This document shows, piece after piece, positions 1 through 64,000 of a stretch of 64,000 bases of DNA. Position numbers and translations under genes: made by a program. The DNA lies in contig JAUCEF010000005.1 in NCBI GenBank assembly GCA_033558025.1, forward strand, positions 1,612,001-1,676,000, read 5' to 3'. The notes beneath the pieces are model-generated. The model made no database searches, was not told the origin of the DNA, and saw only the letters and a list, made by a program, of their open reading frames with translations. Numbering within the stretch: position 1 is the first letter of the stretch; the number at the start of each line of letters is the position of its first letter. Origin of the DNA: Phytophthora sp. 'mugwort' (taxonomy: Eukaryota > Oomycota > Peronosporomycetes > Peronosporales > Peronosporaceae).

Positions 1-33
1 AGTAAGTTTAGAACCACACAAAACTTCAAATTG

Positions 34-599
34 TCAATGCAGCACCTCAGCGGTGCGGCGCTCCAGCGTCAGCAAATCCTGGACAATTCGAGGTCGAACC
101 TTCTTCCTGTCGTCAATTATAGTATTAACACAGAAACAAAATCATTTCTCCACTAATATACAGAAATCTCCTACCTTTTCACTCGTTGCCGCAGCTTTGT
201 ATCCTTCATGAGCATGGCCAGTCGCAAGTTTTCCATGGCGTAAATGTCGCCCTTCATCCTGTTGTTATTGCTGTTGGTCTCGGCTGCTTGGGCTGCCAGC
301 TCCCGCTCGTCTGGGGGTAGCTGACGCAGTCGTCGCACCTCCGTCTTCCTCTTCCATTGCAACCGCTGCTCCTGCAGTTCCTGGTCCAGGCGGGTGGCGG
401 CACTGGCAAGCTCATACTTGTCCTTAACGGTCTGCTTGCGCAGCTTCGCCAACACCTCAACACGCTCCTCTTCTTCACGATGGACATCGACCTCCGCTGC
501 GCAGATCCAAGCCGCCTCGACTGATACCAGCGCGTTGGTGAACTTGGTGCTACTCTTCATCTTCTGTGTGTCCGTCCTTTCAAGATTTAGCGACTGCAT
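34..599 (-). CDS. Small coiled-coil protein, 165 aa, two exons
   Basis: Exon 1 is 175..599 and exon 2 is 34..106, joined across a 68-nt intron (107..174) with donor GTAGGA and acceptor ACAG. Read alone, exon 1 meets a stop (TAG) that overlaps the donor; splicing continues it in phase through KKVRPRIVQDLL to a TGA at 34. The product is almost wholly charged helix: a Glu-rich stretch (HREEEERVEVLAKLRKQ) near residues 40-60, then a Q/R/K-rich helix to about residue 95. There is no signal peptide or membrane segment. I do not recognise the family. Its size and composition resemble small axonemal or cytoskeletal coiled-coil proteins, but that is only an impression. The clean phase across the intron (498 nt in total, divisible by 3) is the main reason to accept the model. 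Confidence 0.7.
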
Positions 600-1994
600 T
601 TAATGATTGGAAAAATACCCATTTTCTGACAAAATATGTACTTTTCAAACGTATCTTGTTTTAGCAAACAGCGCATTTCGATAGTCTATCCTACATTTGT
701 TTGAAAAAGAATTCTGGAAAAATAAGCATACATTACCTTTATGATTTGGTACCTTTATGGATTGCATGATATCCATTGTGAATGTTGCTTGAGTCTCTTA
801 CGGTCAACCTTCGCGCAGCAAAGCAACGCCGAGGGCAATATGCACGTATCTTTTATTATGAAAGAACAAAGATTCTTGGGACGGTGGCGTAAGAAAGTTT
901 CTTTAATATGAAAGAACCAAAAGCTGCCCCTGGTATTTTAGTATTCGTTGTCATTGCTACCTTGACCAGCCAAGAAGACACCATCTCACGAGAAGGAAAC
1001 TAAGCACAACAAGCAGGCTAAGCACAAGAATCAAACAAAGCATTGATGTCGCTTCTGCAACAACTTCAGCAAGCTGCGTGAAGAAACCGTCACCACGGTC
1101 GACGCGTATGCGTATTCGGGTAGGAATCGAAGGTCCACTCTCGTGGTGTTTTTCGTCTGAACGACTAAGCTTCATTTTCCAAGGATAACGGTAACAAACG
1201 GTTCTGGGGCCATTGCGACATCCAACGCGCCAGAATCCATAGCGGTCCTCGTTCTACGTTGCGGTGCGGTGACGCGAGTGAAAATAATGAAGCAGCTATA
1301 TTTCATGGAGCCGCTAACATAGAGTTCCTGCAATACTTCAACCCGACAAACGAGGCCCTGGCAGAAACCGCAAGCTTATTCAAGATGGAAAAGAAGTCAT
1401 AACACTACACCATTGCACGGCGTTATTCACAACGCCAACAATCAAATTTAAAATGTGAACGCTGGAATTCAAAAACCTGCCAAATATATTACCTTCAAGA
1501 TTAAATATACCTGCTAATCCGTTCGATACATCAAGTTTCGCTCGGGGACATCATGGGGCTCAGCGACGATCTTCCAGTCTTTGGCCTCCTTGCCGCGTAC
1601 AGGATGCAGGCTCGCACCTCCTGTGAGTACTTCTTGTAGCTTGGTGATGGCAGGTTGTAGGCGTTCGCGCGAAGCTTCCAGCCATTTTTAAGTCCCCCAG
1701 ATCCAATCCTCCGTTCCTATTATAGAGAATATATTGATGAATATCATTTTGTAAAGGTCATTTAAATTCCAGCGTTCACATTTTGAATTTAATTGTTGGC
1801 GCTGTGAATAACGCTGTGCAATGGTGTACATAAAAATCCAGAGCTTCTCCGTGCCTCGGCATGGCTTAGTATTTCTAAAGTGATTCAGTTCAAGGACTCC
1901 CCCTGACAAGACTCATAATTGCAAAGAGAAAAGTAGCGTTCAATAATTTAATTATTGCCTCTATCGTATTCATTCATGCCAAAAACCGCTCACG
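600..1994. other. 1.4-kb gap with decayed coding relics
   Basis: No intact gene is convincing here. On the plus strand an open frame at 1169..1399 lacks a start codon; it contains HGAANIEFLQYFNPTNEALA and ends in TAA. The same frame continues after the stop as YTIARRYSQRQQSN. On the minus strand a 73-codon frame at 1688..1909 contains the related string YTIAQRYSQRQQLN. These are two diverged copies of one unknown coding sequence in opposite orientation. Another minus-strand frame around 1530-1690 (with EAKDWKIVAEPHDVPERN) also looks protein-like but has no start. A 72-codon minus frame at 957..1175 ends in a hydrophobic run and is unconvincing. The last part must also hold the promoter of the giant gene that follows. 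Confidence 0.5.
1406..1829. repeat. Inverted repeat, about 68-bp arms 1406..1473 and 1761..1829
   Basis: The left arm begins TACACCATTGCACGG; the reverse complement of the right arm begins TACACCATTGCACAG. I count about five differences over 68 positions, and all are transitions. Both arms translate in the same frame to nearly the same peptide (YTIA[R/Q]RYSQRQQ), so the repeat is probably two relics of one coding sequence rather than a transposon terminal repeat. Confidence 0.7.
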
Positions 1995-4900
1995 ATGTTT
2001 TTTGCTATTTTCGGAAAATGGCCTCTTCCGTTGACCGATTATCGACAAATCTTTCAAGAAGGTGTCCTGTTTATGCCGATATCTTCAAGTGACTTCGAGC
2101 ACACTTCATTTCTATCAAGTGAGCGAGACGGACGAGTTGGGATGGGGGCGCAGGCGTCATGCGATGCCGGCGCGAATAACCCCGCTGATCCGCAGGATGA
2201 ACGGCTGGCGGCGCGCGCGTGGCGCACGGGTGTGCCGTTCACGCTGCTGCATGACGAGGGCTTTGTGGTGGAGAAGTACCAGGAGCTGCTGACGGCATCG
2301 AGCACGCAGTCGGCGGCTACGCAAAGCAACAACAAGGCGCTGGAGGAGGCGCAGACGACGGTCTCGGGTCTGGACGAGGCCCCGATGGATGAGATGCAGC
2401 ACGCGACGGATATGGCTCGCATCAAGCTGTTTGCCCGCGCCAAGCGGGAGGAGGTTGGCGCGGGAGAGCCGAGCGGTTCGCAGCCGGGCTCTCCGTCCAG
2501 CTCGGGGCCTGGAGCGGCCTCCACCCTGACGTCCTCCATGGGCAAGGAGAACCCGCCCAGCGCCTTGGCTGGGATGGTGGGCAACACACTGTCAAGAGAC
2601 TCGCTGGAGAGCGTCGACAGCGAGAGGTTGCGCGCTCAACGAGACAAGCTGTTGCAAGTTTACTTTGAGCAGATTGCAGCGAGGATGAGGCAGAACAGGG
2701 TGAATACAGTGGAGCAGACGCCGGAGGGAGAAGGTTTGCAGGATGCTGGAGGAGGTGTGGCCCCGGTAGTGGCGACGGACAGCGATGAGATGTTGCCGCA
2801 TGAGATGCCGATCATTACTAGGCGACTGGAGATTTCGCAAGGGGTGACTGCGGCGAGCGTATTCTCGGTCGGTTCGTTGCGTATGCAGCTGGAGATGTTA
2901 CGAGAGTTTAGTGTTTTTAGTCCGAGGCTTTTTGAGAACGGAACGATGGCGCTTGTACAGACATTACTGGACAGCCCACCATTCGCATTACAAGACGTTC
3001 CTGTCGGGTCTCCTGAAGACGCCCTCTTGAGCGATGTGCACAATTTTTGCCGGGATGTTCTGCACCTCAAAGACGAAGGACATGTATTATCTGATGCACA
3101 ACGACAGGTTCTTCTCCTTCTACTACTCGCGATCGGAGTGAGCAGTGGACGAGTCCGTTTGCTGCTTGAATTTGTCGACGAGTTGCTTGCCTTGCCGAAT
3201 GAAATAGCTACTAATACCTCTCTTGTCCAAGGGTATCCGTTTGCAGCTTGGGTGAAAGTATTCATGCAGCGAATGCAGTCCTATCGCATTGATTTTGTGC
3301 TAGGAACGTTCGAAGACAGTGCGTTAGTGAATAAGTTCGCTGTGAAGACTCTTCCGGGCGAGGTAGAAAACGAAGATACAGAAAACGGCTCGGAGGAACC
3401 GGACGCTAACCTTTCAAGTTCGTTGGCTACGGATGGAAGCTTTGCCTACACATGGAACATAACGAAAGGCTTGGCAAAGATCGGCACGGGCCTTAATTTT
3501 ACTATTGCCGGAAGAGTATATTCAGAGATGCCAGCAAACGTGTATTTGCAATGTCTGGAAGAGAAGCGCACCGTTCGAAAGTTGGTGTACGGCTTTGGAG
3601 AGAATGCCAAGGATGTCTCTGAAGTCGCGAGGGATATAATGGCGAGAATTCGTGCCACGTTGCCCGTTGAAACATCGCAGGCGACAGTACATGACATCTT
3701 TGGTGCAGCTGATGCTTCGGAGACATTTCATGAGTTTAAGTTGCTTGTTTCGTATTATGTGAACAATATTCAGAATGTTTGCATTCTCGAAGATGAAGAT
3801 GTTTTCAATTTGCCTGTTTCGAGCCCTGAGGACGAACTCGCCGAGGTAAAGGTATGTCGGGCGTGGTACGGAGATCTGGATGTTCTAAGCACTGAGGCAG
3901 TGCTGGAGTTCTGCAATCTGCTTGAGCTACAACGATCCGAAACGGCGAATAATAACGATGTATTAGGTGTCACACTCTCGCATCAGCTCATCGAGCAGCT
4001 TCTGACATTGACCGGTATTCCACTGGAAAAGATGACAGATTCGAAAAAACTGATGGTGGTCTTTGCATGTGGCGACAATTCCGAATTCGTGGGGGCTCAC
4101 GTCCTTGAAGAGGGTGATCGATTTGTTGACGAGGAAGAGAGACTTCATGACGCCTATCTTTCGAGTCTATCATTCTGTGGTGACTCACTCTACCTGAACG
4201 TAATGTATCCTGAGAGAGACGTTAGTGGAATGCTGAGCAATGAACCGCATGAACGATGTCGTCAATTGCTGCGTATATCTCCTCAAGATCTGAGCTTTCT
4301 GGAGAATTTACCCTTGCAAAAGTGCATTTCATCTTCTTTTCGTACGTCCGGTAATACTGTGGAGTGCACGCTGCCACTATATGTTTATGTCACTGATGGA
4401 AGACTTATTTACGAGGTTGACATAAGGCCGGGTGATATTGGTGTCAATGTAATAAAACCAAAGGCAATTCCGGGGGGAGGAAAAACCCTGGAGATAACGC
4501 GGGAGTTCATTCTGGACGAGAAGACGGTTCTCTGTTGTGAGTTTTCATTATGTCTAGCGAAGATCCGGAGCACGCTAATCAGTAATGATGACAGGATGGA
4601 AGTACAGTTGCCTTCATTTTACACGAATGGTGCTTCACTGGGAATGCTGATTGTAGATCCAAATTCACAGGACTACGTTTCGTTAAAGAATCGCGTTCAT
4701 TGTATGTTATTCGACTGTGAAAGTGGCCAGGCAAAGAAATTGCACGATAACGGGGAGGAAACGGGTTGCCTGGAACGTTCCCTGTCAAGTATATCAGTGT
4801 GCTTTGACGCAAGAAACAACTTCTTGTGGTTATATGATGAGCACAAGAGAGTTCTGCTGTCCTATCAAAATTCAGGGAAGCGGGTACCTTTGGATGAGAA

Positions 4901-7900
4901 TTCGATCCCTTTGGAAGTTGCTTCCAGAAAAACTAGTGGGGGTGAAGAATCGAATTTCACGGAAACAACAGCGCTTTCACTACTTGGTTTCCTCTACAAA
5001 AATGCTGTTGCAAGCGATGGTAAAGATGGGGAAGGCAATGGCTCTGTGATAAGAATACCGTTTGCTGTAGATGCTGAAGTCGAGACGTTTAAATTGCTCC
5101 TAGCTTTTATCTCGAAGTATGTCGACATTTTTAAGGCAAAAGAAGCGTCCATTGTCCAGGTATACATCCTTCAAGCATGCCTTGGAATTCTAAACAAGAA
5201 TCTGGAGAGCTTGCTGCAACTTGCTGGCGGGCGTTGCAATCAAGAGTCATTCTCTCTCTTGATGTCAGGTCTGTCAACCCCTCTTGATAAGTTATTGGAG
5301 TTCTCGAGTGAGCAACAGGATTGCAAAGGTGTGGCGACAGAAGGTCAAGTACCGTCTCGGGGCTCCTCGTTATTGCAGAGTGATGAAAAGAGCTGTGTTC
5401 AAGTGGCATCGGTAGCGCTGGATCTGTATACGACGTCCATTCGCATTTTTCATTCTGACGTTAGCAAACAATTCACACATGTACTCAAATATTTGCAGCT
5501 GTGGCAGCAGTCGACGGCGACAAGGATGGAGTTAAAGATTCTAGCCCGCCTACTGGCGCATCTGTGTACTCGAGTGGATGCTATTTACCAGTCCTTGGTG
5601 ACGTCTGAAGATGCAATAGAACAATTTTTGAAGCTAGTGGAGTTCGCTGTGGGAATGCAGAAAAGACAGCTCCGCCGAGCATTTGTTGGATCAGATGACA
5701 TATCTGACGACGCTGCCGCCTTTCCAGACAGTAACGAGAGTTCATTTGAGCTGATATCACTCGTGAACGCAATTACACAAGCTTCCTTCGTGGCTCTATG
5801 CTGTGCAAGTGATACTCCTAGTCGTAAAGCGTTTGACGTTGCGGTTGTGGTATTTGATACAATACGTGATGCATGTTCAAGTATTTGTTGTGATGTGACA
5901 GACCACGTAAGGCAGCAGGATTGTCGAACCCGGTGGTCAGATATTGAGATTGTTCTCAAGGATGGGTTTGTCGGGATTTTGGCACCTGTTGTGCTTTCTT
6001 CCGGGATAATGCTTTTGCGAAATCGTAAGAGTATTGAAGCAATGTTGATGATAAATGATGACGGTGGGCCCGAAAATAGCGGGTCCGAGTTAGAGGTGAG
6101 CCAAGATCTTAACGGAAGTGTAACAAGCAAAAGCTCTGCCCTGTCATCACGCCTTTTTGAGTTTCTAAAGGATAATTCGTCCAAGTTGCTAAATTTCATG
6201 GTAAACTTGGATGCTCTGGTATCCATGATTGATCCGACGAAAAGGGAGCACACAGTGGAAAATATATCGATGACGCTCAAAACTGAAACCCTGGAATCGT
6301 CTCACGAGTATGAAAACAATATGGATGCACTAACGGAACTTCAAGTACCGGGGGCTACTCGAATGGTCATCACATTCGACCCGCGATCTCGAACAGAAGT
6401 CAACTACGATTACTTGACTTTCTTCAAGGACAAAAGCCAAGGAGAGTATTATGGAAGCCAATTTTATTCGGGGCGTGATTCGGAGCAGAATTGGCCCGGC
6501 GTTGGTGATAATCCTCCGTTAACTATCGAAAATGATCGCTGTTTTGTTTACTTCCACACAGATGGTTCCAATACTGACTGGGGATACAAGTTCACGGCGA
6601 CAGCCGAGATTCTGGAAAGAAAGAAGAGCTTGCAGCAACACTGGATCGTGTTTTTGTTGGAAAGTGTCGTTCAACTACTGGACGAAAGCATTAAACTTCT
6701 TGTTGACGGGAGTGCATTTGCACCTATTAAGGATATTGAGGTCCAGAACGAACAGTATCTACAAAGCGACTTATTACGAAGTGGCGTGTGCACCGGAGAC
6801 AGCAAGAATGCCGAGGTGCTGCGGCTGCTACAGGACTTTGTAGACCCACCAGAATCTTCTGATGCAGAGAAGGTCATTCAAGCACTTCACGTGCGCTCAG
6901 GTGTGTCTCGGCCGGCCATGGCGCTAGCGCGATCCACATCATTTGATCAAATCACAAGCTCCGCTCCAAATCAATGTGTGAATCGCGCTGTTCGAGCCGT
7001 GGCAGCGGCTATTTTGCATCACAACATGTGGGGCATGGATGCGTATGCATTTACGCAAAATCTGCGCGACGATATATCTGAACAACTACTTCGCGGCTGG
7101 AAGAACGCACAAAAGATGCGCGACTGGTTTCACCTTGGAGATGCTGCTGATGCTGGCATCCATGGGCAGACGGTGCCTAATCGGCGACGTTCCGGACGAT
7201 TACGGCGTCAACCTTCCGCTTATAAAGGGCTCTCTGAAGAATCCCTTGCGATTTTGTGTGACAATGTCATTAAACGAGCGAGATTTTTGTTGGAGATCAC
7301 TCCCGTGTCGTTCGCCTACGTGACTGGCGCAAAGCGTAGGTGGGGCTTGTTGGCAAAGTACGGTCATGCAATTGGAAAGCAAAGCTCTACTGATACTCAG
7401 CTGGATAAGTGGTACAACCTCCTGGATGAGTTACAAGCTGCAACAGAGCTGAGAAGCCTCTTTCAGTACCGAAGGTCGTCAAGTGAGCGACTAAAACATG
7501 GTCAAGTGAAATCGGTTACGGAACAAGTTCTCGAGTTTATTCAGAGTGATGTGGATATATCAGAAGTTCAAAAAGTGATCGACGTAAGGAATCGAAGAGC
7601 GGCGAGTCGGGCGCTAGGTATGGAAATCCTTATTCAGGCACTGAAAAACTGCCCAAGTTTGCGCTTGCGAGGCATTTTACTAGAGTCTTTCACATCGACG
7701 CTTAAGAGTTTCGCCATCGCTAACTCGCCTACAAATGTGCCTGGCTCGAGCTTGATAAGTCCAACATCAGCTATGGATTCGTTCCCACGCTTGCACTTTG
7801 ATACTTTACTGTCTGGATGCGATGAGTCGCTGCGTCAACGAATCGCGGAAGCTTTTGGCAATTGCCTTACAATATTCGCTCAACAGCTCGCATCAACTCC

Positions 7901-10900
7901 AGATAATGGAACAAGTTCAGGATTGATAACAGCTGTGTTGAGGTGCTGCGCTATGGATTATGACTTAGAAGATTCGTATTTACTTCAGGAAAGCGGGGTT
8001 CTGCCGCAGATATTGCGTCTGCTCTCTTCGGATTCGATCCCGACTCGAAATGCAGCACAGTCTCTTTTAGGTGTGCTTCTCTCACGGTGTATTGCCGGCC
8101 GAGTCGAGTCAGATCAGGAAGCAGGTGATGATGATGAATATGCTGTTAGTGATGCACACGATGTTTCGGTCTTCCAACGACAGCTATTTGCAGCAGTTGG
8201 GAACCAGCTTGAAAGGATTGTTTCTGCCGTTAAATCTTCGCTGAACTCAACTCATGACAGGGGGTTCCACAAGTCATCGCCCCAATACCTTCCTGAAAAT
8301 TCGCCTGGATTTACCGCTCCATGTCTACAGCAAAATGTCGTCAGTTGGAACCATTCTATCATGCTTTGGGTGTATAGCTTTAGCAAGGGCCCATTATATG
8401 CTCTTAAGTTAGGAGATGAAGTACGTCATGGGCCAAACTGGAGCGGAACTGACGAATTAGAAAAGGGAGAGACAGATACTGGAACTGTCGTGAGCATTCC
8501 CACCCCAACCAAAGTTCATGTTCGGTGGAACTCGTCGGGTCTGACTTCTCAATGCGAATTTGATCCCAAGCGTGGAATTTTTGACGTGGTCTTAGTCGAT
8601 GAGGGTGCAGGTGGCACAATTTTCTTCAAAGGCAACAAGAATATGATCAGAGATACGGCAGCGGCCAAGCCTTGGAGCCACTTTGGGCTGTTTCTAACGG
8701 ATAGACGGATGCTCGTATACAAAATAGCCTGCGGATCCGACAAAGAAAGCGTCTTTGAAACCGACTATGAAATGGATGCTGATCAGTGGTCTCATGTCGC
8801 TATCGTGCAGGATGAAGACATATTGAGAGTGTATGTCAATGGCTCAATGGTATCGCAGCACCTTCTCGAGTCGTTTTTAGTGATGAATGCAAATATGAAC
8901 CCAGCCGAGTCCGCCATCATTGAATCAGCTCATCCTCTTGAAGACTCTATTGATGAATATTGTCCAGTGCATATTCCAGGTGCTCTCAAAATTCGCTTAA
9001 CGTTTGATCCTCTATGCGATATTGATGGTTCTACAGGGTTTGTGCGGTTCTACAAAGACGCAAAGTGTGTAGATTATTGGGGTGAAGACAAGTATACTGG
9101 CAAGTACAGTGACCCTGAGCGCAATTTCCCCGGTGCTCAAAGTAACCGCGCTCGAAGTCTCCAGCACGCAGAAGCGTCCAACGTGGATTTGAATGTTCTT
9201 GAAATTCCGTCGGATCGATTTTTGGTATATTTTCACAACGAAGGGAGTTCCAACAGCTGGGGCTTCAGGATCCTTGCAGCCCCAGAATTCACCACGACCG
9301 AAGAAGAATCTACGAGCTTAAAAGCGCACTTGAATCCCTATCCGTTCTACTTTGGTGCGGCTCCTGGACGTGTCCTAGATGAGCCTGCAGCCAAATGCTG
9401 GATTTATCAGCCAAAAGTGTTGAATTATTCCATTTCGGAAAGTGATTTAACAACCGAGATTCAGACGAGTTTCCCATCAACGGAGATCGTTTCAAACTGT
9501 GTTCCTTCTGAACGTACTTTGCATATACTTGGATTGATTCGAACATGTGCTGAGACTTCATTTGGGCGGAGCCTCATCGGTACTCCAGTAAACCTCCGAG
9601 ACATTATGTTTCTATCGTTTGATGATCGGGTATCTGTAGAAATTCGAATTGGAGCCATCAGGGTGCTTGAAGACCTTGTTGGGATCCTAAGTCCGGACAT
9701 CATGGACACGCAAGTAGCGAAAGCGCTTCCAGACGAAAGAGATGGCTTCCTGTCGTTTGTTTTCAAACGTTTGGGTCGTGCGTTAAACGTTTGGCAAGCT
9801 TACGAAGATGACAACGCAGTCGTGGTAGATGAAGATGAAGAAGATGCAGATGGCGCTCTTCTAGAGTTGCGGACATCGGCACAGGGGGAAACAAGTTTGG
9901 TGGCTGCTTACATATCGCTGCTTCGTGGTGCGGCGGGGTACTCTTGCTGGAGGGATCAACTATTTGAATTGGTCATAACTGGGCTGCAATCTGTCCAAGC
10001 GCATCAAGGCAAATTGTCGGAACGAGACGTGGGGCACATATTAGCATCGCTTGCGATATTAGGTGGAAATTACGGGGGTGCTTATGTCGGAGGCAGGGTA
10101 AGCTGCTGTGTAAATGTTGATGGCAAGGAGATGGTCGAGACAGGATTTCTGGTACAATTCCGCACGAAAAGTGGAAGCCAAATCGCGCGCGTCATCTTTG
10201 ACTGCGATCAATCAAGCACCGTTGATGTACCTTTGACCGATGTCGCTCACTTAGATGACACCGAGAAAACGGAGCTCGCGTTGTTTCTTAAACGAATGAT
10301 ACCCTTTGCGTCGGAGCTGAAGGATTTATACCAAAGCGTGCTCGATCTAAGTGTTAGTAGATGCCCCTCCGGTGACTCATATCAGCCCAAACTCACAAAA
10401 AAGGAAAACGTGGAGGTACTGGAAAGCGAACATCCCTATGCTGCAGGTGAAGACGTGACGTACTCGCTTAATTTCCGTGGTGCTACCGAAATAATAATCC
10501 GGTTCGATAAATTGTCATGTACCGCTGGTCCGAACGACTTTATTCAGTTTAAAAAGCGGGAAGGAGATCTCACAGAAAGGGGTGGAAATGATAATAAGTA
10601 TTGGGGCGAGGAAAAGTATTATGGTGAGTCATTTCCGGGTGTGGGTCCATCACCCCCACTCCGTATTCCAGCTGGAGGTGTTGATGTACATTTTCACACG
10701 GAGAGCTCGTCTAGTGGTATTTCTGAGTGGGGGTTTAAGCTGACAGCACATGCCTTCGAAGAGACCTTGACCTATCCGCCTGAGATTCCGCCAGCCATTA
10801 TGACAAGTGCATTAAGCGATATCCGTGCGAGGTGTATAAAATCTATTGGACAAGTTGTTGAATCGCTGAAGCGTGCGGATGTTGTTCCCACCTTTACCAC

Positions 10901-13900
10901 GCTGGTACCATTGCTGACGAAGATTGCTAATGCTCCCTGTGACGGGCGCCCAATACAATCATCGCCGAAGTCGCAGATATTTGAGTCGAAACATCCATAC
11001 GCAAACTCGGTGATGGAATACATGAAAGTAACTTTCAGTGGCGCGTCGACGTTGACGATCAGGTTTGACCCACAGTCCCGAACGGAGCAAGGATGCGACT
11101 ACCTTTGCTTCTTTAAAGACAAGTCGTTGACGGCCCGGTGGGGTGCGTATCAGTACTGTGGGGTAGACAGCGACGCTAACTGGCCCGGTGTTGAAGACCG
11201 ACCGCCGCTTGTCATCCCCGCTGACTCCTTCACGCTTCTTTGGACCACTGATGCATCAAATGTCGACTGGGGCTGGAAATTTAATGTAACAGCCGAGTTT
11301 CTGCCAGAGTTTCCTCTTGATAAAAATCTAAAGCAGCTCGATGCTCGATCTTACAGGTTGTTTGAGACGCTGTACGAAAAAATGAATCATCAACGAATCC
11401 CACTCAAGAGCGAGTTTGCCGAGTTCGCTGAAACGGATAATTTATGCAAGGAAAAGCAAAATTCCGATCCAATTCGCCAGCTGCTTACAAGTTGTAGCTC
11501 GAAGGGGGCAGTAAAGCTTGCTGAGTGGGGCAGCATAACGTCGAGAAAGACACAGCAGTTTCGCGTAGCTGCTGAAGATGCAGTTAAGGTTTATGAGAAG
11601 AAAAACCGCGATTCAAATGTTTTGGCTGAGCTGGAGACGGGAACGGAATTTATTGCTGAAGCTGATCTGGACGGGTGGCTAAAAGTTACTTCGGATAACG
11701 TTAATCAGCTTGATAAAGCAAGAGACGGTTGGATATGGCAACGCTCGGGTGATACTATGCACGTCAGTCCCTTAGCTGCGTGTGCCAATGGAGAAGATTT
11801 GCTAACATTGGGGGTGGATGACCTCAATTTAGAAGATATTCATTCAGTGCTGGAAATGGACGAGAGTAACGATGAAGAAAAGTCTCTCATCAGTTTATGC
11901 TCTCCTTTCGTATTTGATGAGCTGAAAGGACAAACCGACCGAATTCAGAGTTTGGCATATGATTCCCACCGAGCGATGGCGACGAAAGCTGCACGCGATG
12001 CAATCCTTACATTCCTTTCATGTGACCCCCAAAAAGATCCGATCCCGCTTAGTATCTTCGGTAATGCCGAAGACATTCTTCTACTCTTGTCGCATTTTTT
12101 CTTAGCTGCAGATTCTGACGCTTTTGACAATCAATCAGGAGTGTTACTTGCACTACGGAAGCGATTGAAGCATATGGTGCTAAGTGGCGTTGACGACTCT
12201 ATTTTGTCTGCTGTTGTCGTTCGATGTCTAGAGATTCTGAAAAATGGCCCACAGCTGCTCCCGAAGGGCCGCGGGGCCGTACGGACATTAGAAAGTGCCC
12301 ACCCGTACTCGGATAACGCAGATCAATACTGGGATATCTCGATTCCTGGAGCCACGAAAATCAAGGTCTTCTTTGATCGTAGATCCAGAAGCGAAGCTGG
12401 ATGTGACTATGTGCGACTTTACAAGGCTGGATCTAACCGAACGGAAACAATTGGCCCTGACCAGATTTGCGGGCGACGAGAGAGTGAAAACTGGCCAGGG
12501 ACAATCGATTGCCCTCCTCTGTATATCGAAGGTGATTCGTTTGAAGTGTACTTCCACTCTGATTCGAGCAATAATGATTGGGGCTTCAAGCTATACGCTA
12601 TCGGAATCTTTAAGGAGGAAGATAGACTGCCCTGTACCGACAAAAAGAGCCCCAACGATTCTGAAATGGTTGTGAAGCTGCTGTCAATGGCTGGCTGGCT
12701 TTTGGAAGCACTGAGCTCAATTTCAGACTCTAACTTTCAGGCGAGCCCCACAGCGTTTCAAATGTTGTATTCGGCTGAAACGTTGCAAACGCTGATGTTA
12801 AGTCTGGATGAATCGCCCCAATGGATTAAGACTTGCGCACTTCAAATACTGAGTAATATGGCTCAGAGTGCAGCTTTCCATACACTCCCGACCGTCCTCA
12901 TTGAGCATGTGCGCGATTTACTGAACGTGAAGATGCGGGCGAAGCACCAGGCTGAGGATCGTGTGAAATTGAAGTCTCCATATTTTCAGGCGCTGGTACA
13001 GTGTGCCATTGCAGTTGATCTATCAATCGATAGCCATTGCTTCGAAGATGTAGAGAGTTTCGACATGGGATCCATCTGTTCTTTGCCGTATCGACCCGGT
13101 ATGAACGATGGTACTTCTACTTCTGTAAGCAGTCTCAGACCATCAGCTTCAGGATGTTATCAGTTCCTGCTACGGTTTCAACGACTCGTATCAACGGTGA
13201 CTATTGGACTTATGGACGGAGTATCTGGAACGTCTTTGGGAGCGCCAAATGTGTTTGTACAGTGGGAAGACAACGGAAAATTATCGTTTAATGCACCTTC
13301 CAATAAGCAACACCTCATTGAAATTCCTGAATACAAAGGTCGATTTCGGGAAGGAGACACGGTGATCATCCTGCTTGATCTTTTGCGACAGACATTGACA
13401 ATCCGGAAAAATAGTATCGTGGCCGCACTTGTAGCAGGACCAGCAGGCTCGGGGGCATTGGTTCGGTGGGACGAACTGCATCCGTCGCTGCACCCCAAAA
13501 GTGACGTTCGACTGGTCGTTTCTCATTCAAGCCCCGATAATCAGATCAAGTTGAGCTCATTAAGCTGTTCTTCTATCGCGCTCATCCCTCAAACTATAGT
13601 ACCAAATTGGTATGGCAAAGTTGTCGATGCTGTAAGCATGATGTTGGATTTTCGCAAAAACTTGTCATCGACAGTGATTTCAAGAGAAAGTCGTCATCCC
13701 TTGGCATCTTCAGCGGCTTCTTCCAACTCTGTACGTGAGCTCATTAACATTGATGATGCGGTGGCAATAGAGATCCGCTTTGACAAAAGAACCATATTTC
13801 AGAAAAGCGATGAGCTCCACTTTTACAGTGCAAGTAAATCTGGTGCAGCATCATCTGACGATACTGGTGATCCATATGCAGTGTTTTCGGGCATTAACGG

Positions 13901-16900
13901 TGAGCAGGATGAGAAGGATATGCCTCACTTATTCGCGCCCGAGGGCACAAAACGGCCGAGTTATTCCTTGTCTGCTGGAGAGTTGGTAGTGAGGTCACCT
14001 GACTGGGAATACAGCGACGAAGATGGTGGAGCTGGAAATATCGGCGTTGTGCAAGAGATTACTTCATGGGGAGTTCACGGAGGAAAAGGTGTGCGCGTGC
14101 GATGGCAAGGAAATGGGTTTGAAAGTGTATATCGTTATGGACTCAATGGCCGCTACGATGTGCAGAATGTGGAGCATACTAAGTACCATACTGCGCCGTT
14201 GATCCTAAGGGGTAGTAGCATTTCGTATGAGTTTGTACGCAGTATATCACAAGCAACTACGAGGCTTGATTTGAGTACTTCTTCCGAGTTTGCCGGTAGC
14301 TTAGAGCTAGACGGGTCTATGCATCTAGATCTGAAAATTGTGGAAGAGGACGCGTTGTCGAAGAGTGATTGCTCTGTTGAATTCTGGGCTTTGATATCCA
14401 AGGATCCATTTGAAAAGGTGGGCGACAGCGGACGTATGGAAGTGCTTCGTATTGATGGTACTCACGGCCGGGTTGTTTTGCTGAGTGACCAATTGGGAAG
14501 ATGCACGCTAGCTCTTCAAGCAGTGGATGCGAGTGGTGAGTTGGTGGAACAGCATCAGGGTCGTGACAACGCTGATAATGACAGTTGTGCGTCGGGTAAT
14601 CTTGTTTTCGGCCAGTGGCTTCATTTAGCACTAGTGTTTTCAGGCTCGAGAGCGTTTGTGGTAAAGAATGGCGATATGATCTACTCGAGACGATGCTCAG
14701 AACACCACCGTCAGGGGCTTGGCACAAATGCAGCTCTTATCTTTGGAAACTCGAGTAGCCATGTCACTTTACCTCATCAGGAGGTCAATACCCACATGTC
14801 ATGCTTAGCATTCTGTGGTCACCTGTATGATATTCGGTTGTGGGATGTCGCGTTCCGAGTTGAGCAACTTCGCAGCCACTTCCGAGGATTGGACAGCGTC
14901 GAAGTGATCCCTAAAAGTAGCAGTCGTCCAGGAACGCCAACGTCTGCGGGTCGAAAGCCTTTATCTCCCTCGATGACATATGTTTCTTCGCCGCGATCGC
15001 CGCGCCCCGTTGCGGTCCCTCAACACATGCGCAAATGGGTCACCACGAATAGGACGAGCAAGGATGTCACCACTGTTCGCCTAAACTGTAGTGTCAAGGT
15101 GCCCATTTCGCTCGATGGTGATGAAAAAGAGACAAATGACACGGCATATTACGAGGCACACGCATTATCAAGTGGAAAACTATGTGTCGGGTGGATTTTG
15201 GATGGCGTGGACATCCACAATAAGTCGACTATGATCGGAGAAGAGCCCAATGCGTTTGGTGTTGATTTGGGAAAGAAGGTGGCTCATTTTTCGACCTTAA
15301 CAACGAACCTTGCATCATTTACCCGAGTCGAACCTACTGTCTGCAGTCCACGACGATTTTCTGGAGGTAGCTCTTTTGGGAATGATATCTTCTGTCGTAA
15401 CGGCGATGTCATCGGCTGCGCAATTAACTTGGCTACTGGTAAGCTAACGTTTTGCGTTAACGGCACGATGGTTGCTGAGTTTGTTCCCTCCGACGATGAT
15501 AGGAGCGACAGCCCAAGCACTGAGGAGGCCCTTGTGCTGGACAACGGCAACGACCATGAATTTGACGCTTTGGTCAGTGAAGTTATCACTATCGAGACGC
15601 CAACAGAGATATCGATGACCAGCGATGCTCACGCTCCAAATTCCAGTGACATGGAAAAAAGGTTTTATCCTTGTGCAAGTCTAGGTCCGCAGGGCGCTCA
15701 AGGTCTAGCATGGAATTTCGGCCAACGACCATTTAAATATGAGCCGGATGCTGACGAAAGAACTGTTCTGTGTCTCTTACAAGCTTCCGGTTATACTGAG
15801 GAGGACGCGTATTTCGAGGTATATGACTACGATGAAGCACAATGGGATCGCATTGTTTATCGCCACAAAGTTCAGGAAATCACGCCTCGTCTTATCGGCT
15901 GGTGGAAATTAAATGAAGGAGTGGGAAATACTGTCGACGATGCTAGTGGCAACTGTCGGCACGGAGTTCTTGCATCACGCAACAATACCGTACGTGAAGG
16001 CTTCGGATCGGGTTTTGCTCGGGTCCTTGACGAAGACGGGGATAGTGTTTGGTGGGACGAGACTTGTTCTCCTCCATCTGCTGCACGCAGACGCGCTGGT
16101 GACGGCATCGCAGCGTCGCCATTTTTCCCCTTTGGGTCTAACAATGATACAGTGAGCAAGCCGGAATCCTTGTGGGGGTACAAGTTTTATGTGATCCCGC
16201 ATTTTTCAATGGAAACAATTGGTCGGCGGCGTTTCCAGTCACCTTTGGTTCGTTTCGGTGAGAGCTCTCACAATTTATTGCCACGTCATGACCAACAACT
16301 AATCAAGTACATTAACAAAAAGGGTCAAAGTAAGGAGCTTAGTGTGACTCAATTGCTGCATGGTCCGTGGAGTGACATTGCTCCTCAAGAAAATGAGTTG
16401 GTGCGTTGGCCGGCTCTAATGGAATTCGTCACTGCGACAGGCAATGAAGCAAAGGTAGAGAAGGTTGAGTCAAAATCTCCCGATTCTCAAGCGTCAGACA
16501 CTGTGAGATTAACCAGGTGTCTAGTCGATGGACACGGTCGTCTGTCCAAGCGGTTTAAAGTGCTGCAAGAATTCAACGCTGCCATCTATCGCCTTTTACC
16601 ATTTATCGCCTTTCATGCTCCAGGCGTGGATGCTTTCGACACTAGTACACACGAGAAGAAATGGATGCTGAGTGATCTGGTGATGGAGCAACGGCATCGT
16701 ATATTGAGCGTCGTGAAGCGCACAGTCTGGGACAGTGCGCTAGGACGTACAAACGAAAGTGGGGTATCATTTGAATTGACACTGAACCGCCCCAAGGCGA
16801 TGCGGTTCCGCGCGAGTGGCAAGACGGATGGGGAAGGACGACACACGCTCTTTTCGCAAGCTTTCCGACAGCTGCAAGCGTTGGATGGCTCACACTTCCG

Positions 16901-17969
16901 ACGTGAAGATGCGTTATACCATGTGATTTTTCTCGGTGAGAACGCACAAGATGCTGGTGGTCCGTACCGCGAGACGTTTGCTCAATACTGTGAGGAATTG
17001 CAGAGTAGTCAGCTGCCGTTGATGCTACCGACGCCAAACTCCCAGCACAATGTTGGTGTTGGACGTGAAAAGTGGTTGCTAAGTCCCGGTGCTCAGTCTA
17101 GTACTGCACTTCAGATGCTCGAGTTTCTCGGTAAACTCATGGGGGCATCGATTCGAAGCAAGCAGTATCTTGCCCTTAATTTGGCGCCTTTGGTATGGAA
17201 GAAACTCGCTGGTGAACGACTAGCTCTGGATGATTTAGCAGCTGTGGATTCGATGCTAGTGAACTCCATGTCAAAAATGCGAACTATTGATCGCTACGGT
17301 GTTACCGAGGAGATGTTTGAGGATATTGTCATGGAGACTTTCACGACGCTCGGAGCCGATAATAAAGTGATCGAGCTTAAGCCTGATGGTGCTCATCTGC
17401 CAGTAACGTTCAGCTCGCGCTGTGAGTACGCTGACCTCGTTGAGCTGGCTCGACTTCACGAAAGCGACGAGCAAGCACGGGCGATTTTCCGTGGGCTTGC
17501 CAAGGTTGTACCAGCCAATCTACTCGCGTGTTTCTCTGGTGCCGAGCTCGAACTCATGGTCTGTGGCTCACCTGAGGTGGACGTGGATCTGCTGGAGAAG
17601 TGCACGGAATACTCGAGCTGTTCACCTTTGGACGACCACATTATTTGGTTCTGGCGAGCACTGCGAGGCTTCTCACATGAGGAGCGTAGCGCTTTCTTGC
17701 GCTTCGTGTGGGGTCGCTCGCGTCTTCCTGCTAGTGCTGACGAATTCCCTCAACGTTTCAAGCTGCAATCATTCAACCAGCAACGTGCAGGTCGCAGTGT
17801 TGACGCCTACATGCCAGTGGCTCATACTTGTTTCTTCTCTATCGAAATACCAGCCTACTCGAGCGAGAGTATATTATGTGAGAAATTGTTGTACGCTATT
17901 TACAACTGCCAAGAAATTGATGGTGATGGCGATAGCGTCGCAGCAAATCAGCTTGGGTGGGAGGAGTGA
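1995..17969 (+). CDS. Giant HECT-type E3 ubiquitin ligase with CUB-like repeats, 5324 aa, intronless
   Basis: This is an uninterrupted frame of almost 16 kb. The C-terminus (about residues 4915-5324) is a HECT domain: it has the N-lobe motif GENAQDAGGPYRETF, and the catalytic cysteine lies in AHTCFF (C5279), so it should receive ubiquitin from an E2 as a thioester. Upstream are five clear CUB-like repeats at about 1432-1540, 2309-2433, 2808-2920, 2995-3103 and 3432-3540, with the signature HPY...SRTE...DY...NWPGV...WGFK; a degenerate one lies near 3894-3950. MIB/HERC2-like modules (GDEVRHGPNW; RSPDWEYSDEDGG) lie near 2137 and 3996, LamG-like segments near 2220 and 4126, SPRY-like segments near 3720 and 4359, and a UBA-like helix near 4586. 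There is no signal peptide, so the protein is probably cytosolic. The first ATG is at 1995; one at 2142 is likelier, because an initiator-like TTCATTTC lies at about 2106 and composition turns GC-rich after it (5275 aa). Confidence 0.9.
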   Translation: MFFAIFGKWPLPLTDYRQIFQEGVLFMPISSSDFEHTSFLSSERDGRVGMGAQASCDAGANNPADPQDERLAARAWRTGVPFTLLHDEGFVVEKYQELLTASSTQSAATQSNNKALEEAQTTVSGLDEAPMDEMQHATDMARIKLFARAKREEVGAGEPSGSQPGSPSSSGPGAASTLTSSMGKENPPSALAGMVGNTLSRDSLESVDSERLRAQRDKLLQVYFEQIAARMRQNRVNTVEQTPEGEGLQDAGGGVAPVVATDSDEMLPHEMPIITRRLEISQGVTAASVFSVGSLRMQLEMLREFSVFSPRLFENGTMALVQTLLDSPPFALQDVPVGSPEDALLSDVHNFCRDVLHLKDEGHVLSDAQRQVLLLLLLAIGVSSGRVRLLLEFVDELLALPNEIATNTSLVQGYPFAAWVKVFMQRMQSYRIDFVLGTFEDSALVNKFAVKTLPGEVENEDTENGSEEPDANLSSSLATDGSFAYTWNITKGLAKIGTGLNFTIAGRVYSEMPANVYLQCLEEKRTVRKLVYGFGENAKDVSEVARDIMARIRATLPVETSQATVHDIFGAADASETFHEFKLLVSYYVNNIQNVCILEDEDVFNLPVSSPEDELAEVKVCRAWYGDLDVLSTEAVLEFCNLLELQRSETANNNDVLGVTLSHQLIEQLLTLTGIPLEKMTDSKKLMVVFACGDNSEFVGAHVLEEGDRFVDEEERLHDAYLSSLSFCGDSLYLNVMYPERDVSGMLSNEPHERCRQLLRISPQDLSFLENLPLQKCISSSFRTSGNTVECTLPLYVYVTDGRLIYEVDIRPGDIGVNVIKPKAIPGGGKTLEITREFILDEKTVLCCEFSLCLAKIRSTLISNDDRMEVQLPSFYTNGASLGMLIVDPNSQDYVSLKNRVHCMLFDCESGQAKKLHDNGEETGCLERSLSSISVCFDARNNFLWLYDEHKRVLLSYQNSGKRVPLDENSIPLEVASRKTSGGEESNFTETTALSLLGFLYKNAVASDGKDGEGNGSVIRIPFAVDAEVETFKLLLAFISKYVDIFKAKEASIVQVYILQACLGILNKNLESLLQLAGGRCNQESFSLLMSGLSTPLDKLLEFSSEQQDCKGVATEGQVPSRGSSLLQSDEKSCVQVASVALDLYTTSIRIFHSDVSKQFTHVLKYLQLWQQSTATRMELKILARLLAHLCTRVDAIYQSLVTSEDAIEQFLKLVEFAVGMQKRQLRRAFVGSDDISDDAAAFPDSNESSFELISLVNAITQASFVALCCASDTPSRKAFDVAVVVFDTIRDACSSICCDVTDHVRQQDCRTRWSDIEIVLKDGFVGILAPVVLSSGIMLLRNRKSIEAMLMINDDGGPENSGSELEVSQDLNGSVTSKSSALSSRLFEFLKDNSSKLLNFMVNLDALVSMIDPTKREHTVENISMTLKTETLESSHEYENNMDALTELQVPGATRMVITFDPRSRTEVNYDYLTFFKDKSQGEYYGSQFYSGRDSEQNWPGVGDNPPLTIENDRCFVYFHTDGSNTDWGYKFTATAEILERKKSLQQHWIVFLLESVVQLLDESIKLLVDGSAFAPIKDIEVQNEQYLQSDLLRSGVCTGDSKNAEVLRLLQDFVDPPESSDAEKVIQALHVRSGVSRPAMALARSTSFDQITSSAPNQCVNRAVRAVAAAILHHNMWGMDAYAFTQNLRDDISEQLLRGWKNAQKMRDWFHLGDAADAGIHGQTVPNRRRSGRLRRQPSAYKGLSEESLAILCDNVIKRARFLLEITPVSFAYVTGAKRRWGLLAKYGHAIGKQSSTDTQLDKWYNLLDELQAATELRSLFQYRRSSSERLKHGQVKSVTEQVLEFIQSDVDISEVQKVIDVRNRRAASRALGMEILIQALKNCPSLRLRGILLESFTSTLKSFAIANSPTNVPGSSLISPTSAMDSFPRLHFDTLLSGCDESLRQRIAEAFGNCLTIFAQQLASTPDNGTSSGLITAVLRCCAMDYDLEDSYLLQESGVLPQILRLLSSDSIPTRNAAQSLLGVLLSRCIAGRVESDQEAGDDDEYAVSDAHDVSVFQRQLFAAVGNQLERIVSAVKSSLNSTHDRGFHKSSPQYLPENSPGFTAPCLQQNVVSWNHSIMLWVYSFSKGPLYALKLGDEVRHGPNWSGTDELEKGETDTGTVVSIPTPTKVHVRWNSSGLTSQCEFDPKRGIFDVVLVDEGAGGTIFFKGNKNMIRDTAAAKPWSHFGLFLTDRRMLVYKIACGSDKESVFETDYEMDADQWSHVAIVQDEDILRVYVNGSMVSQHLLESFLVMNANMNPAESAIIESAHPLEDSIDEYCPVHIPGALKIRLTFDPLCDIDGSTGFVRFYKDAKCVDYWGEDKYTGKYSDPERNFPGAQSNRARSLQHAEASNVDLNVLEIPSDRFLVYFHNEGSSNSWGFRILAAPEFTTTEEESTSLKAHLNPYPFYFGAAPGRVLDEPAAKCWIYQPKVLNYSISESDLTTEIQTSFPSTEIVSNCVPSERTLHILGLIRTCAETSFGRSLIGTPVNLRDIMFLSFDDRVSVEIRIGAIRVLEDLVGILSPDIMDTQVAKALPDERDGFLSFVFKRLGRALNVWQAYEDDNAVVVDEDEEDADGALLELRTSAQGETSLVAAYISLLRGAAGYSCWRDQLFELVITGLQSVQAHQGKLSERDVGHILASLAILGGNYGGAYVGGRVSCCVNVDGKEMVETGFLVQFRTKSGSQIARVIFDCDQSSTVDVPLTDVAHLDDTEKTELALFLKRMIPFASELKDLYQSVLDLSVSRCPSGDSYQPKLTKKENVEVLESEHPYAAGEDVTYSLNFRGATEIIIRFDKLSCTAGPNDFIQFKKREGDLTERGGNDNKYWGEEKYYGESFPGVGPSPPLRIPAGGVDVHFHTESSSSGISEWGFKLTAHAFEETLTYPPEIPPAIMTSALSDIRARCIKSIGQVVESLKRADVVPTFTTLVPLLTKIANAPCDGRPIQSSPKSQIFESKHPYANSVMEYMKVTFSGASTLTIRFDPQSRTEQGCDYLCFFKDKSLTARWGAYQYCGVDSDANWPGVEDRPPLVIPADSFTLLWTTDASNVDWGWKFNVTAEFLPEFPLDKNLKQLDARSYRLFETLYEKMNHQRIPLKSEFAEFAETDNLCKEKQNSDPIRQLLTSCSSKGAVKLAEWGSITSRKTQQFRVAAEDAVKVYEKKNRDSNVLAELETGTEFIAEADLDGWLKVTSDNVNQLDKARDGWIWQRSGDTMHVSPLAACANGEDLLTLGVDDLNLEDIHSVLEMDESNDEEKSLISLCSPFVFDELKGQTDRIQSLAYDSHRAMATKAARDAILTFLSCDPQKDPIPLSIFGNAEDILLLLSHFFLAADSDAFDNQSGVLLALRKRLKHMVLSGVDDSILSAVVVRCLEILKNGPQLLPKGRGAVRTLESAHPYSDNADQYWDISIPGATKIKVFFDRRSRSEAGCDYVRLYKAGSNRTETIGPDQICGRRESENWPGTIDCPPLYIEGDSFEVYFHSDSSNNDWGFKLYAIGIFKEEDRLPCTDKKSPNDSEMVVKLLSMAGWLLEALSSISDSNFQASPTAFQMLYSAETLQTLMLSLDESPQWIKTCALQILSNMAQSAAFHTLPTVLIEHVRDLLNVKMRAKHQAEDRVKLKSPYFQALVQCAIAVDLSIDSHCFEDVESFDMGSICSLPYRPGMNDGTSTSVSSLRPSASGCYQFLLRFQRLVSTVTIGLMDGVSGTSLGAPNVFVQWEDNGKLSFNAPSNKQHLIEIPEYKGRFREGDTVIILLDLLRQTLTIRKNSIVAALVAGPAGSGALVRWDELHPSLHPKSDVRLVVSHSSPDNQIKLSSLSCSSIALIPQTIVPNWYGKVVDAVSMMLDFRKNLSSTVISRESRHPLASSAASSNSVRELINIDDAVAIEIRFDKRTIFQKSDELHFYSASKSGAASSDDTGDPYAVFSGINGEQDEKDMPHLFAPEGTKRPSYSLSAGELVVRSPDWEYSDEDGGAGNIGVVQEITSWGVHGGKGVRVRWQGNGFESVYRYGLNGRYDVQNVEHTKYHTAPLILRGSSISYEFVRSISQATTRLDLSTSSEFAGSLELDGSMHLDLKIVEEDALSKSDCSVEFWALISKDPFEKVGDSGRMEVLRIDGTHGRVVLLSDQLGRCTLALQAVDASGELVEQHQGRDNADNDSCASGNLVFGQWLHLALVFSGSRAFVVKNGDMIYSRRCSEHHRQGLGTNAALIFGNSSSHVTLPHQEVNTHMSCLAFCGHLYDIRLWDVAFRVEQLRSHFRGLDSVEVIPKSSSRPGTPTSAGRKPLSPSMTYVSSPRSPRPVAVPQHMRKWVTTNRTSKDVTTVRLNCSVKVPISLDGDEKETNDTAYYEAHALSSGKLCVGWILDGVDIHNKSTMIGEEPNAFGVDLGKKVAHFSTLTTNLASFTRVEPTVCSPRRFSGGSSFGNDIFCRNGDVIGCAINLATGKLTFCVNGTMVAEFVPSDDDRSDSPSTEEALVLDNGNDHEFDALVSEVITIETPTEISMTSDAHAPNSSDMEKRFYPCASLGPQGAQGLAWNFGQRPFKYEPDADERTVLCLLQASGYTEEDAYFEVYDYDEAQWDRIVYRHKVQEITPRLIGWWKLNEGVGNTVDDASGNCRHGVLASRNNTVREGFGSGFARVLDEDGDSVWWDETCSPPSAARRRAGDGIAASPFFPFGSNNDTVSKPESLWGYKFYVIPHFSMETIGRRRFQSPLVRFGESSHNLLPRHDQQLIKYINKKGQSKELSVTQLLHGPWSDIAPQENELVRWPALMEFVTATGNEAKVEKVESKSPDSQASDTVRLTRCLVDGHGRLSKRFKVLQEFNAAIYRLLPFIAFHAPGVDAFDTSTHEKKWMLSDLVMEQRHRILSVVKRTVWDSALGRTNESGVSFELTLNRPKAMRFRASGKTDGEGRHTLFSQAFRQLQALDGSHFRREDALYHVIFLGENAQDAGGPYRETFAQYCEELQSSQLPLMLPTPNSQHNVGVGREKWLLSPGAQSSTALQMLEFLGKLMGASIRSKQYLALNLAPLVWKKLAGERLALDDLAAVDSMLVNSMSKMRTIDRYGVTEEMFEDIVMETFTTLGADNKVIELKPDGAHLPVTFSSRCEYADLVELARLHESDEQARAIFRGLAKVVPANLLACFSGAELELMVCGSPEVDVDLLEKCTEYSSCSPLDDHIIWFWRALRGFSHEERSAFLRFVWGRSRLPASADEFPQRFKLQSFNQQRAGRSVDAYMPVAHTCFFSIEIPAYSSESILCEKLLYAIYNCQEIDGDGDSVAANQLGWEE

Positions 17970-18044
17970 TGAATGACAACCGCACGCAGCTCCATGATGG
18001 AACAGATCGAGCAGCCAGAACAATACTTTTGAATAAGAATTTCC

Positions 18045-18430
18045 TTACCCAACTTTTGCTGCCTTCAGGCGTGCTTCGCAGTGCTCCTGGCGCTCGTTAG
18101 CTCGCAGATCCCGTCTTCCTTGGCGCTCAGGCTCTTTGTCGTCCACACTACAGCAAGGACGAATTATGTCGTTGTCAGCATCGAACTCATAAAATGATCG
18201 TGACTAGCCGAAGAGCAGTAAGTAGGTGATTCGTACCGATGCCGTCGCGCAATCGCTTCTTGGTCCTTATCTTCCACTTTGTCTAGAAGCTTAGTGAGAC
18301 GCATTTCTGCTCCATTAATTTGCAACGTACCAGGATAAAATGTTTTGGATGTCAGTAGGCACCTGGAGGATTGTTGAACGGACACAGCGTCAAAGGCGTC
18401 CGACAACGGCGATTTTGAGTGACGAAGCAT
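18045..18430 (-). CDS. Small basic coiled-coil protein, about 98 aa, two exons
   Basis: Exon 1 is 18237..18430 and exon 2 is 18045..18147, separated by an 89-nt intron with donor GTACGA and acceptor CTGTAG. Joining gives RLTKLLDKVEDKDQEAIARR, then HRVDDKEPERQGRRD and KAAKVG before TAA. The 297-nt total keeps frame. Almost every residue after about 45 is charged or polar, predicting one long helix. The ATG at 18430 follows an in-frame open stretch that could be coding if an upstream exon exists, so the N-terminus is uncertain. It is convergent with the giant HECT gene (75-bp gap) and lies downstream of the kinesin on the same strand. Function is not recognised. Confidence 0.55.
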
Positions 18431-18668
18431 GAGGTCGCGGGGAGCTGGGCCAAGCGCTCCAGACGCAACATCGTCAAGAGCGTTCCTTGTATTTTCGGTC
18501 CTTTATCGAGAAATCTCTCCTCATCGTCACTTAAGATAATGGTGGACCACGCTGATGTGGTGACGGCAAAGCACCGACAGTTTAGTTGCCGGGTAAGTAC
18601 ACAACGGCGAGTTCTAACATGATCCAACCGCAAGCAAGAGGCAACTGATGTAACAAATGACAATTTGT

Positions 18669-21600
18669 CTAGCTAGCGTTGGTGACAGTAGATTTTCGTC
18701 GAGCCTTGCGGCCTTCCTCCGTCTCATCCACGTCATCGAAATCATCGTCGTAGTCGGCTTCCTCCTCGCCGTTCCCCTTGTTACTTGGTACGATTTGTGG
18801 CAAAGTTTCAGGTTTCGTATCTTGAACAGGAGTAGCAGGTTTTTCCAGCTTGGAATCACACTCTCTCGTGCTCGTAAGTGGTGCCTGAGGTTCTGATGGC
18901 ACTTCAAGTGGCGCAGCTGTCAACGTTTTCTTCATCACCTTGATCCATTCCGCTAATTTCATAAGCATTGCGTCACTTTCTGCTGTCATATCCGTCGTCC
19001 CTACCGCATCAGGATCATTATAGCATGTTAGAAAAAATGCCTTAGAATCAATAATACCCGACTATTTTGCGTACTCACCAATAGCAAGGACGTAGAGCTT
19101 AGCGATCTCAGCTCCCAGCTTGTCTTCCTTAGTCTTTACAGGAACTGACGTGTTACCACCTCCTTTGGCACCAGTCATCTGTAACAGAGATTGATATCGC
19201 TCTAACTGCTCCTGTAGCTCACTTAACTCGTCCTCTTTTGAGTTCATACGGTCCGTCACCCACACTAACCACAACAATGTAAAATAAAAAGGTTAGCAAA
19301 ACCACAGTTGCTAGTCAGCCTCCTAAAAAGAGCCAACAGATTTACCGTAGCCGTCTCGAATACGTTCGATCTCCTGATCTTTCTCGTTCGTCTCAGCGAA
19401 GAGCTGTTCTTCCTTCTGTCGAGCCGAATCACGTTCATCCGTGACCACTTGCAGCTGTAATTGTAGCTCTTCTTCAGTCTCTTCCAGCTCCTTTACCCGC
19501 TTGACAGACTCATTCAGTATCTGCTCGGCTTGTCGTGTCTTGTCGTCACTTGCAGCAAGTTCCTGCTCTAGACTCTGCACTTTTGCCTCCATCTTCTCCA
19601 GTTCAGCCAGTTGACGGAGTTCGTTCGTCTGTGCCTCCAGCAACAGTCTCTCGCTCTCTCGTACTGCTTCCGAATTGTCGCTGCTAGTATCGGCTCCAGC
19701 ACTTGCAGGGCTAATTACTTGAGTCTGCGTCTGAAATTCAGCCTCTGCTGTCTCTGCTCGCCGTCTCCAGCTCTCTAGCTCAGCTCCTGTAGTCGCGCAT
19801 TGAGTTTCTAGTCGACTTGCAGCTTGTTTGAGCAGGTTTTCAGCCGCCAACGCGCGTTCGAGCTCCTGTTTCACGTGATCACACTCATCAAGAAGAGCTC
19901 GAATAGCAGCCTCACTCTCTGTTACACGAGCCTTAAGCTTTGCGTCTGCCTCGGCCTCTTTCTCCATAAGCGCAGCACGCGTCTGCTGCAAAAGTGAATA
20001 CTGTTGTTGTCCGAATGACGCTTGCTCTTTGGCTTGTAGCTCAGCTGCCTCGAGAGCACGACGCTGCTCGTCCACCTGCACACGCATAGACATGAGTTCT
20101 CCATTGAGTTCTGCAATGCGTGACTGTCCTTCTTGCTGACTGGCATCTTGTTCCTGCTTGTTGTTGGTCAACTGTGCACGCAGATTCGCTGCCAGCTCCT
20201 CAAGCTGCTGTTTAGTTTGCTGCAGAGCCTCATAAGCACGCTTGTGCTCTCCAGCTTGCATTGATAGCGTCTGTATCTCGTGTTCTTGTTCACTTAGCTG
20301 GGTTTGCAGACTATCTCCACGCCGCTTAAGTTCCTTTCCTTGAGTTGTAGCCTGCGCCAGCTCGCTTTGAAGTGTATCTCCACGACTTTTCTCCCGATCC
20401 GCTCGCTGGTTTGCGGTCTCGATCTGAGCACTGATGTGGGCGTGCTGCTCTTGTATCTCGCGCTCCTTCTTCTCCCAACTTGCACTCGCAGCTCTCAACT
20501 TGGCTAGTTCTTCGCCATAACTCGCTAACTGCGCATACTTTTCACTCTCCGCGACCTTAGCACGGTCATACAAGGCACGAGCGTCCTCCAGTACCAATAC
20601 AGCGGCATGTCGAAGCTGTTCAAGCAGTGCGTGAGCTTTTAATGCTAAGGCTTCAATCGTTTGTGCCAGTGAACTATTCTCATGAGCTTCACGGCCGAAG
20701 ATTTCGCACTGTAAAGCTGCACAGTGATGCCATTTGACACTCGTAAGCTGTAGGAAGCGACCTGCTCTGCTGTTATCCGCCTTGTTCTCATCTGCTGCTA
20801 ATGCTATCGAGACGATCCCTTCGGCATCAGTGTTGGCATTAAACTCTCCAAGGACCCGCCAGTCTCGAGCGTTACCCGTAAAACTTGTCGCCACCTGAAG
20901 ACGAGTAACCCATCCATCTTGAGGAGTATCTGGACAAGTTTCAACTCGTGCTTCGGTCTCAGCTACCGACGATTTATCAGCAAGAGTTTGCTCTTGAATG
21001 GCTGCTACAGGGGATACTTGCGGGTGTTGTATAGCATGATCTATCGCTGCCAAGGCGAAATACCCCAGGAACTGTACAGTGTCTATCGGCTCTTTGCCTG
21101 CTAGGATGTTGGAGGCGGTAGCTGCGATGAGCACACTAGACGCATCCGTACTATTCTGTTGATACCAAGCTTGCACATAGTCCAGAATGGCTGATAAATA
21201 CTCGGATCGTTCTGTCTTGGTGGGGAGTTGTGCGTACTCACGCTGTGCTGCTGATACGGCGTCACACGCAAAGCCTGTGTTTTGCATGACGGCCGAGATG
21301 ACATCGTGCAGGAAGCGCACCGGTGGTCGAGCAAATAATTTCACTGGGATGACGTCTGTCTTGAGCAGATTCTGCCACGACATGACATGACTCAGTAGTT
21401 TGTACGTCAGCTCGTTCGTTCCAGTCACCTCATTAAGTTGGTATTGAGTTCTCACTGTCTGAAGGTCAGTCGAGCTGGCCAAGACAAAAGTGGAAGCAGG
21501 TGAGGAAGTGGAAGCACCAGTCGGGGTAGCTGCTCGAGCTTCGAGTAATGACGGACTTCCGCCCGGTTGAACTTTACCACCACGCACAGAGACCGAATCG

Positions 21601-24017
21601 AAAATACGAGGAAGCTCGAAATCAATCACCACTGACGGAATCGCATCGTGTACGTCAGGAACCCAGCACTGCGCTCCATTGAGTCGAATAAACTTAGCGT
21701 CTTGTGCTTTTGACGAGGCTGAAAAACACTCGTCAGGTAGCAACCGCGAGTCGAGCCCCAGCGCAGCAACCTCTCCATCTCCGACGTATTCCGCAAAGTT
21801 CGTGTCTAAAACTGAATCGAAATCTGTCTTCCAGGTATCTTCCCAAGCTTTTGATACATCCAGAAGCTTCGTTTTAACCTCTTCCCAACGTGTAAGCTGT
21901 GTCGCGACCTCAGGAGATTGTGTGGCAGCACCTTGAGACGATAAAATCATCTGCTGATCCGCGAAACTCACGAAGTGTTTAATCACAGTAGTGAAGGCGA
22001 AAATCCGTTGACGATCGCTCTTGATGGACTCAACAAGAGCTGAGCGCTGAGTGCGTACTAAGGCCAAGGTAATTGAAAGCCCACGCTCACGCTCTTCAAG
22101 AAGTTGCTCCTGTTCCTTCGCTGCTTTTGCTGCCTGAGCTACATTTGAAGTTGTCTTTTCAGCGGCAGTAGCCGCTGCAGCAGCTTGCTCAGCTTTCAAC
22201 TGAGCGTGGTGTGTCTTCAATCGCAATAGCTCACGGGTCATCGTGTTGATCAACGCGCTGCGGTCACTAACGAGCTGTCCCTCTAACGTGAGCAGCTTGT
22301 CACTTTCCTCTCCAATATTTTGCAACTTGCTCCCCATTTGGCTGGCTGTCATGTGCGCGGCTGATGCAGCAGCAGAGTCTTCACGGCGCTGAGGTAAGAG
22401 ATTCTTGGTCGACTTGGAAGCCTGGCTGGTGTCTGGAGTGAGGCCACAGCGACGAGCCCAGAGCTCCACATCTTTTTGTAATGAGTCTCGAAAGACCTGA
22501 ATAAGCGTACGTAAGTCTTTAGCTTGACCCTCCATCGTCTTAACCTTTTGAGCAGTCTCGAGCCATTGCACAGCTACGGAAGCATCGCTTGCGGTTGCAG
22601 TATTACCATCGAGATCACGAAGAGCTCGCATCATGAGCTCCAGATCCCCTTTTTCCTCCAGCAATCGCCACTTCTTGGTGCGTTCTTCACGAATGCGTTG
22701 GTCAGCCAATGCGCGTTCTCGTGCGAGTTTTTTGCGCTCCACTTCGTGTTGTTTCGACAGCTTGGCCTTATCCTCCCACGTCTGCAATCTCACGCGGTCC
22801 ATCTCTTGGATCTGCTTCTCGTACTTCTTGACGATCTCGTCCTTCTCCTTAGGGTCAAGACCAAGCGTAGCCTCCATTTGCTCTTGAAGTTTTTGCTTGA
22901 GCGTTGCAATCTCGTCATTGAGCTGTGAGATTTGGGACGAAGCCTCATTCTTCTTAGCGTTCACTTTGATACTCTTCGCGCGACTAGCGTACTTGAGCGT
23001 ACTCAATGTCTCGGCAAAGTTGATACTGGCCGGTGACAGCGTTGCGAGCATAGAACAGAGACTATTGCCACCTAAAGACTCCTGCAGCACACGCGTCAGC
23101 TTGGAGTTACGGTACGGGATAAATACCTTCTTGCTAGCACGAGAGGCTTCGACGAGAGCGTTGATCACATTGCCCAAAGCACTCAGCGATTTGTTAATAT
23201 TGGCTCCTTCTCGAAGTCGATCACCTTGTGCTCCCGTAGACGCAGCACGTTCCGAGCCAGCAAGATCGACGAGATTAATCTTAGCAAAGACACTCTTTGC
23301 TTCATCATCGGCATCTTTTTGGTGGATCTTGATGGTAAAGATTGAGTGCGAGCGTGAACTCTCGGCATTCATTTGAGTATACCCCACTGTTCGTGATTGT
23401 GCTCCCAGTGTCATGAGCTCGACGATCTCTTCTCGTGTCTCCACGACCCGCTCTTGAAGGTCTTTTACGTAGATCCCCAGCACTGAGTGCTCTTTGATCT
23501 CCAAACCGCCTTTGTTTTTCTTGCCATTCCCACTAGAGTCGAGTAAGTCGTAGATGATTTCGTTGTAAATCTCAAAGAACGAGCACTCTACTAGGAAGCG
23601 CTTGTGGGGGGTTTCGACACGTTCTTTGGCCACACGGTCGAAAATGGCGCGGTTAACTCGAGGAATGAGGCCTTCAAGAGCCTCGTGGCCTCCAGTCACG
23701 CCCGTCATACTGAAAGACTTGCCACTTCCTGTCTGTCCATATGCAAAGATGGTGCCGTTATAGCCTCCGAAAGCCCGATCTAAGAGAGGCACACCAATAT
23801 CGTCAAACACGCTCTCTTGCTTCGAGTCACACCCGTAGACGAAATCAAAGCCGAATTCGTGCTTCTCGGCCGGATTGTCCATGTTGGTGAGCACGGCCGT
23901 GCCATTCGGTCCACACGTAAAGCATGAGACCGCCTGCTCGCGGTTCTCACGCTCGTTCATGGGCCGACATCGCACGGCCACGCGAATGTTCTCGGCCTCT
24001 TTCTCGTCGGGCTTCAT
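18669..24017 (-). CDS. Kinesin with N-terminal motor, IFT54-like CH domain nested in a discoidin-like domain, and long coiled coil; 1729 aa
   Basis: Exons are 19346..24017, 19079..19264 and 18669..19000. The introns (81 and 78 nt) have donors GTAAAT and GTGAGT, and the 5190-nt total keeps phase. The motor is residues 8-352: P-loop GQTGSGKS at 94-101, switch I NAESSRSHSIF, switch II LVDLAGSER. Then comes a helical segment to about 770. Residues about 773-814 (RLNGAQCW...VVIDFELPR) resemble the first half of a discoidin/F5-8C fold, and about 1034-1108 (DGWVTRL...ALQCEIFG) the second half. Between them, about 890-995, FARPPVRFLHDVISAVMQN resembles the N-terminal tubulin-binding CH domain of IFT54/TRAF3IP1. 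Residues 1110-1700 are coiled coil, ending in an acidic/basic tail. The N-terminal motor suggests plus-end transport, and the IFT54-like part suggests a flagellar role. The motor call is firm; the tail assignment is by eye. Confidence 0.88.
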
Positions 24018-24222
24018 GACGGATTCAAATCGAGCGCCTATAGCTCACCCGATGATGGTAGAACTTTCAACGAACACGACCAGACACGGAGCATGTGACG
24101 TTATGTCGGTTGCATTTTTCACGCTATAAGTTGCTATGACGTAAATACCTCACGATAAAAACTCGAAGACGGACTGACCTACTCAGCTTGACGATGCTCG
24201 ATATCGCCACGATTTCATTAAG
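24018..24222. promoter_or_regulatory. Divergent promoter region between kinesin and the 189-aa gene
   Basis: Only 205 bp separate the two start codons, so the two genes must share or overlap promoters. I see no TATA box and no clear initiator match. Co-expression of the kinesin and the coiled-coil neighbour is an inference from this geometry. Confidence 0.5.
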
Positions 24223-24859
24223 ATGAATGATGCCGAGAGGGGTGAGAAGCTTAAATTATTTGTGCCTGCACGAGCTGCACCGAGACCTTGTAAAGCCGAC
24301 GAACGCTCCTCGGCATCTAAACCCTTGAAAGCACAACAACAACCGAAGCAGCTACTGTCACCAACTCGAGCGCCGCAAGGTCAGAGGCAATCACAACGTG
24401 CTCTTGGCGACTACGTTGACTGGGAGCCCCAGCAGGCCGCCAAAATCGCGGTAACGTTCTCTAGCTTCCGTTGTGGCGATATCCCGCTACCACTGATGCG
24501 TTTAAGTTGATGAACAGAAAGCGGAGAAGTGTTTCCGCGAGTCACTCGCTGGCGTTCGAAGCGAGTTGCTGCGTCAAGGGCTCTCAGAAGCCGAGCGTCT
24601 GAGTTTGACTGTCGAACTACTGGAAAGGACCAAGCACGGCTATGCGCGACACATGCAGGCGCTGGTGGTGGAGGAGCTGGCGCGCGAGATGGACCGAGAG
24701 GTGGCCATGCGGCTGGAAATTGCCCCGCTGGGACGCGAGCGCATGCAACGCCGACACGACAAGGAACGCGCCTTTTACCGGGTACAGATCGCCCGCGTCC
24801 GAGAAGAATGTGAGATGGCGTTAACCGCGGCGGCGGCCAAGAACAACCTGCTGCGGTGA
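24223..24859 (+). CDS. Coiled-coil protein, 189 aa, two exons
   Basis: Exon 1 is 24223..24450 and exon 2 is 24518..24859, around a 67-nt intron with donor GTAACG and acceptor AACAG. The junction is in phase zero (QQAAKIA then KAEKCFRESL). The first 60 residues are low-complexity and rich in Pro, Gln and Ala. From about residue 70 on there is a long amphipathic charged helix (LLERTKHGYARHMQALVVEE, then REMDREVAMRLE). No catalytic motif is visible and the family is not recognised. It is divergently transcribed from the kinesin 205 bp away, which suggests, without proving, a cytoskeletal or flagellar context. Confidence 0.72.
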
Positions 24860-25184
24860 GCAAAGGCTTCGCCAACCGCTTGTACATACCGGGCGCTCGT
24901 CGCTCCTGCAATGAGATGCATTGATACAAGTGTAGGTTGCCGTACGGTTAGTCACTTCAATATGATGTGAATCGTCTACATGATACGATGACTTTCGAGA
25001 ACATTCGTGCCAATCATTTGCGAAATCCTCTGCAAACCGATATGGTACAAAGATCTTCGCGAACCTTAACCATTCAGCAATTAGACACACAGAAGTCAGG
25101 TGAGCAACGGCGGCAAAGACTCCATCGAGTGTTCTCTCTCTCACTTTCCCCCACTATTTCGTGTGCCAGATTAGAGATCGCGAG
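24860..25184 (+). other. Intergenic, 5' region of the FKBP-TPR-cyclophilin gene
   Basis: This 325-bp stretch holds no convincing exon. It must contain the 3' end of the 189-aa gene transcript and the promoter of the immunophilin gene; the only motif I can point to is the initiator-like site at 25140..25161. Confidence 0.4.
25140..25161 (+). promoter_or_regulatory. Candidate oomycete initiator plus flanking motif
   Basis: CTCACTTTCCCCCACTATTT matches the oomycete initiator core (YCAYTYY) followed at the usual short distance by a flanking-element-like CTATTT. It sits about 25-45 nt before the ATG at 25185, a typical oomycete spacing. Confidence 0.4.
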
Positions 25185-26777
25185 ATGGCCGACGTGGTGA
25201 TGAAGGAGCCTGTGGACCTGTCCGGAGACGGCGGCGTGCTCAAGGAGACGTATGTTGAGGGCTCGGGCGAGTTCCCGCCCGCCGGCGACGAGATTCGCGG
25301 TGTGTATGCCTCGATTCAACTGATATCTGCGCTACGTATTATGCTTCTGACTTGACTTTTATACGTCTCTTTTAGCCCACTACACCGGTACGTTGCTGGA
25401 TGGCACGAAGTTCGACAGTTCGCGCGACCGCGACTCGGACTTTAAGTTCGTGCTGGGCAAGGGCAATGTGATTAAGGCCTGGGACTTGGCCTTCGCCTCG
25501 ATGAAAGTCGGCGAGGTACGACGCTGAGACTGAGGGCAATGGGTAACTGAAGTGGGAACAGCTGAACTGATTTATTGGCGCTTTTGTGACTGCAGAAAGC
25601 TATGCTGACGTGCAAACCCGAGTACGCGTATGGCGCGAACGGCAGCCCACCTAAGATTCCGGCCAACGCCACGCTCAAGTTTGACGTGGAGCTGCTGGGC
25701 TTCAGCCCTAAGGCCAAGGAGATGTGGGAGATGGACACCGAGGAAAAGATTGCGGAGGCCAACAAGCTTAAGGCGAAGGGCACGGAGCAGTTCAAGGCCA
25801 AACAGTTTGACACCGCCGCCGATACGTACAACCAAGCTACCTCATACATGGAGGATATGTACGACGTTGCTGAAGAGGACAAGAGGACGATGAAGCAGCT
25901 ACAGACGACGTGCTTCCTGAACGCCGCCATGGCGTACCTCAAGGCGGAGAACTACACGGAAGCCGTGACCGTCGCCACCAAGGCCCTGAAAAACGATCCC
26001 TCGAATGTCAAGGCGCTGTACCGCCGTGGTGTGGGCCGCATGCACACGAATGACCTGGAGCGCGCGAAGGAGGACCTGCTGGCTGCTGGCAAACAGGATC
26101 CGGCTAACCGCGAGGTTCGTCGCGAGTTGGAGGTGCTCAAGAAGAAGATGAAGGAGGCACGCCAGAAGGAGAAAGCGGTGTTCGGCGGACTGTTCGGCAA
26201 AGTGTCTATGTACGACGACAAGTCGACTGTGGAGACTGAACCAGTGCTAGACCCCAACAATCCGAAGGTTTTCTTTGACATTAAGATCGGCGAAGAGGAC
26301 GCCGGCAAGGTCGTGATGCAGTTGTACAAGGACGTGTGTCCAAAGACGGCCGAGAACTTCCGGGCGCTGTGTACGGGCGAGAAGGGCAACTGCTCGACGG
26401 GCCAGCCATTGCACTACAAGGGCAGCTCGTTCCATCGTGTGATCAAGAGCTTCATGATTCAGGGCGGTGACTTTACCCGTGGCGACGGCACAGGCGGCGA
26501 GAGCATCTACGGTGAGAAGTTCGAGGACGAGAACTTCGTGCTTAAACACACGGAGGGCGGTTTGCTATCCATGGCCAACGCCGGTCCGGGCACGAACGGG
26601 TCGCAGTTCTTCATCACGACTGTACCCACGCCGCATCTGGACGGCAAGCACGTGGTGTTCGGTAAGGTCGTGGAGGGTTTCGAGGTGATCAAGCGTATTG
26701 AGGGTCTCAAGACGGACAAGGGCGACAAGCCTGCTGAGCCCGTCGTCATTGCTGACTGCGGCATGTACGAGGCATAA
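25185..26777 (+). CDS. FKBP-TPR-cyclophilin dual immunophilin, 478 aa
   Basis: Exons are 25185..25299, 25376..25515 and 25596..26777, with introns of 76 and 80 nt and phase preserved throughout. Residues about 15-120 are an FKBP prolyl isomerase domain ([31 protein letters not shown]) with the drug-pocket Trp and Tyr kept. Residues about 130-275 are TPR helices ([30 protein letters not shown]). Residues about 305-478 are a cyclophilin ([26 protein letters not shown]). The catalytic Arg is R366. The position equal to Trp121 of human CypA is His (H432, in TPHLDGKH), as in Cyp40, which predicts weaker cyclosporin binding. The FKBP-TPR-cyclophilin order is that of the dual FCBP immunophilins known from Toxoplasma. 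TPR domains of this type often bind Hsp90 C-termini. There is no signal peptide, so it is probably cytosolic. Confidence 0.93.
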
Positions 26778-26789
26778 GCTTAGCGTTGG

Positions 26790-26874
26790 GCAGTGACGGC
26801 AGGTTGGATGAAAGGATAATGTAGCCATCCCAGAGCAGTGACGGCAGGTTGCATGAAAGGATAATGTAGCCATC
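26790..26874 (+). repeat. 45-bp tandem duplication in the 3' UTR
   Basis: Copies start at 26790 and 26835. Their first 40 nt (beginning GCAGTGACGGCAGGTTG) differ at one position. It lies 12 bp after the stop codon of the FKBP-TPR-cyclophilin gene, so it is within the transcript's 3' UTR or the spacer to the Pol I gene. Confidence 0.9.
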
Positions 26875-27083
26875 TTCTTTGCTTCCCTCCATTTATTTCC
26901 GAAAAACTGCAACTTGTTTCTTATTGGTGAAAAAGCGTCGGGCTCAGTTGACTGGCCACAATCCTTGCCCAGAACCAGTAGATTCCTAGCCAACCGAGGC
27001 AGTGCGCATTTCCAAGGCATAACGCGCAGCGGACGTACGCAGGCAGACGGAAGCCCCTCCATCCTGCAGCTAGATTCGCCGCC

Positions 27084-30000
27084 ATGGACTCGGCCACAGA
27101 CCAGACCATTCTCCGCCATGAGGTGGCAGAGGTGGCCTTTGGCTTCTACAGCGACGCCGAGATCCGCGACCTGAGCGTCAAGCAGCTTACAAGCCGCCTG
27201 AGCTTCGATGCGCTCAACAATCCCGTGGTTGGCGGCCTGTACGACCCGGCACTGGGCCCCGTGGACTTCAACATGATTTGCCCCACGTGTCACCAGACAC
27301 AGAAGGAGTGCCCCGGTCATCTCGGCCACATTGAGCTGCCCGTGCCCGTGTATAACCCCGTGCTCTTCGGCCAGATGCTCAACCTGCTTAAGCGCAAGTG
27401 CTTCACGTGCCACAAGTTCCGCGTCGCCAGCGCGCGCTCGCGTGTGGTGCGTGTCCAGATCTTGCTGTTGGACAACGGCTTTGACGACGAGGCGGCCCAG
27501 CTGGCTGAATTGCTTGACCAGCGCAATGGCGTTGAAGACGAGCCCCCGCAGCGAACGTTCCAGCGCCAGCAGGCTATTCTGGACGAATACGAGCGCCTCG
27601 CGCTCTCCAAAAGCATCAGTAATGCTAACGGCAAGACGCAGCTGCTGCGTCCGTTGCCTCGTGTCGCTGAGGTGATCCGCGAGAAACTCGCGACCGAGTT
27701 CCTTAAGGGTATGAAGAACAAGTGCGAGAATTGTGGAGCCATCTCGCCAGCGATCAGGCAGGATGCTAACGCCAAGATCTTCCTCAAGGGACTCAGCGCG
27801 CGTGCTCGCAAGGTCAATCGATCCAAGAACCTGACGGTGACGTCAGCTCTAGACACGATCCGCGGCAATTTGTCAGACAAGGATGACGTGTCCATGAACG
27901 GTGACGACTCGGAGTCGGAAATGGAGGATAATGAAGACATGTACGCGAACACGGAGGACTCGTCGTCGCGCAGCAAGTTCCTGCCCCCTCTCGAGGTGCA
28001 GTCGCAGCTACAGTTAATGTGGCAGAATGAGGACGGTCTCATGGAGCTGCTTTACGGTGACCGCAACATTGCTAGCGGCCGTGTTACTGGCCGTAAGCCC
28101 GACGGCTGGCGTAAATTCTTCCTGAACGTGATCCCCGTTGCGCCTTCGCGGTTCCGTCCGCCCGTGTTTATGGGTGACAAGCAGTTTGAGCATGCTCAGA
28201 ACTCTCATCTGTCAAAGATTATGACCCTCAGTGAAAGTATTGTTCAGGGTGACTATTACAAACGCCAGGCCGCTACGACCTCGGATGAAGATGATGTCGA
28301 GAAGGAGGAGCAGGTGAACCTTTCGCGCAAGCTTGCTCTGTGGACGGAACTGCAGAACGCAGTTAACCTTCTGGTAGATAGCAGCAAAGCCAAGCCAGGT
28401 ACCGACGTTGCGCAAGGTATCAAGCAGGTCATTGAGAAGAAGGAGGGTCTATTCCGCAAGCACATGATGGGCAAGCGTGTGAACTACGCTGCTCGATCGG
28501 TTATCTCTCCTGACCCTTACATCAGTACCAGTCAGATTGGTGTGCCGTTGCGTTTCGCCAAGACGCTTACGTATCCTCAGCCTGTGACGCCGTGGAATGT
28601 AGAGGAAATGCGCCAGCTCGTTATTAACGGACCGGATGTGCACCCCGGTGCCAACTTTGTGGAGAGCGAGAATGGACGCCTGATTGATTTAAACAAGCGT
28701 TCACCGCACCAACGTGAGGCTATCAGTAAGACGCTGCTTACGCGTTCAGCCAGCGCTCAGGGCACCAGCAAGAACCGTGTGAAGCGCGTTTGGCGTCATT
28801 TAAAGACTGGAGATGTTGTGTTGATGAACCGTCAGCCGACGCTACACAAACCTAGTATTATGGCCCACACCACGCGTGTTCTTACGAACCCGAAGATGCA
28901 GACGATTCGTATGCACTACGCCAATTGTAACACGTTCAACGCCGACTTCGACGGTGATGAGATGAACATGCACTTTCCGCAAAATGAGCTGGCGCGTTCG
29001 GAAGCTTACAATATTGCTTGCAATGACAATCAGTACATTGTGCCGACGGATGGTTCGCCGCTGCGTGGTCTTATCCAGGATCACGTCGACTCTGGTGTGA
29101 AGCTTACTCAACGGGACACGTTTCTTAACAAAGATATGTACATGCAGCTTCTGTACAATGCCTGGGCGAGTATGGAGGATGCTGGTGTGGAGAAGGCACA
29201 TATTGAGACCGTGACGCCGGCTATTCTCAAGCCGGAGCCACTCTGGACGGGCAAGCAGGTGATCACATCGGTGCTCAAGCTGCTGACGAAGGGCCTCCCG
29301 CCTCTTAACCTTGACAGCAAGGCTAAGATTAAGGGTGACCTGTACGGCTCGGCGAACAATGAGCACGTTGTGATTATCCGCGATGGTGAGCTGCTTCAGG
29401 GTGTGCTAGATAAGAGTCAATTCGGTGCGAGTATGTACGGTATGGTACACGCATGCTACGAAGTGTACGGTGCTCGTATTGCCGCCGATTTCCTGTCTGC
29501 GCTTGGTCGCTTGTTCACATGCTATCTCCAGTTCGCTGGGCACACTTGTGCTATGGAGGATCTGACGCTGAACACAGCTGCCGAGAAGCGTCGCCGCAAG
29601 CTTGTCGAGGACTCGGAGGTCATGGGCGAAGAGGCTTACGCTGAATTTGCTGGTCTTACTGAACTTCTCGAGAAGAAGCGTGCATTTGAGAAGGATGGTA
29701 AGAAGCGCCGCATGAACGAGGACGAACGTGCTCAAATCCGCGATCGTATGCGTACGCTGCTCTCTGGACCCGACGCCGACTACAACGCCAAGGCTCTGGA
29801 TGCTCACATGATGGGCTGTGTGCACGGATCCAACAGTGACATTATTAAGACGTGCTTGCCTTCGGGTCAGTCGAAGGCGTTCCCGAAGAATAATTTCTCG
29901 CTAATGGTGCTGACTGGTGCTAAAGGTTCCATGGTGAACCACTCGCAGATTTCGTGTGGCCTTGGCCAGCAGGCCCTTGAAGGCCGTCGTGTCCCCATTC

Positions 30001-32510
30001 TTTGTAGTGGTCGTTCATTGCCTTCATTCGAGCCGTTTGACCCTGCTCCACGCGCTGGTGGTTACGTTACTGATCGCTTCCTGACTGGGCTGCGTCCTCA
30101 GGAGTACTACCACCATTGTATGGCTGGCCGTGAAGGTCTTGTCGATACGGCTGTGAAGACCAGTCGTAGTGGTTATCTCCAGCGTTGTCTGATTAAACAC
30201 CTTGAAGACCTGAACGTCGGCTACGACCACACTGTGCGCAACAGTGATGGTAACGTGATCCAGTTCCTGTACGGTGAGGATGGTATTGACCCTGTTCAAA
30301 GCGCTATGCTGTCGGGTAAAGATGCGCAGTTCAACTTCCAGGCGATGAATCACCGCAGTATTTCGCACAAGTATGGAATTAACGCTAAGTTCTTCGAGAA
30401 GACCAAGCTGGACATTATGCAGCCGCTGAAACTACACCAGGAGGTTCGTGAAGCGAAGGAAAGTGCCTATGTCAGCACGTCGTCGGTGTTGAAGGCTGGT
30501 GTGAAGGTTATGGCCCGCCGCTTGAAGCAGGGTGAGAAGAAGTGGAAGCGCGGTAACATCGAGCTGGGTTTCCATGCTGCTGAGATTGTGGCCGTGGCTG
30601 AAGAGAACGAAGATGGCCGTGAATCAAAGTATGACATCAAATACCTGGACACTGGCCTGAAGTCGTTTGGTGTTCCTCGCACAGCCAAGTTTAAGGCTAG
30701 CAAGACAACGAACGCTACACGTGCTATGTCCGGTTGGGTCGACATCATTAAGGTGTCGCTCGAGGACCCAGTGATGCAGAGCCTACCTCTGAACGAGCAC
30801 GTCGGATTGATTTCGGAGCGCATTCAGGACAAGCTACGCAACTACAACAAGCGCAACCCATCTAACTGCCTGGACTTGAAGAAAAGGAAGAAGAGCATGA
30901 AGTCGAAGAAGTGTAAACGCGCTGAAGATGGCGAGGTTGACCGGGATGTCATGCAGTCGAAGCATGTTGTAAGTCCCGATGCTTTCCAGCTTCTTGTGTG
31001 GGTGAACTACTTGCGCAGTATGGCTGCTCCTGGTGAGAACGTCGGAATCCTGGCTGCCCAGGGTATTGGGGAACCATCGACGCAGATGACGCTAAACACG
31101 TTCCATCTTGCTGGTCATGGTGCCGCTAACGTGACGTTGGGTATCCCCCGTTTGCGTGAAATTATCATGACGGCTAGTCGAAAGATGTCGACTCCTATGA
31201 TGACTATCCCGCTCCGTGATGATGTCGAGTCGTCACGGGCACAGGAAGTGGAGCAGCGTCTGAACCAGGTTGCTCTTTCTGAGCTGATTAACAATACTGA
31301 TGGTGTTCTTGTGAAGGACCAGTTTCACAGCAGCGAAAATGGTATTTTGTGGGTGCGCGATTACCACATCCGCCTGACCTTCTTCCGACTTAAAGAGATC
31401 AAGCGTGTGTTCGGGTTGAGTGCCGATCAGGTGTTCGGCTCTGTCGGACGGGGTTTTGTCAGCAAGCTGCTTACGCTTATCTCACGTGAGATGAAGAAGA
31501 GCGGCGTGACTGTTTCTGCTGCGGCGGAGAAGAACAACTTCAGTGTTCCTTCGGGTGCGGACCGGAAAAAGAAGAGCAAGGACGACGAGGATGATGACGA
31601 TGAGCAAGGTACGCTTCGATTTGGTAGCCGTGGTGAAGTCCAGGGCTACGGTGAGATGGATGAGGAGGACGAAAAAATTCGTAAGTCGCAGATGGTCGAT
31701 GAATCCGACATTGATTCCGATGATGAGACATTAGGCAACCAGAAGAGCAATGGCGTCGACGCTTCGGATGACGAGGCTATGGAGATTGGCTCTGGAGAGA
31801 AGCAGAAACAGAAAACTTTCCTTTCCGACGGCATGGAATCCCTCGAGGTCCCGAACAGTGTGCGCAAGAACCCGTACTTCGTTTTCTGCGGACGCAACGA
31901 CAAAGAAAACTTTGTGGAGTTGCACCTTCGTTTCCCGACGCACTCCAAGACGCTGCTGATGGTGCCGCTCGTGGAAAAGGTCGCCAAGCAGGTTCTAGTG
32001 CAGTATTGTCCTGGCATTTCGCGATGCTACCTGATTAACCAGCGCATCGGCGAGGCGCAGGAGGAGAAGCCATGTGTACAGACGGAGGGTCTTAACTTCC
32101 AGGAGATTTGGTGCTTCGACGACATCCTAGATGTTAACAACCTCGCTACGAACGACATCTACCAGGTGCTACAAACATACGGCGTCGAGGCTGCTCGCGC
32201 CAGTATTTCCAAGCAAATCATGGACGTGTTCGGTGTATATGGTATCAGTGTTGACCCGCGTCACCTGAGCTTGCTGGCTGACTACATGACCGCACAGGGC
32301 GGATACATGCCACTTAACCGTATGGGCATGAACAACAAGGGATCATCTCTGCAGCAGATCACGTTCGAGACGTCTATGAAGTTCCTGTCCCAGGCTGCTC
32401 TGGGTGGTCTGGTGGACAAGCTAGAGAGTCCGTCTGCTCGCATTGTGCTGGGCCAGCCGCCGCGCGTGGGTACGGGCAGCTTCTCGCTTTTGCAGCCTAT
32501 TGCATTATAA
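27084..32510 (+). CDS. RPA1: DNA-directed RNA polymerase I largest subunit, 1808 aa
   Basis: A single intronless frame. It carries the beta-prime core of the enzyme that transcribes rRNA in the nucleolus. The N-terminal clamp zinc site is CPTCHQTQKECPGHLGH (C66, C69), followed by CFTCHK. The catalytic Mg site is NADFDGDEMNMH at 619-630 (D621, D623, D625). Trigger-loop/bridge sequence GEPSTQMTLNTFHLAGHG precedes NVTLGIPRLREI, a Pol I-type arrangement. An acidic, low-complexity insert (DDEDDDDEQG, then DEEDEKIRKS) sits in the jaw region near residues 1495-1580, as in yeast RPA190. There is no heptad-repeat tail, so it is not Pol II, and the acidic jaw insert argues against Pol III. Length is within the family range. 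The start is the first ATG; no in-frame alternative fits better. Confidence 0.95.
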   Translation: MDSATDQTILRHEVAEVAFGFYSDAEIRDLSVKQLTSRLSFDALNNPVVGGLYDPALGPVDFNMICPTCHQTQKECPGHLGHIELPVPVYNPVLFGQMLNLLKRKCFTCHKFRVASARSRVVRVQILLLDNGFDDEAAQLAELLDQRNGVEDEPPQRTFQRQQAILDEYERLALSKSISNANGKTQLLRPLPRVAEVIREKLATEFLKGMKNKCENCGAISPAIRQDANAKIFLKGLSARARKVNRSKNLTVTSALDTIRGNLSDKDDVSMNGDDSESEMEDNEDMYANTEDSSSRSKFLPPLEVQSQLQLMWQNEDGLMELLYGDRNIASGRVTGRKPDGWRKFFLNVIPVAPSRFRPPVFMGDKQFEHAQNSHLSKIMTLSESIVQGDYYKRQAATTSDEDDVEKEEQVNLSRKLALWTELQNAVNLLVDSSKAKPGTDVAQGIKQVIEKKEGLFRKHMMGKRVNYAARSVISPDPYISTSQIGVPLRFAKTLTYPQPVTPWNVEEMRQLVINGPDVHPGANFVESENGRLIDLNKRSPHQREAISKTLLTRSASAQGTSKNRVKRVWRHLKTGDVVLMNRQPTLHKPSIMAHTTRVLTNPKMQTIRMHYANCNTFNADFDGDEMNMHFPQNELARSEAYNIACNDNQYIVPTDGSPLRGLIQDHVDSGVKLTQRDTFLNKDMYMQLLYNAWASMEDAGVEKAHIETVTPAILKPEPLWTGKQVITSVLKLLTKGLPPLNLDSKAKIKGDLYGSANNEHVVIIRDGELLQGVLDKSQFGASMYGMVHACYEVYGARIAADFLSALGRLFTCYLQFAGHTCAMEDLTLNTAAEKRRRKLVEDSEVMGEEAYAEFAGLTELLEKKRAFEKDGKKRRMNEDERAQIRDRMRTLLSGPDADYNAKALDAHMMGCVHGSNSDIIKTCLPSGQSKAFPKNNFSLMVLTGAKGSMVNHSQISCGLGQQALEGRRVPILCSGRSLPSFEPFDPAPRAGGYVTDRFLTGLRPQEYYHHCMAGREGLVDTAVKTSRSGYLQRCLIKHLEDLNVGYDHTVRNSDGNVIQFLYGEDGIDPVQSAMLSGKDAQFNFQAMNHRSISHKYGINAKFFEKTKLDIMQPLKLHQEVREAKESAYVSTSSVLKAGVKVMARRLKQGEKKWKRGNIELGFHAAEIVAVAEENEDGRESKYDIKYLDTGLKSFGVPRTAKFKASKTTNATRAMSGWVDIIKVSLEDPVMQSLPLNEHVGLISERIQDKLRNYNKRNPSNCLDLKKRKKSMKSKKCKRAEDGEVDRDVMQSKHVVSPDAFQLLVWVNYLRSMAAPGENVGILAAQGIGEPSTQMTLNTFHLAGHGAANVTLGIPRLREIIMTASRKMSTPMMTIPLRDDVESSRAQEVEQRLNQVALSELINNTDGVLVKDQFHSSENGILWVRDYHIRLTFFRLKEIKRVFGLSADQVFGSVGRGFVSKLLTLISREMKKSGVTVSAAAEKNNFSVPSGADRKKKSKDDEDDDDEQGTLRFGSRGEVQGYGEMDEEDEKIRKSQMVDESDIDSDDETLGNQKSNGVDASDDEAMEIGSGEKQKQKTFLSDGMESLEVPNSVRKNPYFVFCGRNDKENFVELHLRFPTHSKTLLMVPLVEKVAKQVLVQYCPGISRCYLINQRIGEAQEEKPCVQTEGLNFQEIWCFDDILDVNNLATNDIYQVLQTYGVEAARASISKQIMDVFGVYGISVDPRHLSLLADYMTAQGGYMPLNRMGMNNKGSSLQQITFETSMKFLSQAALGGLVDKLESPSARIVLGQPPRVGTGSFSLLQPIAL

Positions 32511-32659
32511 CAGAAGTTACCCACACGAAACAGCTCGGTGAGCAAATAGAGGTGCAGCAGGTACCAACACGAGCCATGTTCATATTTTCATGACTGCAAC
32601 CTACAATATATGCGTTCATAAAGCTAGAGAAGAAATTGGGTTATGTATTTTTACTATCT

Positions 32660-34302
32660 TCACGTTGTTCTTGAAGTAGATGAAGTTTCAGCGCTCACTC
32701 TGCGATGAAGCGTTTTAGTTTTGGGCGCTGGTGGCGGATTTAAGCTTAGCCGACGAGGCATAAGCGGCCGTGGTGACGACAGGTCTATGGCGGGCTCGAC
32801 GCGAGCCGATGGTGATCGATCTCCGAAATAGTTCCTATCATTCAAAAGGTGAGCAGTGCATCAATATTTAGGATAAAAAGCAGTAAATATACGCACTCAT
32901 ATCGCTCCTTTTTCCAGTATTTCTCGAATTGGATGAGGAAATGCTTGGTTACCTGCCATACGTAAAAGATAAATGGTGAATATTCCTAAAAAAACAGAGG
33001 GAAAGTCGGATGATTTCTCACATCAACTCGATCCGACTTGAGGACGTCTGTGATTTTAAGAGCACGAGGTGAAGAGGATGCCAATGCTAGCCACATAACC
33101 TGCAGCAACCCCCTGTATGAGCACATTACAATGACAATTAGTGAATTTTCGCCACGGAGAGAATGAGGGAGGGCAGCCGTAGGCAGTCGTACTTCAGATT
33201 TCTATCAGCAGGGAGAGCTTTGTCGAGACAAGTCTTCTTTGACAACCGTACGAGCATTTCACAGAACCCAGTGTAGGTGAGAACACGTTCGTATTCTGTG
33301 GTCGGGGCTTTAGGAAGGCTGTCAATGTAGATGCTGGCGAACTCGGTCGTAGTTAGAACGCCGTGGGCAATGATGCCGTACTTGCGACCGAAAGCGACAG
33401 CCTCAGCGTATATCATGTGTGGTGGACAAAACTGCGCCATTTTCGGATCAATTTTTTCGAGTTTGCTATGGCTTTGCGCTGCGTAGAACAAGAAGATCTG
33501 ATACAGACCATGATCATAGCCCTCGTTAGTCAGTATGTCGCAGCTGTAGCGTAAAAAGTATCGATCAGTTCACCTTGGTAAACGGATCTTCAAAAGCGCC
33601 AAGCACCTTTTTGCACTCCTGCAGTTCTTCTGAGACCACTACCCGGTTTCTGGACGCGTAGTATCGTATCAGACACGAGTTGCGTCTACAGCTCATCCAA
33701 GGCATGACGTTACCTCAACTTCTGTTGCTTTTCCAGACACGTGCGGACAAGCGAATCGTATGCTCGGCTCGGATCTCGATCTCCTGACTGCAAGCATTAA
33801 AAAAACAGCAGAAAGTTTAGCTATCGAGAACTGCTCAACCAACGCAAGCGGCAAAGCCTCGCACCATTTTCGCGAAATGCATGAGTAGCGCCAAGAACGC
33901 AGTAAAGTCAAGCTTCTTGCTGCTGTCGCGATCGGTAGGGTGAGCTTTGAGGAAGGCTTCGCACACAATAGCAACCTCTTTTTCAATCATTTTGGCCTCT
34001 TCCGTGCTGTTCCCGTCGATAATACCGCAGTCTTGCAGCAGCTTGACAACGTTCACGATGCGGATGCGCGTGGGATCTTCACTCGATATTTGCAGCGCAT
34101 ATGCCGTGAAAATCTCCCACAGTCGCTCTTGCTGCGAGCGCTTCCGAGCCGCCACGAGACTCGCGTCGAACGGCGAGTCATACTTCTGCTTGCTCAGCTC
34201 TTTCGCCTCGGCTGAGCTCTTGCTCTTCGCCAAACTGGCATTGGGTCCGCGCCGATTGGCGCTGTCATTACGGGGCGTCATCGAGGCGCTCGCATCTGCC
34301 AT
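32660..34302 (-). CDS. EF-hand-like uncharacterised protein, 438 aa, seven exons
   Basis: The proposed exons are 33840..34302, 33714..33783, 33574..33649, 33156..33521, 33022..33099, 32897..32985 and 32660..32834. Introns are 56, 64, 52, 56, 36 and 62 nt; all are GT-AG and every junction keeps frame (1317 nt). The ATG at 34302 begins MADASASMTPRND. Residues about 60-150 (LWEIFTAYALQISSEDPTRI, KKLDFTAFLALLMHFAKM) look like a calmodulin-type helix-loop pair with poor calcium loops. The middle (EFASIYIDSL, YTGFCEMLVRL) is a similar helical pair. The tail is Pro/Arg/Ser-rich. The junction between exons 4 and 5 is the weakest: without it there would be a 330-aa protein ending at 33138 and a separate 112-aa one. 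The 36-nt intron is unusually short. Function unknown. Confidence 0.6.
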
Positions 34303-34498
34303 CGCTGCCAGTCTGTCCACAATCCAAGTCTCCGGAGCAGGTCGCCACTAACTTTAGCCTCCACTTTTAAATAACAACTTCAACCTCTGGAAACAATTAC
34401 TGTATATAGCAAAAGTACATGTATCCATCTACTCAAATATGTGAACCACACATGTCTCCCCTGTGTGGTAACGAAGCACGCATACAAAAACCAAGTCA

Positions 34499-35720
34499 AT
34501 GGAGACTCGCGTTGCCGCAACTGCCCAGCTTCTAGTGGACGCCGAGAAGTTTGAGGATCATGAGCAGCTTATGGGCACGCGGCGCAAGCGCGAAGGAGGC
34601 GAGGTGGACGAGGACAAGGAAGTGCAGAAGCGGCGCACTGTAAGCAAGCATTCGCGGCGCCACAACTGGCAGCCCAAGTACGAGATGGAGTTTGGGCTGT
34701 TGGCCATCGAGCGGGACCCGGTCTCGAACGACGTGCTGCTGGCTATGTGCGGCTTTTGCAAGGCCTTCGGGCGCGAGGGTAAGTACGAACAGCTGGTGCA
34801 GCAGGACCAGGAGTCGGGCAACGACTCGAAGAAGCGGCGCAGACGTTCGCTTACCACCACCAAGTTCTTCCGCGCTTTCCGCGTGGACAATATCCGCAGC
34901 CACCTGCAGGGCGCGCACCCGCGGCGGTGGGCAGAGTACGAGTTGCTACCTAAGCAGGAGAATGTGAGAGCTCGGTATCTGCAGCTGCAGGGCGAGCTGC
35001 AGACGTACGACCATATCCCCTTGGTGGATGACGTGGTGCTGGGAGGCAACGCAGAGTCCTACATGGTCTATGCTCAGGCGCAGGCACTCGCCCAAGCTTC
35101 GACGACTAGTGAAACTCAACATGCGGCAGTACAGGCGACACAGAACGCACACACTTCGGCTGGAGGCAGCAGCTCGCACATGACGGCGCCCTTGGTGAGT
35201 TTATTTACTATAGTGTAGGGGTGTTTCCAACTTGGTTGCTGTTCTAACTGTGGCTTGTGTGGCTGCTGCATTTGCTGCGTCTTTAGACTTACACCGGTAA
35301 GTCAGAGGGATGCTGCTAGTTGGAGTTTGCCGTTACCTCAATTGGGTTAAAACTAATGTATTACTATGGTACAATGACGCAGCTCCAGGTGCAGCTTCTA
35401 GTGTGACATCAGGGTCAGGCAACAACGTACGTGGCACACAATTCGACTATGAAAAACATTTGACGGAGCAGATTGCATTGGACCGGGAGCGGCTTGAGTT
35501 CGAGAAGATGCGCTTTAAGAAGGAGGTCGAGCTGCGCGAGCGTGAATTAGCGCTTCGAGAGAAACAGATGGAGCAGCAGATTGCTCTACAAGACAAAATG
35601 TGCGAGGCAAACCGCGAGAACGCACAGATCGAGAGTGCTAAGTTCTATCGCTTGGCTGAGGTATTGCGAGACGCAATCACAGGAGCTCAAAATCCATCGC
35701 AAGCGGCTTCACTTGTATAA
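34499..35720 (+). CDS. Zinc-finger/coiled-coil protein with a 10-nt microexon, 347 aa
   Basis: Exons are 34499..35194, 35287..35296 (10 nt) and 35383..35720. Introns are 92 and 86 nt with donors GTGAGT and GTAAGT. Exon 1 ends in phase 0 and exon 3 needs phase 1, so only the 10-nt exon ACTTACACCG, flanked by perfect AG and GTAAGT, repairs the frame. The N-terminal part is basic (RRKREGG, KHSRRHNW). A finger-like module has MCGFCKAF followed by RSHLQGAHP, resembling BED-type fingers of hAT-derived proteins. The C-terminus (residues about 255-335) is a strong coiled coil (EKMRFKKEVELRERELALR). It is probably a DNA-binding protein, perhaps of transposon origin; this is inferred from the finger and coil only. 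Its start lies 196 bp from the divergent EF-hand-like gene. Confidence 0.75.
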
Positions 35721-35977
35721 TTACAATTGCTAGTCGTTTCATGTCTCTTTTTTCTCCCCCACCATTTTTAGTGGTCGTTCACAGTCAAATGCAGCTTTAA
35801 TATTATCCGCGGCCGCCAGGGCCTGGCCAATATCCTACACAACATGAGAGAAGATTGCTTCACTTCGAAGTACGTGGCCTCCATCCGTCAACAAATTGTT
35901 CCATCAGCTTTTCAGGGCAAAAAAATAAAATACTACTCCGAAGTATCTTGAAAACTAAAAAGGCTTGACTACTACCA

Positions 35978-37492
35978 TTACACTGCGGCCGCAGCGACTT
36001 CAGCAATGTCGACTACACTTGGCTCTGAAGCTTTCTTCGTCTGACGGCTTCTTTGGCCCTTCCGCTTCGGTTTTTTTCGCTTCTTCTCCGACTGTGCGGC
36101 ATCACGTGGTCTCGAGTGCGTTTCCGTGGTTTCGACAGGAGCAATATTTTCTTGCTTGGAACCAGACGCTTCCAACTCGTCACCTTGTGCGAAGGTTGAA
36201 GACGTGCCCATCTTTTCCGACTGAGCCTCATATATGCTTGTCTCCGTGTCAACGTCTGCCTCAGATTCTCGTTCTTCTTGGTTGTCTGGCATGGTCTCCT
36301 CCTCTAAGATCACGGTCATCGTGCTCAACGCCATTTCGTCGTCGATGATCCTAAGGGCGTCGTAATCAATCCTGATCGCGTCCTTCGTAGGTTCAGGTTC
36401 TTCAATCTTGTCAGCAGAGATCGCTTTCAGTTGAATCTTCGTCTTGTCCAGATCGGTTTTAACGTGAATCATCTTCACTCCCGCATCAGAAGTCACTTCA
36501 ATTTCTCTCACTCTCTCATCTGCACTGGCTGCCTCAACCTTATCAGTATTCGGTCCAACTTGGGGTGAATTTCGCGACAAGGTCTCGTTCTCTTGAGTAC
36601 CTTCTTCTCCTGATAACCCAACGGCCTCAATGTGCAGCTCGGCCTCTTCATCGCTCTCTGTCGAGAGGGATTCGGAAAATGACCCAGTTGCAGCAGAAAT
36701 GTCGATTTCAGCCGCTTCGAGTGACTCGGCAGATCTCGCCATCCTGTACGTCGGCTTAATGGCTTGAGAAGTGGACGCGGCCTGAGTCGCAGATCGGGAC
36801 CATCCAGGAATGCTTTGCTTATCCTTCACACGAATGCGAACATCTTCGAAGCATTGGTAGTTCTGTGCCTTAAGCGGGTTTGGCGGGTCACGGTAGCACG
36901 GGATGAAATGATCCAGCGACGTGAAAGTCACGGCCACGTTGCCTGCTTCGAACGTGGATACAAACTGCTTGTCACACATATCGACGTTTGAGGTAATTGC
37001 ACAGCCCCAATACGCCACCCAGGCAACGCTTCCTCCAGACTTCAAATTCTTTCCATCCAAAGCAACCAGCAGTTCTTCATCCACCATGGCGAATGTGGGA
37101 TCGACCTTGTGGATCTCCGGGGCAGGAAACGTGGCGTCGTACAGTTTCGTAGGCACATCCACAACAAACATCACCGCCATCAACAACATAAGGTACCTTG
37201 CCCACCGACGATGACAATGCAGTAGCAGCCAGATATTCAGTAGCAGCAGTGCAGCATCTATGCCCACCGGCATGCACAACTCCTGGACAACTGCCCGTTC
37301 CCACTGCACTAGTGCCGCACGGCATGTATCTGCCGCGAGTTGCACCTCGTCAATCTGTACATTCAGCTTCACCAGCGTGTTGCTCAGACTGAAAACATCC
37401 GGTAGCTCTCGGCAGATCGTCCAGCACAGCAGCACGAGTCCGAACACTATGAAAAAAACATTGGCCAGTGCGCAGACAAAGAGTTCCTTCAT
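35978..37492 (-). CDS. Membrane protein with N-terminal transmembrane helices, possible IPT/TIG domain and acidic tail, 504 aa
   Basis: Intronless. Hydrophobic segments at about residues 8-28 (CALANVFFIVFGLVLLCW), 78-93 and 100-116 predict three membrane helices. Residues about 125-230, starting PEIHKVDPTFAMVDEELLV with paired cysteines, resemble an IPT/TIG-like beta-sandwich. The rest is Ser/Glu-rich and acidic, ending in a basic patch (KKRKKPKRKGQ) and an Ala tail. I do not recognise a family. The domain order suggests a lumenal or extracellular loop domain and a cytosolic charged tail, but topology is a guess. The next gene on the same strand starts 107 bp upstream. Confidence 0.72.
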   Translation of the reverse strand: MKELFVCALANVFFIVFGLVLLCWTICRELPDVFSLSNTLVKLNVQIDEVQLAADTCRAALVQWERAVVQELCMPVGIDAALLLLNIWLLLHCHRRWARYLMLLMAVMFVVDVPTKLYDATFPAPEIHKVDPTFAMVDEELLVALDGKNLKSGGSVAWVAYWGCAITSNVDMCDKQFVSTFEAGNVAVTFTSLDHFIPCYRDPPNPLKAQNYQCFEDVRIRVKDKQSIPGWSRSATQAASTSQAIKPTYRMARSAESLEAAEIDISAATGSFSESLSTESDEEAELHIEAVGLSGEEGTQENETLSRNSPQVGPNTDKVEAASADERVREIEVTSDAGVKMIHVKTDLDKTKIQLKAISADKIEEPEPTKDAIRIDYDALRIIDDEMALSTMTVILEEETMPDNQEERESEADVDTETSIYEAQSEKMGTSSTFAQGDELEASGSKQENIAPVETTETHSRPRDAAQSEKKRKKPKRKGQRSRQTKKASEPSVVDIAEVAAAAV

Positions 37493-37599
37493 GGAGCGAC
37501 ATCCTAACGGCCAGAATCTACCAATTATTAAACAGATGCGAAATTGCAGTAAAAAGTCAGCAATAGCCCCAATAATTGTGCAATCACCACCTTAACTTC

Positions 37600-37953
37600 T
37601 CACCCGTAGCCCTTGTGCCTCAAGCATGGGGTGCAGAGGACCAGCATCGGCGCGAGGGCCACCACCAACAACGACCAGAGTATCGAGCGGATGAAGCCAG
37701 GCACGTCGATCGCCGAGATGCCTTTAAAGTCATCATCCTCTCCGTCGCTGTCGCTGTCCGGATGGTCCTGCACGTACTGGTCCAAGAAGTCCCCCCAATT
37801 GGGGCGGCGTTTGAGGTTCTCAAGCCGCTCTTCAATATAGTCAGGCGAGCCCACGTCCAGAGGCGGCAAAGGGTGGACACGCTCCGGGGTGGAAAGCGCG
37901 CTGCCGTCGCCGAAGTCGTCGGCCTCGGGCTCTTCCGGTGCCCGCAACCGCAT
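37600..37953 (-). CDS. Small C-tail-anchored membrane protein, 117 aa
   Basis: From the ATG at 37953 (MRLRAPEEPEADD) the protein is acidic, with a DSDSDGEDDD run. It ends in one hydrophobic helix (SILWSLLVVALAPMLVL) close to a Cys-containing C-terminus, like a tail-anchored protein. The frame is open upstream to an ATG at 38058, but the extra 35 residues look non-coding (AT-rich, no helix). I do not recognise the family. It is divergent from TIM22, 222 bp away. Confidence 0.6.
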   Translation of the reverse strand: MRLRAPEEPEADDFGDGSALSTPERVHPLPPLDVGSPDYIEERLENLKRRPNWGDFLDQYVQDHPDSDSDGEDDDFKGISAIDVPGFIRSILWSLLVVALAPMLVLCTPCLRHKGYG

Positions 37954-38175
37954 CGTGTTGTCTCGGCTCGGGAGTTTTTTTGGCAAATGCCTGCGACTGC
38001 AATATGAGATACCTATGACCCTTTTATAATAAATATTCCAGAGTAATTGATTCAACATTTTTGCATGATATATATGTTAGTATGCAGAAGAGTTGCAGAA
38101 CGTAATTATGATCAATCGTATGATTCACAAAAACTTGTGATTAAGACTTAGTGGATTAGCTAGCGGACGGTGACC

Positions 38176-38911
38176 ATGGATGACTCGCGCGCACCGAGTA
38201 TGGGGCAGCTCGCGGCTTACCGCGCCATGAAGTTCGCAGAGGAGTCCCGCGAAAGCTGCTGGAAGCGCAGCGTGGTAGCATGCGTGGCTGGTGCGGTCAT
38301 GGGCGTCGGTCTCGGCACGTTCCTCGGCACGTTCGAAGGCGCCCACGGAGAGCTCGTGGGCCGCAACATGCGCGAGCAGGTGGCGAACGAGCAAGGGATT
38401 ATCTGCGTCTGTAGCATGCAATAGGAATACTGACTGATGGACTCTATTTCTGTAGCTTATCAACGGCTTTAGCAAGTCTGTCAAGGCTGGCTACGTTCGT
38501 AGCGTCTACTTCTCTAAGGCAAGGGAGGGATCAGACTCGGAGTTTTGCAGACATAGAGCTCAAATTTAACGCACAACTGTCTGCAATGTTGCTGTGGACA
38601 GGAGTTTGCGCTGGTGGGCAGCATCTTCGCTGGCGTCGAGTGCGTTATCGAGCGCGAACGAGCAGCTCACGATATCTTGAACCCCATCTTGGCTGGAGGT
38701 GTGTCTGGTGGAGCGCTGGGCGCTTGGGCCGCGCGGAGCTCGGGACCGAAGCGTGAGTTGATGTGGAATAGACGTCAATGTGGTTAATTGAGGTTGCTAA
38801 CTTCAGTGCTGTCTGTCTGTAGTGCTCGTACAAAACACTGTCAAGGGTGCGGCGGGCTTCGCCGTCATGGCTGTCGTGTTTGAGAAGGGCATTGAGTTCC
38901 TTACGAATTAG
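38176..38911 (+). CDS. TIM22: Mitochondrial inner-membrane translocase subunit TIM22, 168 aa, four exons
   Basis: Exons are 38176..38379, 38456..38518, 38602..38752 and 38823..38911 (507 nt). The product belongs to the Tim17/Tim22/Tim23 family, with glycine-rich helices ([17 protein letters not shown]), the Tim22-type string [19 protein letters not shown] and the following [16 protein letters not shown]. It should form the channel that inserts carrier proteins into the inner mitochondrial membrane. Introns 1 and 3 are GT-AG. Intron 2 starts with GCAAGG and ends in ACAG, a GC-AG intron; no GT donor nearby keeps the conserved VYFSKEFALVG reading. Four membrane helices and the length match the family. 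The upstream GTG (38170) is ignored in favour of the ATG. Confidence 0.92.
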
Positions 38912-39020
38912 ACTACGAAGAGAGAGAGTGCTGGGAAAACTTAATAGACGCAGTATATGGACACGAATGAAGGGACGTGTGACTGACTGACTGTTGGTGT
39001 TCCGGCCAAAATCCGAGAAG

Positions 39021-40402
39021 ATGTACGCGGGGGAGTATAAGGAGCTACTTCGCGATGGCCACGGCTCCTATACGTTTCCAGGTAACTACTTTCACTACTC
39101 TGGCGGATGGCGAAGGGGGAAAATGCACGGGTTGGGCGAGTTCACCATGGGTGACGGGACAGTGTACGAGGGAGAGTTCGTAGATGGTGAAATCGAGGGT
39201 GTTGGGCTGAAGCGCTGGCCTGATGGGTCAAGCTACAGTGGTCATTTCCACCTAGGAGAGATGCATGGAGAAGGAGCCTATTTATCTGCCAAAGGCGAGA
39301 GATATGAAGGTCACTGGGAAAATAACCAGCGATGTGGTCATGGAGTTCTCCAATTACTGAACGGTGACTTGTACCGTGGAGACTTTGTCGCTCATCTACC
39401 AGATGGCCGAGGTAAAATGACATACGCTGCTATTGAGCATGTATATGACGGGGAGTGGGTGGATGGAGCGAGGTGTGGAACGGGCCTGCTATATGATGCC
39501 ACTGGAAATCGTCTCTACGAAGGATACTGGAGCGGTGATCAACGCCATGGTCAGGGTGTCGGTATTCTATCAATCGTTAATAACGTCGACGAAGCTGACA
39601 AAAAGTTGCCCAGCTCATTGTGGTATGGTGGCGGGTGGAAGAATAACGAGCCGGAAGGTAATACGGAACTGTAGTGCTGTGCTTAAGCCTGCCCACTCGC
39701 GACTGATATAATGTTGTTGTGCTCTTTGCTTATACCATAGCTCGAACAACCAAGATCGTAGTTATGACTATGACTAGAGGACAGGGCTCCCGACCGGTAA
39801 CTGCGAATGAGCACGAAAAAGAAAATTTTCCATTGGACGAGCTGCATGAGCTTCCTGTCCCGTTGAATGTCGCGAACAAGCGGATTCCAACCCTGGCGGT
39901 GGTCTGCATGAGCCAAGGTGAAGGTCAGGATAACACTTCAAGTGATACCGTAAGAGTTAAAGGGGAGCACGGACGGCGCTTCCGCCTGCGCATATTTGAA
40001 GGTGCCATCCCTTCTCAGACCTCGGGTGGACCAGAAGTGGAAATTGGCGCTGGCTTGGCATGGCAGTTTGTTTCTAGTGATCAAAGCGCGTCCTGTGAAA
40101 AGTTGTCTGTGCCTGGAAATACCCAACCAGCTTTAACTGGGTCGAATCAGGCCCTAACGAGCTCAAAAGACTCGACAAGTGAGGGAACGGCAGCAGAAAC
40201 GAGTCACTCTAAAGAATCTGCGCCAGATTTTTCGACAGAGACCCGCTTAGACGTGGTGACTACTGAGGCAACTGCTGGCCTAGCTGTCTTTCGTGATTTG
40301 GTGCTCCCTACGACGACACTTGTCGGTGACTACTACTTAGTGTGTGAAAGCTTGGCATCGGATTCACTTTCCCCGGCGTTTATTCCGCTAGTAATCGAGT
40401 AG
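39021..40402 (+). CDS. MORN-repeat protein with C-terminal beta-sandwich-like region, 432 aa
   Basis: Exon 1 is 39021..39657 and exon 2 is 39741..40402. The 83-nt intron has donor GTAATA and acceptor CATAG, and the join (NEPE then ARTTKIVV) keeps frame over 1299 nt. Residues 1-195 hold about seven to eight MORN repeats (YSGGWRRGKMHGLGEF, YEGEFVDGEIEGVG, YRGDFVAHLPDGRG). MORN repeats commonly bind membranes or cytoskeleton in protists. Residues about 213-432 are unrelated: a possible Ig- or filamin-like beta region (TLAVVCMSQ; GDYYLVCESLASDSLSPAF) split by a Ser/Thr-rich linker. A retained intron would give a 217-aa MORN-only form ending at 39674. The start is the ATG at 39021; the open frame before it begins with TTG only. 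Confidence 0.8.
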
Positions 40403-40477
40403 ACTTGGTTAGGCCTACTATATTGCAGTAGCGTGCATCACAATAAGAGCGCTCCTATATTTCTCTTCTGTTCCCGT

Positions 40478-42259
40478 CTAAATGTCCTTGAAGACAAAGG
40501 GTGTTTCTAGCGTGAAAGTTTCTCCGTCAGGTACAGCATCGAATAGATTCTCACTTGAGTGAGTCATGGGGGTGCAGCGGAACGCGACAACCTGGTGTGG
40601 CTCACCCACTGCAGCAAGTTCATCAGGACTTGAATTTCCGTTCACACCTTTCTTCATCAGCTTCGTTTGAGCAGATTTCTCTGGCGACGTAAGCTTGTTG
40701 GTCCCAGATCGGTGAGGGTTGTACTTGATTGCCACGACAATCATTCCTTTCTAAAAAAACAGAGTAAGCAGTGTAAGATTTCGAGTTCTAGCTGACAAAG
40801 TTATCAAGGAAGAGTGCAAGCATACAGCTGAAATACGGAATGCACAAGTAGCCCTCGTAGGATTAGCACCAAAGTTGGTCTCATCGCGTTCTTCTGTTTG
40901 GTGGGCCTTTTCCTGCGGCACAGCGGGATGGGTCTTGGTGATAATTTCCAGAAGACCCGAGATATCCTCAATTTCGATCAAAAACGGAGATGACGACGTG
41001 TTCTGCAAGAAAACGTTTGTCGGTGGAGCCGGTATGGTACTCTGCAACAAAAAAAGATGAAAATTAGCAGAAGAAAGCTGAATTGTGAAGAAATTGACAC
41101 TTGAAAGCTTACGGATGACGGCTTCTTGAACACGAATTCGTCTGGCGTCACTAAAATAGGGTTCGGAGCCGTCCTTGGCGTCTGCGCCGATGTAGACCCT
41201 GGAGTCAGCGTTTCCTCGTCAAACTCGTTGAAGTCGTCCGAGAACGAGTTGAAGCGCTGGGCTGCTCGTGGCGAGCGCACTCCAAGCTCCACTTCTGGAG
41301 CATTAAGAGCATATTTTATTCCGAACCAAGCTGGGAGTTCGCCTTTCGCTTTCTTGAAACTCTCGATTTCAGCTGCATCTTTTCCAAAGTGATCCAACTG
41401 CTTGGCAACTTCTATCCAATTATTTGTTGCAACCGGGAGATTGAGCACCTGCAACGTTCACATGAATAGGGTATACCCGTTATGAGTATTCGTAACAGAG
41501 TGAGAACGAAAAAAAAGACACGAACCCGCCATTCGACTCGCTCGGAGGAATGAATATCATGGGTGAGAGGAAAGCCAATGTTGACCTTCTCTACTTTGTG
41601 GTAGACGTTTTGAAACTCGTGGCAGTAATCGAGCACTAAATCGCTTAATGAGTCGAACTTCATCTCCTTGTTCATGAGCTTATCGCATCGACTGAGCCCC
41701 AACGCTCCCCATTTTTGTTGGTGGTGGCGAATACCCAGAACGATGTGGCGGTGCATTGATAAGCCCGCTGTCGTCTTAAAGCTGATTGGAAATCGCTCGA
41801 GATTCGGCATTCCTGCAGTCAGGTAGGCCCCCAAGAAGACTGCTTCCAGACACTGGATAGGCAACCCCTCTCTTATGATTTCTTTCGCGGTGTTTGCGAT
41901 ACTTTTAAAACTACGATTCTTGCTTACATCGAAGTACAGAGTTCCCGTGTAGTTGTATCTGGTCGACACAAAAAGAAAATATCATTGGTAAGAAAGCGAG
42001 CTGCACACACTAACTCGATACCTTCCACTTACTCGAGACAACTAATGAGATTCTGGATAGCGAGCAATCTGCTTTTCATGGGAACCTTGGACCCGAAAGA
42101 GGGAAGCTTTGGCTCGGGAGGCTGTGGATGCATTCGGAATCAGGCCCTAGTCACTTTATACCTAAGCACGCAATTTCGTACACAGACCTCTGGAAGATTT
42201 GTCATGGCCTTCACCTTCTGCCAGGCATCCTGCAGCTCCTCACTAGTGATCGCAGCCAT
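40478..42259 (-). CDS. Vasohibin-family tubulin carboxypeptidase, 472 aa, six exons
   Basis: Exons are 42188..42259, 42033..42121, 41526..41958, 41113..41448, 40826..41041 and 40478..40750. The introns are 66-77 nt, all phases agree (1419 nt), and most donors are good. Residues 55-190 match vasohibins: YNYTGTLYFDV, LPIQCLEAVFLG, MPNLERFPISFK, RHIVLGI, GALGLSR, LVLDY. The predicted Cys-His-Ser triad is C90, H125 and S143. The Cys-His spacing equals that of human VASH1 (35); His-Ser is one longer (18 versus 17). Vasohibins remove the C-terminal tyrosine of alpha-tubulin, in animals together with SVBP; no SVBP-like gene is evident here. The C-terminal 270 residues are an extension absent from VASH1. 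The donor of intron 1 (GTCTGT) is weak, and an alternative 27 nt upstream also keeps frame. Confidence 0.88.
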
Positions 42260-42483
42260 GATGTCAATCTAATCGAAGCTTCAGACTACCGCGCGAATGC
42301 ATTATTTATTCCTGCTATAAATAGAGTAATATTTCCACCTCACTATGTTTATCTGGAGGGAAAATCTTAGCCGAATGTCCTGGACATAAATACAAACGTA
42401 GTGAAAAACTGTTTAAAAAGTGATTTAGGTGCCTGAATCAAATATACGCAACATCATTACCTACAAACTATGCACACGGCTTA

Positions 42484-45151
42484 TTACTGAAGCTGCATCA
42501 TAAAATTTATAGCCCCTTGCTTCTTGAGTCGCGCCAGCACAGGATTTTCCTCCTCGGAAGGAGGCCCAGATTTGGCTTCCTCGTCAAATTTACGGCTCGC
42601 ACGGCGTTGACTCCGGCGGAATCGCGTGTGGCTGTTTTCCTCATCGTCATCGCTGCGGTCCTCAGCACTTTCCTCAATAAATGAGGAATCGTGTCGAGAT
42701 CGTGTTATCAGACCACTTCGAGACAACGGCCTCTCTTTTTTCACAGATCGTTTCTCGAGACTGCCGCTGCCACTTCCGCTTTGTTGGCATTGGCGGCTGC
42801 GACGTGAGCGACGAGAACGACTGGAATGGTGATTTGCTTCATCATCTTCAGTGCTTTCGTCGTTTTCATCTTCATCAAGGAACGAAGAATTGCGGCGTCC
42901 GCGGTCCGAAGGCCTAGTCCACGCGTTTCCATTCAGCGAAAACTTGCCATCGATCGACGGGGTATCGTAGCTCACGGTACGCGGTCGATTTAGGAGACTA
43001 TCGTCACTGTCGTCATCAGACTCGTTTTCCGCTGGATTCTCCTCTTTAATCGGGTCCGTTTGCAGCGTCTCCCCAAACATCGTGTTGAACGAAGCTCGGC
43101 GATTGAGGTGGCGTCGCGGATCAGCCAGTCCAGCACGAGGAGTAGGAATTGCAGCAGCGTTATTGTTCAGCTGGCTATGAAACTCAGTGTCAACTGTTGG
43201 CATTGGTCTTTCGACCATTGAGCTTCGTCCCGGAATCTGAAGAGGCTTTACACGCTCCGAGCCCCAGTTCAATGCACTGAGGCTATCAGACTTTGGACGC
43301 ATTCTGCCAAGCTCGTTTTCGACCTTTTGCTGATCCTCTTTTTGCTTTTGAAGCACAACGCTTTCTGAGAACTGTTTCGAGCGCCTGCGGTGTCGCCTGT
43401 GAGTTCGTCGCCAGATAGCAGCTCGAGCCTGAATTAGTTCCTCTCTCTTCACCACATCAGGAAGAAGCCTTGCCATTTTCGGGATGAGCTTGCAGCACTC
43501 CTGAGCGCCAACTGCTCCTAGGAGGAAGGCGCAATACTCCATCGCAGACGTTTTCTCTCTGCCAAAATCTTTTGTCTGATCCTGGAAATCTTGTACACGT
43601 TCTTCGTCAAAGGAGACAAGCTCGCGGACTGTCTGAATAATCTTTTTGTGAAGTTTTTTCGCCGCCTTCGGATCAGTTTCGGGAATAACTTCCACAAACT
43701 CCTCGCCCTCGTCTTCCGAAGTTGTTGAGCTCGTTCTTCTCAGCAAAGCCGGCGACGCACGGGTGGATTCAGTGCTCGAGTACTGGCTTGAAGGTGCGTA
43801 CAACTCGTTGCTCACCGGCTCAACAGCAGACTGGCCAACACTTTGCAGCTCATAGGACTGCGGCGCCTCCGACACTTCGATGACTTCTTCAGTTCCGTTG
43901 AATTTCGCCACCTGTGTTTCGGGTAGGGGATCAGCATGGACGAGTGGATCCGAGATTTCGTTGTCATTCTCGCCGGTCTCGCTCCACGAAGATGACTAAA
44001 CAACCCATAAAATCATATTAGGTATTAGTCAAAATCCAGACTCGGGCTCATTACTTGGCCAGCCAGTACTTACAACAATCTCGAAGAAGGAGTCGAAGCC
44101 GAGAAACTGCTTTACTTTCCCGACCAGCACAGATTCAGTGGAGATTTCTGGCATCTGAAACACCTACAGATGAACAATATAAGTAACTAGAGCAGAAAGA
44201 AAAGGAACCACATAAAAAAATGTACCTGCTCAACGTAGAGAGCAAGTTGCTGCTCCTTCAGCTCCTGCAAAGACTTCTTGCGCATGCCACCAAAGAGCGA
44301 ATCCCGCTTGCGGTCTCTTGGAAAAGCAATCTGCGTCATATGTGCGCCGAACGACACGCGAAGCTCGCTGTACAAAGCAAGTCAACCAGTCAGTAAATAA
44401 CTTGCAATAAAACAATACCGATTCTAGGGCAACTCACTCGTCAAATGCTTGAAGCTCTGTGAAGGTTTTCCAGACCTTCCACTTAATACTCGGCTTGTCA
44501 ACTGGGCGTGCAGGCAGCACCAATTGACACGACAACTCGAACTCCTGTTAAATCGGACACAATTGTTGAGTACCGCCATCTGGCTCCGCGTGACAGAATC
44601 AGACGGCAGCAAAAAACGCACCACCGTCTCCGTGTGTTCGTCACGCATGCTGGACGTGAGCACGGCTAAGAACTTGTGCCCGACGTCCTCGCTGGCGCTG
44701 ATCGGGAGGCGCTCATACTCCGTGATGGCCGTGTAGACCGCGAAGAACCAGGCGTCAGTAGTGGCCTTATCCTTGTCCTGCAGCTTGAGCTTCTACTTCC
44801 CACAGTCATCTGTTAGCTCACAACTTATTTCACTCAACTCGTGCTCTATATTACTCGACGGACCTTGCGGACTCCGTTGCCAGCCTCGTATATGATGAAT
44901 CCGTCCGGGACCTGCTCCAGTTTCGCGTCTCGCAAGTCGATACGCCCCAGCGGATGCAGCATGTCCTGATCCGCTAGTGACGAGTACGCGAGCTCCAGCA
45001 GTTGCGGTTGCAGCACGACCGTCACGCGCTGCGGCTTGACCTTGCCCGACTGGTGACGCCGCGTCAGCGACTCGTCCAGCCGCGAGAGCAGCAGCAGCCC
45101 CTGCATCTGCTTCATGCGACGACGCCCCCCGCTCCTTTTGGTCATTGTCAT
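42484..45151 (-). CDS. PH-PX domain protein, 768 aa, six exons
   Basis: Exons are 44864..45151, 44625..44792, 44438..44544, 44226..44367, 44074..44163 and 42484..43995. Introns are 62-80 nt, all GT-AG, and the total of 2307 nt keeps frame. Residues about 15-150 form a PH domain (RVTVVLQPQLLELAY; DAWFFAVYTAITEYE). Residues about 153-265 form a PX domain (KWKVWKTFTELQAFD, KKSLQELKEQQLALYVEQV). Both bind phosphoinositides, so membrane trafficking is the likely setting. The last 500 residues are disordered, rich in Ser, Arg and Glu (RRSRRSRQCQQSGSGSGS), perhaps a phospho-regulated scaffold. The frame is open 49 codons upstream of the chosen ATG to a splice acceptor at 45298 (CACAG then TGAACC), so a 5' exon is probable and the true start may be further out. 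Confidence 0.8.
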
Positions 45152-45299
45152 GCCTGCTTCGTCTCCGGGTCGAGCGGCAGCGGATTGAGCTTTGGATGCT
45201 TCTTCCTGCTCCCTCGTCGCTCCCACGCCGCCCTGCTCGTGAATCTCCAATTTCGCATATACAGATGGTTGGGGTGCTCCGAATAGAGGCCGGTTCACT

Positions 45300-45894
45300 G
45301 TGAATAATTAGAATTTGCTTGTGAAAATAGTATTTGCGTGACTAAACGGGATTTTCACAGAATCTGAGTCATTCTAACTGTGGGATATTAGAATTATCAA
45401 ATCTCCGACCGTACTTAAGTGCGTCAGTCTCCGTAACTACTGTACCTGTGGCGCGCCCGATCGTCGAGAGTATGACTTTGAAGCCCACGATGCTTGTGAT
45501 TTCGCTCGGCAAGTTGCGACGGGGCCATTGAACACATGGGTCGCCGGGCCCGAGGCCTCTTCCCCTCCTGACGTCGCAGAACGTGCGCGAGAGGTTCCTC
45601 ACGGATCAGGTGGTTACTCGCTGTGAGTATCGCGACCGCCCAACGATCAAGCACGAAGTGCTTCAACGTTCGCAATGCGGACGATCCCCATCGTCTTGAT
45701 CTCTGGAAAGAGGTTCAAGAGGACGACGCCCAGTTTGCCCTTTGGCGGAAGGAGCCCGTCGGCTCCCTAACTACTACTCTACGAGCCAGCTTCGCGGAAT
45801 TCGATGTTAGCATGGAACGCTAGCTTCGCTTCGACTTCGCGAAGCTCAAGGCGAAGTGCCAATTGCCTCCTAGCTTCCGCACTCGGCCCCACAG
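45300..45894. other. Spacer with unassigned coding-like fragments
   Basis: Between the PH-PX gene and the Copia element. The plus-strand frame around 45440-45610 reads YDFEAHDACDFARQVATG and then a stop. A second, shifted frame at 45623..45823 reads DPHRLDLWKEVQEDDAQFAL. A minus frame at 45369..45602 ends ALKYGRRFDNSNIPQLE. These look like pieces of decayed genes or transposons, but I cannot assign them. Any 5' exon and promoter of the PH-PX gene should also lie here. Confidence 0.35.
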
Positions 45895-45938
45895 TGCTGA
45901 GGTAACCAGCTTGGGCCGTTGTTTCTTTGAAGTACCCG
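45895..45938 (+). repeat. Putative 5' LTR start of the Copia element
   Basis: TGCTGAGGTAACCAGCTTGG and the next 24 bp pair with the sequence at 50283..50326, with about six to eight mismatches and one gap. The rest of this LTR (to about 46040) has no counterpart, because the other copy is truncated. The LTR end and primer-binding site cannot be fixed. Confidence 0.55.
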
Positions 45939-46070
45939 AAGATTGCGCCAGATAACAGAATACCAAGTGGAATCACCACCCTCTTTTCATTTATCAAATA
46001 ATGGAACACTCTAGCTTTTCCTTTCAATAGGTTAACAGCCGCAAGCTCCCCGCTTCCTTCTTCTCCAAAA

Positions 46071-47080
46071 ATGAAGCAGAAATCGATAATGAAACCGTCT
46101 CAAGCGAACATCAGCTGTTTAAACGCACTTACCGTCAACAACACTGCGGAAGGTACCCATCGGGATGCCGACCGCGATGTACTTGACGCGGGCGTGCATC
46201 GTGACTGCTCGATGACTCCGCCACCAGTCCAATCAAACACATCTTTTCATACGGGGAGAAGCCGTCATGGAAGTCGTTCTTCCTCACCACCAACTGCTCA
46301 TCGTGATCGTCTTGAACCTTGCTACGAGCGAGTTGTCAATACATTCAAGATGGAGACGTTTGACGGTTCCGCGGAGCCAGGGGCATCGATTCAGGTGTGG
46401 CTACATAGTTCACACGATACGAGGCTATTCTCGCAATGCATGAACATCTCCACGACATTCGCCTCCCCAGAGCATAAAGAATGCATTGTTTTTCCAGCAT
46501 CCCCACGGCGTTGCCAGCCAGTGGTACATCGCTAACTTACGCGACGTTCGAAACCGCCCCCTGGCCAGTCTTGGACGAGCCCTTAAACGTGAGTTTGGTA
46601 GTAAGCTGTCCAAGCTATGGCTGCAGCGACGTCGCCAGACGGGCTGGAAACATACGACACCAACAACCTGGCACTAAGCTCGTCTATCACGAACGCGTGG
46701 CGCAAACATGCGGATAATTTACAGATGATAATTCGTGAAGACTTGGGTCGCCCTTTGCGCGAGATGGAGAAGGCCATTGCGAAGCTGTGCACACTTGCGG
46801 GGCACCAAGGTATCCTGACTGCTTCATCGCAAATCTCAGCTTCGAATCGACCTGACAATGCAAGAAACGCAGCCACCAAGCATGAAGCTCCCGAGACTGA
46901 CAGGAAGAGAGACAGTATATACAAGCGCCGCGACTATTAAAAGGCTCGCTGTGGTACATGCGACGAGATGGGTCACACTACCGGATATCATGATAAGTTC
47001 GTGGTTTACAAACAAGCTGGCCTGGCGCATGGTGCTCGCAACCAGGACTCCAAGCATCATACACGAAACCAATCACTAAA
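46071..47080 (+). pseudogene. Copia gag relic
   Basis: An open frame from 46071 (MKQKSIMKPSQANISCLN) carries FKMETFDGSAEPGASIQVW, then shifts to frames reading GVASQWYIANLRDVRN and AWRKHADNLQMIIREDLG. A zinc-knuckle-like CGTCDEMGHTTGYH follows near 46955; its last ligand position is His rather than Cys. At least three frame changes show it is dead. Confidence 0.65.
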
Positions 47081-47159
47081 TGATGCAAGCGACGACGACG
47101 AAAAGGAGACAGAACCGCGATCATTTGACTGACGGTCACGGGAGCCATCACGAAGTACG

Positions 47160-48205
47160 GGTCATGTTTTTGACCTGGGATTTCGGATGGTGCCCCGATC
47201 ATAGGTTCGGGTTCGACTTATCACATCACGGGAAAACGAGAGACGTTGTTCGATCTGCATGATTGCGAGCTCACACCGTTAAAATTGCATACGAGAGATT
47301 ATTGTGGGGACACCAGAAAGGAAAGATGGTCATGACTCGTCTCAACAAAACAGTACTGAATAATGTTGTCTTCGTCGGGCAGGTTTTACTCAGACATTGA
47401 TCTCAGTCAAGCAACTGATTTATGACGGAATGAAAGTGGAGTTCACTGATAAGGAGTGCTTGATTTACGACAAACCTATTTTGCGTGGAACCGCGCATCA
47501 TGGAGTCTACACACTGAATACCACCTGCAATGACAGTCGTCGGTTTTCGCCCAAATCCAATAGACGATTGGCACCAACGACTTGGGCATCTACACGACCG
47601 ATCTATCGTCGACTTGTCAAAGCCCAAAGAAGTTAAGGGCATGACTATCGTCTGCTCACTCACTCCTTTCAAACCATGCGAGATTTGCGCAAGGAGCAAG
47701 ATCAGTCGCGCGTCACTCGACAAGCCTCCCGTACCCTAGCTGCTCAAAACGAAGTTTGTCATGGAGATCTCGCTGGACCCTTCCAACGCAGCTATATGGC
47801 AATCGCTACTATTACGTTTTGAAGTGGAAAGGATACACCACTGCATACTTCATTAAGGAGAAGAGCGAAGCCAACAAGTTGTTTCCAAGGTTACATGCAT
47901 ATTGTTAATCGCCGTTTCAGCAAGATCAACGGCATTAAATTTATGGATCGGATAATGGCGGCGAGTTCACTGCAAATTCTTTTCGTTAAGTGTATGAAGA
48001 TGAAGGGCCGGCGATGGAGATGCCGGAACCGGAGGTACATTACCAAAATGGAGTAATTGAGCGTACACATCGTCGAGCCCTCATGCTCAGGCTGAGCTAC
48101 CCCACAACTTATGGGAATATGCGGTGGGAAGTGCTGTGTACACTCGGAATCGTGCTCTGTCGGGAGGAGACAAAGCGCAGACCCCTTTCGAGAAATTCTG
48201 GGTAG
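47160..48205 (+). pseudogene. Copia protease/integrase relic
   Basis: The GAG-pre-integrase motif DWHQRLGHLHDRSIVDLS is near 47550, with zinc-ligand cysteines in PCEICARSK. An integrase core fragment (SDNGGEF near 47955; HYQNGVIERTHR near 48040) includes the catalytic Asp and Glu neighbourhoods. Frameshifts and stops separate all the pieces. Confidence 0.65.
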
Positions 48206-48346
48206 GAAACCAGATCAAAACGTTTGGTCAAAGATGCGTGGCTTTAATCCCTCCTGAACAGCGAGCAAAAACTTACAACTTCTGACCCAAACGGAGAACC
48301 GGCATCTTTATAGGCACTGACCCACAACGAAAAGAGTTTTGCATAT

Positions 48347-50270
48347 GTGTCCGGGCGAGGCCATCGTGTAATTCGCAGCCGGAGTGTTGTGTTCCTGGAA
48401 CCTCCGCACCTCTCACGTTTCGAAGGGAACGAGCCTACTCATGATAACCCACTGAACGTTGTCTCCGACGACAATGCACTGGGCGATGTGTCCGAGCTCA
48501 ATGATGCCGAAGACATTGACGACAATATAATGGGCGAAGTGTATGAGCCCAATGATATCGGAAACACTGGGGACGACCAGCAACCTTCCATCGGACCGTC
48601 GATCAATCCTGCTCAAGTGATTGCGATCAGCGGTTCTGACTGTATGTCTCGTCACAGACGTTCAGAACGCATTTCAAGTCGTGATGCCAACTTAGCGCTC
48701 ACTGCTGCTCATGCCGCATTACGTGAAGTAATTCACGATGCGAATTTAAGGGAAGCCCGAGCGTCTGACTGGCCTTTGTGGGAAAATGCCATTAAAGAAA
48801 AAATTAAGGCCCTACGAGAAAATGACACGTTCGACCTAGTTGAACCAGCGTCCGGAGCACACATAATTGGCTCGACCTTTGTTTCCGAGTCAAGAAGAAT
48901 GAGCTCGGTGAAGTCAACCGACTAAAAGCACGAATTTGCGCTCAGGGCTTCATTCAGGAATTTTCGAAGGACTGTTTCGAAACTTATGCCCCAGTGGCAA
49001 GATTAAACTCCATCCGTGATTTCGTTACATTGGCGACCCAAGTGGACATGCGCGTACGCCAGGGCGATGTCCCCACAGCGTACGTCAAGGCGGGATTGGC
49101 GGACGAAGTTTACGTTCGTCAACCACACGGCTACGAGGAGGAAAGTGAAAGGTTTGGCGCCTGAAGAAGGCTTTATATGGCTTAAAGCGAGCTGGACGCG
49201 AGTGGAACCTGGAGCTAAACAAGTTCTTTTGGCAAAAAAATGGCTTTCAGCCAACTCGTGAACATCCCTGCGTTTATTCTCATCCTACTAACGGGATGAT
49301 TGTGTTAATTTATGTGGATGACGTCCTCATAGGGTATGATGACAAGAACGCAATGGAACTACTTACGCAAGCCCTGTAGAGCAAGTATGGAATTAAAGAT
49401 CTCGGTGACCTTAACTGGTTTCTAGGTATACGTAGTCAGATGGATTACGGTCAAGGTTTCACTACTCTGGACCAGGCCCAATTTACCGAAGAGATTTTTC
49501 GTCGATTTGGTATAGAAAATTGCCGGCCTCGAAAGACTTCTATGGACAAAGTCTTTATTTTGTACAATCGGTCCCAAGATGAAGAAGGTGCTGGTGAGGT
49601 TCCATATCGCCAGGCTGTCGGTGCTATACTCTACTTGGCACGAGTAACGCGACCCGATATTGCCTTTGCAGTTAATCAAGTCGCCGCTCATGCGTCCAAC
49701 CCGTCCAAGCTGCGCTGGGTAGCTGTCAAAACTATTCTTCGATATTTGGCCAGCACCAAAGAAATGGGAATTATTTATCGTCGAGACCCCTCAGCGTTTC
49801 CAGTTCGACTTTACACTAATGCTGACTGGTCAAACAACGAGGAAGATCGGCGATCAATTTCTGGTGTCTTTGTACAAGATTTTGGGTGTCCCGTATCATG
49901 GCAGACAAAGCGCCAACGAATTGTCCCAAAATCATCTCATATCGCGGAATATGTTGCTGCTGATGACGGAGTGGAAGAAGCTCAGTGGACTCAGATGCTT
50001 ATTCAACGACTCATGAAGACTGAAATCACTGCTGTCATACCAGCGATGATCGACAACAAGTCAACTATCAAGCGACTCACAAATGGCAAAAGCTCTGAAG
50101 CTTAAAAGACTGTCGACCGCATTATTTTCCATTCTTGACGCTGTTTCATCTGGGATGCTACAACTGGTGTATTGCTCTACAACTGAAATGCTTGCTGATG
50201 GCCTGACCAAGTCACTGGGTACGACACGTTTCGTGAGATCCGAAAACCTGTTGGGGTCACTGAGCTAGAT
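48347..50270 (+). pseudogene. Copia reverse transcriptase and RNase H relic
   Basis: The RT begins near 48750 (REARASDWPLWENAIKEK) and continues after a frameshift with AQGFIQEF and ETYAPVARL. The catalytic YVDD lies near 49312 (LIYVDDVLIGYDD). An in-frame TAG near 49378 breaks the frame before SKYGIKDLGDLNWFLGI. The longest intact part, 49440..50105, covers the connection and RNase H (RPDIAFAVNQVA, YTNADWSNNEEDRRS). The tail reads TEMLADGLTKSLG, the standard Copia C-terminus. Confidence 0.85.
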
Positions 50271-50282
50271 CCAGCGCGGAAA

Positions 50283-50326
50283 TGTTGAAGTAACCAGCTT
50301 GGCCCGTTGCTTCTTTGAAAGATCCG
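50283..50326 (+). repeat. Truncated 3' LTR of the Copia element
   Basis: It starts TGTTGAAGTAACCAGCTTGG directly after a purine-rich tract. Similarity to the 5' copy stops after about 44 bp, where the sequence switches to the 3' end of the minus-strand Gypsy pol. This marks a junction between two elements. Confidence 0.55.
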
Positions 50327-50369
50327 TGAGTCGGCTGCAAGGCGAGGTGGAGCTCCGCCGGGTACTTAA

Positions 50370-51810
50370 GGCGGCCGACCAGGCTTATCAGCAGTATTGG
50401 ACTGGGATAGATGATCTTCGTCAGCGTATGGATTGGGTTGGGAACCCGGAGTCGAGTACGCAGCGACTGCTGGATCTCGAACGCAGCCAAGCGATACTGG
50501 AGGGGCAGCTCGACATGCTGTTGAGGCTCCAACAGAACGCCGTGGTTCCGCCACCTGCGCCTCCCGCGGGTCCAGCACCTCCGCGCCCGCTTGCTCCAGA
50601 TCCCAGTACGGTTTGAGCAAGCTCACGTAAACACGGGATGTGTGCGCATTGTTTTGAGAAGATTAAGCGTGTACGCTGGATCTTCTTGGCCACGGTCGTG
50701 AATGGCCCAGGAACACCAAAACCGTATGCGTAGATGGATTTGGCAGTTAGTTAGTAAAACCCGGTCACTTACTTCAAAGCTTTCCACATTTCCCCTTCCC
50801 CTGGCATCTGCCTGTTCCTTTTGCCTGTCTCGGCCTCGACCATAGCGCCACGCACATGTCGTAAGACATTAAGACGATCGGACAGAAACTCGTCAACCTG
50901 TTTCCGAACAGTGATAGGGCTGACATCAGCAAGCCGATCGGCTCTCTCCCCCTACCAAGCCCAGAACCACGTAGTGGTAGCGTCAGCGGGACGCGCGGGT
51001 GTGTGAGGCCTTTCATGTAGAACGGGGTGTAGTCCGTGGAGGCATGCACCGCATCTTTCAAAGCAAACTCAACGAGCGGAAGCATTGTGCTCCAACACCT
51101 CGGCGTTTCAGCGCAAATGCTACGGAGTATATCCTCCACAGCGCGTTCAGTTTGACCGTCGGCCCGCGGACGACCCGTCGTGGGCGTGTCCAGCTTAGTG
51201 CCAAGCACCGTGAACACTGATGGCGAAAACTTCTCAGTGAAGCGGGGGGGGGGGGGGGGGGGAGCACAATCGGAGGCAATCAATCCGGGCAGCCCATGTT
51301 GGCGAAAGACCCGATCGAGAAACAGCTTTGCTTTTCCTCCACCATCAATGGTATCCGCCGCTAGGGGAACCATCTTGCTCAATCGGTCCAAAGACCGTGT
51401 ACCCGTGTTGCCTTCCGAATCATTCGGAACCCCAAACACAAAGTCCAACCTCATGGACTCTCAACACCAGAGGGTACAGGCAAACTTGCCAGCGGTGCAG
51501 CCACACGTCACGAGGGCTTCATACGCTGACACATTTCACACGTGCGCGTATGTGGTCATCCATTGTGCAAATTCGGGCCACCGATAATACATGCTCACAG
51601 AGCTGTAGGTCATTTCTCTGCCCAGGTGACCACTAAACGGTGCAGCATGAGCCTCATAGAGGATGCGACACTTTAAATCCTTGTGGAGTGTCTGCAGAAT
51701 CAGTGCTGTAATAGAGCATGCCGTCATCGACGGAATAGCGATGCAGCCTTGTGCGCAAGCGCTCCAACAGTTTATTGTCCGAGTCTTGACCCTCCTCGCT
51801 CTCAAGAGCA
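50370..51810 (-). pseudogene. Gypsy integrase relic
   Basis: From 51811 down: HH-CC-type zinc-domain remnants (YEAHAAPFSGHLGREMTYSS), then the core DFVFGVPNDSEGN...RLSKMVPLAA and a catalytic neighbourhood, HGLPGLIASD, followed by a proline run encoded by the G19 tract and RFTEKF. RADGQTERAVEDILRS marks the catalytic Glu region. The C-terminal SLLKPYWDLEQAGAEVLDP is the usual end of Gypsy pol. Several frameshifts are present. Confidence 0.8.
51244..51262 (+). repeat. G19 homopolymer run
   Basis: Nineteen consecutive G on the plus strand, inside the Gypsy integrase relic. On the coding (minus) strand it encodes prolines where family members keep a short D-P-R-F segment. It may be a true expansion or an assembly or sequencing length uncertainty. 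Confidence 0.95.
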
Positions 51811-51879
51811 CGTAGCAGAGCTACACACATGTTATCTCGCGCATACGCAGTACGGATCCAATTAGTCGCAGACGACGTC

Positions 51880-54692
51880 ACCGTCGTGACATGAGCAAGT
51901 TCATAGTCCGGTCGACGTGACAACGCGTTTGCGAGACCATTCTGCCTGCCAGGCTTGTACTTCACCTCGAAGTTATATTCCGCGAAGAAGGACAGCCAGC
52001 GGGCCATCCTTTGCGAGAGATGAGGCTACGGGGCCGCAGTGCGTAGCGACGCTTGATCAGTGAAGATCACAACGGGCTTAGAGCCGAGCAGGTGAACTAT
52101 GAACTTAACAAGGGTATACTTCATTGCTTGTCGTAAAATTGGGTGGCTCTTTTCTGCATCCTTGAGCTGGCGAGATTCAAAAGCAACCACTCGTTTACCC
52201 CCGTGGGTATCTGCTTGTAGCAGTGCACTGCATATGGTAACGTCAGAAGCGTCGCAGACGACACTGAGCTAACGTTCAAGGTCTGGCAATGCCAGGCTCG
52301 GTGCATGAAGGAGACGCGCCTTAAACTCCTAAAAGGTATCTTGATGCTATGTATCCCAACACCAATTCACATCCTTCTTAAGCCGATTGGACAACGGCGA
52401 GCCATATCAGCGTTATTCTTACTGCACTTGTGCACGTAGTTGGCGAGGCTGAGCCATGTGCGTAAATCCTTCGGGTTCTTAGGAGCCGGACAATCCACAA
52501 TGGCTTTGACCTTAACGGGATCCGCTCGGAGGCCGCGTTTCCCAATGAAGCATCCTAAGAAAGGAATACCTTCTGCACCGAAGATGCAATTCGACGCTTT
52601 AGCGTACAGCTTTTTAGCGCGCGTGCACTCGAGCACCGCTTGATGGCGTTGCGATGCTCCACACCCGCCTTTCCGTGCTCTGCACGACTGTGGATGAAGC
52701 TGTCGTCGAGTTTGCCTGTGCATACGCCTGATGGGGCGGGAAGAGCTAGACGATTGAACGTCGCAGGTGCGTTCGACAGCTGTCGGGGCGTCACCAGCTA
52801 CTTCCAGAGCATGCGGCTAGCAGTGCTGAGAGCAGTTAACGGAATATCGCTCGCACGCATGAGCAGATGGTAATAACCGTCGATTAGGTCGTGTGCACTG
52901 TGCATTGTACATCCAATCATGTTTTCCTGTAGAGCATCCTTCCTACAAACGGTCGTCTGTGCCGGAATGGTGGCAGCGTAGAGCCTGCTAAAAGCATGAA
53001 CAATGACCCACTTGCCGTTAGGCTTTCTGAAACAGAATGTAGGCGTTGGGTCTGGAGACTTGCTCTCTCGCACCACTCCCACCTCGTGCACTAGAGAACG
53101 CGTCAATGACATCGCATTGTTCTTTGGGCAACGCAGTATTTGGTTTCAGGAACCAGGTCAATCTCGTGACGCCCACCTCGTTCGGGAGGTAGCTTAGAAG
53201 GCGGTTCATTGGAGACCACATCATGGTATTTCTTGACCAAATGATAGTATGGTCCGAGGGATCCTTCAGGATTGTCGACCACTCAGTGCTTGGTTAGCGT
53301 CCGCAACGACCGCTTCATCCATAATGCATGACGAATCCAACTCCACATTAGGTCGTAAGATGACCACTTCGGCTAGCTCGCCCGCCTTCAATGCCCGAAC
53401 TCAGAAATGGACATCTCATTCAGCTATAACGGAGCGTCTATTGCGTGTACGGCATCTAGACTGATATTCCCGTCGGATTCGCCAGTCACGCCATTTATGA
53501 ATGCTTATAGCTGTTCGCTATCACCATCCACTCGAGCCACATTGTGTGTCAGGAAAGACCTTTACGCTTTGCGTCTCGCAGTCGTAATGCGGCGTCGCTG
53601 CCGCCTCCTCGCGGAAGCCGTTGGCCTCATAGAGGCCAGCGAATTCACACTATTTGTGTCGACAGGTGTCTCCACCTCGTGTTGCTGCAAAGGAGTCTTC
53701 ATGTCAGTATCGAATTCAACGACAAACTGCATGACTCGCAGTCTCCACCCAATGGATTATGTGGCATTCCTCACGCATCGTCAGGGCCTAGCCCGTGATG
53801 CCTCGACACGCAGACGACCGCACCATTGTTGGCATGCAGCAGGTCATCGTCGTACTGGCGCTCACAGCTCAGCGGATTACGTGCCGCTCCACGCTCATCG
53901 TCAGATCTACGCCCAAGATGCCTCGACATATTGTTGACCACGCCATCAATGCACGCAGCGACGAGTCACGACCACGCCCAGGATGCCTCGGCATACACGA
54001 ACCACACCTTCTGCATGCAGCGATGTTTCGTTAACGCAACAAGTATCGATCAGCCAATTACGTGTCACTCCACGTTCATCCCACGAGCAGGGCTCGGGAC
54101 TCGCGCCAACGACGCCATCAGTATCCATTAACTCAGACACTATGATGTCCAGCACATTAACCGACTCGGTCCAGTGCTCGCGCCAATAGCGCTTTTGCTT
54201 CCTAGAAGAGGTGGGTTTGTGACTCGCTAAAACCCCACTAGGAAGCAAACGCGTAGCGCCTAAGATCTTAGACCTCCAACCAATCCATGGTTCATGGCGT
54301 TCGAACCATGCCATCCCTAGGCTGAGATCATGTTTCGAGTCCACGTCAAGGGCCAGACAGCGTTCAACGCTATTGACGTCCAGAAACGTCACGCTCAACC
54401 TTGGGAACCGTGACACGGGTCCCCGTCGCGGGCTGTACAGTGATTATATCACTCGTACGCGCTATCAGCCCCTCAGCATACTGCTGACTTCCTTCCACCG
54501 TGGAGCGCCGAGCATAATGCCTGACGCGCTAGAGTAGAAATGGACCGTCCAAGGCTTGTTGAAGCCCTTCACGGTCGCCTCAACGACAAGCAATCCCCGC
54601 TTGCATACACATCCCGTGTTAGAGAGCACGCTGCTCTCCAGGGCTAAGCCCATTTGACCGCCTCCCTGACGCTCAACAGAAGTTCTTCCCAA
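51880..54692 (-). pseudogene. Gypsy protease, reverse transcriptase and RNase H relic
   Basis: 54692..54465 holds the protease approach (LLVVEATVKGFNKPWTV), and 54416 onward continues with LALDVDSKHDLSLGMAWFER. RT fragments lie at 52800-53220 (LIDGYYHLLMRASDIPLTAL) and the connection at 52380-52720 (IPFLGCFIGKRGLRADPVKV). RNase H ends near 51890 (RWLSFFAEYNFEVKYKPGRQ). Between 53750 and 54050 imperfect repeats around GATGCCTCGRCA blur the frame. No catalytic centre is intact in one frame. Confidence 0.75.
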
Positions 54693-54729
54693 GAGGCCGT
54701 TCCGCGCCTACTGGGTTTGGGCGTTTTCC

Positions 54730-55570
54730 CGCCGCGAGTTAGGCTTCCGCTCGGAGAAGCCTGGCGCTGCTTACGCAAGGGACAACCTGGCCGCAGGTGT
54801 TGGATGCTCCCGCATTGGTAGCGTCGGAGGATGCCGATGCACTGCTCAGCAGCCAGTAGCTAGGCTTCCTCGTCTTCAACGTGGCTGAGGTCCATCAGCT
54901 TGGGGCCACTGGACGATTCCTGGCGAGCCGCATAGAAAGCACTTCAACCAAGTCGCGCAGACTTAAAGTTAAACTTGGTGTTCAACGTCACGTTCACGAC
55001 CTCCCCGAAAGGGGTAAGATGAAGATGGTCAGGGAGGGATGGGACCTTCCGCCATACCAGCGATGACAGTTCGTAACCCTTGGACAAAGTCCACTGATTC
55101 CTTATTATCCTGGCGGGTAGAGAGAAAGCGTGACCTCACGCTTTCTCTCTAAGCCCGCGAGAGCTGAAGTTTCAGCCGGTCCCAACACGGGAACTCAGCG
55201 TCCATGAACGTGTCACCACTCTCGCGCTCGGCCACCGAGTTTGGGGATATCAAGCGCTACGCACTGTTGCTCGGTGTTGAGCATGGCGGACGTCATATCC
55301 ATCTCGACCTCCCTGACCTAGAGCAAGAGAATCCCTCCATCCTTGCCCTCAAATTTATTTACGCTCACGATGAGCGGCATCGATCTGAGAGCTACATCCG
55401 ATGACGGCCTGGGCGTCATAGACACCGTGGCCTCCGTCATATTTTGTTGTATGTGCGCCAGCAGAGCATTCTCGTAGTTATAGAACGCCCCCTAATATGC
55501 ATTCATCACGTTGGGGCCTCGTGAAGCAAGGTGAGCCACACCTTCTGGATATACCAAAGAAATGAGTTTG
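54730..55570 (-). pseudogene. Gypsy gag relic with zinc knuckle
   Basis: From about 55570 down: NYENALLAHIQQNMTEAT, PLIVSVNKFEGKDGGILLL, VALDIPKLGGRAREW, RFLSTRQDNKESVDFVQGLR and MDLSHVEDEEA. Then comes a CCHC knuckle, CGSIQHLRPGC in a C-X2-C-X4-H-X4-C setting. Stops and frameshifts separate the blocks. The 34-bp hairpin at 55118..55151 falls in the middle of the RFLSTRQ block. Confidence 0.75.
55118..55151. repeat. Perfect hairpin, 16-bp arms with 2-nt loop
   Basis: Arms TAGAGAGAAAGCGTGA and TCACGCTTTCTCTCTA surround CC. Beyond a 2-nt bulge the stem extends by GCGGG/CCCGC. It lies within the Gypsy gag relic. Confidence 0.95.
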
Positions 55571-55600
55571 TTAAATCCGTCCTGTTAGTTCGGGAGATAA

Positions 55601-56449
55601 GTGGGTGATCTGCTCAATCCTCACAGACGGATAGTCGAACAACTCAGGTGTAGGATGGACTACAAGTGCTACCAATTGCAGCGGGGTTGCCGTAGCTTTA
55701 GCGTCAGAGAACCAGAGAGTATCTTGTTGAAGATGGATAACCTTAGGTTCAATATAATAACCAAGACGATATAAAATAACTATCTACAGACTCAAAGAGT
55801 CAAAAGTGCCATAAACAAGGCAAATACAATCTTTACTTCAAAACGTGAACTGAATGTATTCTTCTTACGCTCGGCAGAGCTGCCTGTGGTGTAATATATA
55901 AGACTTATTATCTAGCGTTGTAGAGCCTAGTCTAATTCATATTTATTGGCTGTGAAGCCATCTACTGAGATCGTATTAACTATCTCGTACTGAGTACTGT
56001 TATAAGGGAAGATGTGGATACCAAAGTATGTGTCCCACATAATATATAACCTTGGAAGTAACAAATAAGCGTGACAGTGACCGGAACAACAGCAAAACGA
56101 AGGAGGCGCTAACGAAGGAGATTGTGCAATAGTTTTCCGCGGCCGGCATGGATCCAATATGCTCGAGAAAACCAGCACACTGGAAAAGCAGTATTGGGTA
56201 GGCGGTGGACTTCTCGTTTGCCCAGGAGCCGGTATGCCGGTCAACAGAGTCGTCGGCAAGCTTTCCTAAAGCGATGCACCGGCTACTACGACCTGCACGA
56301 CGCCATGATAACCAACCTCAATTCACCCGAAAGTTACATCGGATGGCCTTGACGCTTCTGACGAAGCGGGACCAGCTGACGTTTTCATCCTGCAGTGAGA
56401 AACTCCCACTCGTTGCCGAAAATATTTCAAATGGCAAAAGACAACTGAT
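55601..56449. other. AT-rich stretch, possible Gypsy LTR, no gene
   Basis: 55700-56060 is markedly AT-rich, with TATA-like strings on the minus strand (CTTATATATTACACC, GGTTATATATTATG) as expected of an LTR promoter, but I find no second copy to prove it. 56100-56449 has short plus-strand fragments (RCTGYYDLHDAMITNLNSPE) without a complete frame. Confidence 0.35.
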
Positions 56450-56689
56450 ATGGTCGAGGACCTGTTGAATCAGGTGCTACATACTCATAAGAAAAAGCAG
56501 GGGCTTTTAATGGAGTACTGTGAGCGTGAATATGCACTTAAAAGAGAGAGAGCTGCAGCTGCGGGAAAGAAGCACGATTGCGAGAAAGCACAATCGGACG
56601 TCGAGCTAGCACTTAAAAATGTGCAGTTAAACACAGCTCATCGAGCATCTGCTGTTCAAAAACCGTTTTCTCGTAAGCAAAACACGTGA
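56450..56689 (+). pseudogene. Short coiled-coil ORF, 79 aa, probable relic
   Basis: The frame from ATG 56450 reads MVEDLLNQVLHTHKKKQGL, then a charged helix (EYALKRERAAAAGKKHDCEK). The composition is protein-like, but it sits among transposon remnants and the upstream sequence (56200-56350) looks like a frameshifted continuation, so I take it as the end of a decayed gene of unknown family. Confidence 0.3.
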
Positions 56690-57123
56690 TAATGGCGTCG
56701 CCCAGGCCGCGACGATGTCTCCACCAAAATAGGATAATACAAAGGCCGTGGCTATTTAATCTGAAATCTGATATTTTAAACACGTAAACGCGCAGATACG
56801 ATCTTCTACCCTCTTTAATATCACCTGATAGTTGTTATCGGGTCTCAATGCATGAAAACAATCATAGTACGAGGCTGCATCAAGTCAGGTGGCGTCTCAT
56901 CATACCTTATGAGCGCTCAGCGTGCAGAGGTCCCTCGGTCCATTGTTGGGGTCTTCTCCCCAGGGGTTCCGAAAGCAGGAGAATAAAGTAGGGCACCGCG
57001 TGCAGCACCAGAAGCCAACGCATTATTTCCTAGGAAAGGATAAAACAAAAATAAAGGCGGTAAAAACGCACATGTGTGCTGTGCACGTTCATTAGTTGTT
57101 AGCGTCCTATTCTCTGTTTGGTA
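56690..57123. other. Intergenic, nothing recognised
   Basis: About 430 bp without a convincing frame, RNA gene or repeat on either strand. Confidence 0.4.
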
Positions 57124-59663
57124 CTAAACGCACCTGTCAATGACACGTACGCCCCAGTAATGCGCGTTGATCTTAAGAAAAAGTATCATTTCCACCGTCA
57201 ACGGTGTAAGTCCCTGTGGATCGTGCCCCAACATCTCCCGGGCCGTACTGAACAGCCGCTCAACGAGGTAGACGAGCGGGTACGATGTGGTGGAGTGGAT
57301 CCACTGAATTTCAGTAGGATCCCAACTAACACGCACAGCGCCCAGACCGCGACTAACGGAGGGGGTACTCCTACTGGTTAACCTTGTGTACCCGTCGGCG
57401 GGCTGGTACTGCTTTCTCGTTGACACGAGATGCGCACTTGGTGGGCCTTGGATGTCCTTGTGAGGACTTGGGAGGGGGTGGATCTGCGTGGGTATTCCTA
57501 CGTACGAGATCTGGTGTTGGTTTGGTCTTGAGCTCTTGCGTAGACCTTGTGGATTCGTAATAAAAATACGCGATCCGTAGTTGTTCCTTCTTGACGGTGT
57601 CCTTGCTCCTTATCGGAGTTGTCCTTGTTCCTTTACGATGCCTGCCGCTTCCAATAGCGGGATCTTGAGGGGGGGGGGAGAAGCCAAAGGACGAGCGCGA
57701 CCCGGTCAAGCTATCCAGGGGCTGCCACGTGTGCAGGAAGATCGCCAAGTTTAGACTTGATCTATGTATGGGGCCAATAGAAATCCTCTATACTATAGTC
57801 GAGTTTGTCTTCCAGTGCAAATTCGGTTCTGATTCATACCTTAGCCTATCCACCTTCGGATCCCATCCCCAAACCTATACTACGGACTACTTATAACCCA
57901 GGATCCCATTTCTGACCTACTCCTGGCCACCCGTCTCCACACTACCTCCCTTTAGCTACGGATCTTCAACCCGGTGTGCATTAAACTGATCGGATCTAGT
58001 ACTTAGGACCTCACCCACGGGACGGATCCAGGATCCGTACAGACCAGGCGTGTCCCATGGTTCGGATCCATCACCTTGACGCTGTTATGGCTGCCGCTGA
58101 TGACGTGGATCTTCCAGCTGCCGGTCAACTTCCATCTTATCCGGAACTGCGATACCATAACGACATGGTGGGGGCAGTTGTCTTGCGGCGCTTTAAGATA
58201 CATTCAGCAAACCCCACTTCAGCAATTTCACCTTGGCCGTCCCCCTCCCGGTCTTCGTTGTGAATGGCAGGGCTCAACGCTGGGCGCTCGAAGCGAGTCA
58301 GGGCATCCACCCTGTCATGGAGGATCTTGCAACATCCAGCTACGAAAGCGGGGGAGTGGACAATATTGGCCGACGATCCTAAGCCCGAAATATTAAAGCG
58401 TAAGCATATTAGTTGATCAAATGCAACAAACCTGAACTGCAGTTGAAGTATCGATGTAGAACTTCATGTTGGACTTCTTCTAGATATACCATCCAGCAAA
58501 TCTTGACCGTCTAGCAGGTCGAATCCGGCGACCAGCAGGTTAAACGGCGCCCTGAAGCGCCATCGCGACGGATACAAACTCCGCGTGATCTTCGACAAGA
58601 GCCTTCAGCTTACGCTGAGAAGCAGGGGTGGCATGAGCTCGGCGAGCGCTTCGTCCACGAGGGAGATATATCCCCGCAACACGAGGAAACGGTCCAGCAT
58701 CGCGTACGTCGTTCCCCATCGTGTCGCCTGGTCCAGCACTCGCCGAAGTGGAGTAGCGAGTCTGATCACAATTGGAAATAATAATTTAATATAGAATATT
58801 TACAATTTAAAAAGACCATATGTTTTGTTACATTAGCTTGGCCGCCCCCATTTAGCATTCGCATTTTCTTCATCACTGACTGTACCGCCTCCAGCTCATC
58901 CTCATACGGCACGAGAATCGTCTTCACACTGTTTAAGGCGGTGGATTGCGCAGCCAACAAGAAGGACTTCCATCAAATTGTCGAATCTGTTGTTGACAGC
59001 GCAGTTGTCACCCACAATGAACAAGCACTGGGATAGGGTCCTACCAAAACAAAACTAAAAAGGTCTCAATCGTGCGCAAATGGGTGTCGGCCGAGTGGTC
59101 CTCATCAGGTTCTTGCACCACCGGGACCATGGACAAAAAAAAAGCGGGTAGCGACGTCCCCCTGCCACGAGGTAGCATCCGAAAACAGCCAGGTAGTGCT
59201 CAGATCCGTTCGTCTAACCGTCCAACATCAGGCCAAACGTTTCTGGCATTTCCACGTCTATTAGTGACTCCACATCGCGGGTCGCCGACTCGATGTTGTG
59301 GCGGAGTGTGTCGACCGACACCGGTGCTACATTCCTACCTAAATAGGAATATAGAGTTATGTATTTGAAATATGAAGAAGGATAAGAATAAGAACATCAC
59401 AGCTTACCGGAGCGTTTGCTCTTGTTCGTAAAACGACAGCGGTAAACTAGCCATAATGACCCACTCCATGGGATCAGAGACCGAGAAGCCGCCGAGCTGG
59501 CGTTCGTCATCTCTCGATCATAGGTCGGGTGCTGCAGCCGAACGTGAGACTCCAGGTTGGAGAACCCCTCCCAGGAACCTGCTTGTCGTACTTTCCGCAG
59601 GCCTTGCACACATGGTAGTTGAAAGGGTCTTCGCTGTCGTCCAGCGTCTACAAAAAGAACCAC
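57124..59663 (-). mobile_element. hAT-family DNA transposon relics
   Basis: Minus-strand blocks occur in hAT order. Near 59500-59640 there is a BED-type finger (NYHVCKACGKYDKQ and, one frame over, SNLESHVRLQHPTY). Near 58590-58960 a transposase middle region reads YAMLDRFLVLREYIPLVDEA and PYEDELEAVQSVMKKMR. Near 57150-57290 lies the C-terminal dimerisation motif (VERLFSTAREML; TPLTVEMILFLKINAHYW). The stretches between are non-coding or shifted, including a G10 run at 57669. No terminal inverted repeats or target duplications were found, so it could be two overlapping relics. Confidence 0.65.
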
Positions 59664-60847
59664 TCAACCTGCTTCGGCGTGCTGCAGCTACAGGAGGGTG
59701 AGGCGAGGAGGAGATTGTCGGACATCATACGGAATCGATAATGAAGCTGGAACTGATGCAAGCATCCAGGGGGCTCCGCTTTGTGATGAATGTCTCCTGT
59801 TGTGTAAGTGTTCTTGAAGGTCGGCAGCAAGATGGGTCTATTGAAAGACATTTCTGAAAAAAAAATATGGAGGGAATTTGGTCGGCTCCGCAAAACACTT
59901 TAGAGGCTATTTGTAGATATGTGAAATAAACTATTTCTTTCAACACTTTTTTTGAACAAAACTGTTGATTTTCAATAATTTATTCCGTTTAGTTTTATTT
60001 ATAGTAGTAAGAATAGTCACAAATTTCAGTACTCGGAGTATTTCCGATAATATCCTCTGCCAACCAACCCGGGCCCCCAATATTTTTGCTGCGCTATATT
60101 TTTCGGAGCCCGATGCTACTGCTGTACTAAGTGCCCCCTGCTGTACCAAGTACCCCCACCCCCGCCAAAGTTGCTGTTGACTTCAACAGGGGCATACATG
60201 TACAGTATCGTGCGTTCTACTCAAAATTTCCGTGCGCGATTCATCGAATTAATCATGCAGAAATCGCGCAAGGTTCACAAATACTTGAGTACACTATGCC
60301 ACGATATTAAGTACGAAACACTCATATCGAGCGCATAGACTGGGCAAAAGACTGAGTAATTGTATTAGGGTGATCCGATCAATCGGCCAATTTTGGTAAA
60401 TTTAGGTGGGAAGCACAATACATGTATTAACTCTTTAACTACCGCGTTATTTCTAAGAGGTAGCTGAACCTCTACCGAAGCAAATCAAATCGCCTCATTT
60501 TGAATTTTTAAACCGACCACAGCTCGATTGCAGCCTTCGGCAACGATTTCCCCCCAAAAGTCGCTTTTCTCCCTTGTTGCTACCGACGCTGTGGCATGGA
60601 GAACCTTGCATGCACGGCAGAGGCTGGTGAGGACGGCACGGGTCTGTGTGGCTGGTGCGGTGCGGTTGAATGCGACTGAGAGAGGTACGGCGGTGAACTG
60701 AGAGAATCTGGTATTCGGCTACAACGCAGCTGTCGAAGAGACGCCACCAGAACCGTGCTGTGCGCTTCTCGCTGTGTCGACGATACATATATTTGAAGAC
60801 GAGGAGAATTTAAGAGGAGACGTCCCATTCTGCATCAAACGAAAGCT
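59664..60847. other. Intergenic, no gene recognised
   Basis: An AT-rich stretch (59840-60060 and 60180-60500) with only short chance frames. Near 60118-60160 a short imperfect repeat, TGCTGTACTAAGTGCCCC then TGCTGTACCAAGTACCCC, is visible. Confidence 0.4.
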
Positions 60848-61770
60848 TCAAGAGCAATGGCCAGACAGCGCAAAGGTAAGCGTATTTAATGTTATATAGC
60901 TGTACGACAGTCTGGAATCTCGTCGCGGCATCGTCTCCACAAAGGCTGACTGGCCGAAAAAACGCTTGTCAGACCAGAACTCAGTAATGTCATTCAGCGG
61001 ACAAACACTAATTGCAATCTCGAGCCCACAATAGGCGTTGAACTCACTCTCTGTAAGTCGCGGCAGTCCGCGGGCAGCTAGAGTGTCCGATATCCACTTT
61101 TGAAGGCTTCGCCGGAAAGCTCCTATGAAAAAGAGTGCGAAGAGTCTATGTTCGGTATTGTCTTGGTAAGCCTTGACAACCTTGGCTTCCATGACAACAT
61201 GAAGCCCGCTCTGCAGATTCAGTGACTCCATGTGCGATTTTTTAAGAAAGTATACGTAGTTAAGCTGCTCGATACCAGCAGGCACTGCGCCATCGCTGAC
61301 AGTCGCGCACTGATATTCTTCATCAATCTGCCCGTCGCTGCGGGCATGTGCACATCCACTGGAATGCTCGCCATGATCGTGACAGCCGACGCCAATCTGC
61401 TGACCATGCACAACGTGTACGCCGCCATGAAGTTGTCCAACACGAACGAGCGGGACGCCGACGTCACACTGAGTGCCGCCGACAAGCTGTCCGCTTCCTG
61501 GGTTTGGAGCGCCACCACTAACCTGTATACTTTCCGTGGATTGAGCGACGTTGGCATTATCAGGACCATGGGCGAGGTGCACGCGCCGTCAACCTGGACG
61601 GCCTCCTCGGGCCTGGTGTGGGAGAGATGCACGCCGCCGTCGACCTGGACTCTGCCGCCGACCTGGCCCCCGTGGCCGAGATGCAAGCCGCCGTCGACCT
61701 GGGGGCCGTGGCTGTCTTCGGCGTCATCGCCGCTGAACTGCATCTCGAAGTCATCGACGTCATCGGTCAC
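60848..61770 (-). pseudogene. PiggyBac-like transposase, truncated and frameshifted
   Basis: The N-terminus from 61770 is acidic (MTDDVDDFEMQFSGDDAED) and then repetitive (QVDGG[LV]HL.H). A frame change in the repeats near 61575-61590 shifts it to the frame that runs to 60848. That frame carries the PiggyBac pattern: LYNVQS-like start, then ESEFNAYCGLEIAISVCPLN and ITEFWSDKRFFGQSAFVETM. The DDE catalytic domain is missing: similarity ends at about 60900 and a stop follows. It cannot encode active transposase. Confidence 0.65.
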
Positions 61771-62382
61771 TAGCTTGTCCTAGTCGTCGACAAGTGAATC
61801 CAGCGCGATGTCCTCTATATAAAAGCCCTGACCAAGGGCCTCTCATTCTCCGACAGCCTCATTCTCCATCCTGCTCCCTGTTCGCTGTCCGCCGAAACTT
61901 GAATGGCACTTATGTCGTTAGAGAGCGGCAGTTACAAACCACCGCTGGTGGTGTGGAGAGCGTTTGCAAGGGGTCAGTATGGACCCTATGGCGTCGTGCC
62001 GTAGCCTATCGCGTAACAATGCAGATTTTGACCAATTAGTGCAGCGCACCCGCCTTTTTAGAGGTCTGCTTGGTCCCAGCAGCCTGGGACATGTATGTGG
62101 GCCAGTAGCTAAAGAGTTAACAATCACGCCCAAAACGTACCGTGTTTTGCAAAACTATTGTTTTGCTCGAAACAGTAATGGGTCTACAATCAAACGTCCC
62201 AAACAGGTCCGACCCGGTACAAATCCGGTACAAATCGCCTTCACGTTGACGCTGATCGCTGAATCGCGCCCGCACTTCATCATCGTCGACAAAGCGTCAC
62301 AGACGCACTAGCGGACGAAGCCACAAGCTCTTTGACGCTTGTACCTGCTTACCTGCCTATCCCGCCTGTATATGACAGCAGT
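61771..62382. other. Intergenic, 5' region of the lipid-kinase-like gene
   Basis: An open plus frame at 61964..62311 (115 codons) has no recognisable features and I do not call it. The repeat CGGTACAAATC occurs twice near 62215-62236. The promoter of the following gene should lie here. Confidence 0.4.
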
Positions 62383-64000
62383 ATGACCGAGGAGATGGAG
62401 GAAACCCCGCGAACGCCAGTGAACCCCTCCGATGACGGCGAAGCATCGCGCAGCGCCGACGACGGCGCGACCGACAACGATTTGCAGTCCCCAAGGGCCG
62501 CTGGTTCCGCCCCACCGTCCACGCGAGCGGCAGACGGCGAGCGTCGCAGCTCCGCGCGGTCCTGCGGTCCGCCCATGTCCGAGAGCGCCGTGTCGTCCTC
62601 CCTGGAGCTGCTGGGGCCGCTAGGCGTTGAGCGCGACGGGCTGGGAATCAAGGGGTATCTTAGCATGCGCGACGAGGGTGTGACGTACCACCGCATGAAG
62701 CGATTTTACTGCCGCTGCGTGGGCGTCAACTTCTCCCGATTCGCGTCGCGGGATGCTGCGTCGGCAATGATCGCGGCGCTGTTCAGTGCCGAAGTGCAGA
62801 AGGTCGAGGGGTGGGACGGCAAGGGCCTCTGGCACACGTATCGCCACTCATTCAAGTTGTCGTTCACGTCGGGCATCGTGTTTAACGTGGATGCTGACTC
62901 GGAGGAGGACAAGCGACAGTGGATCGAGTACATCCAGACGGCGCTGAAAGGAACAGACGCTGCAGTCGAAAAGTGGAGTGCACATGCCTCAGTGAGCCCC
63001 GACATCATGGAACTCACCCCGGGAGGCCTTGTGTTTGCCGAGAAGAAGTGCAGTCCTCCCAAGTTTAAGAACGATACGACGTGCTGCCACCCCGGCTGTC
63101 ATGTACGATTTGACAGCACTGGAAAGAGACAGCACCACTGTCGGAATTGCGGCGGATCCGTGTGCTCGGACCACAGTTCGCGGTTCGCTATGCTTCGACA
63201 CTTTCACGTGAATCACGCTGTGCGCCTGTGCATGAGTTGTTATCGTGTCCAGCGTTTCATTCTATGGCTCGGGATGCTGCTACAACGTCTTAGCATTGCT
63301 CAAACAGAGGAAGAAGGCGTAAAGAAACCTGCTCTATCGAAGGCTGACGAAGAAGAAGTGGAGGCGTTGTTTACAATATTTGAGGATGATGCCTTTGGCA
63401 TTTCAGATGTGATTCAGGTTCTTCATTTGCATCGCCATGGGTGCGATGAAGCGTACGCGTACGCAGTGAACAAGCTGCTGGAACTTTCGACGTCTAATTT
63501 GGCAGATTTCGAGTTTTTTCTACCGCAAATATTTCACATGTGGCTAACGGTGGACTGGACAAACAGCAATATTAAAGCAGTACTGCTGTTTCGAGTAATT
63601 TGCTACGCGACTCAGTTACACATCCGTCTAGCGACAGCTATCTACTGGTTAACCCGCGCAGCAATCGACGACAGTTGTGGCTGGGGATTTGGTCAATCGG
63701 AGCTGTATGTTCCCGACTTCCTGTACCGGAAAATGAGCATGTGCAAGTTGTTGATGATCAACGTAGAGATGCAGATTTCTCATGGCGACTGGTCTTTTGA
63801 AGCAGACAAGGATTTACCGGCTTCGACAGAGCAAGCCGCCATCATGAAGTGCATGTTCGATCGTCTGTTAATTCTTGTTCACACGGATACGAAAGCCACA
63901 ATTCCGCTTGGTGCAATCTGTGATGCCGTAAGTGGCTGCTCGATCCCTCTGGAGTTTCTGCTTCCTAGCGATGCGTTGTTAGAAGATTTTCATCGTGATG
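62383..64000 (+). CDS. PH-FYVE-lipid-kinase-like protein, partial (runs off the window)
   Basis: The frame opens at ATG 62383 (MTEEMEETPRTP) and stays open for 539 codons to the end of the window. Residues about 86-190 are a PH domain (GLGIKGYLSM; RQWIEYIQTALKG). Residues about 231-288 are FYVE-like: KRQHHCRNCGG is the phosphoinositide-binding core, but the next zinc pair is CSDH, not CxxC, and a final CMSC follows. Residues about 320-426 (FFLPQIFHMWLTVDWTNSN; ATQLHIRLATAIYWL) resemble the helical accessory domain that precedes the catalytic domain of PI 3-/4-kinases. The kinase domain would lie beyond 64000. Likely role: a phosphoinositide kinase recruited by its own lipid-binding modules. 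The kinase assignment is inferred from the helical domain alone. Confidence 0.68.
   Translation, partial: MTEEMEETPRTPVNPSDDGEASRSADDGATDNDLQSPRAAGSAPPSTRAADGERRSSARSCGPPMSESAVSSSLELLGPLGVERDGLGIKGYLSMRDEGVTYHRMKRFYCRCVGVNFSRFASRDAASAMIAALFSAEVQKVEGWDGKGLWHTYRHSFKLSFTSGIVFNVDADSEEDKRQWIEYIQTALKGTDAAVEKWSAHASVSPDIMELTPGGLVFAEKKCSPPKFKNDTTCCHPGCHVRFDSTGKRQHHCRNCGGSVCSDHSSRFAMLRHFHVNHAVRLCMSCYRVQRFILWLGMLLQRLSIAQTEEEGVKKPALSKADEEEVEALFTIFEDDAFGISDVIQVLHLHRHGCDEAYAYAVNKLLELSTSNLADFEFFLPQIFHMWLTVDWTNSNIKAVLLFRVICYATQLHIRLATAIYWLTRAAIDDSCGWGFGQSELYVPDFLYRKMSMCKLLMINVEMQISHGDWSFEADKDLPASTEQAAIMKCMFDRLLILVHTDTKATIPLGAICDAVSGCSIPLEFLLPSDALLEDFHRD

What the first reader, a model, noticed from the sequence alone, without database searches (positions are those of the whole stretch)
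18669..24017. Kinesin carrying an IFT54-like CH domain nested inside a discoidin-like domain
Seen: after the motor, residues about 773-814 and 1034-1108 look like the two halves of one discoidin/F5-8C fold (RLNGAQCW...VVIDFELPR and DGWVTRL...CEIFG), with about 220 residues between them. Within that insert, FARPPVRFLHDVISAVMQN and the following helices resemble the N-terminal CH domain of IFT54/TRAF3IP1 (family pattern: KPPFRYLHDII). Known: IFT54 binds tubulin and belongs to the IFT-B train. Inference: one polypeptide may combine motor and IFT-adaptor functions, a design I do not know from other kinesins.
Basis: partly seen in the sequence, partly recalled or inferred. Interest (0 to 1): 0.8.

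Follow-up and report, generated by a model that had tools for sequence, protein, structure and literature searches.

The report
Kinesin with nested IFT54-like tail domain
This gene encodes a molecular motor whose tail carries a docking domain of the kind seen in the flagellar transport protein IFT54, set into the middle of a second, beta-sandwich domain; the same design recurs in many single-celled relatives, which points to a motor family I have not seen described.

The parts
18669..24017 (-). whole coding region, 1729 aa; exons 24017-19346, 19264-19079, 19000-18669; introns 19345-19265 and 19078-19001
   Evidence: junction 1 matches relatives' consensus
22968..23972 (-). kinesin motor domain, aa 16-350; motifs GQTGSGKS at 94, NAESSRSH at 217, DLAGSE at 251
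   Evidence: PF00225 2.1e-109; motifs
22638..22955 (-). neck and first helical stretch, aa 355-460, with EKQIQEM...TWEDK aligned to KIF13B
   Evidence: alignment to KIF13B (6a20) runs to aa 430
21570..21791 (-). N-terminal half of the discoidin (F5/8C) domain, aa 743-816
21021..21428 (-). inserted IFT54/MIP-T3-type CH domain, aa 864-999 (Pfam core 883-990 = 21048-21371)
   Evidence: PF10243 1.8e-11; Foldseek rank 1 IFT54 CH 5fmu
20673..20927 (-). C-terminal half of the discoidin domain, aa 1031-1115
19347..19490 (-). conserved C-terminal helical block, aa 1510-1557 (LQLQVVTDERDSARQKEEQLF...GYV), continuing into exon 2
   Evidence: profile hit in 65 of 69 nested, 35 of 41 CH-only and 3 of 18 CH-less members

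Best explanation
Shown: a kinesin with intact motor motifs, of a family found in stramenopiles and at least one dinoflagellate. Its stalk carries a discoidin domain, and one loop of that domain is replaced by a whole IFT54-type CH domain on linkers of 1 to 52 residues (6 sequences measured). Inferred: the protein is a plus-end-directed dimeric motor that works in the flagellum. The CH domain acts as it does in IFT54, as a docking surface for a short peptide of a partner, most likely dynein-2's WDR60 extension or another IFT-linked client. The discoidin holds the CH at its ligand-binding pole and may add a second contact. The motor would thus carry or tether IFT or dynein-2 cargo without building into the IFT-B core.
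For: Architecture. The junction lies in the loop that aligns to neuropilin-1 GTQGAISKE/TKKKYYV (Aphanomyces relative). Of 16 CH columns conserved in 80% or more of up to 113 kinesin CH domains, 11 are identical in both of the genome's own IFT54 CH domains and 2 in one of them; the exceptions are R897 (K there), K975 (L) and L884 (gap). In one clade the CH persists without a recognisable discoidin; if that is a loss, the CH is the more strongly kept part. IFT54 CH binds WDR60: interface predicted at 375-388, direct binding confirmed by pull-down of purified proteins (PMC10987677, passages). Flagellar link, indirect: the genome has IFT54 and a kinesin-2 pair, and kinesin motor domains are among those under-represented in non-flagellate downy mildews (PMC6264045, passages).
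Against: No expression, localisation or binding data. The family is not kinesin-2, the known IFT motor. [quoted passage not shown] WDR60 was not sought in this genome. Absence from non-flagellate oomycetes could not be controlled. Loss against gain of the discoidin is unresolved (p-AU 0.25).
Confidence: 0.45

Rival explanations
1. The CH domain binds tubulin or the microtubule lattice, making this a motor with a second microtubule site or a tubulin carrier.
For: Chlamydomonas IFT54 CH can bind tubulin dimers in vitro (Taschner 2016, as cited in PMC10320715, passages).
Against: Kinesin CH net charge -3 (window), medians -3 (69 nested, range -7 to +4) and -2 (41 CH-only, range -6 to +2), against +4 and +2 for the genome's own IFT54 CH domains. 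The spans differ in length (136 against 111 aa) and a local basic patch is not ruled out. Loss of the IFT54 CH domain does not stop ciliogenesis.
Confidence: 0.2
2. A vesicle or membrane motor like other kinesin-3s: the discoidin binds lipid or a membrane protein, the CH domain is an accessory protein contact, and flagella are not involved.
For: Nearest paralog L007 has KIF1A as best solved hit (294.9 bits) and is sister in the trees; the neck aligns to KIF13B. A factor VIII C2 domain bound to phosphatidylserine is among the fold matches (7s0p).
Against: The CH domain sits where a loop of the discoidin would be, and one clade has the CH without a discoidin. No FHA or PH domain was found in the 1564-aa frame or in the 199-aa tail.
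Confidence: 0.25
3. The CH insert is a passive, structural relic with no partner.
For: IFT54 CH is itself dispensable for ciliogenesis.
Against: 115 of 133 sequences examined have a CH hit; P898 and P899 are kept in 113 of 113. It is present without the discoidin in one clade.
Confidence: 0.05

Closest known systems
IFT54 / TRAF3IP1 / MIP-T3 (N-terminal CH domain)
   Same: CH fold and signature (K/R)PPxxFxxD, TG, GxE..T; best solved-structure neighbours
   Different: in a motor, inside a discoidin; MIP-T3_C region not found; slightly acidic rather than basic
Discoidin / F5/8 type C domains (neuropilin b1, factor VIII C2, lactadherin)
   Different: split by a whole CH domain at one loop; taken to be intracellular (inference, no signal sequence was looked for)
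Kinesin-3 (KIF1A, KIF13B) and the genome's L007 paralog
   Same: motor and neck similarity, tree position beside L007
   Different: no FHA domain found; different tail
Kinesin-2 (OSM-3, KIF3B)
   Same: N-terminal motor; OSM-3 is the single best solved motor hit (305.2 bits, 308.7)
   Different: the genome's kinesin-2 pair (L005, L006) forms a separate clade; different tail
Plant KCH kinesins (kinesin-14 with a CH domain; recalled)
   Same: kinesin plus a CH domain
   Different: recalled: classical CH at the N-terminus of a kinesin-14; here an IFT54-type CH behind an N-terminal motor

Membership tests
IFT54 (TRAF3IP1/MIP-T3) | MIP-T3-type CH domain | tested here: met
   PF10243 1.8e-11; 5fmu rank 1
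IFT54 (TRAF3IP1/MIP-T3) | C-terminal MIP-T3_C region | tested here: not met
   no PF17749 at E<=1 in the 1564-aa frame or in the last 199 aa; own IFT54 has it at 2.4e-37. One of seven relatives' tails shows it at E 0.061, far below cut-off
Discoidin / F5/8C | F5/8C beta-sandwich fold | tested here: met
Discoidin / F5/8C | Pfam score above curated cut-off | tested here: inconclusive
   window with insert removed 24.5 bits against 28.2; three relatives 51.2-76.4 bits
Kinesin superfamily | motor domain with nucleotide motifs | tested here: met
Kinesin-2 | groups with kinesin-2 motors | tested here: not met
   L005 and L006 (KIF3B best, 419.8 and 404.3 bits) pair at 100/100 and 100/99, apart from the query family
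Kinesin-3 | FHA domain behind the motor | tested here: not met
   no FHA hit at E<=1 in the 1564-aa frame or the tail
Kinesin-3 | motor phylogeny | tested here: inconclusive
   sister to L007 (100/98; 96/91), itself classed only by best hit KIF1A; long branches warned of
IFT motor | moves with or binds IFT trains | not testable with these tools
   needs experiment

The most novel reading that the evidence does not exclude
An undescribed, ancient kinesin family of stramenopiles and alveolates in which IFT54's dynein-2-docking domain was built into a motor, through insertion into the ligand loop of a discoidin, giving these flagellates an IFT-linked motor that bypasses the usual adaptor; a clade that includes dinoflagellates later shed the host discoidin and kept the docking domain.
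Probability: 0.25. Interest if true: 0.82.

Novelty: new variant of a known kind. Interest (0 to 1): 0.62.

Why it matters
All parts are familiar, but the assembly is new to me and I found no description of it in the searches named. It joins a motor to the IFT-B domain that binds dynein-2's WDR60, in flagellates whose IFT is little studied. If the flagellar reading is right, some lineages have a second, adaptor-in-motor route for IFT cargo, testable by one pull-down and one gene removal. It is also a clear case of nested domains in which the guest domain occurs without its host in one clade.

Tried and rejected
Kinesin-2 identity, suggested by the best solved hit OSM-3, was rejected: L005 and L006 score 419.8 and 404.3 bits to KIF3B and branch apart. 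'Oomycete-specific', suggested by the first two protein searches (33 rows each, oomycete where named), was rejected by the motor search.

Discoidin hidden by divergence in the CH-only group: profile comparison of its flanks (39 sequences, cut on P0097) gave 0.1-0.3% probability. An AlphaFold model of P0118 has no strand of 3 or more residues after residue 253. That model is weak overall (pLDDT 68.8, motor poorly modelled); the blocks over its CH region are at 76-92.

Order of events: the best trees put nested forms on both sides of the CH-only clade, implying loss of the discoidin. A tree with all nested rows together is not rejected (p-AU 0.25), so polarity is open. Both trees carry a long-branch warning at the root. 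Rows dropped: for, 24 of the 114 relatives with a CH hit (mostly near-copies of other oomycete rows) were left out; for, 40 relatives and the query were hand-picked's rows, with 4 of 5 outgroups.

IFT57 lead: the window's last 199 aa match PF10498 (IFT57 coil) at E 0.0031, 17 bits against a cut-off of 40. Six of seven relatives' tails show it too at E 0.019-0.087, but beside many unrelated coiled-coil families, often with better scores, and whole-protein scans of 12 relatives at E<=0.1 did not list it. I treat it as coiled-coil noise unless shown otherwise.

VIA-align showed 50 discoidin rows and no IFT54 row; the CH match rests on Foldseek and Pfam. The neck pattern W[EDQ][ED]K is not a family mark: 54 of 69 nested, 23 of 41 CH-only, 9 of 18 without CH.

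Flagellate/non-flagellate profile: no Peronospora, Hyaloperonospora or Bremia name appears, while Plasmopara and Albugo do. I could not show that those proteomes are in the database, so I claim nothing from it. The flagellar gene table of PMC3471859 is in a supplement that could not be read.

Print: searches (nine, PMC open-licence papers) listed no paper that describes this architecture, judged from listings and from passages of eight papers looked into (PMC3471859, PMC2867816, PMC5795050, PMC10191852, PMC6264045, PMC10987677, PMC10320715, PMC5931796). Subscription papers and supplements, including the 105 kinesin architectures of PMC2867816, were not seen. Viral contigs: no relative. One search translated minus-strand loci on the wrong strand and is superseded.

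Full report
WHAT IS THERE. The minus strand of 18669-24017 carries one long open frame (1564 aa) continued by two short exons, 1729 aa in all. Residues 16-350 are a kinesin motor (PF00225, 2.1e-109) with the three nucleotide motifs present. Residues 883-990 match the CH domain of MIP-T3/IFT54 (PF10243, 1.8e-11, 44.4 bits against a cut-off of 23.4).

THE NESTING. Pfam does not see a discoidin in the intact window protein, but it does in relatives. Of 12 relatives scanned, 12 have PF10243 and 9 have PF00754 (7 of these above its cut-off); P0045, P0065 and P0097 have none. In 8 of the 9 the best F5/8C stretch is the second half of the profile, behind the CH domain. In Triparma P0052 it is the first half (positions 4-56, at 741-795), ahead of the CH at 851-966. 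In Aphanomyces P0032 both sides show: an F5/8C_2 match at 722-752 (under its cut-off), CH at 805-902, F5/8C at 935-1000. Cutting the CH out turns the flanks into one F5/8C match across the junction in 4 of 4 sequences tried, the window's own under the cut-off. The joined Aphanomyces sequence finds neuropilin-1 at 3.5e-19 (b1 domain alone 1.4e-14), with the junction in one loop, GTQGAISKE/TKKKYYV. From recall, that is the loop that helps hold neuropilin's peptide ligands, and the counterpart of a factor VIII C2 membrane spike.

DISTRIBUTION. The two tail-region searches listed 33 rows each, oomycete where named. The motor search (best 120 of 5393 listed, 7970 candidates scored) extended the family to Triparma, Effrenium and many unnamed transcriptome and metagenome proteins; an Aureococcus protein (P0071) has only weak traces. 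With profiles made from alignment A3, 69 of 133 sequences (132 relatives and the query) show N-half, CH and C-half in order, 41 CH alone, 4 N-half and CH, 1 CH and C-half, 18 none; the 18 include short or motor-only models and other kinesins. The profiles were built from A3 rows with under 40% gaps, which are among the sequences searched, so the count is not independent; the Pfam scans above are. A C-terminal helical block is a further family mark: 65 of 69, 35 of 41, and 3 of 18 without CH.

GUEST WITHOUT HOST. Of the 41 CH-only sequences, 40 fall in one clade (SH-aLRT 99, 96-row tree) that includes Effrenium, a dinoflagellate; the other, P0114, is an 851-aa protein elsewhere. In a 45-row tree the 15 CH-only rows used are one clade at 100/100. 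Their flanks show no discoidin by profile comparison or in the model of P0118. The best trees imply loss of the discoidin, but the opposite is not rejected (p-AU 0.25).

WHICH KINESIN. The genome's kinesin-2 pair L005/L006 (KIF3B best) branches apart. The nearest own paralog among the 30 motor loci fetched is L007 (49% identity), best hit KIF1A at 294.9 bits, OSM-3 269.6. For the query itself the order is OSM-3 first, then KIF1A and KIF13B. The neck aligns to KIF13B as far as aa 430. No FHA was found. I call it kinesin-3-related, family not formally assigned.

HOW IT MAY WORK. IFT54's CH domain can bind tubulin in vitro (cited) and binds dynein-2's WDR60 (predicted at residues 375-388, direct binding by pull-down; PMC10987677 and PMC10320715, passages only). 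IFT54 is thought to recruit kinesin-II to trains (PMC10191852, passages). In the kinesins, what is conserved is the IFT54 motif (13 of 16 conserved columns shared with one or both own IFT54 CH domains), not a basic charge: net -3 against +4 and +2. So a peptide-docking role fits better than tubulin carriage. WDR60 as the partner, and the flagellum as the place, are inference. Kinesin motor domains as a class are among those under-represented in non-flagellate downy mildews (PMC6264045, passages), which is consistent but not specific.

Three database calls were added while the report was held against its sources: the tail scan, its repeat in relatives and L006. They leave the scores unchanged. 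They add a weak, recurrent IFT57-like coil in the C-terminal block, told under Tried and rejected.

VERDICT. Observation confirmed and extended; interpretation partly supported; a new variant of a known kind.

Noticed in passing
L001:1501-1833 and L002:1501-1833 (G000:C16:2862458-2862790 and 2863278-2863610): The genome's own IFT54 locus has two tandem MIP-T3 CH domains (129.1 and 128.2 bits) before a MIP-T3_C region, apparently one gene with an intron between (by eye); from recall, IFT54 has one.
   Followed up: partly
L004:1420-3188 (G000:C17:4276569-4276757): A third locus with a partial MIP-T3 CH domain (28.9 bits), followed by a frame with an IQ-like stretch (by eye) and no Pfam hit.
   Followed up: partly
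window 1995-17969 (+): Giant 5324-aa single-frame ORF ending in a HECT ubiquitin ligase domain, with MIB_HERC2, SPRY, laminin-G-like and CUB matches.
   Followed up: partly
window 25602-26777 (+): Part of an FKBP domain, TPR repeats and a cyclophilin in one frame, two kinds of prolyl isomerase together; the FKBP match starts at profile position 63, so the gene probably begins upstream.
   Followed up: no
G000:C9:880757-881818 (-) and 889132-890193 (+): Two pairs of kinesin matches with identical scores on opposite strands about 7 kb apart, an apparent inverted duplication.
   Followed up: no
L035 (G000:C13:4757500-4766900), minus strand: Kinesin paralog L007, closest to the finding among the motor loci fetched, with an SWEEK neck but no CH match in the PF10243 genome search.
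   Followed up: partly
window 19490-18669 (-), aa 1510-1729: Sub-threshold IFT57 coiled-coil match (E 0.0031, 17 bits, cut-off 40) in the kinesin's tail, recurring at E 0.019-0.087 in 6 of 7 relatives' tails among many other coiled-coil families.
   Followed up: partly
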